IMG/VR virus record: IMGVR_UViG_3300030406_003399
Location: 7,556-46,167 of that record
DNA length: 38,612 bases
DNA from: a virus
Strand: one strand, 5' to 3'
Each line of letters starts with the position of its first letter. Position 1 is the stretch's first letter. A model generated the notes under the pieces. That model worked only from the letters and a program-made list of their open reading frames with translations. It did no database searches and was not told where the DNA came from. Of the stretch, positions 1-38,612 are shown piece after piece. The position numbers and the translations under genes were made by a program.

Positions 1-1
1 T

Positions 2-400
2 AGTTTATTCAGTAAAGTAGTTAATAATGCAGAAGGAATACTTGACAAAGTTGTTACAACAGACAAAGAAAGAGCTGAAGCTAAGCTTGCAATCAAGAGC
101 TTACTACTCGAAGCTGAAAAAGAAGCCTTCGCTAAAGAAGTCGAAGACAGAAAGAGCGCTAGAGATATGTACAAAGACGACGCGTTTATTCAAAAAGTAC
201 TTGCAACGTTATTTACTGCTGCGTACTTCGGACTAAGTTTTATGATGTTTAAAGTCTTTGTAGTTAAAGAAATAAACTTAGGTGAGTTTGAAATTAGTTT
301 CATCTCAACAATATTCGGTGCTATGAGCGCCAAAGTTAATACAGTTGTCGACTTCTTCTTCGGAGGCTCGTCAAAGAAAAATGAACAAATAAAAAAATAA
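2..400 (+). CDS. Holin, three-TM type (C-terminal 132 residues; start lies at 38590)
   Basis: This is the bulk of a holin, the membrane protein that times lysis by opening the inner membrane. The charged N-terminal helix carries KVVTTDKERAEAK, followed by VEDRKSARDMYKDD, then hydrophobic segments (FTAAYFGLSFMMF and FISTIFGAMSAKVNTVVDFFF), and it ends in GGSSKKNEQIKK. This order of DKxxAE helix, DRxSAR motif, two or three membrane passes and a final FFFGGSS matches the 3TM holin family also found in gene transfer agents (DUF3154-like), by recall of the family. The frame is open back to base 2 and joins the ATG at 38590 across the contig ends, giving 140 residues. An internal ATG at 167 would cut off the conserved N-terminal helix, so it is not the start. 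Confidence 0.8.
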   Translation, partial: SLFSKVVNNAEGILDKVVTTDKERAEAKLAIKSLLLEAEKEAFAKEVEDRKSARDMYKDDAFIQKVLATLFTAAYFGLSFMMFKVFVVKEINLGEFEISFISTIFGAMSAKVNTVVDFFFGGSSKKNEQIKK

Positions 401-404
401 AAAC

Positions 405-1175
405 ATGTTATCAAGATATTTTACAATAGAAGTAAAGCCGACAATACCAGTAACAGCTGGCGCTCAAAACACTGATTATGGTGTTGGAGATATAGCGTTT
501 GATTGGACTAGATTTGAAATACCTAGAGGTCCAGCTAAATTAATTTGCATTACATATATACAAAGATGTGAAGATAATACAAATGATAATAGCTCAAATC
601 TTTCTCTATTATATGCTAAAACAATAAATGGACAAGCTCCACCTACTATAGGAACTGTTGATGGTGGTGTTGTTGATGGTTTTGGTTGGCAAAATAATAT
701 AATAGGGTTTAGCGACATTGATTTTAGTGAGAATAATGGACCTATTTTACAAGGCTCCATAAATATGCACGGTAATAGAGAACATGATGATAATTTAGTT
801 TTAACAGGAGAGCCTAATAGTGGTAGTACTAAAGGTCTTGACGAACTGTACGTTGCTGGAGTTTATAAATCAGGCGGTGTAAATTTTAGTACAACAGCGT
901 TAGCTAGAGGTGGTGTAACAGCCGATGGTAGTGTTGCAACTCTTGATACAGACAATGGAAGTGATGGTGATCCAAACGCTGAAAGGACGTTTGCGCCGGG
1001 AGATGTTATACATACTGTTGCAAATGGTCTTGTAGGAACAGTTAAAAGCATAGCAGCATTTGGCTCTAATAAACAAGTTATCACTTTTGAGTCTCCTATA
1101 GCAAATGACGTTGCTGATGATGCAGAGCTATTTAATATAAATCCTATAAGAATACTACTACACTTTGAAAAATAA
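405..1175 (+). CDS. Putative virion surface/fibre-associated protein
   Basis: 256 residues with no signal peptide, membrane segment or catalytic motif that I recognise. The composition is Gly/Asn/Asp-rich and beta-prone, as in phage structural proteins. The last 65 residues form a compact module: FAPGDVIHTVANGLVGTVKSI, then a strand pair, then DDAELFNINPIRILLHFE. The pattern 'GD-V-I ... G-x-V-x-x-I ... D-E-L-F/Y-N-I-N-P-I' recalls small structural proteins of marine phages, where it is often next to capsid or fibre genes. The gene starts four bases after the holin stop and is followed within three bases by the 1179 gene, so it belongs to a tight block of three likely surface proteins. A decoration protein or fibre connector is equally possible. 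Confidence 0.5.
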   Translation: MLSRYFTIEVKPTIPVTAGAQNTDYGVGDIAFDWTRFEIPRGPAKLICITYIQRCEDNTNDNSSNLSLLYAKTINGQAPPTIGTVDGGVVDGFGWQNNIIGFSDIDFSENNGPILQGSINMHGNREHDDNLVLTGEPNSGSTKGLDELYVAGVYKSGGVNFSTTALARGGVTADGSVATLDTDNGSDGDPNAERTFAPGDVIHTVANGLVGTVKSIAAFGSNKQVITFESPIANDVADDAELFNINPIRILLHFEK

Positions 1176-1178
1176 AAT

Positions 1179-1544
1179 ATGGGATTTAAAAACAATACTA
1201 TAGAGTATGGTTTTGGACAGATGGGTTCGATACTTATTTGTACTTATACTAATGATGTTACTGTTGGAGATGTAGCTGATAGTGTTTTAGACAAAGCTAA
1301 TTTAACTAGCGATCCTGTTTTTGTAGCTATACAATTTGTTGAAGATACAGTTTTTAACACAAATGGTTTAATATCTGAAGATTCAAACATATATATCAAC
1401 TCTGATACTGGATCACCAGGTATAGATGCTAATGGAGGATCTAGTACAGATGGTGTTACTTTTCCCAAAGGTTTAGTTATATATGGTAGATGGACTAGCA
1501 TAAAATTAGACAGTGGTAAAGCTATAGCATACGTTGGTTACTGA
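1179..1544 (+). CDS. Small putative virion protein
   Basis: 121 residues, beta-rich, without a signal peptide or transmembrane segment. The N-terminal half contains GQMGSILICTYTNDVTVGD and DPVFVAIQFVEDTVFN; the middle is a Gly/Asp/Ser loop (SDTGSPGIDANGGSS); the end returns to strands (VIYGRWTSIKLDSGKAIAYVGY). The stop codon TGA overlaps the next ATG (tgATG), implying coupled translation with the lectin-like gene at 1544. I do not recognise a named family. Context between a putative surface protein and a lectin-fold adhesin argues for a capsid-decorating or fibre-base role, but this is inference. Confidence 0.5.
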   Translation: MGFKNNTIEYGFGQMGSILICTYTNDVTVGDVADSVLDKANLTSDPVFVAIQFVEDTVFNTNGLISEDSNIYINSDTGSPGIDANGGSSTDGVTFPKGLVIYGRWTSIKLDSGKAIAYVGY

Positions 1545-2818
1545 TGTTAGGTTTATCAAGTGGATTAATATACTCTAAATACTTAACTGGTATAAGTAAT
1601 CCAACAGACGTTAATGATTTAATAGGTTGGTGGGATTTTACTGACGCTAGTACAATGTATACAGATGCTGGCTCTACTAATGTTTCTAGTAGCGGTCAGA
1701 GAATATACAGAATAGATAATAAAGCTTATACTTTACAAAACAATACTACTAACGCTATAGGTAAGTATTTAAATACTTTAGAAGGTTTTGAAGGACCTTC
1801 ATTTAACAACCCTTATGGTCCAGTGTATCAAACAACAGATTCTGTTACAGCAAAAAGACCGCCAGCAGAATCAAGTAGTAATCCAATATCTTATGCTCAT
1901 TTTGTTTCAAATACTTACACTAGTGCACAAGGAGATGATATAGATGCTTATCCTTATATGAGAGCTAGAGGTAATGTTGGTAACGTAAGAGATGATGGTG
2001 ATTTATATGCTAGGTTAACAGATTCGTTTATAGATTTACAAAATTATACCTATTTTACGGTGTTTAGAACTAATAGTTTTGTTCATAGCTCGGAGTCTTT
2101 GTTTCATTTTCAAGGTCACGACCCTAGTCTTCCTAGTAGCTTTAGTGATATAGTGTTTGGTAGAAGAATATGGACTAGAGCTAATGTTAGTTATAGTACT
2201 ACAGAAACTAATGGTGGTAATTCTACTAATAGTGTAGAGCACGTAGTTAGTGTTAGTACTAGTTTAGGACCTAGCCAAAGTGAAAGAAGGTGGAGACCTA
2301 TGGATCCAGCTGCTGATATTTCTGGTAATTCAATATCAAATAATGATAAGTTTCAGTTTTGGACAGTTTCTGTAGGTAGTAATAGTGCAACACCAGTAGG
2401 TGTTGGTTTTAGTACGCTTTTTCAAAGAGATGGTAGGATGTATAGAAACGCTGATGATTCAAAAGGTATAGATGCTGCATCTTATATTGGCGTATCTAAC
2501 ACGTTAGATGATAACAACTCTGATGCTAGCGCTAGTGAGCAAGGTGTAAACAAACTTAATTTGGGTGTAGGTAAAAGCGATGATAGCTCTATAAGAACAA
2601 AACCTTTAACTTTTGCAGTAGGTATTTTAGATACCCTTAGTCCGTCAGGCCAAGGTACATATCAAACTTTAATTCAAAATTACCAAGATGCTTTTAGATC
2701 TCTAAGAGACTGTAAAGTTTATGAAATAATATTTTATAATAGAAAACTTAATGACGAGGAAATAGAAGGGGTTGAAAATTATCTCGTTAATAAATATGGA
2801 GACCCCACAACATTATAA
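1544..2818 (+). CDS. Concanavalin/LamG-like lectin-domain adhesin
   Basis: 424 residues that look like a jelly-roll lectin of the LamG/concanavalin A superfamily, probably a receptor- or glycan-binding virion protein. The opening LIGWWDFTDASTMYTDAG matches the usual 'L-x-W-x-D-F/A-S-D' first strand, followed by IYRIDNKAYTLQN in the position of the 'W-x-D-x-S-G-x-x-N' strand. The close is diagnostic: CKVYEIIFYNRKLNDEEIEG followed by VENYLVNKYG, the 'EIIIYNRxLSxxExxxVExYLxxKY' ending seen in many bacterial and phage lectin domains. It starts at the ATG overlapping the previous stop. Its place between holin and terminase, far from the other fibre genes, is unusual. No catalytic glutamates of a glycoside hydrolase stand out, so binding is more likely than cleavage. 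Confidence 0.72.
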   Translation: MLGLSSGLIYSKYLTGISNPTDVNDLIGWWDFTDASTMYTDAGSTNVSSSGQRIYRIDNKAYTLQNNTTNAIGKYLNTLEGFEGPSFNNPYGPVYQTTDSVTAKRPPAESSSNPISYAHFVSNTYTSAQGDDIDAYPYMRARGNVGNVRDDGDLYARLTDSFIDLQNYTYFTVFRTNSFVHSSESLFHFQGHDPSLPSSFSDIVFGRRIWTRANVSYSTTETNGGNSTNSVEHVVSVSTSLGPSQSERRWRPMDPAADISGNSISNNDKFQFWTVSVGSNSATPVGVGFSTLFQRDGRMYRNADDSKGIDAASYIGVSNTLDDNNSDASASEQGVNKLNLGVGKSDDSSIRTKPLTFAVGILDTLSPSGQGTYQTLIQNYQDAFRSLRDCKVYEIIFYNRKLNDEEIEGVENYLVNKYGDPTTL

Positions 2819-2840
2819 TAATTAAATAAAATTAAATACA

Positions 2841-3113
2841 ATGACAAAAAAAGATAAAGTTGTAGAACTTAAAACTAAAGCAGAAAAAATATCTGATGAA
2901 CATTTAAAAGAGCTTCAAGGTATAATAAATACTATTAATAAAACTAATATGAATATTGGTAGAATAGAAGCTCAAAAACATAGCTTGCTTCACGACTTAG
3001 GTGTTGTGCAAAATAAAGCTGTTGTACTTCAAGATGTTTTTAAAAAAGAATATGGTAGTGATGATGTAAATATAAATGATGGAACAATTAACTGGAAGAA
3101 AGATGAAAAATAA
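2841..3113 (+). CDS. Small coiled-coil phage protein
   Basis: 90 residues, highly charged and helical. Residues 1-70 form a coiled coil (KISDEHLKELQGIINTINKT, NIGRIEAQKHSLLHDLG), with the end EYGSDDVNINDGTINW. The phrase pattern 'IGRIExQKHxLLHxL ... KEYGxxDVNIxDGxI' recurs, from memory, in short genes near head or terminase genes of marine T4-like and Bacteroidota phages, without an assigned function. A prefoldin-like or assembly-adaptor role is conceivable from its form. Its 3' end overlaps the start chosen for the next gene by 11 bases. Confidence 0.6.
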   Translation: MTKKDKVVELKTKAEKISDEHLKELQGIINTINKTNMNIGRIEAQKHSLLHDLGVVQNKAVVLQDVFKKEYGSDDVNINDGTINWKKDEK

Positions 3114-3327
3114 TATCATCAGAAAAATTACCATAGGTAAAGATTATAAAAATGATTCTATGCACTACGCTGTAGACCAAGAAGTTTATGGCGGTCATAA
3201 GATTTGTGATATAATAGAAGAAGAAGATAAGTACTGTATATATATTAAAAAAGAAAAGGTTGTTATACCTTGGAAAGACTTTAATAAAAATATGGCAATA
3301 TCAGTTGAGTATAATTTAGAATACTAA
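3103..3327 (+). CDS. Hypothetical protein, 74 aa
   Basis: A small mixed alpha/beta protein of unknown function, beginning MKNNIIRKITIGKDY and ending IPWKDFNKNMAISVEYNLEY. I chose the ATG at 3103 over the upstream in-frame ATGs at 3076 and 3079 because those add only a short peptide that mirrors the coding sequence of the previous gene, while 3103 is preceded by a purine-rich stretch (ggaagaaag) and gives an 11-base overlap in keeping with the neighbours. The 'GGHKICDI...Y-x-I-Y-I' core looks like a small beta-sheet domain, perhaps SH3-like. The stop overlaps the ATG of the GroES-like gene by one base. Confidence 0.6.
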   Translation: MKNNIIRKITIGKDYKNDSMHYAVDQEVYGGHKICDIIEEEDKYCIYIKKEKVVIPWKDFNKNMAISVEYNLEY

Positions 3328-3905
3328 TGAATGCTTATAAAGATTTTATTGTGGCTCCTATTGGCGAGCGTTATAATAATGTTAAGCGAGTCGATGACAA
3401 AGAGTTGATATTGAATACTGAAATATTTAATCATCAATACGTTAATAGAAAAGCAAAAGTAATCGCTACTCCACTATTATTTGAATCACCTGTTAATGTA
3501 GGTGATGAAGTAATAGTGCATCACAATATATTTAGAAGGTGGACAGATGTTAAGGGTAGAGAAAAGAACAGTAGGTCATACTGGAAAGAAGATAAATATA
3601 TAATATCACAAGATCAAATATATTTGTATAATAATAAAGCTATGCCTGGTTATAGCTTTGTTCAACCTATAAAATCAAATAGTAAACTAGATAATAATAC
3701 AGAACAACCTCTAATTGGTATAATAAAATATACAGATGGTGCTTTTGATATCAACGCGTTAGTTGGATTTACACCTAATAGTGAATATGAGTTTATTATA
3801 GAAGGTAAAAGATTATACAGAGTTTTAAATAAATTTATTACAATTAAATATGAATATAAAGGAAACGAAGAAGAGTATAATCCAAGCTGGGCAAAAAGCA
3901 GTTGA
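3327..3905 (+). CDS. GroES-like co-chaperonin candidate
   Basis: 192 residues. The central part (about 55-105) has the build of a GroES beta-barrel: strand KAKVIATPLLF, then the hallmark turn NVGDEVIVHHNIFRRW (compare 'VKVGDxVLFxxYxGxEV'), then EDKYIISQDQIYLY (compare 'EYLILRESDILA'). A second half ends LYRVLNKFITIKYEYKGNEE, which may repeat part of the barrel or form a specific cap. Phages such as T4 (gp31) use their own GroES-like protein to fold the capsid protein with host GroEL, and the position just upstream of packaging and head genes fits that use. The length exceeds bacterial GroES (about 95 residues). The last 56 bases also encode the start of the next gene in another frame. Confidence 0.5.
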   Translation: MNAYKDFIVAPIGERYNNVKRVDDKELILNTEIFNHQYVNRKAKVIATPLLFESPVNVGDEVIVHHNIFRRWTDVKGREKNSRSYWKEDKYIISQDQIYLYNNKAMPGYSFVQPIKSNSKLDNNTEQPLIGIIKYTDGAFDINALVGFTPNSEYEFIIEGKRLYRVLNKFITIKYEYKGNEEEYNPSWAKSS

Positions 3906-4122
3906 AGAACTTATTAAAGTTGCTAAAGAACCTATTGTTGATAGTGATGATGATATATCAGCTGACAGATTAAAGAACGCAGCAGCTACAAAAAAGCTAG
4001 CTATATTCGATGCTTTTGAAATACTAAACCGTATAAACGAGGAAGAGAATATACTTGAGGGTAAGGTTGAAGAGAAAAAAGAAACTACATTTAAAGGTTT
4101 TGCAGAAGGTAGATCAAAATGA
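3850..4122 (+). CDS. Small helical protein before TerL; possible small terminase partner
   Basis: 90 residues, almost wholly helical and charged, with SDDDISADRLKNAAATKKLA and IFDAFEILNRINEEENILEG as its core. It sits directly upstream of the large terminase and overlaps it by four bases (ATGA), the position where small terminase subunits are usually found. The sequence 'DxLKNAAxTKKxAIFDxxEIL-x-RI' recalls short proteins at this place in other Bacteroidota phages. I see no clear helix-turn-helix, so DNA binding is unproven. The only ATG gives a 56-base overlap with the preceding gene, and no later in-frame start exists in the N-terminal region. Confidence 0.5.
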   Translation: MNIKETKKSIIQAGQKAVEELIKVAKEPIVDSDDDISADRLKNAAATKKLAIFDAFEILNRINEEENILEGKVEEKKETTFKGFAEGRSK

Positions 4123-6350
4123 AGTACGAACAAACGTTATATAAAATAGTAGAGCCAATAAAGCTTAACACTTTGAAAAGGTTAAATAAATCTAAAAAGT
4201 GGGAGTATGGTTATAATAAAGAAAACGATGTTGTTGTAATATCGAAGACTGGTATGGTTGGTGATGTTATAGAAATACAAGGTTTAAAAATAGCTCTACC
4301 TAAACAACCAAAAGAAGTATACTCTTGTAGTAAATTAAAGTCAGAACAAAAGTGGAAACGTTTTGCAGACAAACCTGAGTTTAAAAAAATTAAAACAGTA
4401 TTTGACTGGCAAGATTACTCTATAGATTTTAAAGAAGAAAACTATAGCTATATAGACGAAGAGTTTAGAAGAAGAGAAGAAGGTTTTTGGTTTATGAATA
4501 AAGGTAAACCAACGTATATAACAGGCACACATTATATGTACTTACAATGGAGTAAAATAGATGTAGGTGCACCTGATTATAGAGAAGCAAATAGATTATT
4601 CTATATATTTTGGGAGGCTTGTAAAGCTGATAGTAGATGTTACGGTATGTGCTATTTAAAAAACAGACGATCTGGTTTTTCGTTTATGAGCTCTGCTGAA
4701 ACAGTTAATTTAGCAACACTTGCAAGTGATAGTAGATTTGGGATATTATCTAAAACAGGTGCTGACGCAAAGAAGATGTTTACAGATAAAGTTGTACCAA
4801 TAAGTTTAAACTACCCTTTCTTTTTTAAACCTATACAAGATGGTATGGATAGACCAAAGTCAGAGCTAGCATATAGAGTACCAGCTAAAAAGTTTACACG
4901 TAAAAAAATACGTGAGCGTGAAGAGATGGATGACGTGCAAGGACTTGATACAACTATAGACTGGAAGAATACAGGCGATAATAGTTATGATGGTGAGAAG
5001 CTAAACCTACTAGTTCATGATGAAAGTGGCAAGTGGGAAAGACCTGATAATATAAAAAATAACTGGAGAGTTACAAAAACTTGTTTACGTTTAGGTAGTA
5101 GAGTTGTTGGTAAGTGTATGATGGGTAGTACTAGTAATTCACTAGACAAAGGTGGTGATAACTTTAAAAAGCTATACAATGATTCAGATGTTACCAAGCG
5201 CAACAGAAATGGACAAACTAAGTCGGGATTATATTCTTTGTTTATTCCTATGGAATGGAATTACGAAGGATTCATTGATGAATTCGGACGACCTGTATTC
5301 ACTGATCCTAAGCAACGAACATTTGATCCACACGGAATAGAAATAGATCAAGGTGTTATAAACCACTGGGAAAACGAAGCTGATGGCTTGCGCGATGATC
5401 AAGATGCTTTAAATGAATTTTACCGTCAGTTTCCTAGAACAGAAGAGCACGCGTTTAGAGATGAAACTAAAAATAGTATATTTAACTTAATTAAAATATA
5501 CGAGCAAATAGATTACAACGAAGGTAATACTAGCTCATCTGTTTTAACGACCGGAAACTTTCAGTGGGCTAGTGGTATTAAAGATACTCAAGTTAGTTTT
5601 AATCCAGATCCTAATGGTAGGTTTAAAATAAGTTGGGTGCCAGGAATAAGATTACAAAATAATGTTATACTAAAAAACGGTATAAAATATCCTGGCAACG
5701 AACACGTAGGCGCATTTGGTTGTGACTCGTACGATATATCTGGAACAGTAGACGGTGTAGGTTCAAAAGGTGCTTTGCACGGGTTAACAAAGTTTTCAAT
5801 GGAAGATGCACCAGCTAATACTTTCTTTTTAGAATATATAGCAAGACCTCAAACAGCTGATATGTTTTTTGAAGATGTACTAATGGCATTAGTATTTTAC
5901 GGTATGCCGTTACTCGCAGAGAATAACAAACCAAGATTATTATACTACTTACGTAGAAGAGGTTATAGAGGTTTTAGTATGAACAGACCTGATAAAGCTT
6001 GGAACAAATTATCAGTTGCAGAAAAAGAAGTTGGTGGTGTACCAAACTCAAGTGAAGATATAAAGCAAGCTCATGCAGCTGCAATTGAATCATACATAAA
6101 CGATCATGTAGGTTTATTAGAAGATGGTACTTATGGTACTATGTATTTCAACGAAACACTAAATGACTGGGCTAAGTTTGATATAAACAGAAGAACAAAG
6201 CATGATGCTTCTATAAGTACAGGGCTAGCAATAATGGCTTGTAATAGACATTTATACCGACCAAATCCTAAAAAAGAAAAGACCGCTTTAAACTTAAATA
6301 TATCCAAATACGATAACAAAGGATTTCAATCAACAATAATAAAACAATAG
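4119..6350 (+). CDS. terL: Terminase large subunit (packaging ATPase-nuclease)
   Basis: 743 residues. This motor protein pumps DNA into the prohead and cuts the concatemer. The N-terminal ATPase domain shows a deviant Walker A region, LKNRRSGFSFMSS (180-192), and a clear Walker B, KLNLLVHDESGKWE, with D301-E302. A coupling-type segment follows at GKCMMGSTSN (331-340). The C-terminal RNase H-like nuclease has the expected acidic triad: GAFGCDSYD (D536/D539), LLAENNK (E601) and KHDASISTG (D696). Size and layout suit the long TerLs of Bacteroidota podoviruses, including crAss-like relatives. The portal gene follows after one base. Packaging by headful cutting would agree with the circular map, but the mode cannot be read from the sequence alone. 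Confidence 0.9.
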   Translation: MKYEQTLYKIVEPIKLNTLKRLNKSKKWEYGYNKENDVVVISKTGMVGDVIEIQGLKIALPKQPKEVYSCSKLKSEQKWKRFADKPEFKKIKTVFDWQDYSIDFKEENYSYIDEEFRRREEGFWFMNKGKPTYITGTHYMYLQWSKIDVGAPDYREANRLFYIFWEACKADSRCYGMCYLKNRRSGFSFMSSAETVNLATLASDSRFGILSKTGADAKKMFTDKVVPISLNYPFFFKPIQDGMDRPKSELAYRVPAKKFTRKKIREREEMDDVQGLDTTIDWKNTGDNSYDGEKLNLLVHDESGKWERPDNIKNNWRVTKTCLRLGSRVVGKCMMGSTSNSLDKGGDNFKKLYNDSDVTKRNRNGQTKSGLYSLFIPMEWNYEGFIDEFGRPVFTDPKQRTFDPHGIEIDQGVINHWENEADGLRDDQDALNEFYRQFPRTEEHAFRDETKNSIFNLIKIYEQIDYNEGNTSSSVLTTGNFQWASGIKDTQVSFNPDPNGRFKISWVPGIRLQNNVILKNGIKYPGNEHVGAFGCDSYDISGTVDGVGSKGALHGLTKFSMEDAPANTFFLEYIARPQTADMFFEDVLMALVFYGMPLLAENNKPRLLYYLRRRGYRGFSMNRPDKAWNKLSVAEKEVGGVPNSSEDIKQAHAAAIESYINDHVGLLEDGTYGTMYFNETLNDWAKFDINRRTKHDASISTGLAIMACNRHLYRPNPKKEKTALNLNISKYDNKGFQSTIIKQ

Positions 6351-6351
6351 T

Positions 6352-8757
6352 ATGAATTATTCTAACTCATATTTTCCTTCGCAGGCAGTTAGTGACATAG
6401 AAAAAATGTCATTAGAGTATGGTGAAAAGGTTGCCAAAGCTATAAGACATGAATGGTTTGAAGGTAACAATAATAAGTATCAAGGAAATATACATAATTT
6501 TCATCAACTTAGATTATATGCTAGAGGTGAGCAATCAATACAAAAATATAAAAATGAATTATCTATTAATGGTGATTTATCTTATTTAAATCTAGACTGG
6601 AAGCCAGTACCTATTATACCTAAGTTTGTTGATATAGTTGTTAACGGTATGTCTCAAAGAAATTATGAAATAAACTGTTTCTCTCAAGATCAATATGGTG
6701 TTGCTAAAAGAACAGAATACATGGAGTCTATACTTCGTGATATGAGAAGTAAAGATTTTAATGAAACAGCTATGGCTACTTTTAATGTAAATCTTTTTGA
6801 AAATGATGTAGAGACATTACCTGAAACACAAGAAGAGCTTGAACTTCACATGCAACTAAATTACAAACAAGCAATTGAGTTAGCAGAAGAACAAGCTTTA
6901 AATGTTTTAATGGAAAATAGCGATTATGATTTAGTTAGAAGAAGATGTTTATATGACTTAACTGTTTTAGGTATTGGTGCTACTAAAACAACATTTGATT
7001 GGAGTGATGGCGCTAGAGTTCAGTATGTTGATCCAGCAAACTTAGTATACTCTTATACGGAGTCTCCGTACTTTGAAGATATGTATTATGTAGGTGAAGT
7101 AAAAGAAGTACCTATAAACGAATTAGTAAAAGAGTTTCCAGAACTAACTGAAGAAGAAATAGAAGATATTGTAAGTAAATCTGGAACTACTAAATACAAT
7201 AGATATCATGAATATCACAATGTTAATAATGATAGAAATAAAATAGAAGTATTATATTTTAATTACAAAACACACGCTAACGATGTTTATAAATTAAAGA
7301 AAACTGGTAGTGGTGCTGATAAAGTTATTAATAAAGATGATACATTTAATCCACCTGAAAATAAAGAAGGTGAATTTAGTAAATTAGAAAGAGTTATTGA
7401 AACTTTATATGAAGGTGTTTATTTGATAGGTTGTCAAAAAATGTTAAGATGGCAAGTAGCTAGTAATATGCTTAGGTCTGATTCTGATTTTAGTAGAGTT
7501 AAAATGAACTATCAGATAGTTGCGCCAAGGATGTATAAAGGTAGAATAGAATCTATAGTTAGTAGAATAACAGGTTTTGCTGACATGATACAACTAACGC
7601 ATTTGAAGCTACAACAAGTTATGGCTCGTATGGTACCGGATGGTGTGTACTTAGATGCTGATGGTTTGGCAGAAGTTGATCTTGGTAACGGTACAAACTA
7701 TAACCCACAAGAAGCTTTAAACATGTTCTTCCAAACTGGTAGTGTTATTGGTAGAAGCTTTACATCAGACGGCGATATGAATCCTGGTAAAGTGCCAATA
7801 CAGCAAATAAATCAAGGCGCGCCAAGCGGTAAGATGCAATCGTTAATACAAACGTATAACTATTATCTACAAATGATACGTGATGTTACCGGTTTAAATG
7901 AAGCTAGAGATGCTACAACACCAGATAAAAATGCTTTAGTTGGTGTACAAAAACTAGCTGCAGCTAATTCAAATACAGCTACAAGACACATACTACAGTC
8001 TATGATGTTTTTAACTGTTGAAGTCGCTGAGTGTTTATCACTTAGAATATCTGATATAATAGAATATTCGCCAACAGCAAATGCTTTTATACAAGCTATA
8101 GGTTCTCATAATGTAGCTACATTAAATGAATTAAAAAGTTTACATCTTCATGACTTTGGTATTTTCATAGAATTAATGCCTGATGAAGAAGAAAAGATGT
8201 TGTTAGAAAATAATATTCAACAAGCTTTATCTCAACAATTAATAGAACTTGATGACGCTATAGATTTACGTAATATAAGAAACATAAAGCTAGCTAATCA
8301 ATTGTTAAAAGTAAAAAGAAAAAAGAAGTTACAAAGAGATCAATTAATTCAGCAGCAAAATATACAAGCTCAGTCTCAAGCTCAGCAACAACAAGCGCAA
8401 GCACAAGCTGAAGCTGAAATACAAAAGCAACAAGCTAAAGCTGAAATAGATAGTCAATTAGAAACTACAAAAAATAGTTTAAAGATACAATACCTACAAC
8501 AAGAAGTTCAGTCTAAAAAAGATTTAATGTTATTAGAGTTTGAGCTTAACTCACAAATAAAAGGTATGGAAAAAACTATTACTAATGAAAGAGACTCTAT
8601 GAGAGAAGACAGAAAAGATCAAAGAGTTAATATGCAAGCTGATCGTCAAAAAGAAATGATAGATCAAAGAAAACAGGGTGAGTCGATTAATAATTTTGAG
8701 TCATCAGGTAATGATATACTTACAGGGGGAGCGAACATGGATAGGTTCGGTCTCTAA
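6352..8757 (+). CDS. Portal protein
   Basis: 801 residues, the dodecameric ring at the capsid vertex through which DNA is pumped. Evidence: immediate downstream position from TerL; size; an N-terminal block LRLYARGEQSIQKYKNEL (53-70) followed by LDWKPVPIIPKFVDIVVNGM (81-100), the usual 'xLYxxGxQ ... xxPxxVDxVVxxM' opening of portals in this phage group; and a long crown/barrel-type C-terminus. From about residue 650 to 775 it is a Gln/Lys/Glu/Ala-rich coiled coil (IQAQSQAQQQQAQAQAEAE), a known trait of these large portals and likely exposed to DNA inside the head. Residues near 480-530 (IRDVTGLNEARDATTPDKNA) fit the portal 'G-x-x-x-x-x-x-x-x-x-P-x-x-N/S' wing segment. Confidence 0.85.
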   Translation: MNYSNSYFPSQAVSDIEKMSLEYGEKVAKAIRHEWFEGNNNKYQGNIHNFHQLRLYARGEQSIQKYKNELSINGDLSYLNLDWKPVPIIPKFVDIVVNGMSQRNYEINCFSQDQYGVAKRTEYMESILRDMRSKDFNETAMATFNVNLFENDVETLPETQEELELHMQLNYKQAIELAEEQALNVLMENSDYDLVRRRCLYDLTVLGIGATKTTFDWSDGARVQYVDPANLVYSYTESPYFEDMYYVGEVKEVPINELVKEFPELTEEEIEDIVSKSGTTKYNRYHEYHNVNNDRNKIEVLYFNYKTHANDVYKLKKTGSGADKVINKDDTFNPPENKEGEFSKLERVIETLYEGVYLIGCQKMLRWQVASNMLRSDSDFSRVKMNYQIVAPRMYKGRIESIVSRITGFADMIQLTHLKLQQVMARMVPDGVYLDADGLAEVDLGNGTNYNPQEALNMFFQTGSVIGRSFTSDGDMNPGKVPIQQINQGAPSGKMQSLIQTYNYYLQMIRDVTGLNEARDATTPDKNALVGVQKLAAANSNTATRHILQSMMFLTVEVAECLSLRISDIIEYSPTANAFIQAIGSHNVATLNELKSLHLHDFGIFIELMPDEEEKMLLENNIQQALSQQLIELDDAIDLRNIRNIKLANQLLKVKRKKKLQRDQLIQQQNIQAQSQAQQQQAQAQAEAEIQKQQAKAEIDSQLETTKNSLKIQYLQQEVQSKKDLMLLEFELNSQIKGMEKTITNERDSMREDRKDQRVNMQADRQKEMIDQRKQGESINNFESSGNDILTGGANMDRFGL

Positions 8758-8783
8758 TTTTTAATATTTTATAAAATTTTATT

Positions 8784-9965
8784 ATGGCAGAAGAAAATAA
8801 AGAAGTGCTTGAAGAAGTAACTGAAGCTACCGAAGAATCAGTTGATGAAAAAGTAGAAGAAGTTACTGAAGAAGTTGCTGATAATGTAGACTTATCTAAA
8901 TTTAAAAGTGCTGATAATCCAGATGTTATCAAGGTTGATTTAGATGCTACGGTTAAAAAAGAAGAAACAGAAGAAGAAAACAAAGAAGAGGTTGTAGAAG
9001 AAACTAAAGAAGTTATTGAGGAAGTAGTTGACCAACCAGTTGTAGAAGAAACTGTTGAGCAAGAACTTGTAGAAGAAGAAAAACAAGTAGAAGAAGTTGT
9101 TGAAGAGGTAAAACAAGATGATTTAAATTTACCTGACAATATACAAAAGCTTGTTGAGTTTATGGATGAAACAGGTGGTAGCTTAGAAGATTATGTAAAC
9201 TTAAACAGAGATGTTTCTAAAATGGACAACTCTGATGTACTTGATGAATATTATCGTGCTACAAAATCTCATCTAACCGCAGAAGAAAGAGGTTTTTTAT
9301 TAGAAGAAACTTTTGGTTACGACGAAGAAGAAGACGATCCTAAAGATATCAAGAGAAAAAAGATAGCCCTCAAAGAGCAAGTTGCCGAGGCTAGAGCCTA
9401 TTTAGACGGGCAAAAGTCTAAGTACTATAAAGATATTAAAGCTGAAAGTAAACTCACTAGTGAGCAGCAAAAGGCTATTGATTTCTTTAATAGATATAAT
9501 AAAGATTCTGAAGAGCAGGAGAAAATATCTCAAGCAAATAAGAAAACATTTTTAGATAAAACTAATAATTTATTTAATGACAAATTCAAAGGTTTTGAAT
9601 ATAATGTCGGTGATAAAAGATATAGGTTTAATATTAAAGATGTTAACAAAGTAAAAGAAACACAGAGTGATTTAAATAATTTTGTCAACAAGTTTGTTGG
9701 TAAAGATAAAACTACTATTGAAGACACCACTGGTTATCATAAATCTTTATTTACAGCTATGAACGCTGATGCTATTGCTAAACATTTTTATGAGCAAGGT
9801 AAAGCAGATGCTGTAAAGGATAGAGTTGCTAGAGATAAAAATATTAACTTGGAACCTAGAAAAACACACGGCGAAGTTAACGTTGGGGGCGTTAAGTATA
9901 AGGTTTTAGGTAGTAGTTCTTCTGATATTAAAAACAGATCTTTTAAAATTAGAAAGAAAAATTAA
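8784..9965 (+). CDS. Capsid scaffolding protein
   Basis: 393 residues located between portal and major capsid protein, the standard scaffold position. The first 115 residues are extremely acidic and low-complexity, with repeats of E-E-V-x-E/V-E-E-x-K; the middle has helices (IQKLVEFMDETGGSLEDYVN, LTAEERGFLLEETFGYDEEE); the C-terminal third is basic and helical and ends RSFKIRKKN. Scaffold proteins typically pair an acidic, helical body with a basic C-terminal tail that binds the capsid protein, and this order is clear here. No protease motif is visible. I infer it directs prohead assembly and then exits. The gap to the capsid gene is 19 AT-only bases. Confidence 0.75.
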   Translation: MAEENKEVLEEVTEATEESVDEKVEEVTEEVADNVDLSKFKSADNPDVIKVDLDATVKKEETEEENKEEVVEETKEVIEEVVDQPVVEETVEQELVEEEKQVEEVVEEVKQDDLNLPDNIQKLVEFMDETGGSLEDYVNLNRDVSKMDNSDVLDEYYRATKSHLTAEERGFLLEETFGYDEEEDDPKDIKRKKIALKEQVAEARAYLDGQKSKYYKDIKAESKLTSEQQKAIDFFNRYNKDSEEQEKISQANKKTFLDKTNNLFNDKFKGFEYNVGDKRYRFNIKDVNKVKETQSDLNNFVNKFVGKDKTTIEDTTGYHKSLFTAMNADAIAKHFYEQGKADAVKDRVARDKNINLEPRKTHGEVNVGGVKYKVLGSSSSDIKNRSFKIRKKN

Positions 9966-9984
9966 CTTAAAAAAATTATAAATT

Positions 9985-11520
9985 ATGGCAATTAATCCTG
10001 GTGATAATTTGAATAGTGTACCTGCTCCAATACAGCAAACATTATCTACAAATTATTTAGACCTATCATCAGCGGCAAACGCTGGTTGGGGTCAACAATA
10101 CGTACCTGATCTAATGGAGAAAGAAGCTGAAGTTTTCGGACCGAGAACTATATCAGGCTTCTTATCGCAAGTTGGAGCAGAAGAGCCTATGACTGCAGAT
10201 CAAGTTGTTTGGTCAGAGCAAGGTAGGTTACACTTATCTTACAAAGGTAAGACTCAAAGTTCTGGAACTAAAATATTAATTCAAGCTGATATCGATGGTG
10301 TTACAGCTGACAATACTAATGGTATATCTGGTAACTCAGACGGTGGTGCTACCGGTGGAACACTAAAGCATGGCGTTAGAGTTAATGATACTATTATAGT
10401 AGCTGATTCTACTAACGGTGTTGTTAAGTGTTTAGTAACAGCTCTTGATGGTACTAACGGTGATCTTATTACTGTTGAGCCTTATACTGCTGCTGCTTTA
10501 AATAGTTCTGATACTGCTGATCAAGCTACTACTATTTTAGTTTATGGATCTGAGTATGGAAAAGGTAGAAGCTACACAGCTGAAACAGGTTCTGGTTCTG
10601 CAGATTTTAGAAATGCTAATCAGCCTTCATTTAAAACTTTTACTAATAAACCAATTATATTAAAAGATTACTACGAAGTGTCTGGATCAGATGCATCTAG
10701 AATCGGTTGGGTAGAAGTTTCAACTGAGTCTGGACAAAGCGGTTATCTATGGTATTTAAAAGCAGAGGCTGACACAAGAGCTAGATTTAATGATTACTTA
10801 GAAATGTCAATGCTTGAAGCTGTTAGAGGTGAGAACTCTACTGATGTTGATGGTGCAATGAGCGGTTTGTTAACTGGTTCTGCAGATTCTGATGTAGGTA
10901 CTCAAGGTCTATTCGATGCTATTGATGACAGAGGTAATGTTACTACTGGTATTACTGGTATTAACGCTGCTACTGACTTAGCAGAGTTCGATGCTATATT
11001 AGCTGAGTTTGACAAACAAGGTGCTATTGAAGAATACATGATGTTTGTTAATCGTGCAACTAGTTTAGCTATCGATGATATGCTCGCTTCAATGAACTCT
11101 TATGGAGCTGGAGGTACTTCTTACGGAGTATTTGACAACGACGAAGATATGGCGTTGAATTTAGGCTTCTCAGGTTTTAGAAGAGGTTCTTATGATTTCT
11201 ATAAATCTGACTTCAGATACTTAAATGATAAAGCTACAAGAGGTGGTGTTAATGACGCTGCTGGAGCTAATGCTATCAGAGGTGTCTTTATACCAGCTGG
11301 TGTTTCAACTGTTTATGACCAACAATTAGGTAAAAACATGAAGCGTCCGTTTTTGCATGTTAGATATAGAGCTTCTGCAACAGACGATCGAAGAATGAAG
11401 ACTTGGGTCACTGGTTCTGTTGGAGCTGCTACATCAGCACTCGATGCAATGCAGTTACACTTCTTATCAGAAAGATGTTTAATCACTCAAGGTGCTAACA
11501 ACTTTATGCTAATGAAGTAA
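9985..11520 (+). CDS. Major capsid protein
   Basis: 511 residues, placed after portal and scaffold, and followed by a strong terminator as is usual for the most expressed virion gene. The N-terminal arm reads AINPGDNLNSVPAPIQQTLS; a helix AEADTRARFNDYLEMSMLEA and IEEYMMFVNRATSLAIDDML lie in the presumed HK97 core; the C-terminus, KTWVTGSVGAATSALDAMQ with HFLSERCLITQGANNFMLMK, resembles the conserved ending of capsid proteins in marine Bacteroidota and T4-like phages. Residues about 90-180 look like an inserted beta domain (GVRVNDTIIVADSTNGVVKC and following strands), perhaps surface-exposed. The HK97 fold is inferred from family, not visible directly. Confidence 0.85.
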   Translation: MAINPGDNLNSVPAPIQQTLSTNYLDLSSAANAGWGQQYVPDLMEKEAEVFGPRTISGFLSQVGAEEPMTADQVVWSEQGRLHLSYKGKTQSSGTKILIQADIDGVTADNTNGISGNSDGGATGGTLKHGVRVNDTIIVADSTNGVVKCLVTALDGTNGDLITVEPYTAAALNSSDTADQATTILVYGSEYGKGRSYTAETGSGSADFRNANQPSFKTFTNKPIILKDYYEVSGSDASRIGWVEVSTESGQSGYLWYLKAEADTRARFNDYLEMSMLEAVRGENSTDVDGAMSGLLTGSADSDVGTQGLFDAIDDRGNVTTGITGINAATDLAEFDAILAEFDKQGAIEEYMMFVNRATSLAIDDMLASMNSYGAGGTSYGVFDNDEDMALNLGFSGFRRGSYDFYKSDFRYLNDKATRGGVNDAAGANAIRGVFIPAGVSTVYDQQLGKNMKRPFLHVRYRASATDDRRMKTWVTGSVGAATSALDAMQLHFLSERCLITQGANNFMLMK

Positions 11521-11531
11521 GACTATTTATT

Positions 11532-11569
11532 TATAAGGGCGGTCTTGTATCGCCCTTATATTTTTTTTT
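11532..11569 (+). terminator. Intrinsic terminator after the major capsid gene
   Basis: A perfect 10-bp inverted repeat, TATAAGGGCG / CGCCCTTATA (11532-11541 with 11551-11560), encloses a 9-base loop and is followed by nine T residues. It starts 12 bases after the capsid stop codon. It would end or attenuate the packaging/head transcript, letting capsid mRNA accumulate over downstream genes. Confidence 0.93.
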
Positions 11570-11589
11570 AATTTTTATTATATTATATT

Positions 11590-12420
11590 ATGGCAAAGAA
11601 AAAACAAACTAAGGTTGAAGAACCTATAGTTGAAGAAACAGTTGCTGTTGTAGAACAGCCAGAGGTTGAAGCTCCTAAAACAAAAGCTAAACCAAAAAAT
11701 AGTTGGGAAGTAAAAGATAGAGTTTATTATTTAAAAGGAAAACACAAACCTTTATCATACTCTATTAGATCTTCTAATTTATTTTATTTTGATGAAGAAA
11801 AAGGTTATGAAAGAGAAATAAAATATTGTCAAAACCAAAGAACTTGTTTCGTTGATGAAATGAAAGGTGATCAAAGATTAGAGCACATTATATTTAGAAG
11901 CGGCGTTTTGTTTGTTGAAAAAGAGAAAACAATATTACAAAAATTTTTATCTATTTATCATCCTCATAATAATAAATTATTCTATGAACACAAACCTGTA
12001 GAGGTTGCTGCTTTAGAAATAGACGAATTAGAAATGCAAGCAGACGCTATATTAATGGCTAGACAAATAGATATTGATTTAGCTGAAGCTATAATGAGGG
12101 TAGAGAAAGGTTCTAGCGTATCTAAAATGAGTTCTAAGGAACTTAAACGAGATTTATTACTATTTGCTAGAAATAATCCTAGTTTATTCTTAGAGTTAGC
12201 TAATGATGACAATGTGGCTCTTAGAAACTTTGGTATCAAAGCTGTTGAAGAAGGTATTTTAAAAATATCTAACGATCAAAGATATTTTATGTGGGCTTCA
12301 ACAAATAGAAAAGTTATGACAGTTCCTTTTGATGAACATCCATATACTGCGCTAGCTCATTGGTTTAAAACTGATGAAGGTATGGAAGTATATACAAATA
12401 TAGAAAAAAGATTTAATTAA
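11590..12420 (+). CDS. Conserved head-neighbour protein of unknown function
   Basis: 276 residues. An acidic/Lys-rich flexible N-terminus (1-40) precedes a compact domain with VYYLKGKHKPLSYSIRSSN, FDEEKGYEREIKYCQNQRT and RLEHIIFRSGVLFVEKEKT; the phrase 'ERExKYCxNQxTxFVDExKGxxRLEHIxFRxGxLxVxKxKxxLQ' is, by recall, widespread in marine phages next to the capsid gene and has no assigned role. A helical C-terminal half (MSSKELKRDLLLFARNNPSL) follows. It stands alone between two strong terminators, so it is either read through from the capsid transcript or made from its own promoter in the AT-only 20-base leader. A capsid-vertex or head-completion role is plausible. Confidence 0.6.
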   Translation: MAKKKQTKVEEPIVEETVAVVEQPEVEAPKTKAKPKNSWEVKDRVYYLKGKHKPLSYSIRSSNLFYFDEEKGYEREIKYCQNQRTCFVDEMKGDQRLEHIIFRSGVLFVEKEKTILQKFLSIYHPHNNKLFYEHKPVEVAALEIDELEMQADAILMARQIDIDLAEAIMRVEKGSSVSKMSSKELKRDLLLFARNNPSLFLELANDDNVALRNFGIKAVEEGILKISNDQRYFMWASTNRKVMTVPFDEHPYTALAHWFKTDEGMEVYTNIEKRFN

Positions 12421-12439
12421 TATCTTTTAACTTAATATT

Positions 12440-12469
12440 AATAGCCACTCATTACGGGTGGCTATTTTT
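12440..12469 (+). terminator. Intrinsic terminator after the 11590 gene
   Basis: Stem AATAGCCAC / GTGGCTATT (12440-12448 with 12458-12466), extended inward by a T-G wobble and a C-G pair, leaves a 5-base loop (ATTAC) and runs into TTTTTA. It lies 20 bases after the stop codon, in the longest gap of the genome (12421-12539). With the capsid terminator it isolates the 11590 gene and separates head from neck/tail genes. Confidence 0.9.
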
Positions 12470-12497
12470 ATTTAGGGGCTAACCTTCCGCTTTATTA

Positions 12498-12507
12498 TGT
12501 AACTATA
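12498..12507 (+). promoter_or_regulatory. TGTAACTATA motif, copy 1 (before neck/tail genes)
   Basis: The 10-mer TGTAACTATA lies between the terminator ending at 12469 and the ATG at 12540, followed by ATAATAG. The same 10-mer occurs in the gaps at 23238 and 33372. A position straight after a terminator is where a new promoter is needed, so a phage or host-sigma promoter element is the leading reading. The rest of this 119-base gap (12470-12539) shows nothing else that I can identify. Confidence 0.5.
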
Positions 12508-12539
12508 TAATAGTAAAATATATTTATAAAGTAAATAAA

Positions 12540-13247
12540 ATGAGTATTGATATAAACCAAGTTTATCAAAAAGTTTTAGTATTGTCTAACAAAGAGCAAA
12601 GAGGTTATATAAGTCCTCAAGAATTTAACTTGTTAGCTGATAAAGCCCAGCTTGATATACTTGATAGTTATTTTCATGATGTTAAAACATCATATCATAA
12701 AATAAAAAATGAAACTAAGTTTGCTGATGAGATGGAAATGTTATCAGAAAAGCTACAGCCTTTTAAAGCTTTGACAACTATTAATAACGATGGCACGACA
12801 GCTAACTTATCGTTACCAACTGATTTATATAGAATAGAAACTATATCAAGAGCTGAAGGTGAAGTTATAGAACTTAGTGCTAAAGAAATTTTGTTAACAG
12901 AAAGTAATCCTCTTACAAAAGCTACTATCAATAGAACTGTTTATGTTAGAGACGCGGCTAGTACAGTCAGACTATATCCTACACCAGCTCCATCACAAGG
13001 CCAAACAATAGCATTTGAAATACGTTATTTTAAAAGACCAGTAAATCCTGTTTGGGCTTTTGTTGTTACAAGTGGAAAAGCTTTACATAATTCTACTGAT
13101 AGTGTTGATTTTACACTACACAAATCTGAAGAAGAAAACCTAGTTATTAGAATATTAGAACTAGCTGGATTAACTATAAATAGACCTGATATTCAACAAG
13201 CAGCTCTCGTTGATAAACAAGCAACTAAACAAGAACAAAATAATTAA
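12540..13247 (+). CDS. Neck/connector (ring or adaptor) protein
   Basis: 235 residues. The helical N-terminus INQVYQKVLVLSNKEQRGYI, followed by SPQEFNLLADKAQLDILDSY, is a sequence style found in connector proteins of Bacteroidota podoviruses, including crAss-like phages, placed after the capsid gene. The middle (TANLSLPTDLYRIETI) has the 'P-x-D-xx-R/Y-x-x-x-x' turn common in head-tail adaptors, and a beta section with VYVRDAASTVRLYPTPA follows; the Gln-rich end (KQATKQEQNN) is disordered. It probably binds below the portal and carries the tail. The assignment rests on order (capsid, then adaptor, then second adaptor, then tail hub) and resemblance. The gene starts a new block after a terminator and a TGTAACTATA element. 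Confidence 0.6.
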   Translation: MSIDINQVYQKVLVLSNKEQRGYISPQEFNLLADKAQLDILDSYFHDVKTSYHKIKNETKFADEMEMLSEKLQPFKALTTINNDGTTANLSLPTDLYRIETISRAEGEVIELSAKEILLTESNPLTKATINRTVYVRDAASTVRLYPTPAPSQGQTIAFEIRYFKRPVNPVWAFVVTSGKALHNSTDSVDFTLHKSEEENLVIRILELAGLTINRPDIQQAALVDKQATKQEQNN

Positions 13248-13249
13248 TT

Positions 13250-14131
13250 ATGGGATTATTAGACGGTCAAACTCAACAATCATATTATAATGGAACTGAA
13301 TTTGGTACATACCAATTTGTTTCTCTTGATAATATTATAACTGCTTTTCTGTTTACTTATGTAGGTGAAGATAAAATAATATCTAAAGTAAATAGAACAG
13401 ACGTTCAGTTTCATGCTATGAGAGCAATGCAAGAACTTTCTTATGATGTATTCAGATCTATAAAGTCTCAAGAAATAGAAGTACCTAATACTTTAAAAAT
13501 GCCTTTACCTCAAGATTATGTTAATTATGTTAAACTAACTAGACTAGGTCCTGATGGTATTGAAAGGGTTTTATATCCAACTGGTAAAACTTCAAATCCA
13601 TTTGCTATAAAACAAGTTGATGGTGTTTATCAATTTATAGCTGAAGGGTTAGTAAATGCTCAAAGTTTAGAAGAACAAGTTCCTAGTGATACACTTACTA
13701 AATTTAAAGATCAAACTGAAACAGATCACCATATTGACGATGTTACAGATATTGAAGTAGATTATAGAGGTAGAAGATATGGTCTTGATCCACAATTTGC
13801 TCAGTCTAATGGTACATTTTTTATAGATGATTTGAGAGGTAATATACATTTTGGATCTTCTTTAACTGGTGATACTATAACTTTAAAATATATTAGTGAT
13901 GGACTTGGTACTGACTCTGAAATGGTTGTACACAAGTTCTGTGAAGAAGCTGTGTACAAACATATAGCTTATGCTATATTATCTACAAGGTCAAACATAC
14001 CAGAATATATAGTCGCTAGATATAGAAAAGAAAGATTTGCTGAAACTAGAAAAGCAAAAATAAGATTATCAAATATTAAGATAGAAGAATTTACTCAAGT
14101 TCTAAAAGGTTTAAGTAAACCAATAAAGTAA
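13250..14131 (+). CDS. Tail tubular/ring protein (second connector)
   Basis: 293 residues, two bases after the previous gene. It shows DVQFHAMRAMQELSYDVFRS near residue 45, then NTLKMPLPQDYVNYVKLTRL ('LP-x-DYV-x-x-x-K' turn), a beta section ending GNIHFGSSLTGDTITLKYIS, and a helical C-terminus VVHKFCEEAVYKHIAYAILS with RYRKERFAETRKAKIRLSN. This alternation of helices, the 'P-x-D-Y-V' turn, the 'G-N-I-x-F/F-S-S-x-L' strand and a final helix is typical of T7 gp11/P22 gp4-like gatekeeper or ring proteins. It should form the nozzle ring between adaptor and tail hub. Specific naming beyond 'ring/tubular' would go past the evidence. Confidence 0.6.
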   Translation: MGLLDGQTQQSYYNGTEFGTYQFVSLDNIITAFLFTYVGEDKIISKVNRTDVQFHAMRAMQELSYDVFRSIKSQEIEVPNTLKMPLPQDYVNYVKLTRLGPDGIERVLYPTGKTSNPFAIKQVDGVYQFIAEGLVNAQSLEEQVPSDTLTKFKDQTETDHHIDDVTDIEVDYRGRRYGLDPQFAQSNGTFFIDDLRGNIHFGSSLTGDTITLKYISDGLGTDSEMVVHKFCEEAVYKHIAYAILSTRSNIPEYIVARYRKERFAETRKAKIRLSNIKIEEFTQVLKGLSKPIK

Positions 14132-14135
14132 TATT

Positions 14136-17100
14136 ATGCCTGAAATAAAACATACTTTTATAGGTGCGAAGATGAACAAGGACCTTGATGAAAGACTTGT
14201 TCCTAACGGTGAATATAGAGAAGCTAACAATATACAAGTTAGAACTACTGACACTGATGCTGCTGGTACTGCTCAAAATATAAAGGGTAATACTCAGGTA
14301 GGTTCTTTTAGAGAAGAAACAAATCCTGAAACTCAAGAAAAAACAAGAACAGTAGGTAGTGTTAAAGATGAAAAAAATGACAAGATATATTTCTTTCAAG
14401 CTGCACCACCGGTTGGAGAACTAGCTTTGCAAAATGTTGGTGGAAATGATAATACTGACATTCATGTGTTTACAGACTCTATTATTGAGCAAGATGTTTA
14501 TGGAGGTTCTGTTCCTGTATTTATAGATGAACACACAATTGTTTGTAGAGCTAAAGAGGCTTTTAATTTCGAACTTCAAGATTTTGTTATACCATCTATA
14601 GGTAATAACACAGAGAATACTCATTTTCATATGTTAAGAATTACAGATCTTACACTTATAGAAAAAGTAAGAGTTGGTATGAAGGTTGAGATATTTGATA
14701 GCTCTAATACAAATCGAACTCCTAATTTAATAATTAGAGATATAGCTGTACATGAAAATGGAACATTTTTAGTATTTCACGCTGGTATCGCAAAAAATAT
14801 AGGAATACAAGGTTTAATACAAGCTGATAATGCTTACGTTAAGTTTACTGCTCCTAAGGTTTTAAACTTTGATTATTCTAAAAAAGTAACAGCTATAAAT
14901 GTTATTGATAGATTATTATTTTGGAGTGATGGTGCTAACGAACCTAAAAAAATTAATATTGATAGGTCGAAAGCTGGTACACAACCTTTGACTGTAGGTG
15001 GAGAAGAGTATGTTATAAACGGTGACTTTTCTGAAGATATAACTATAAACATTAATTCAACGAATTTACCTGCAAATGGTTGGGCTGTTACAGGTGGTCT
15101 TAATGGTGGTTTTTCTACAACAGGTAGTGGAACTTCTGAGTCAGATATAGTAACACCTAGTGTTTATAATTCAGAAACAGATACTATAACAAATAGCGAT
15201 GGAACTCCGCCTGGCCTTATACCTGGAAAACTATATCTAAATAAAGTACAGCACTTTAATCCTGCTAATCATGTTAACAATGGTTCAGTAAGGCGAAACG
15301 TTTCTTTAACACCAGGTGTAACATATACATACTCTTTTGATTATAATGTTATATCTGGTACTTTAAAATCTGATTTAAATGGTGCTACAAATACAGATGT
15401 TAACTTAACTGGAACTGGTGTATATTCATTAAGCTTTACTGCTGCAACATCAACTTTAACAATAATTTACTACGCAAACACATCAGATTCATCAAATCCT
15501 GATATTAATGTAACAGCTTATATAGATAATGTATCTGTTAAAGAAGCGACACCTTCTACATCATACAAACACACAAAGCTATTTGTTAAAAATCCAAAAG
15601 ACATAGCGTCTGGAACTTTTATACCAGTTACAGATTTGGCTGTTTATAATAATGAAGGTGATTCTATAGACGATAATATTAAAGAAGAACATATAACTGT
15701 TATTAGAAAAGCTCCAACAGTAGCACCATCTTTAATATTAAACGAAACAGATAGAGGTGAAGGAAACGCAACTTCATATACAACTGATAGTTTTTTTGTT
15801 TCTCCAGATTCACAAGCTATAACATCTACTGTAAGCGTAGGAGATATTCGTGTTTTTACTGATACTAGTTTTGAATCAACAATATATAGAGTAAACGATA
15901 TATTATTATTTACTTCTATATATACAGATGCTACAATTGATTTTGAAGAAGAAATTGGTATTGATTGTAAATTTATATCTTATTTAGATGCAGATCAACA
16001 ACAAGTAACTCAAGCTACTAATACTATTAAGGTTGAAATTATAGGATTTTCAGGTTCAGGTGTTGAGCAAAGTTTAGATAATTTAACAGCTGATGTAAAC
16101 CAATGGGAAATTACTTTAAAACAAAAAGATCCATTATTTGAACTTAAGTTAGGTAGGTTTTCTTGTAGATATAAATATGAAGACGGAGAGTATTCTTCAT
16201 TTGGGCCATTTTCAGATATAGCTTTTTTACCTGGATTTTTTAATTATCAAGCTAGAAATGGTTATAACGTTGGTATGAAGAACAATGTTAGAGAAATTAT
16301 ACTAAAAGATTTTATACCATTTAAAACTATACCGTTAGATGTTTGTGGTGTTGATATATTATATAAACCTACTAACTCTGCTAATTGTTTTGTTGTTAAA
16401 TCTATAGAAAGAGGTGTTGATGCAGAGTGGGAACTTTTTACGCCAAATACAAATAATCCAACTCAAAAACTTTCTGGTCAGTTAAGTATAACATCTGAAG
16501 CTATACACACTGTGTTGTCAGAAGATCAAGTACTTAGAACTTGGGATAATGTTCCTAGATATGCTCAAGCTCAAGAAATAACAGCTAACAGACTTTTATA
16601 TGGTAATTATGTTCAAGGTTACGATATACAACTACCTGTTTCTATAACTCAAGAAGTAGTTAGCGAAAGAATAGATCAAATAAAGTCTCCTAATAAATCT
16701 TTAAAAACTATAAGAGATTATAAGTGGGGTGTTGTATTTGGTGATAAATATGGTAGAGAAACACCTGTATTTACATCTAGCTATTCAGCTGGTTATACTG
16801 ATAACTTCAGTGCATTAACTGGAGATGTTTCTTTAGATAAAAAGTTTTGTGAATTTAAAAATCATTTTAAAGTAAAACAACAATGGACCAACCCTGTTAA
16901 TAGTAATAATACACCACCTGATTGGGCTGAGTATGTTAAATACTATGTTAAAGAGTCTAGTAATGAATATTATAACTTAGTTTTGAATAGGTGGTACTAT
17001 GCAGACGAGTTTCAAACAACAGCTTGGTTGTCTTTTCAATCAACAGATAGAAGTAAGTTAGATGAAGAAACTTATTTAATTTTAAAAACAGAAAATGGAA

Positions 17101-20100
17101 CTCAAAAAGCTATTACTACAGAGGCTAGATATAATATAATAGCTATAGAAAACACTGCACCTGATTTTATAAAAACTAAAAATTTATCAATTGGAAGTGT
17201 AGTTGCAAGTCCAGGTGACAACGGAACTGGATCATCTATTTGGTCTAGTGGTAATGGTGCTACTTCTACTCAAACTCCACCAGATTTATTAATAGCACCG
17301 GGAGAAAATGGTCGTTTAATATCTGTGGCTACAAACGTTTGGCTAGGCTTATTTGGTTTAAATGCTGATGGTACAGAAGTAGAAAAAGACACAAAGATAA
17401 GTCTTAGAATTAGAGGAGAAGATCAAACCGGTGTCCCAAAATACACTAGATGGACAGAAGTTACTAACTGGAATTACGCAACAGCTGATGTTACTCAAGG
17501 TGGTTCTGTAGAATTTTTTAATATATATTACGCTGATACACTCGGTGATGAAGCTAACATGTTTCAAAGATTTGTAGATGATGTTGATAATAATTACACT
17601 GATACTGTAATTGGTTTAACTTATTATATTGAGTTTAAAAAACAAATAACAGAGAACAAGCCGGAGTTTGATGGTAGATTTTTTGTTAAAGTTGAAGTTG
17701 ATAGTAATTTAGAAACATTTGTTTTAAAGAAAACAAACGCAGACCAACAGTACATACAACAAGGTATTTTTAATGTTGATTACGTTGAGTCAGAGTCTAC
17801 AAACTCTGCAGTATCTGGTGATAAAGCTGGTGAAACGTGGAACTTTGGAGAAGGTAATGGCTGGTGGTTTAACGCTTTTGATATAGTTGATGATTTTGGT
17901 TATTTAGATAATGGTGTTCAATTTGAAGATGGTAGTGCAAATATTGATCAACTAGCCCTTAATACTAATGCTAATTTAAATGGTGGGTCTCCAATTAAAT
18001 GGAAGTGGGAACAAGATGGTAGTCAAACTTCTGGTGGTGGTGGTCCAATGACAGGTGGTACGTGGCAAGGTAGTAGCAATTCTAATACAGAAGCATTTTC
18101 TTTAGCGTCTTTTGAGTTTGGTTATCAATTTGGAGGATATCCACTTGGATTTACTGGTGATATAATTCCACCTTCACCATCAGAAGGTCTTGCTGGTGGT
18201 TTTGCTTTTTATTGTTGGAGACAACAAACTATAGATTTTTGGACTTCTAGAAAATCATCAGTTGGAAGTAGACCATTTTTAGATAAAGCTGCTATAGCTG
18301 GTACTAAAGTATCTAGTTATCAAGGAGCTGGAAGCGTATTACAAGTTGGCACTATGACTATTGGTAATCAACAGGATCAAAAATCTACTGGTCTTGATGC
18401 TGGTAGTATAGATAGTTCAGTTGCTGAAGGTAATGCTGTTCAAGTTGGAGCTCCTTCAGTTGGACTTGGTAGAATGTGTTTAGCTGTTTGTGGTTATGAC
18501 AGTATAGACGATTTAAATCAAGGTGATAGAGTTTTTATGCAAGAGATGGGAACACTTGGAACTTTATTTAGATTTGCTGCTGATCAAGATAATGTTTATA
18601 GAGTTTTATCTGTAGAAAACTATGTTAATCCAGCTAATAATACTAAATGGCATAACTATTACGAAAACATACAAATACAATCAGATAATAGCAATAATAA
18701 TAATAGAATTGGTATTAGAATTAATTTTAGAAAAGTAGATGAAAATTTAATGACAACAAGTGAAGGTATTGACGTAAATACTTTTGATCCTAGAGGTTTA
18801 GTTCGTCATGATGGTACAGAAGCTTTTAAAATAGAGATTCTTAGAAATGCCGATGTTGGTGGAGATCAAATAGTTTTTGAAGAAGATTTATCTGTTTTTG
18901 AAACAGAACCAAAAGAAGATGTAGATTTAGATATATATTACGAAGCATCAAATGCTATACCTATAATACTAAATGAAGAAAATATAAATAACTTTTCACC
19001 AATAGGTTGTGGTATTACTGTAGAGAGACTAAGTGAAGATAGTGTTATAACAGCTCCTTTACCTGGCGCTCAAACTACAGACATAATAAATCAACCAGCT
19101 CATCAAGTAACAGACTTAATAGCAAAACCTAGAATATTTAACGAAGATCTTTCTAGTGATTTAATTGGCGAATTAAATTTGCCAACAAATAGTGATGGTA
19201 CTCAAGAGTTTGGTATTGGCGATCCTATAATAGAAATAAAAAATTTAAACGCGAATGGTGATTTTGTTGATTATGCTCATGGTATATACGTTGGTGATAC
19301 TATAGTTTTTCATCATAAAAACGGCATGAAGACCAGATCTAAAGTAACTGGTTTTTACGAGAAAAAACCTATTAATCAAAGCGGTAATGTTGTTACAAAT
19401 GTTTATGCTCCAAGAGAGTTTTTAGAAAAAACTATTCAAGCTATACCTAACGATCTTGGTGCTAGTTCTGTGATTGAAACAGATGCTTGGTTTCCATATG
19501 CTGGTACTTTGTGTAATAAAGTTAATTTTGTAGACAGTGTTTTAGCTGGTGATTTTGTTGCTGGTGAATATCAATTAGTTGAGTATGTTCAACTTGATGC
19601 TAATGATTTAGAAGTTGCAGATAGTAGAAGAAACGCGCCACCAGGTATAGTTATTAATTTAGTTTCTACAGATGATTCTGATAATGTTGATGGTGTAGAG
19701 CTAACTAGTTCTACTGCTACACCTTTTTATTTTCAAACTAGTGCAGGTGTTAATCAAACAAGAAGTGAATTTGAAACATCTAATGTTAACGGTATTAAAT
19801 TTAAATGTAAGTTTTTAAAAATAACAGACGAAGCATCACCTGGTTCTACTGATGGTCATTATTCTATAAGCAGAGATGTTTGGAAACAACCTGTAGACTT
19901 AAATTGGTTTAACTGTTACTCATATGGAAATGGTGTTGAGTCCGATAGAATTAGAGATTCATTTAATGCGCCAAGAATAGATAACGGTGTTAAAGTTTCA
20001 ACAACATTTTCTGGTTATAAAGAAGAACAAAAACCAACAGGACTCATATACTCAGGGCTTTATAATTCTACATCAGAGTTAAATAGTCTTAATGAGTTTA

Positions 20101-21212
20101 ACATGTCTCAAAAAATAACTAAAGATTTAAATCCTACTTATGGCTCTATACAAGCTTTAAAAACTAGAGATACAGATGTTGTTGTTTTCACAGAAGATAA
20201 AGTGTTGAAAGTTTTGTCAAATAAAGATGCTTTGTTTAACGCTGATGGTAACCCACAGTTAACAGCTACAGAAAGAGTTTTAGGTCAAGCTATACCTTTT
20301 GTAGGTGATTATGGAATATCTAAAAATCCAGAGTCTTTAGCAACAGATCAATATAGGATGTACTTTGCTGATGCGCAAAGAGGTGCTGTATTAAGATTAT
20401 CTATGGACGGTTTAACACCTATATCTAATGTTGGTATGAAAACTTATTTTAGAGAAAACTTAAGATATAATAAGTTTTTATTAGGTACATTTGATACTGT
20501 TAGCGGTGAATATAATTTAACAATAGATAAATCTTATTCGACAGCTGATTATAATAATAGTAGTTTATTTCCAGATTCTATATGGGAAGAGTATGGTAAT
20601 TTAAACTCTGATTTAGCGACTGCTGGAATAACTACTGTTAGTGCATTAAGAACTCATTATCTTGATTATGGACAATATGAAAAAAGAAAACCATTTTCAA
20701 CAAGCGTTAGCTACAAACCTGTAACAGTTTCTTTCAGTGAAGAATCAAAAGGTTGGGTTAGTTTTAAATCTTTTGTTCCTGAAGCAGGTGAATCTGTTGC
20801 TGGTTGTTATACAACAGCTAGTAAAGACAAAATATGGAAACACTATACTAGTAGTAATTATAATAATTTTTACGGCGTTCAATATGAGTCTGATATAACT
20901 GTTTTGTTTAACGACAATCCTGGTTTAGTTAAGTCTTTTAAAACTGTTAGCTATGAAGGTTCTCAAGGTAACGTAGAGCAAAACCTAGCTGACACAGATG
21001 AGTTTTATAATTTAACTAATATAAAAGGTTGGCAAGTAGAGCTAATTGAAACAGATAAGCAAAGTGGAAGTGTTAATGAGTTTATAGAAAAAGAAGGTAA
21101 GTGGTATAATAAAATAAGTGGGCTCGCAACTACAATAAGTAATTTAGATACTGGTGAGTTCACTGTTCAAGGTATTGGTAATCCAGTTATTACTCCAGTG
21201 TATAATTCATAA
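14136..21212 (+). CDS. Giant tail hub / stabilisation protein (P22 gp10/T7 gp12-like) with inserted modules
   Basis: 2,358 residues. The N-terminus FIGAKMNKDLDERLVPNGEY is the hallmark of tail stabilisation or muzzle proteins in podoviruses ('G-x-M-N-K-D-L-D-E-R-L-V-P-N-G-x-Y-R-x-A'). Further gp10/gp12-like segments are SRYK-type FSCRYKYEDGEYSSFGPFSD (about 678-697), ITANRLLYGNYVQGYDI (about 815-831) and a late propeller block near 1990-2110 (DTDVVVFTEDKVLKVLSNKD). Inserted into this frame are a CBM4/9-like jelly roll (about 290-475, ending YIDNVSVKEATP) and a short helical 'NPDL-HYxxYGxxE' module (about 2143-2188). Usual gp10/gp12 proteins have 470-800 residues, so this copy likely also carries host-binding functions. 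Confidence 0.75.
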   Translation: MPEIKHTFIGAKMNKDLDERLVPNGEYREANNIQVRTTDTDAAGTAQNIKGNTQVGSFREETNPETQEKTRTVGSVKDEKNDKIYFFQAAPPVGELALQNVGGNDNTDIHVFTDSIIEQDVYGGSVPVFIDEHTIVCRAKEAFNFELQDFVIPSIGNNTENTHFHMLRITDLTLIEKVRVGMKVEIFDSSNTNRTPNLIIRDIAVHENGTFLVFHAGIAKNIGIQGLIQADNAYVKFTAPKVLNFDYSKKVTAINVIDRLLFWSDGANEPKKINIDRSKAGTQPLTVGGEEYVINGDFSEDITININSTNLPANGWAVTGGLNGGFSTTGSGTSESDIVTPSVYNSETDTITNSDGTPPGLIPGKLYLNKVQHFNPANHVNNGSVRRNVSLTPGVTYTYSFDYNVISGTLKSDLNGATNTDVNLTGTGVYSLSFTAATSTLTIIYYANTSDSSNPDINVTAYIDNVSVKEATPSTSYKHTKLFVKNPKDIASGTFIPVTDLAVYNNEGDSIDDNIKEEHITVIRKAPTVAPSLILNETDRGEGNATSYTTDSFFVSPDSQAITSTVSVGDIRVFTDTSFESTIYRVNDILLFTSIYTDATIDFEEEIGIDCKFISYLDADQQQVTQATNTIKVEIIGFSGSGVEQSLDNLTADVNQWEITLKQKDPLFELKLGRFSCRYKYEDGEYSSFGPFSDIAFLPGFFNYQARNGYNVGMKNNVREIILKDFIPFKTIPLDVCGVDILYKPTNSANCFVVKSIERGVDAEWELFTPNTNNPTQKLSGQLSITSEAIHTVLSEDQVLRTWDNVPRYAQAQEITANRLLYGNYVQGYDIQLPVSITQEVVSERIDQIKSPNKSLKTIRDYKWGVVFGDKYGRETPVFTSSYSAGYTDNFSALTGDVSLDKKFCEFKNHFKVKQQWTNPVNSNNTPPDWAEYVKYYVKESSNEYYNLVLNRWYYADEFQTTAWLSFQSTDRSKLDEETYLILKTENGTQKAITTEARYNIIAIENTAPDFIKTKNLSIGSVVASPGDNGTGSSIWSSGNGATSTQTPPDLLIAPGENGRLISVATNVWLGLFGLNADGTEVEKDTKISLRIRGEDQTGVPKYTRWTEVTNWNYATADVTQGGSVEFFNIYYADTLGDEANMFQRFVDDVDNNYTDTVIGLTYYIEFKKQITENKPEFDGRFFVKVEVDSNLETFVLKKTNADQQYIQQGIFNVDYVESESTNSAVSGDKAGETWNFGEGNGWWFNAFDIVDDFGYLDNGVQFEDGSANIDQLALNTNANLNGGSPIKWKWEQDGSQTSGGGGPMTGGTWQGSSNSNTEAFSLASFEFGYQFGGYPLGFTGDIIPPSPSEGLAGGFAFYCWRQQTIDFWTSRKSSVGSRPFLDKAAIAGTKVSSYQGAGSVLQVGTMTIGNQQDQKSTGLDAGSIDSSVAEGNAVQVGAPSVGLGRMCLAVCGYDSIDDLNQGDRVFMQEMGTLGTLFRFAADQDNVYRVLSVENYVNPANNTKWHNYYENIQIQSDNSNNNNRIGIRINFRKVDENLMTTSEGIDVNTFDPRGLVRHDGTEAFKIEILRNADVGGDQIVFEEDLSVFETEPKEDVDLDIYYEASNAIPIILNEENINNFSPIGCGITVERLSEDSVITAPLPGAQTTDIINQPAHQVTDLIAKPRIFNEDLSSDLIGELNLPTNSDGTQEFGIGDPIIEIKNLNANGDFVDYAHGIYVGDTIVFHHKNGMKTRSKVTGFYEKKPINQSGNVVTNVYAPREFLEKTIQAIPNDLGASSVIETDAWFPYAGTLCNKVNFVDSVLAGDFVAGEYQLVEYVQLDANDLEVADSRRNAPPGIVINLVSTDDSDNVDGVELTSSTATPFYFQTSAGVNQTRSEFETSNVNGIKFKCKFLKITDEASPGSTDGHYSISRDVWKQPVDLNWFNCYSYGNGVESDRIRDSFNAPRIDNGVKVSTTFSGYKEEQKPTGLIYSGLYNSTSELNSLNEFNMSQKITKDLNPTYGSIQALKTRDTDVVVFTEDKVLKVLSNKDALFNADGNPQLTATERVLGQAIPFVGDYGISKNPESLATDQYRMYFADAQRGAVLRLSMDGLTPISNVGMKTYFRENLRYNKFLLGTFDTVSGEYNLTIDKSYSTADYNNSSLFPDSIWEEYGNLNSDLATAGITTVSALRTHYLDYGQYEKRKPFSTSVSYKPVTVSFSEESKGWVSFKSFVPEAGESVAGCYTTASKDKIWKHYTSSNYNNFYGVQYESDITVLFNDNPGLVKSFKTVSYEGSQGNVEQNLADTDEFYNLTNIKGWQVELIETDKQSGSVNEFIEKEGKWYNKISGLATTISNLDTGEFTVQGIGNPVITPVYNS

Positions 21213-21224
21213 TAAAATAAATAA

Positions 21225-22865
21225 ATGCAATTTTCAGTTAACATAATAGACTTTATAAATAGAAACTCTGGTGTTGTTACTTTTACAGCTGTTGATTCTT
21301 TTATAATATCAGAGTCAACTAAGTTTGGTGGATTTGCTGATGAACAAAAAATATACAATATAAAAGGTAACACTAGTCTTACTGGTTCTTTTAAAATAGC
21401 TAGTATTAAAATAGAAACAAAAGCAACTAGTAATAGGTTAAGACATTTTTTAAATGCACCATCTTTAAGTTCTAATAGCAATATTACTTTTTTATTTAAG
21501 AGCGCTGAAAATGAAATAGTAGCTAATGAAGATGCTAAGCATAGACCCGGTACTTATACTAAGTCTTATAACTTTGATATAATGTATTTTAATACATCAT
21601 CTGTAGGTACAGCTAGTAACTTAATAGCTGAATTAATATATCAAGATTCTGAAATACCAGCTCCAATAAACGGTACTACAGACGGTGTAAGAACACTAAC
21701 TAATATAGCGTATGGTAATAGCGTAATAAATAAAAATGGTGAAACAAGAGAAATTAAAATATTTGGTAGCCCTGGAACAACTGGTAGATTAACTGTTGTT
21801 GATGATAACAACAATTCATTATTAAACGAAAGTCTTGGAGCTTATCAACAAGTATTAGCTTTAAGAAATGAACGGGTGCTAGACATTTACGATACTAGAA
21901 ACACATCTGCTAGTTATTATGATAAAACACCAAATGCTAAATTAGCTGATAGTGATGTTATAGATAGAACTGGATCTACTATAAAAGCTCTTAAATTTGA
22001 AATACCAGCCAGTGGCGTCTATACATGTACAGTAGATTTTCCAAGCGTCATATCTAGAGCTACAGCTGTTAATGGTAGTATGGCTTCTAGTGGTGCCACT
22101 AAAATTAAATTTTATAATTTAACAGGTGTTAAACCTGGTGATAGAGTAATATTAAATTCTAGTAACGATAGAACCACTGGTATAACAGTTTCTAATTTAA
22201 ATCCAGATGGAGATGACGAGCGTGAGTGTACTTTATCTTCTAGCTTAACAGCTGCTAATAACGCTACTGTTACATTTGAAAGATCTAGAACTTATACTAT
22301 ATTCTTATATCCACTTGAAGGACAATCATCTCTTTCAACAACCACTTCTATGCAAGATAAAATTAAAGATGGTTGTATTATTAATCAGTATGTAGATCCT
22401 GTATTAACTATAAAAGCGTTAGGTAATGGTGCTTATACTATAACTAATTTTAATGGAGTAAGTACTGGTCTTTCAGCTGGCGCTGGTCAAGATCATGAGA
22501 AAAAATTTATTGGACGAAGTGGTGGAGATAGCTATGGTATTAACGCATCAAACCCTTTACAAACATTTTCTTTTAGCTATTTATTAACAGCTTCTAGTGC
22601 TAAAAATTTTAGCATAGTATCAACTCCTCAATTTTTAATACCTCCAGACGTTAGACTAGATGCTAGTGGTAAGATTATAGAAGGATCTAGTTGGACAAAC
22701 ACTAGTAATAATGGTGGAGCTGTAGTTTATATATATAATATAGCTTTAACAGCGGCTGGTAGTAATACAATAACAGTTTCTTATGACTTAAATATATATA
22801 GTTTTGGTTCAAGAGACGTAACGATGGAAATAGATTTTAACAAAATATTTAATTATACACCTTAA
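21225..22865 (+). CDS. Beta-rich tail/fibre protein
   Basis: 546 residues, Ser/Thr/Asn-rich and strand-rich, with no signal peptide or membrane segment. Recognisable stretches include KASIKIETKATSNRLRHF-like segments near residue 65, a loop-rich centre with MASSGATKIKFYNLTGVKPG and DRVILNSSNDRTTGITVSNL (a small 'G-D-x-V ... I-x-V' barrel), and the end GSRDVTMEIDFNKIFNYTP. It lies between the giant hub and a small tail protein, separated by 12 and 1 bases, so it most likely joins the tail as a fibre base, spike or ring component. No family is identified with certainty. Confidence 0.55.
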   Translation: MQFSVNIIDFINRNSGVVTFTAVDSFIISESTKFGGFADEQKIYNIKGNTSLTGSFKIASIKIETKATSNRLRHFLNAPSLSSNSNITFLFKSAENEIVANEDAKHRPGTYTKSYNFDIMYFNTSSVGTASNLIAELIYQDSEIPAPINGTTDGVRTLTNIAYGNSVINKNGETREIKIFGSPGTTGRLTVVDDNNNSLLNESLGAYQQVLALRNERVLDIYDTRNTSASYYDKTPNAKLADSDVIDRTGSTIKALKFEIPASGVYTCTVDFPSVISRATAVNGSMASSGATKIKFYNLTGVKPGDRVILNSSNDRTTGITVSNLNPDGDDERECTLSSSLTAANNATVTFERSRTYTIFLYPLEGQSSLSTTTSMQDKIKDGCIINQYVDPVLTIKALGNGAYTITNFNGVSTGLSAGAGQDHEKKFIGRSGGDSYGINASNPLQTFSFSYLLTASSAKNFSIVSTPQFLIPPDVRLDASGKIIEGSSWTNTSNNGGAVVYIYNIALTAAGSNTITVSYDLNIYSFGSRDVTMEIDFNKIFNYTP

Positions 22866-22866
22866 T

Positions 22867-23226
22867 ATGGCTACTATAGATTTAACATTTGCAAAAGAAA
22901 ACACATCAATAGTTAAAGGCGACACTGTTTATTTTAACAACCCAACAACTGCTAATGGATTTACAACGTCTGGTAACAATACAAAAATTGGTGAAGTTGC
23001 AAGTATAACCATAAACGATTCTAATCAGCAGGTTATAAGTGTTACTACAACACTAAGTGGTCTTGGTAGTTTGTCAACAAGTAGCTTTATATTTTTTAGT
23101 AAAGATAATAAATACAATATGTCTTCATTAAAAGGTTATTTTGCTTCTATGAAACTTAAAAACGACACAACAGATGCTGCGGAGTTATTTTCTGTTAGTT
23201 GTGAAATAGCTCCTAGTAGTAAATAA
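22867..23226 (+). CDS. Small tail-associated structural protein
   Basis: 119 residues with two parts: a small barrel-like segment (IVKGDTVYFNNP, IGEVASITINDSNQQVISVT) and a conserved-looking end NKYNMSSLKGYFASMKLKND, then AELFSVSCEIAPSSK. The ending 'N-M-S-S-L-x-G-Y-x-A-x-x-K/F-x-N ... A-E-L-F-x-V-x-x-E-x-x-S-S-K' is, from memory, frequent in short virion proteins of marine phages downstream of tail genes. The 'K-G-D-x-V/I ... G-x-V-x-x-I' part resembles the C-terminal module of the 405 gene and the insert of the capsid protein. Probable structural protein of the tail; exact position unknown. Confidence 0.55.
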   Translation: MATIDLTFAKENTSIVKGDTVYFNNPTTANGFTTSGNNTKIGEVASITINDSNQQVISVTTTLSGLGSLSTSSFIFFSKDNKYNMSSLKGYFASMKLKNDTTDAAELFSVSCEIAPSSK

Positions 23227-23237
23227 TTAGCAAAAAA

Positions 23238-23247
23238 TGTAACTATA
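23238..23247 (+). promoter_or_regulatory. TGTAACTATA motif, copy 2 (before internal-protein genes)
   Basis: Second exact copy of the 10-mer, in the 26-base gap before the ATG at 23253 (six bases from motif end to start codon). So short a leader makes a classic promoter with a start site downstream awkward unless the mRNA is nearly leaderless; a translational or RNA-level element is also possible. Confidence 0.45.
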
Positions 23248-23252
23248 CTTAT

Positions 23253-24005
23253 ATGAAAAAATCTCCTTTTAAATTTTTAGGAATGGTTAGCGGTATACCT
23301 GCAGCTCGTGCAAAAATTATGAACACGCCTGATCAAACATCTAGCTACGGTGGCATATCTGATATGTTTAAAAGAGCTTTAGGAGCTACTGTACCTAAAG
23401 CAGCTGCAAGAATGTTGAGCGAAGCTAGACAGGCATTTGCAGATTTTGAATTAAATAGATTTAAAAACGCTTATAGTAATTTAAAATTATCAAATCCATA
23501 TGAAAATATGGAAAATTATCTTGAAGAAGAAACTATAAATCAACAAAGAAAAAATTTTGAAGATGCAACATTAAGGCAGAGTCAAGCTAATATATTAAGA
23601 TCTTCAAGACAATCTGCTGGTGTAGCTGGTATAGCTAGTGTAGCTCAAGCATTAGTTCAACAAAACCAAATAGCTCAACAAAGATCTGCAGCTAATGTTG
23701 AGATGCAACTAAACCAAAGTAGATTAGCTGGTGCTCAAGAACAATTTAGAATAGATGCTCTAGAAGCTTCTAATAGAAATGTAGCGGATATGTTTAGGTT
23801 GAGACAAGCTGATACCTTAGGTAAAATAAATGAAAATGAATTTATGCGTAGAGTTAAAAACCAAGTAGATATAGAAAAACAAGCAGAAGAAGAGCACAAA
23901 GCTTACGTAGGTAATATATTTAGAGTTTTCGGAATAGCTGGTAGAGGTTTGGGTCCAGCTACAGATCCTACTGGACCACCTGCAGCTAGTTCTCTTGGAA
24001 CGTAA
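23253..24005 (+). CDS. Internal virion (ejection) protein A, paralogue of the next gene
   Basis: 250 residues, helical and rich in Ala, Gln and Arg, the usual look of small ejected proteins of podoviruses (compare T7 gp14). A Gly/Ala segment QSAGVAGIASVAQALVQQNQ (about 120-139) could insert in or cross a membrane. It aligns almost without gaps to the next gene: SNPYENMENY (80-89), RQSQANIL (108-115), AQQRSAANVE (141-150) and NRNVADMFRL (174-183) each have a counterpart there. A Pro/Gly-rich tail ends the protein. It lies upstream of a helical protein and the giant polyvalent protein, the usual order for internal core proteins. Function is inferred from composition and order. Confidence 0.6.
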   Translation: MKKSPFKFLGMVSGIPAARAKIMNTPDQTSSYGGISDMFKRALGATVPKAAARMLSEARQAFADFELNRFKNAYSNLKLSNPYENMENYLEEETINQQRKNFEDATLRQSQANILRSSRQSAGVAGIASVAQALVQQNQIAQQRSAANVEMQLNQSRLAGAQEQFRIDALEASNRNVADMFRLRQADTLGKINENEFMRRVKNQVDIEKQAEEEHKAYVGNIFRVFGIAGRGLGPATDPTGPPAASSLGT

Positions 24006-24028
24006 TATTAACTTTAAAATAAAAAAAC

Positions 24029-24826
24029 ATGAGTGTTTTAAATATTATGTCAATAGTACAAAATGCAGTAGCAACTGGAACGGCAGCAGCATCAGCTGGA
24101 GCAGCATCAGGTGGTGGTGGTTTTATGCTTGGTTTTAAAATGCTTGCAGATCTTCTTCAAAAACGAAGAGAAGTTGAGCGTCAATTAAAAATTCAACTAA
24201 ATAAAGAAAAAGAAGCTAGAAAAGAAGTTGAAAGATATAGAGGTATATATCAAGGTGTTAATATATCTAATCCATATTCTAACTTAACAAATCCTTTTGA
24301 AGGTATTAAACTAAACTTAACAGCTGGCGCTGAAGTTAGTAGAGATCAGTTTCAAAGATCACAAGCAAACACATTAGCTGATTTTAAAGCTGGTAGCAGC
24401 AGTAGTGGTATAGCTCAAAGAGTTAAGTTACTTTCTCAAATGGGTATGGATGCTGCTCAAAGGTCTGCTGCTAGTATACAGAATATTGATCCACTTATGC
24501 AAAGACAAGAGGCTAGAATAGATCAACTACAAAGATCTGGTAGAAATGTTTCTGCAATGTTTGAAGCTAAAAAGCTTGAAAAAGCTATGGGTGATCAAAT
24601 TAAAGATATTAAGTTTTCAGATGCTAGACTAAAAGGAGCTTTACAAAGAGAAAGAAACATGGCGAAATTTATGAGTAATCAATTTTTTGGTAGAATGCCT
24701 AGTGGTATATCTGATGAATATAAAGATTTATTTAAAAATCAAAATAAATTTTATACAAGCGCAAGCGAAAGAAATAGGATTCTTGGTATTAGTAGTGATG
24801 CTACAAGTAGTCAAACAAATAATTAA
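24029..24826 (+). CDS. Internal virion (ejection) protein B, paralogue of the preceding gene
   Basis: 265 residues. The N-terminus has an Ala/Gly-rich hydrophobic stretch (VATGTAAASAGAASGGGGFM, 14-33) suited to membrane insertion, followed by a basic coiled coil (KRREVERQLKIQLNKEKEAR). It shares with the upstream gene SNPYSNLTNP (80-89), RSQANTL (110-116), AAQRSAASIQ (142-151) and GRNVSAMFEA (171-180) at nearly the same residue numbers, showing a tandem duplication with divergence. It probably sits inside the capsid around the portal and enters the cell with the DNA. The C-terminal 60 residues (FFGRMPSGISDEYKDLF) are unique to this copy. Confidence 0.6.
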   Translation: MSVLNIMSIVQNAVATGTAAASAGAASGGGGFMLGFKMLADLLQKRREVERQLKIQLNKEKEARKEVERYRGIYQGVNISNPYSNLTNPFEGIKLNLTAGAEVSRDQFQRSQANTLADFKAGSSSSGIAQRVKLLSQMGMDAAQRSAASIQNIDPLMQRQEARIDQLQRSGRNVSAMFEAKKLEKAMGDQIKDIKFSDARLKGALQRERNMAKFMSNQFFGRMPSGISDEYKDLFKNQNKFYTSASERNRILGISSDATSSQTNN

Positions 24827-24832
24827 ATTATA

Positions 24833-25801
24833 ATGAGTAATATAAGTCAAATAGATATAGATAATATTTTAGATTACAACTTTGATACTAGTGTTGAAAA
24901 CTGGTTTAAAAGAACTGGTGATGTTACTGAAACAGAGATACAAAAAAGAGAAGAAAATTTAAAGGTTCTTCAAAAACAATATTTAGAAGAAGAAGAAAAA
25001 GCAACTAGTGGCCAAGATAAACAAAATATATTAAGTAAGTATCAAAGACACATGCTAGATGCAAGATCTAATGACGATAATTCTATAGAAATAAGAGATC
25101 AACTCGCATTTGTAAATGGTAATCCATCGTTAACTGGTAACTCTTGGAAAGAATTTAAAAAAAGTCCTGTTGGTCAAGAGATGGCTCAGATTATGGATGG
25201 TAGTAAAGAGTTAACTTACGATGAAAAAAACAATGTACATGGCTACGAAATACAAGGTCAAGTTCTTTCTTTAGAAGATATAAGAAGAATAATAGAAATG
25301 CACACTATGGATAACTCTAGTAAAAACGTTCTTGCTGGTGTTATGGAATATGCTCAAACACTAGGCTCTTTTGAAGACGCTGGTGAGTTAAATACTTTTG
25401 ATATAGCAACTAAAATCAGAAATGAGGTTGTTGAAAAAGGTAATATAAATTCTTTAATAAATGATAATCACGTTTTAACAGAGGGTGGTAGCTTTAAACA
25501 AGATTTATTAAACAGACTTCAAGGTATGAAGTACGAAGATGTTGGAATAACTGAAGACATGTTAAACAACATAGATAAAAATTTAGAAGCGGTTAAAATA
25601 TCTGACGGTATAACTAAAGATGAAGCTGAGTTAATAGCAAATGAATTATTGAAAGACGATAAGTTAACAAAAGATTATTTAACTAATTATTTCACTCAAC
25701 ATATAAAAGATCAATACAATTATATGTATGGTGAAAAACAAAAAGCTAGAGAACAAGGAGCTTTAAATAATATAGAAAACTATAAACAAGGTTCTTTATA
25801 A
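24833..25801 (+). CDS. Helical internal virion protein candidate
   Basis: 322 residues, mainly charged helices with no catalytic motif that I recognise. It opens ISQIDIDNILDYNFDTSVEN, has a coiled coil at about 40-65 (ENLKVLQKQYLEEEEK), LSLEDIRRIIEMHTMD near residue 145 and a C-terminal helix with IKDQYNYMYGEKQKAREQGA. Six bases separate it from the preceding paralogue pair, and the giant polyvalent gene follows, so it is most likely a core or ejection protein. No peptidoglycan hydrolase signature is visible. An assembly chaperone for the giant protein is an alternative. Confidence 0.5.
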   Translation: MSNISQIDIDNILDYNFDTSVENWFKRTGDVTETEIQKREENLKVLQKQYLEEEEKATSGQDKQNILSKYQRHMLDARSNDDNSIEIRDQLAFVNGNPSLTGNSWKEFKKSPVGQEMAQIMDGSKELTYDEKNNVHGYEIQGQVLSLEDIRRIIEMHTMDNSSKNVLAGVMEYAQTLGSFEDAGELNTFDIATKIRNEVVEKGNINSLINDNHVLTEGGSFKQDLLNRLQGMKYEDVGITEDMLNNIDKNLEAVKISDGITKDEAELIANELLKDDKLTKDYLTNYFTQHIKDQYNYMYGEKQKAREQGALNNIENYKQGSL

Positions 25802-25814
25802 GAACAAACTAACG

Positions 25815-25824
25815 GGTAACTAAC
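25815..25824 (+). promoter_or_regulatory. Variant GGTAACTAAC motif (before the giant gene)
   Basis: A partial copy of the repeated element, sharing GTAACTA with the three exact copies, in the 31-base gap before the ATG at 25833. Its location fits the pattern of one copy per gene block. It is weaker evidence than the exact copies because only seven bases are shared. Confidence 0.35.
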
Positions 25825-25832
25825 GAAACAGT

Positions 25833-28800
25833 ATGGAAGATAATATTTATGTTCTGTCTGATGGTAGAGTAAGAAGAGTACCAGCAGATCAGGACCAAGC
25901 ATTTCAAACAGAATTAAAAGATAAAGGTTTAACGGCTGTAATACAATCTGATATGTCGGGAAACCAAATCAGCTCTATGAAAGACGCGAGCATAGAGCAG
26001 AAAGAAGAAGCGTCAAATCTAGAGTTGGATCAAACTCAAATCAATCAAAAAAAAGATACGGAATTACAATCGGTAGATGGTTCTTTGGAGCCACCTATAA
26101 CTAGTGAAATACCTGAAATAGACCCATGGCAAAGTTTTAAAAACAATTTATCTAACTCTTTAGAAATGGTTGGAGATGTTAAAGAGTTTTGGTTTTTAGA
26201 AGGTTTTGGTAACAAGTCTTATCAAGAAGTTGCTGAAGAAGGAAACTTAGGCGCTAGGTCAGGTTTAAGTATAGCTAGTACATTAATATGGGAAAGTATT
26301 TTTGGTAGAGAAAAGTTAAAAAAATATGTTGAAAAAAATCCTAATTTTTTACAAGCCGGAACTTCTGATTCAGAAATATTTCAAAAAACTATTGAAAATT
26401 TTGAAAAAGAAAGAGAAGATAGAAAACAAACTATGACTTTTAAAGAAGCTGATAGTCTTGCAGATTATATGTCTGTTGCAGCTGGTGCCGTTGTAAATGC
26501 CGGTGGTAGCGTTGTTTATAATTTAGGAACTCTTGGTACTGGATTTTTTATGGATTTTGCTTCAGATAATTTCATTGAAGCAAATAAAATTAAAGCTAAA
26601 TCAAAAGGTAAGACATTAGATCAACTGTTAAAAGATGACGAAGCTGATGTTGCAGCTCCAATTAAAATAGCAGCTTTTCAAACAGGTTTAGAATTATTTG
26701 CTGTAGGTAAAATTTTAAGACCATTTGGTGGTGGTAAAACTATTGCAAGAAAAATTGCTAAAAAAATATCTAATAGTAAAGCAGCAAGAATCGCTTTAGA
26801 TATTTTTTCAACAGGTAATGTAGAAGCTGTAACTGAAGGTGTTCAATATGGTCTAGAGTATTATAATAAAGAATTAGCAAAAGCTAAATCTGAAGGAAAA
26901 GATATTAATGATTTAGCTACAATAGTTGACGGTATGCTTAGTGATGAAGGTCTTGAAAATGCGGCACAAGGTTTTTTTGGTGGTGCTGGATTAAGAGGTG
27001 CAGGTTATTCTGCTAAAGCTGCTAGCCAAATTAGAAAAAATGTAGATGAATTAGATATTGAAAAAGATTTAAATAGTTTAGTTAGTTTAAGAAAGAGTTA
27101 TAACAATACTAAAGATGAAGATGTTAGAGCTGGTTTAGAAGTTTCTATATCTAATATTGAAAAAAATATAAAAAACAAAATAAAAAAAGGTAATGAAATA
27201 TATAATTCATTATCTGAAGAAGGCATATCAGAAATAGAAAAACTAGGTGACTTATCTGATATGACAGCATATAGAATAAACCAATTAAATGAAAAACTTG
27301 AAAACAATAGTATATCTAAACAACAACACCAAGTAGCAATAGAAGGTTTAACAATTAAGTTTAATGAATATAGAAATAAAATATTATCTACTATTAATAC
27401 TAAAAAAGTTAAAAGCTTAATTGAAGAAGGTGATTTAAAAGGTAGTATTTCAGAGGTAAGTTCTTCTGAAATAGAAAACATGAATTTAAAAGATGATAAA
27501 GGTAATGATATTTCTAAACAAGCTGCTGGTAATTTTGGTTTTATAAAACAGTTTAAAGATGGTAGTTTTGAAATATTTTTAAACAAAGACAAGCCAGCTG
27601 TTGGTACTGCTGCTCATGAATTTTTACATGCTGTTTTGTTTAGTACTTTAGATAAAAATAAAAATATACAAAATGAATTAGCATCTTCGCTTTTAGATTA
27701 TACATCTACACTAAAAAGTGAAGGTGATCAAAATTTTGTTAATAGAATAAACGCTTATAAAGATAGCAAGGCTCTTGGTGAAGAAGTAATTACTGTTATG
27801 TCTGAATCTACATTAGACGGTAGTTTAAAATATAATGAAGGATTTTTTACTAAAATAGGTGATTCTGTTAGAAGATTTGTTAAAGGTACATTAGGTATAG
27901 AATATAAGTTTGACACTGGTAGAGATGTTTATAATTTTATAAAAGATTATAACAACACTATTAAAACAGGTAAGGTTAATAAAGCTATAATAAAGGTTGC
28001 TAAAGAAGGTGCTAGAGGTAAGCTTGTTGATAAAGCTAAAAAAGGTGAAGACACTAAACAAGATGTTGTTATAAAAGAATCTAAAGACGCTAAACCAGCT
28101 GTAGATAATCTAGCTGTTGATCCAAAAACTAAAAAGAACTATACACAATCAGAGTGGAATAGAGTTGGCGCTAAGCGAGCTATTGATACATTAAAAAAAC
28201 GAGGTTTAATGGACGGTTTAATAGCCTCTAAATATAAAATAAAGCTTGACCAAAACGAACTTCAATCTTTTGTTGCTAATGTTCTTGGATCTACAGAATT
28301 TATTAATATGATTAATCGTTTTAATAGAGGTAAACGTAATACACCAGATGAAAATGATAGTTTATTTGGTTATATACAGGGCCAATTAAGATTTAGAGCT
28401 GATGATGTATTTAAAGAAGCTGAAAGAGGTAAGGTGCCTAAAGGTACTAGAGTTAGAGAGCTAGACGCTAGAACACCTGAAGGTCAACAAAAAGTACAGC
28501 TAGAAGATACTGGTGATACAACTATAGAGCGTATAGATGAGCAAGAAATAAATTTAAGAGATGAGATAACTTATCAAACAAAACCAGAAGTTCAAGAGAG
28601 AAAGTCTACATTTAGAAGAGAAATAGGTTTAACTAGAAAAGGTAAAGTATTTAGAGAAGTTAAAAAAGCTTTACGTGTAGCTGAGTCTATAGTTAATCCT
28701 AAAAAGTTTTTAAATACATTTGAAAAAACTACATCTGACTCTTTGTTTGAATTTATGAAAACATTTTTTCCAGATACTAATAGTATGGTTAAGTATAGAG

Positions 28801-31800
28801 TTGCAATACTAGAGTCTATACCAGTAACAACACTTACGCAAATGCAAAAGATGTTGCCTGAAAAAATATTTGTAAAAAGTTATGGCAGGTTAACAAACAA
28901 AGCTCAAATAGCAGACTTTGTTAATGGTACTAACATGACAGGTAAAAATCCTGGCAAAAAGAAATTACTACCTAAAAGTCTTCTTGATGATAGCGATGTT
29001 AGTAAAAAGAAAAGAGCTGCAGGTGTAGCTGTATATGAAAGATTAAAACCAACATCGACTCAATGGAAGAATTATCTTGAAGCAACAGATAGAGGTAAAA
29101 GACAAACTGCTGCAAGGTCTGGTACTAAAGGTAATAATAGAATAAAAATACTAGAAGAAGCTGCTAAAGCTATAAGTAAAGATGCTACACCAGAAATTTT
29201 AACATCTGATTTTTTACAAGACTATATACAAGAAAAAGGCTTGCAAAACAGTTTAACTGTAGAGCAAGTTAAAAAAGAGATACTTAAAACTATTGATAGG
29301 CCCGCTGATTTAAAGTTTAGTGTTGATCCCAAGGTTCAAGCTGAAAACTTTAAAAAAGCTGCAAACAAAAAACCAAACGATATTGTTAGCGACAGAGGCG
29401 TAACAAACTTAGAAGTAGTTAATAAAATACAAGAATATAAAAGCGCTAAAAGTGGTAAGATAAAATCTAGAACTATAGTTGATTTTATTAAAAGCTCTAA
29501 ACTATCAAGAGATATTAAAAAACATATGGGTGGATTTTTATCTACCCACCCAAAATATATACCTTATTTTCAAGACTCAATGACAGGTGGCTATGATAAT
29601 GGTTTGTTTGGTATTAAGAATATTTTTTATAGTATAGTAGGTATTAAAGATACTAATATAAAAAAAGATTTACGTAGAGAAAAGTATAGCAAAACAGGTG
29701 GTTTACTTGATGTTAATAAAATGAATAAGTTTAAAAATAATCAAGGTAAACACATAGCATCTAATAAGGCTAGAATAGATTTTTTAGAAGGATTAATTAA
29801 AGATATGTACACATATGTTAAAGCAAATCCAGAATCTAAGCCAGCTATGGTTATGTTTTTTAAAGATGGTTCTAAACATCAAAACCACGTATTAAGATAC
29901 TTAGCGCCTATTGTTGGTGCGCCTACAAATACTAAAGGTAAGTTTTTAGAAGTAAAAATAAAAGAAGAACATGGCTACCCTCAAAATCAAGTAAATACTA
30001 TAATATTAGATTTATTATTAAACGATAATACTAATATTAAAAGTATTGATGACGCTGTAAAAGTTTTTAGATCTTCTTATTCACAGTGGGGTTTAATTGA
30101 AACTCATGATAATCAAATAGACGATGCTAAACTAACAACGTCTATGCCTGAATATTTTTATAATGATATAGTTCCTAGAATAATAAAAGGTGAATTTGAT
30201 AACTTACCGCAAGGTATATTAGGCCCTATTATTAGATATATAGAATCTGGCGTGCCAATAGGTAGTTATTATCTTTTTGAAGTAAATAAAACTGTAGCAG
30301 AATACTTTGGTGTTAATGTTAAAAATGCGAGCGATCTTGACATGGAGCATTTAGCACCTATACAAAACGAGTTAATTAAACAAATTTTATTAGGTAATAT
30401 AACAAAGGCTAAAGCTAAACAGCAAATGAAAAACGTTGTTGGCATTGGACACAAGAATACTGTAGCTGAGAACAAAACAAATAACAATATAATTGACGCA
30501 TTTAACAAGCAAGCTAAATTTATTAAAAAACAAAATGAAGAAATACAAAGAGATTTAGAAAAGCGTGGATATAAATTCTTGTCAAGTAAAGATGGAACTG
30601 TCAAAGGACAAACTCCATCTGAAATGATAAGAATAATAGAAGAAGACTTAAGGAAAAGAGGTTATACATTTAGTGGCACAGTGAGTTCTAGTGAGCCTAG
30701 TAGAATAAGAAGGGGTATGTCAACTTTTGATTTTGATGAAACACTTATTATTGATGGCGAAAATTTTGTTGTAGCAACAGATCCTAAAACAGGTGAGACT
30801 ATTAATATAATGTCTGGTGATTGGCCTATAAGAGGACCAGAGCTAGCTGCAGCTGGTTACACTTTTAATTTTGATGATTTTGTAAATGTAAGAGGTGGAG
30901 TTGAAGGTCCTTTATTACAAAAGATGAGAAACCAAATACAAAAATATGGTGTAAATAATGTTTTTGTTTTAACAGCTAGACCACAGACAGCAGACTCTGC
31001 TATACGTGGTTGGTTAAAATCTAAAGGTATTGATATACCTATGAAAAATATAACTGGTTTAGGTGATAGTAGAGGTGATGCTAAAGCTGAGTGGATGTTA
31101 GAAAAGTTTTCTGAAGGCTATAATGACATGTATTTTGTTGATGATGCTTTGCCTAACGTTAAAGCTGTTAAGAAAGTTTTAGAACAACTAGATGTTAAAT
31201 CTAAAGTAGTTCAAGCTAAAATAAAATTTAGTGCAACAGCTAGCCAAGAGTTTAATAAAATAATAGAAGAATCTAAAGGAGTTAAAGCTGATAGGGTTAT
31301 ATCTCAACAAGAAGCTCTTAAAATGGGTAGAGGTAAAAACTGGTTTAGAATATTTGTACCACCGTCAGCTGAAGATTTTAAAGGTTTATTGTATAGATTT
31401 TTAGGTAAAGGTAGACAGGGTGATAGACACGCAGCTTGGTTTAAACAAAATTTATTAGATCCTTTTGCCAAAGGTATTAGAGCTTGGAATACTTATAAAC
31501 AAAATATAGCTACAGAATACAAGACTCTAAAAAAGAAAATGCCTCAAGTTAAAAAACTATTAAATAAAAAAGTAGGTAACACTGTATTTACTGTAGACTC
31601 TGCTATTAGGGTTTACTTATGGGATAAAGCTGGTTACGATATACCAGGTATAACACCTGAAATAAAAGCTAAGTTAATAAAGTATGTTAATGATAATCCT
31701 GAAGTTCAGTCTTTTGCAGACGCTTTAAGTGTTATTAGTAGAGTTAAAGAAGGTTATTCTCAACCAAGCGAAAACTGGTCACTACAAAGTATAACCACAG

Positions 31801-33368
31801 ACTTAGATAATATTGTAAACAAAGTAGGTAGAAAAGAATTTTTAAGAGAATTTTTAGATAATGTTGAAGCTATATTTACGCCTGACAACATGAACAAGAT
31901 AGAAGCTTTATATGGTGTAGAGTTTAGAGAAGCTTTAGAAAATATATTATTCCGTATGGAAAACGGTACTAATAGATTACAGAGTAATGATAGAGTTACT
32001 AATGCTTTTTTAGGTTGGATAAATGGTTCTATAGGTGCTATAATGTTTTTTAATACAAGATCAGTTCTTCTTCAAACATTATCAACTGTTAACTTTTTAA
32101 ACTTTAGTGATAACAATGTTTTTAAAGCTGCTAGAAGATTTGCTAATCAAGTACAATTTTGGAAAGACTTCGCTATGTTATTTAACTCTGATCAATTAAA
32201 ACAACGTAGAGCTGGTTTGCAAACAGATGTTTCTGCTTCTGAGTTAACAAAAACTTTTTCTGAAGGTGGAACAACAATGATTGATAAAGCTAATTCGGTT
32301 ATTAAGTATTTATTACAATTAGGTTTTACACCTACACAACTAGCTGATAGTTTTGCTATAGCTTTAGGTGGTGCTTCGTTTTATAGAAATAGATTTAACA
32401 CTTATAAGAAAAGAGGTTTGTCTGATGCTAAAGCAAAAGAACAAGCAATGCTTGACTTTCAAGAGATAGCTGAAGAAACACAGCAGTCATCAAGAGAAGA
32501 TTTAATATCACAACAACAAGCTAGTACATTAGGACGTTTAATACTTGCTTTTCAAAACGTTACAATGCAGTATACTAGGTATACTAAAAAAAGATTATCT
32601 GACCTTGTTAACAGAAGGCGTATAAAAGGATATACACAAATACAAAGTGATATGTCTAATATTTCTGCTATAATATATTATGGTGCAGTTCAAAATATTA
32701 TATTTGGAGCGCTACAGTCTGCTTTAATATTTGTTTTGTTTGGTAAAGACGATGATGAAGATGAGATCGATGAAAAAGTAGAAAGAGTTGCTAACGGTGC
32801 GTTAGACTCTTTGCTTAGAGGTACTGGTATATTTGGAGCTATAATAGCTACTATAAAAAACGTAGCATTAAGATATCAAAAAGAAAAACAAAAAGGCTGG
32901 GGTAGAGATGATGGTAGAGTTATACTTGAGGCATTGCAACTTTCACCACCTATTGGTAGTAAGTTTAGGAAAATATATAGTGCTATGAAAACAGAGCAGT
33001 ATAATCCAGGTGTTAGTAAAGAAATAGGTTTTCGTATAGAAAATCCTAACCTAGTTGCTTTAGCAAACGTTATTGAAGCGACAACTAATCTTCCTGCAGC
33101 TAGAATACAAAGAAAAGCTAACAACGTAGAAGAAGCTGTAACAGGTCAACACAGTTTGTTACAGCGTGTGGCTTTATTTTCAGGTTGGTCATTGTGGGAT
33201 ATAGGTGCTAAAGATGAAGAGCTTGAAGCTGCTAAAAAAGCTGCTAAAGAAAAAATAAGAAAACAAAAACAAAAAGGTAAAGTTAGATGTACTGCTATTA
33301 AAAGTAGTGGCGGTAGGTGTAAGAATACAACTAGAAATAAAAACAAAAGATGTTACGCTCATCAATAA
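25833..33368 (+). CDS. Giant polyvalent internal virion protein (HExxH peptidase, HAD domain, membrane segments, Zn-knuckle tail)
   Basis: 2,511 residues. The N-terminal third has hydrophobic segments (DYMSVAAGAVVNAGGSVVYN) and VEAVTEGVQYGLEYYNKELA. A zinc-metallopeptidase motif TAAHEFLHAVLF (H595-E596-H599) follows. A HAD phosphatase-like domain shows all main motifs: FDFDETL (D1633/D1635), LTARPQTA (T1714) and FVDDALPN (D1770/D1771). A conserved C-terminal module begins KNWFRIFVPPSAEDFKGLLY (about 1833), carries membrane-type segments (SIGAIMFFNTRSVLLQTLS, IIFGALQSALIFVLFG) and FQNVTMQYTRYTKKRLSDLV, and ends in a Cys3His knuckle (C2486, C2496, C2507, H2510). Large multi-enzyme proteins injected with phage DNA are known as polyvalent proteins. 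No RNA polymerase DxDGD motif is present. It likely helps DNA entry and early takeover. Confidence 0.72.
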   Translation: MEDNIYVLSDGRVRRVPADQDQAFQTELKDKGLTAVIQSDMSGNQISSMKDASIEQKEEASNLELDQTQINQKKDTELQSVDGSLEPPITSEIPEIDPWQSFKNNLSNSLEMVGDVKEFWFLEGFGNKSYQEVAEEGNLGARSGLSIASTLIWESIFGREKLKKYVEKNPNFLQAGTSDSEIFQKTIENFEKEREDRKQTMTFKEADSLADYMSVAAGAVVNAGGSVVYNLGTLGTGFFMDFASDNFIEANKIKAKSKGKTLDQLLKDDEADVAAPIKIAAFQTGLELFAVGKILRPFGGGKTIARKIAKKISNSKAARIALDIFSTGNVEAVTEGVQYGLEYYNKELAKAKSEGKDINDLATIVDGMLSDEGLENAAQGFFGGAGLRGAGYSAKAASQIRKNVDELDIEKDLNSLVSLRKSYNNTKDEDVRAGLEVSISNIEKNIKNKIKKGNEIYNSLSEEGISEIEKLGDLSDMTAYRINQLNEKLENNSISKQQHQVAIEGLTIKFNEYRNKILSTINTKKVKSLIEEGDLKGSISEVSSSEIENMNLKDDKGNDISKQAAGNFGFIKQFKDGSFEIFLNKDKPAVGTAAHEFLHAVLFSTLDKNKNIQNELASSLLDYTSTLKSEGDQNFVNRINAYKDSKALGEEVITVMSESTLDGSLKYNEGFFTKIGDSVRRFVKGTLGIEYKFDTGRDVYNFIKDYNNTIKTGKVNKAIIKVAKEGARGKLVDKAKKGEDTKQDVVIKESKDAKPAVDNLAVDPKTKKNYTQSEWNRVGAKRAIDTLKKRGLMDGLIASKYKIKLDQNELQSFVANVLGSTEFINMINRFNRGKRNTPDENDSLFGYIQGQLRFRADDVFKEAERGKVPKGTRVRELDARTPEGQQKVQLEDTGDTTIERIDEQEINLRDEITYQTKPEVQERKSTFRREIGLTRKGKVFREVKKALRVAESIVNPKKFLNTFEKTTSDSLFEFMKTFFPDTNSMVKYRVAILESIPVTTLTQMQKMLPEKIFVKSYGRLTNKAQIADFVNGTNMTGKNPGKKKLLPKSLLDDSDVSKKKRAAGVAVYERLKPTSTQWKNYLEATDRGKRQTAARSGTKGNNRIKILEEAAKAISKDATPEILTSDFLQDYIQEKGLQNSLTVEQVKKEILKTIDRPADLKFSVDPKVQAENFKKAANKKPNDIVSDRGVTNLEVVNKIQEYKSAKSGKIKSRTIVDFIKSSKLSRDIKKHMGGFLSTHPKYIPYFQDSMTGGYDNGLFGIKNIFYSIVGIKDTNIKKDLRREKYSKTGGLLDVNKMNKFKNNQGKHIASNKARIDFLEGLIKDMYTYVKANPESKPAMVMFFKDGSKHQNHVLRYLAPIVGAPTNTKGKFLEVKIKEEHGYPQNQVNTIILDLLLNDNTNIKSIDDAVKVFRSSYSQWGLIETHDNQIDDAKLTTSMPEYFYNDIVPRIIKGEFDNLPQGILGPIIRYIESGVPIGSYYLFEVNKTVAEYFGVNVKNASDLDMEHLAPIQNELIKQILLGNITKAKAKQQMKNVVGIGHKNTVAENKTNNNIIDAFNKQAKFIKKQNEEIQRDLEKRGYKFLSSKDGTVKGQTPSEMIRIIEEDLRKRGYTFSGTVSSSEPSRIRRGMSTFDFDETLIIDGENFVVATDPKTGETINIMSGDWPIRGPELAAAGYTFNFDDFVNVRGGVEGPLLQKMRNQIQKYGVNNVFVLTARPQTADSAIRGWLKSKGIDIPMKNITGLGDSRGDAKAEWMLEKFSEGYNDMYFVDDALPNVKAVKKVLEQLDVKSKVVQAKIKFSATASQEFNKIIEESKGVKADRVISQQEALKMGRGKNWFRIFVPPSAEDFKGLLYRFLGKGRQGDRHAAWFKQNLLDPFAKGIRAWNTYKQNIATEYKTLKKKMPQVKKLLNKKVGNTVFTVDSAIRVYLWDKAGYDIPGITPEIKAKLIKYVNDNPEVQSFADALSVISRVKEGYSQPSENWSLQSITTDLDNIVNKVGRKEFLREFLDNVEAIFTPDNMNKIEALYGVEFREALENILFRMENGTNRLQSNDRVTNAFLGWINGSIGAIMFFNTRSVLLQTLSTVNFLNFSDNNVFKAARRFANQVQFWKDFAMLFNSDQLKQRRAGLQTDVSASELTKTFSEGGTTMIDKANSVIKYLLQLGFTPTQLADSFAIALGGASFYRNRFNTYKKRGLSDAKAKEQAMLDFQEIAEETQQSSREDLISQQQASTLGRLILAFQNVTMQYTRYTKKRLSDLVNRRRIKGYTQIQSDMSNISAIIYYGAVQNIIFGALQSALIFVLFGKDDDEDEIDEKVERVANGALDSLLRGTGIFGAIIATIKNVALRYQKEKQKGWGRDDGRVILEALQLSPPIGSKFRKIYSAMKTEQYNPGVSKEIGFRIENPNLVALANVIEATTNLPAARIQRKANNVEEAVTGQHSLLQRVALFSGWSLWDIGAKDEELEAAKKAAKEKIRKQKQKGKVRCTAIKSSGGRCKNTTRNKNKRCYAHQ

Positions 33369-33371
33369 ACG

Positions 33372-33381
33372 TGTAACTATA
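33372..33381 (+). promoter_or_regulatory. TGTAACTATA motif, copy 3 (before mini-genes and fibre)
   Basis: Third exact copy of the 10-mer, in the 29-base gap after the giant gene and 17 bases before the ATG at 33398. It would serve the mini-gene/fibre/lysis block that runs without a visible terminator to the contig end. Confidence 0.45.
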
Positions 33382-33397
33382 ACTAAAAGAATAAATT

Positions 33398-33580
33398 ATG
33401 ATTAATTGGATAAACTCTTGGAACTCCAAGAATAAAAAAGAAGTATACGAATTAAACTTTAGATTAGGTACAATAACTGTTTTACAGTTAGAATACTGTC
33501 CTTGCGTAAAGTGTGATAATAAAAAAGGCACGTGCTCTAAGTTTAGGTTTATGATTTTAAATTTTGGCTTTGAAATATAA
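33398..33580 (+). CDS. Small Cys-rich protein, 60 aa
   Basis: A short protein with an alpha/beta start (MINWINSWNSKNKKEVYELN) and a strand FRLGTITVLQLEYC leading into the cluster CPCVKCDNKKGTC, four cysteines spaced C-x-C-x2-C-x6-C in addition to the preceding Cys. This could bind a metal or be a small redox motif. The stop codon TAA shares its last A with the ATG of the next mini-gene, which supports both as real. I do not recognise a family. Placement just before the fibre gene suggests an assembly helper, or an unrelated small host-acting protein. Confidence 0.6.
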   Translation: MINWINSWNSKNKKEVYELNFRLGTITVLQLEYCPCVKCDNKKGTCSKFRFMILNFGFEI

Positions 33581-33693
33581 TGGATCTTTACGTTAGTTTA
33601 AACTCTATAGCTAAAAATTTGTACAATAAAATATTTGATGATTGTACTCAAGAAGAAAAAATAGAAGTTTATAAAAAACACTTAGAGTCATGA
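33580..33693 (+). CDS. Mini-protein, 37 aa
   Basis: Short frame beginning MDLYVSLNSIAKNLYNKIFD and ending EEKIEVYKKHLES. The ATG overlaps the preceding stop by one base, and its TGA overlaps the fibre-gene ATG by four bases (ATGA), the coupling style used throughout this genome. The predicted product is one or two short helices. Function unknown; the start-stop overlaps on both sides are the main evidence for expression. Confidence 0.5.
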   Translation: MDLYVSLNSIAKNLYNKIFDDCTQEEKIEVYKKHLES

Positions 33694-35165
33694 AATTTAT
33701 AGGTCAGTTTATACAAGACTTTATAGCTAGATTTCGTAATGATGTTTATTTAGAACAACTTACTGAATCAGCTCAAGACCACGTTGTTGGAGTTGATGCT
33801 AATGGTAAGTTATACAAACAAGATGTTTCTACTGGTGATATAACAGGTGTTGATATAACTGTTGGTGATGGTTTAGATATATCGCAATCAAATACTGCTA
33901 GTGGTAACTACACTTCTACTATAAATTTAGATTTAACCGAAGTTGGTGTTAATGGCTCTGCTAATCAACTACTTACTGATGACGGTGATGGCACTGTTAC
34001 ATCAGAATCTAAAGCTATAATAGATACTATAGGTGGTGTAAGCAACTTTATAAAAAATTTAGGAACTGGTAATGCTAGTACAGGCCAAGCATCTACTTCG
34101 TCTTTTAGTGCTTATAGAGATATAATTTTTTACAGCCCTAATAGTGGTGGTACTAAAGTTAATAAAGGAATGCAAGTTATTGTAAATAAAGCTACAGATG
34201 GCGGTATCTCAAGTGGCGGAATTGTTCAAAGCGCTGGAGACTTTGTTTCAGTTGATCTTGGTACTAACAGCGGGTCAGCTGAAGTGCATCAAGCAGCTTT
34301 GGTAGCTAATGTTGTTGGTAATCAACTTGGTGGAACTACAACTGGTGTAGGTTTAAGTGTTGGTGTTGCTAACTCAGATGTTAACAATGGTGTTCAAATA
34401 ACTACAACAGATACCACTAATGGTCATGATATAAAAATAGCTAGTAGTGCTGATGCAGCTGATTTTTTTGGTATAAAAACTGTTGCTAGTGGTAATACAG
34501 AAATAGAAACAATAGACTCTGATGGTGCAAATGCGGCACATTTAAAGCTTGATATAGATGGCGACATAACTCTTGATTCTGTTACAGGAAATATAGTTGG
34601 TCAAACTAATGGTGGTACCTATACACCAACTGCAGACGCTCATTTAGCAACAAAAAAATATGTTGATGACAACACGTCTGTTTCAATAAGATCTTTTATT
34701 GATTTAAGAAAAGACGATTTATATATTCAATTTATGTCACAACAAAACAGGTGGTATGGAACAGGAAGAGCAGGTTCAAGTATAGCAGTAGCTAGCACAC
34801 TAGATGGTGTTAGTGTTAGCAATACGATTACTATAAGCAACGGAGCGTTTACAGCTACAAGAAACTGTACACTACACTCTGTACAAATAACATTTGCTCC
34901 AACACAAACACATGATTATGAATTTGAAATACTTAAAGTACCTTATGTTGACGACTCTAATGCTGTTGTTACTTTAGCTAAGATGACACATACAAACCAC
35001 AATGCTAATTATACAGCAAATAAAACTTATACAAAACACTTCGATATAGCAGGAGGTAATACATTAACAGTCGGGCAGGGTATTATTTTTGCTTTAAGAA
35101 GAACGTCATCAGGTAACACACCGTTTATTAACGGTATGTTAATAGGTGAAATAGAAATTACTTAA
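33690..35165 (+). CDS. Tail fibre protein
   Basis: 491 residues. The N-terminus MKFIGQFIQDFIARFRNDVY is a short amphipathic virion-attachment peptide of the kind seen in fibres of marine phages. A repetitive Gly/Asp/Ser/Thr shaft follows (VGDGLDISQSNTASGNYTST). Residues about 308-328 read TPTADAHLATKKYVDD, the 'D/A-H-x-A-T-K-K-Y-V-D' fibre motif found in many phage fibres, after which a distinct C-terminal domain of about 155 residues (from SIRSFIDLRKDDLYIQFMSQ) should be the receptor-facing knob. The end, FINGMLIGEIEIT, is a beta strand. The downstream two genes probably encode associated fibre or chaperone proteins. Confidence 0.75.
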   Translation: MKFIGQFIQDFIARFRNDVYLEQLTESAQDHVVGVDANGKLYKQDVSTGDITGVDITVGDGLDISQSNTASGNYTSTINLDLTEVGVNGSANQLLTDDGDGTVTSESKAIIDTIGGVSNFIKNLGTGNASTGQASTSSFSAYRDIIFYSPNSGGTKVNKGMQVIVNKATDGGISSGGIVQSAGDFVSVDLGTNSGSAEVHQAALVANVVGNQLGGTTTGVGLSVGVANSDVNNGVQITTTDTTNGHDIKIASSADAADFFGIKTVASGNTEIETIDSDGANAAHLKLDIDGDITLDSVTGNIVGQTNGGTYTPTADAHLATKKYVDDNTSVSIRSFIDLRKDDLYIQFMSQQNRWYGTGRAGSSIAVASTLDGVSVSNTITISNGAFTATRNCTLHSVQITFAPTQTHDYEFEILKVPYVDDSNAVVTLAKMTHTNHNANYTANKTYTKHFDIAGGNTLTVGQGIIFALRRTSSGNTPFINGMLIGEIEIT

Positions 35166-35176
35166 AAAATTTTATT

Positions 35177-35620
35177 ATGGCATTAACAGATAAGAAATAC
35201 ACAGAGCTATATGCATCGAGTAAAAAAACAAGGATAGAAGCTGTTCATTCAGAAGATTTATTATCACATACAGCAGATAATCCAGAGGACGATCCTTTTT
35301 TATCATCTATTTTAAAAGAAATAAAAGACTTACAAGAAGAAGTAGATTATCTTAGAACAGAAATATCAGCTAACAAAGATAAAACTGGTATAACATCTAG
35401 CCAAGCAAGTGCTATAACAGCTAACACAGCTAAGACTTCTTTTCCAGGTTTAGGAACTACTAGCACCACAGCTTTAGCTGGTGACACTCACTTAATAACA
35501 CTAGGCTCTGGTACTACGTACGAGTTTTCTGATATGATAAATAATAGAGGTGTTTATTCTATTAGAATAACTGCTACAAATAGAGGAGTAACAAAACGTG
35601 GTGAAATAAGATTAGCATAA
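35177..35620 (+). CDS. Fibre-associated trimeric coil protein candidate
   Basis: 147 residues. A helical coiled coil (SSILKEIKDLQEEVDYLRTE, about 48-67) is followed by KTGITSSQASAITANTAKTS, a heptad-like sequence that I recall in small structural proteins of marine cyanophages and Bacteroidota phages next to fibres, and then a beta C-terminus (HLITLGSGTTYEFSDMINNR). The build of coil, spacer and small beta cap is typical of trimeric fibre segments. The stop overlaps the start of the next gene by one base (taATG). A fibre connector is most likely. Confidence 0.6.
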   Translation: MALTDKKYTELYASSKKTRIEAVHSEDLLSHTADNPEDDPFLSSILKEIKDLQEEVDYLRTEISANKDKTGITSSQASAITANTAKTSFPGLGTTSTTALAGDTHLITLGSGTTYEFSDMINNRGVYSIRITATNRGVTKRGEIRLA

Positions 35621-35928
35621 TGGCAAAGTATACAAACATATCAGCGATTAGTGGTATTGGTAGTGGTACCGCTGTAACATTAATAACTAAAGGTGGTAAT
35701 AGAAGTGGGATTATTAGAAGCATAACAATAGCTAACCACGATGATACAGACTCTAATGTTATTAAATTATTTTTAACAGACGACTCTAGTGACTTTACTA
35801 TAATTGAAACAACTATACCCCCTAGAGTTTCATTGTTTTTAGATAATGATTTATCGTTTGACTCTAGTATTTATAGTTTAAAAATAGCTACTAGCACTAC
35901 TGCAGACACAACAGTAATAATTAAATAA
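35620..35928 (+). CDS. Small beta-sandwich virion protein candidate
   Basis: 102 residues, nearly all strands: YTNISAISGIGSGTAVTLIT, RSITIANHDDTDSNVIKLFL, TTIPPRVSLFLDNDLSFDSS, ending TTADTTVIIK. The form 'I-xx-I-T-I-A-N-H-x-x-x-x-x-x-V-x-L-x-L-x-D ... I-P-x-x-x-S-L-x-L-D-x-x-L-x-F-D' reads as an immunoglobulin-like sandwich similar to small capsid-decoration or fibre-tip proteins of marine phages. No signal peptide. It overlaps the previous gene by one base and is followed immediately by the DUF5675-like gene, marking the shift from virion genes to lysis genes. Confidence 0.55.
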   Translation: MAKYTNISAISGIGSGTAVTLITKGGNRSGIIRSITIANHDDTDSNVIKLFLTDDSSDFTIIETTIPPRVSLFLDNDLSFDSSIYSLKIATSTTADTTVIIK

Positions 35929-36324
35929 ATGGAATTAGAAGTAATTAGATTTTCTAGTGGTACTGATAGTACTAATGGAATATTAATAGATAAAACAAAT
36001 AATAAATTTTTAGCATACACGCTTGAAGATGAATATAGAGATGAGAAAAAATTTGGCGAGACAAGAATACCTGAAGGAACTTACAAGTTGGGTTTACGCA
36101 AGGTTGGTGGCTACCATACAAAATATTCGAAGCGCTTTAGTGATATTCACATTGGCATGCTTCATGTTCTCAATGTTCCTAATTTTGAGTATATTCTTAT
36201 TCACTGCGGTAATACTGACGAACACACGGCAGGTTGTTTACTCGTCGGAGACTCGCAAGAAAATAACCAAATCACGACGAACGGTTTTATAGGTAAGTCA
36301 ACGCAAGCTTATAAAAGAATATAA
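35929..36324 (+). CDS. DUF5675-like protein; candidate peptidoglycan-acting lysis enzyme
   Basis: 131 residues matching the DUF5675 pattern by recall: FLAYTLEDEYRDEKKFGETR followed by IPEGTYKLGLRK ('I-P-x-G-x-Y-x-L') and the signature YILIHCGNTDEHTAGCLLVG (H92, C93, H99, G102, C103). The 'H-x-G-N ... T-x-G-C' signature resembles the active-site layout of L,D-transpeptidases, so the enzyme may act on peptidoglycan cross-links. Position at the head of the membrane and secreted genes that lead to the holin supports a lysis role, and I see no other endolysin. Base composition in its 3' half is richer in C and G at third positions than that of its neighbours. Catalysis is not proven. Confidence 0.6.
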   Translation: MELEVIRFSSGTDSTNGILIDKTNNKFLAYTLEDEYRDEKKFGETRIPEGTYKLGLRKVGGYHTKYSKRFSDIHIGMLHVLNVPNFEYILIHCGNTDEHTAGCLLVGDSQENNQITTNGFIGKSTQAYKRI

Positions 36325-36326
36325 TT

Positions 36327-36500
36327 ATGGCATTTAAAATGAACGGCTTTTCTGGATTTAAAAAAATGGATGAAAAAACAGCTAAGCAAAAATATAAAGA
36401 AGCTTTAGAATCTGGTGAAATTAAAACAACAGCTAGAGATGTTTTTGACAATTTTATGTATAAACTTACTGGAAATATAAAATATAAAATTAAAAAATAA
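36327..36500 (+). CDS. Small basic protein, 57 aa
   Basis: Reads MAFKMNGFSGFKKMDEKTAK, then a helical middle (KYKEALESGEIKTTARDVFD) and ends GNIKYKIKK. Two bases separate it from the previous gene, and one base separates its TAA from the next ATG. The opening 'M-A/P-F-K-M-K/N-G-F/S' is, from memory, a recurrent start of short proteins in marine phages of unknown purpose. It is strongly basic and has no membrane segment. A role in lysis timing or as a minor virion peptide cannot be told apart here. Confidence 0.55.
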   Translation: MAFKMNGFSGFKKMDEKTAKQKYKEALESGEIKTTARDVFDNFMYKLTGNIKYKIKK

Positions 36501-36501
36501 A

Positions 36502-37554
36502 ATGAAAAGATTAATTATATTATTACTAATGATAAGTACGGTTTGTACTTCTCAAATAAAAGACTTTTTTAAATACTCTACGTTCTATGCTTCAATGACA
36601 ACAGGTACTTCTTTTGTAGAGCAAGAAGATTATAGAGCTATTGGTAAAGGTTATGAAGACGTAACAGTTGTTAATCCTTATGATTACAACTTAACTATTG
36701 GTCTTCGTAAAATAGCTAGGTTTGATTATGAATATAAAGTAAAGACTTGGTACTATGGTACTGAAGATAACGTGGCTGATAACGTTACTATAGGTAACGC
36801 TAATGGTTGGGAGTATTTACTTAATTATTCTTTTATACGTGAGCGTGGTGAGAAGTTTAATAATCAAAACTTTTGGTTAAGATATTTAGGTGATAGCTAC
36901 GTAGCTAAAGCACAGTATGCAGATAATCAAAGAGTAAATTTAAAATACATGTCAACAGATCTTAGGTTTAGAGTTAATGTTGGCAACTGGGATTTAACAG
37001 CTGGTATTGTAGGTAGAATACACCCTGTGTACGGTGTTAATCCTATTAGAGACTTCTGGGTACCAGGATCTTCTAACTTTCAAGACATAGCCCAAGACTT
37101 TGGTTACGCTCCCGAACAATGGGTGCAAGGTTTTTACGTTGATCAGAACTGGTACGACGTTAGTAGTGGAGACTCTGTCCTACTCGCTACCTCAAACGCT
37201 GAGTTTTTTAATCACTACTTTGGTGAAGCTGTCGCTAGGTTTAACGAGCGTGAGCTTGATAAATTAGGTTTACAAAGAGAACTAAGTGCAGTCATTGGCG
37301 TTGCTTATTATAAGTACACTAATAAAATGTGGCTACATGCTTGGGCTAATTGCTTACCGATACATCACGGTTTAGATGAGTACTCATTTGAGTATGGCAA
37401 ACAAGATAATGATAATATAGAGTGGGATGCCGGTGTGGTGTTTGGTTCTAGATTAACTAAATCACTTGGTATGTTTGTTGAAGGAACACACCAAAGATAC
37501 TGGATGAAACCAGTATATGAAATTAAATTTGGCTTTAACTATTTAATATTTTAA
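36502..37554 (+). CDS. Predicted outer-membrane beta-barrel protein
   Basis: 350 residues. The N-terminus MKRLIILLLMISTVCTSQ is a signal peptide (basic start, hydrophobic core, small residues before Gln-19). The mature part alternates aromatic and polar residues in strand pairs (YDYNLTIGLRKIARFDYEYK, WLRYLGDSYVAKAQYADNQ, ELSAVIGVAYYKYTNKMWLH) and finishes in KPVYEIKFGFNYLIF, with the aromatic last residue typical of barrels inserted by Bam. It is co-oriented with lysis genes. A barrel made by a phage could disturb the outer membrane during lysis, block reinfection, or decorate the infected cell; the sequence does not decide. Short coordinates fit 12-16 strands. Confidence 0.65.
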   Translation: MKRLIILLLMISTVCTSQIKDFFKYSTFYASMTTGTSFVEQEDYRAIGKGYEDVTVVNPYDYNLTIGLRKIARFDYEYKVKTWYYGTEDNVADNVTIGNANGWEYLLNYSFIRERGEKFNNQNFWLRYLGDSYVAKAQYADNQRVNLKYMSTDLRFRVNVGNWDLTAGIVGRIHPVYGVNPIRDFWVPGSSNFQDIAQDFGYAPEQWVQGFYVDQNWYDVSSGDSVLLATSNAEFFNHYFGEAVARFNERELDKLGLQRELSAVIGVAYYKYTNKMWLHAWANCLPIHHGLDEYSFEYGKQDNDNIEWDAGVVFGSRLTKSLGMFVEGTHQRYWMKPVYEIKFGFNYLIF

Positions 37555-37556
37555 TT

Positions 37557-38249
37557 ATGAAGAAATATATTATAATACTATTTGCGTTTATTGGCTCGTT
37601 TGTTAATGCGCAAGGTTTTGATTTTCAAGCTTTATGTTTAGCTTGTGCTGAGCAAGAAGGTTTTTATTGTGGTGATGATCCAAGTAACTGGACACAGTAT
37701 TCACCTAACGGTTGTGTAGAAACAACCTGGATTAATGACGGTTGGGAAGACTGTTTAGATGCAGCAGATGAAAACGCTGAAGGACCAACGCTCGCAACAG
37801 AGTGTGGACCACCTACACCAATTGCTTGTGACACTGTTTTTATAACATTAACAGAGCTTGAGTTTATATTTGATACTATAGTTGAAACTGAATATATATA
37901 TAACATTGTTTTAGATACCGTAGAGATCGAAACTTTAGTTCCAGAATACATTTATATAACTGACACTGTGTTTGTTTACGAGGATGTATTAGATACATTG
38001 TTCGTTGATGTTGTTGAATATGTTGATGTAATAGTTTATGATACTGTTGTAGAAGTAGAATATGTAGAGTTTATAGAGTACATTACAGAGTATGTAGACT
38101 GTGATACTGGACTTCCTTGTAGCGTTAGCATTGAAGAACTTATAGATAAATCTAAGCGAAATAGTGTAATATATAATATTAATGGGCAGGCTATAAAAGA
38201 AAGAGAAGGTTTATATATAGAGAACGGTAAAATTTATAATAAAAAATAA
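37557..38249 (+). CDS. Secreted repeat protein with a type IX-like C-terminal tail
   Basis: 230 residues. A signal peptide (MKKYIIILFAFIGSFVNA, cut before Gln-19) is followed by a cysteine-rich domain (C27, C30, C38, C53, C66, C83, C91), then a strand-prone acidic region with six DT(V/I/L) units starting at residues 92, 106, 120, 136, 146 and 162. The tail SVIYNINGQAIKEREGLYIE, then NGKIYNKK, resembles the Bacteroidota 'xYNxxGQxVxxxxxGxYIxNGxKxxxK' C-terminal sorting domain of the type IX system. It lies two bases after the barrel gene and shares one base with the next gene. The product probably reaches the surface or medium of the infected cell. Its target is unknown. Confidence 0.65.
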   Translation: MKKYIIILFAFIGSFVNAQGFDFQALCLACAEQEGFYCGDDPSNWTQYSPNGCVETTWINDGWEDCLDAADENAEGPTLATECGPPTPIACDTVFITLTELEFIFDTIVETEYIYNIVLDTVEIETLVPEYIYITDTVFVYEDVLDTLFVDVVEYVDVIVYDTVVEVEYVEFIEYITEYVDCDTGLPCSVSIEELIDKSKRNSVIYNINGQAIKEREGLYIENGKIYNKK

Positions 38250-38593
38250 TGGCTAAAGAATTATCAGAAGACAGTAAGTTTCAGATAAGCGTTAAAACAT
38301 TAGTAAGTATAGTTGTAGCGGTAGTTACAATTGTATCTGCTTATTTTGGTTTAATGGCTAGTATAAATTCTAAGTTTACAGAACTTGAAACTAAAGTACA
38401 ACAAGCGTTAGAGTTACCTAAACCAGGTACTGGTACGTATACTATAGACATGGGCGATCCAGCAGCTACTAACACGTGGCCGCCAACTCGTATGGAGTTT
38501 AATATGAAAGATCAAATGGCTCGTAACCAAATAGACCAAATAATAAAAGACCTTGATTATATTAAAGATGAAATAAAACTATTAAGGAAATGA
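38249..38593 (+). CDS. One-helix inner-membrane protein of the lysis block
   Basis: 114 residues. A single membrane segment, LVSIVVAVVTIVSAYFGLMA (about 18-37), follows a short polar N-terminus, then a periplasm- or cytoplasm-facing domain with a coiled coil (FTELETKVQQALELPKPG), NTWPPTRMEFNMKDQMARNQ and a charged helical end (IIKDLDYIKDEIKLLRK). The 'P-P-T-R-M/x-E-F-N-x-K-D ... A-R' stretch occurs, by recall, in small proteins beside holins in marine phages. It could be an inner-membrane spanin-like protein, holin partner or antiholin. Its stop overlaps the holin ATG (ATGA), so the two should be translated together. Confidence 0.6.
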   Translation: MAKELSEDSKFQISVKTLVSIVVAVVTIVSAYFGLMASINSKFTELETKVQQALELPKPGTGTYTIDMGDPAATNTWPPTRMEFNMKDQMARNQIDQIIKDLDYIKDEIKLLRK

Positions 38594-38612
38594 ACATAAC
38601 AAATATATTGTA
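38590..38612 (+). CDS. Holin start (first 7 codons plus a split codon; continues at base 1)
   Basis: The ATG at 38590 overlaps the TGA of the preceding membrane-protein gene (ATGA, four-base overlap). It reads MNITNIL and then a split Tyr codon completed by base 1. The join restores a short N-terminus ahead of the conserved KVVTTDKER helix, the length expected for this holin family. The feature is listed separately because the contig is cut inside the gene. Confidence 0.8.

Follow-up and report, generated by a model that had tools for sequence, protein, structure and literature searches.

A giant late-gene product of an apparently crAss-related phage combines zincin-like and HAD-like domains and is a candidate ejection protein

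The window analysed here, a stretch of 38,612 nucleotides that spans positions 7556-46167 in a virus record of 46,167 bases, contains a gene for a giant protein in which the motifs of a peptidase and of a phosphatase are found on one chain, and it raises the question of what such a protein is and where it would act. The initial annotation had proposed a virion protein that, if ejected, would deliver several enzymes to the cell at once, and had made it, in a genome described as being without early genes, the main candidate for host takeover or for the recruitment of host replication. From the gene order, motif conservation and predicted folds reported below, we consider it probable that the giant is the third and largest protein of a podovirus-type ejection cassette and, at the same time, a large polyvalent protein carrying enzymes as cargo.

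25833..33368, + strand: giant polyvalent protein gene, ATG start, 2511 aa, about 282 kDa

Genomic setting of the giant gene

The phage is marine and crAss-related. Its TerL shares 63% identity with the protein of Manatee Spring phage MW202828 and 46% with the Elemovirus one, its structural proteins recur in phages of Elemovirus, Pervagoviridae and Pachyviridae, which are its nearest isolates, and its tail contains the C-terminal muzzle domain of crassviruses (order Crassvirales).

14136..21212, + strand: muzzle-like tail protein, 2358 aa, marking the tail gene cluster (PF25729, E 4.5e-9; phrog_14478, E 7e-115)
24029..24826, + strand: candidate gp14-like ejection protein, 265 aa, with a small-residue-rich (Gly/Ala-rich) N-terminal helix followed by a coiled-coil-like part
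24833..25801, + strand: candidate gp15-like ejection protein, 322 aa, helical, directly upstream of the giant (from its position and the gene order in relatives)

The giant is the last gene of the late cluster, after the terminase, portal, structural protein and muzzle genes, and the largest and last of three consecutive genes that follow the tail genes. The same order, namely a small protein with an N-terminal helix, a mid-size helical protein and the giant, was found in relatives (22 loci inspected out of 65). A PHROGs search with the giant returned no gp16 or gp50 match. In isolates, the giants encoded at this position carry the annotation structural or virion structural protein (Flavobacterium phage elemoA gp21, 3694 aa; Cellulophaga phi38:1 gp101 and phi13:2 gp127), and neither phi38:1 gp101 nor phi13:2 gp127 carries an HExxH or a HAD motif.

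The description of the genome as lacking early genes proved wrong, since the window covers 38.6 kb out of a fragment of 46.2 kb and since a relative with a 71-kb contig has genes for a class II RNR, a Toprim-DnaB primase-helicase, sigma-70, ERF, a PD-(D/E)XK nuclease and an ATP-dependent DNA ligase. Given these early genes, the giant is not the sole candidate for host takeover, and a specific role in recruiting host replication finds no support in the present analysis. No DNA polymerase A was detected in 19 records (the one containing the window and those of relatives), and two 71-kb relatives, both possibly incomplete, contain no ORF of more than 2000 aa beyond the muzzle and the giant. Clues to the host among genome contigs came from two metagenome bins only, Sphingobacteriales and Maricaulis, and are not decisive.

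Several other genes were noted around these loci. A GroES-like protein is encoded before the terminase (3327-3905; phrog_13932, E 7e-15), and phage GroEL- and GroES-like genes were recognized by eye upstream of the window (L089:3657-5466). Downstream of the giant, two proteins have signal-peptide-like N-termini and no Pfam or NCBIfam match: the first (36502-37554) looks like an outer-membrane barrel, and the second (37557-38249) ends in YNINGQAIKEREGLYIENGKIYNKK, a stretch similar by eye to the C-terminal signal of type IX secretion. A DUF5675 protein (35929-36324; Pfam E 3e-26), perhaps lysis- or wall-related, is encoded in the same operon region. One relative (G003) encodes a staphylococcal-nuclease-like protein downstream of its giant (L090:4336-4740, - strand; PF00565, E 9e-14). 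The two ends of its 71-kb contig (L090-L093) bear similar, non-identical copies of DUF1064 and RNR genes, and these near-duplicate ends suggest a circularly permuted genome of ~70 kb in whose assembly two strains were combined.

Zincin-like and HAD-like domains on one chain

The two enzyme signatures reported by the initial annotation were confirmed, with HEFLH at residues 595-599 and a full HAD set between 1633 and 1771, which includes DFDETL (1633-1638), VLTAR (1712-1716) and FVDDALPN (1768-1775). Of 20,000 shuffled versions of the giant, 0.6% contained HExxH and 1.7% a HAD-like set of motifs in order, and in none did the terminal C3H described below occur; that the motifs are real rests more on their conservation in relatives, which is the stronger evidence, than on this rarity.

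Relatives were obtained by a scan of marine viral contigs that yielded 224 candidates, of which the best 80 were kept; their giants measure 2135-4311 aa where no contig end cuts them. Counts for HExxH cover the 75 relatives whose N-terminus is present and alignable, and in all of these H595, E596, H599 and E651 are invariant, while the complete HAD set (D1633/D1635, T1714, K1751 and D1770/D1771) is found in 80 out of 80. The N-terminal sequence around the zincin is often just 15-30% identical among relatives, and the catalytic residues are the sole positions in this region common to every sequence, which argues for kept active sites and strong selection on both the zincin and the HAD. A search of about 50,000 annotated phage records with the giant gave zero matches at E 0.01; as the family is large in marine metagenomes (the 224 candidates came from one scan) yet unmatched in those records, domain names and a testable model should be useful for it.

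27315..27977, + strand: zincin-like metallopeptidase domain, residues 495-715 (invariance in 75/75, AlphaFold2 order, Elemovirus gp21 profile match)
27615-27629, + strand: HEFLH, residues 595-599, zincin motif
27783-27785, + strand: E651, third-ligand Glu, invariant in 75/75
30690..31232, + strand: HAD phosphatase-like domain, residues 1620-1800 (motif conservation in 80/80, AlphaFold2, DUF2608 and phrog_415 matches)

Structure prediction had been proposed beforehand as a check. Two pieces were modelled separately with AlphaFold2, residues 1320-2511 (57-sequence alignment, mean pLDDT 74) and residues 90-1281 (47-sequence alignment, mean pLDDT 69), and both models place the motifs in the expected secondary-structure order, canonical for HAD and zincin; together with the conserved motifs, this supports two or more predicted enzyme domains on one polypeptide. 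The zincin is predicted as a helix and three strands, then the HEXXH helix, then a helix with E651, at a pLDDT of about 80-93 (in model numbering, which is the residue minus 89: helix 407-443; strands 448-453, 480-484 and 490-495; HEXXH helix 503-517; Glu helix 559-573). This predicted topology fits the core of the polyvalent MPTases, composed of an N-terminal helix, a three-stranded sheet, the HEXXH helix and a later helix with Glu (Iyer et al, 2017, PMC5512222). The zincin profile also matched Elemovirus gp21 by hhalign (E 7e-7).

The HAD model resembles known HADs in that D1633, T1714 and D1770 each stand at the end of a strand and K1751 is on the helix that follows; the giant is thus predicted to carry motifs I-IV of the superfamily (DxDxT, T, K, DD) in order on a Rossmann-like fold. 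DUF2608 matched 36 of 36 HAD members and phrog_415 (phage ‘polynucleotide kinase’) 30 of them with weak E-values (best 1.2e-4), and with this reservation the domain leans to the phage ‘polynucleotide kinase’ phosphatases. Foldseek searches of the PDB with the whole models of both pieces gave no match at E <= 0.001; most matches were helical coincidences, those to HADs alone being interpretable. The highest probabilities belong to HAD-type structures, Pnkp1 (4xru; prob 0.97, E 0.4) and cytosolic 5'-nucleotidase III (0.90), and a deoxyribonucleotidase-like protein is also among them. A PDB sequence search with the HAD profile produced chance matches only.

In 23 of the 80 relatives, a P-loop kinase interrupts the HAD between motifs I and II, which are about 276 residues apart there vs about 77 elsewhere; the giant of the window has the HAD only. 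The inserted kinase displays the Walker A motif G-[GS]-A-G-S-G-K and matches AAA_33 (E 1e-10 to 3e-11) and Zeta_toxin (E 6e-10, over the cut-off) in Pfam, and phrog_505 polynucleotide kinase (E about 1e-5). In the comparison with PNK families, NCBIfam bacter_Pnkp gave an E of 0.02. With the HAD-kinase profile, a PDB sequence search returned weak kinase matches only, one of them Pnkp1. The acceptor motif of T4 PNK is DxxR. This motif was not seen in the aligned kinase-bearing relatives, all of which have D-I-[SA]-L, and owing to its absence we do not file the HAD/kinase as a Pnkp; a polynucleotide or nucleotide substrate is a hypothesis.

Modules outside the two enzyme domains

26445..27032, + strand: weakly hydrophobic helical N-terminal module, residues 205-400 (hydropathy; model with low to medium pLDDT)
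28110..29552, + strand: variable middle region, residues 760-1240, with conserved islands P1047, G1064 and S1163; no family matched
29790..30512, + strand: EHxxP domain, residues 1320-1560, with conserved E1379, H1380 and D1426; no Pfam family
31365..33227, + strand: all-helical C-terminal module, residues 1845-2465 (about 45-64% identity among relatives; fold common to phage polyvalent proteins)
33288..33362, + strand: putative zinc knuckle C-x10-C-x10-C-x2-H, residues 2486-2510, accessory (65/80 relatives)

The membrane segments assigned by the initial annotation are reduced to weak hydrophobicity: the most hydrophobic 19-residue windows (213-231, 273-291, 2055-2073, 2276-2294 and 2323-2341) have Kyte-Doolittle averages of 1.2-1.4, under the usual transmembrane cut-off, and hydropathy does not support true transmembrane helices. 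By eye, stretches resembling residues 205-400 occur in the Elemovirus and phi38:1 giants. Within the middle region, residues about 925-1160 have for the most part a pLDDT of around 90 or higher. From the sequence, residues 780-905 were at first read as sigma-region-2-like; this had no Pfam support and was dropped, as was a vWA-TerF match at 1313-1352, which was under its cut-off and confined to few members. In the EHxxP domain, predicted with a pLDDT mostly of 75-93, conservation over 75 sequences is 0.91 for E, 0.92 for H and 0.87 for D.

The C-terminal module is the best-conserved part of the giant. In a Foldseek search of BFVD with the C-terminal piece, four uncultured-virus proteins match closely (27-52% identity), followed by C-terminal fragments of many giant phage proteins (10-15% identity, E 4e-14 to 1e-4), several of the matches being named large polyvalent, ART-PolyVal or MuF-C; a ‘Structural protein’ of Tenacibaculum phage Gundel_1 also matches the model (E 4e-7). 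At the sequence level, the giant had no match to an LPD or polyvalent family in Pfam, these names being reached through the C-terminal fold instead, and the C-terminal profile gave no significant match to the Elemovirus, Manatee Spring, phi38:1 or phi13:2 giants. Since the predicted fold recurs at the C-termini of phage polyvalent giants, the module is probably one for delivery or packaging, common by fold to the polyvalent proteins, with exchangeable domains upstream. As for the terminal Cys3His knuckle, it is present in the giant as annotated and is not universal: about a dozen complete C-termini among the 80 relatives do without it, and the putative C3H is, by this comparison, dispensable.

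Delivery and possible functions of the giant

Gene position and fold relatives agree with the proposed virion role, and from them we infer that the giant is present in virions and ejected. It would be packed in the capsid and then enter the cell by way of the portal and tail, threaded through them before or with the DNA and together with its two partners, forming the inner part of the conduit and carrying the enzymes; the hydrophobic N-terminal region and the helical C-terminal module could have roles in packaging, in ejection and in association with the envelope or inner membrane. Ejection of the giant, if it takes place, would supply the cell with a peptidase and a phosphatase, and in many relatives also with a kinase, ahead of all phage gene expression, and would thus make a case, open to testing, for repair or counter-defence that is pre-formed and arrives with the genome.

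Known systems offer partial parallels. By gene order, the three genes resemble the T7 gp14-gp15-gp16 ejectosome (small membrane-type, medium helical and largest protein), whereas the transglycosylase domain of gp16 was not found in the giant, which is about twice as long. The ejected giant of N4, the vRNAP gp50, has an HExxH domain, about 110 kDa of C-terminal helices and two partners (PMC12633501), and the present protein is likewise a late-cluster giant with two candidate partners, a hydrophobic N-terminus, HExxH and a large helical C-terminus; in contrast, no RNA polymerase domain was found in it and its HExxH lies far from the C-terminal module. Crassvirus virions hold large cargo proteins inside (PhicrAss001 gp45-gp50; PMC10172136), and the related muzzle is a feature in common, as large cargo would be; in the two possibly incomplete 71-kb relatives, by contrast, no vRNAP-like giant was seen by ORF size, and one of them encodes a sigma factor. 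With the large polyvalent proteins (Iyer et al, 2017, PMC5512222), the giant shares several enzyme domains per chain, a zincin with HEXXH and a downstream Glu, a gene placed among the virion (late) genes and, by Foldseek, the helical C-terminal fold, but it has no sequence match to their catalogued LPD/PolyVal Pfam families, and the main text of that study mentions neither HAD nor a HAD with a nested kinase. Closer to the window, Elemovirus gp21 (YP_010108907, the 3694-aa protein above) and the MW202828 giant (3859 aa) occupy the same genomic place and contain HExxH, with a zincin profile match for gp21; they differ in that no DxDxT HAD motif was found and in that their C-terminal part is dissimilar by sequence. 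The MW202828 giant (L082:741-12320) has two HEFGH motifs, at residues about 1615 and 2500, and possibly two zincin domains.

A tail or scaffold structural protein that is not ejected, its enzyme motifs being fossils, would account for the same-position giants of some isolates that lack both HExxH and HAD; we regard this as very improbable, as the catalytic residues of the HAD are invariant and those of the zincin are alone in being conserved in every sequence of its divergent region. On the preferred reading of an ejected enzyme carrier, the zincin would most likely cleave the giant itself to free its domains, or a host protein, and polyvalent MPTases have been proposed mainly for self-processing, with host-protein targeting listed as an alternative (PMC5512222). 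That alternative, together with the lack of any muralytic domain found elsewhere in the giant, leaves some room for a zincin whose target during entry is the cell wall or host proteins instead of the giant, a reading that we nevertheless find rather doubtful. Its counterpart would be the third ejection protein of T7, the transglycosylase gp16, which acts on the envelope. The N4 vRNAP contains such an HExxH domain and is nonetheless packaged without processing, so that either role may apply to the zincin.

The HAD would most likely be a phosphatase for nucleic-acid ends or nucleotides, working in a quarter of the relatives with the inserted kinase. A polynucleotide kinase-phosphatase-like end-healer delivered with the DNA, restoring 3'-OH/5'-P for ligase sealing where phage DNA is nicked or anticodon nucleases have cut host tRNA, is a possibility that we advance tentatively: the phrog_415 and phrog_505 matches, the AAA_33 and zeta toxin matches of the kinase, the top-probability fold match to Pnkp1 with its weak kinase-profile counterpart, and the ATP-dependent DNA ligase of a relative all point to it, but the PNK-family E-values are weak and outscored by Zeta-toxin and AAA_33 for the kinase, DUF2608, which matches every HAD member, is not a PNK family, D-I-[SA]-L stands in place of DxxR, and the window's own giant is without the kinase. 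Over-cut-off Zeta_toxin matches could also mean action on metabolites, with the kinase using UDP-GlcNAc like zeta toxin and the HAD nucleotides or sugar phosphates, so that wall synthesis is disturbed or nucleotides are supplied. The nucleotidase fold matches of the HAD and a 52%-identical viral protein labelled UDP-N-acetylglucosamine kinase in BFVD are in line with this; such database labels are automatic, however, and a kinase within a phosphatase suggests opposite actions on one substrate kind, which makes the metabolite reading unlikely.

Returning to the ejected enzyme carrier, its cargo is of a known phage style, and the kinase built into a phosphatase in about a quarter of the relatives is new, in that we have not seen it described. 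T4 PseT and bacterial Pnkp1 similarly have a HAD phosphatase and a P-loop kinase on one polypeptide, but in tandem, whereas the relatives' kinase sits inside the HAD and lacks DxxR, and the window giant has the HAD alone. The nested HAD-kinase could represent a new way of arranging an enzyme for end healing or metabolite cycling. More speculatively, and with a chance that we rate as rather low, it could be a virion-delivered end-healing enzyme of new architecture in a widespread marine lineage, repairing nucleic-acid ends from the onset of infection (anti-restriction or anti-tRNA-cleavage), whose kinase was lost or swapped in the branch of the window. In a tree of the C-terminal module, the presence or absence of the kinase requires three changes, and the kinase-free branch of the window is nested within a mostly kinase-bearing clade, from which it likely lost the kinase or exchanged the module. 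Stand-alone relatives of the kinase are found in Pelagibacter phage HTVC008M and in Methylophilales phage Melnitz, in the latter beside baseplate genes.
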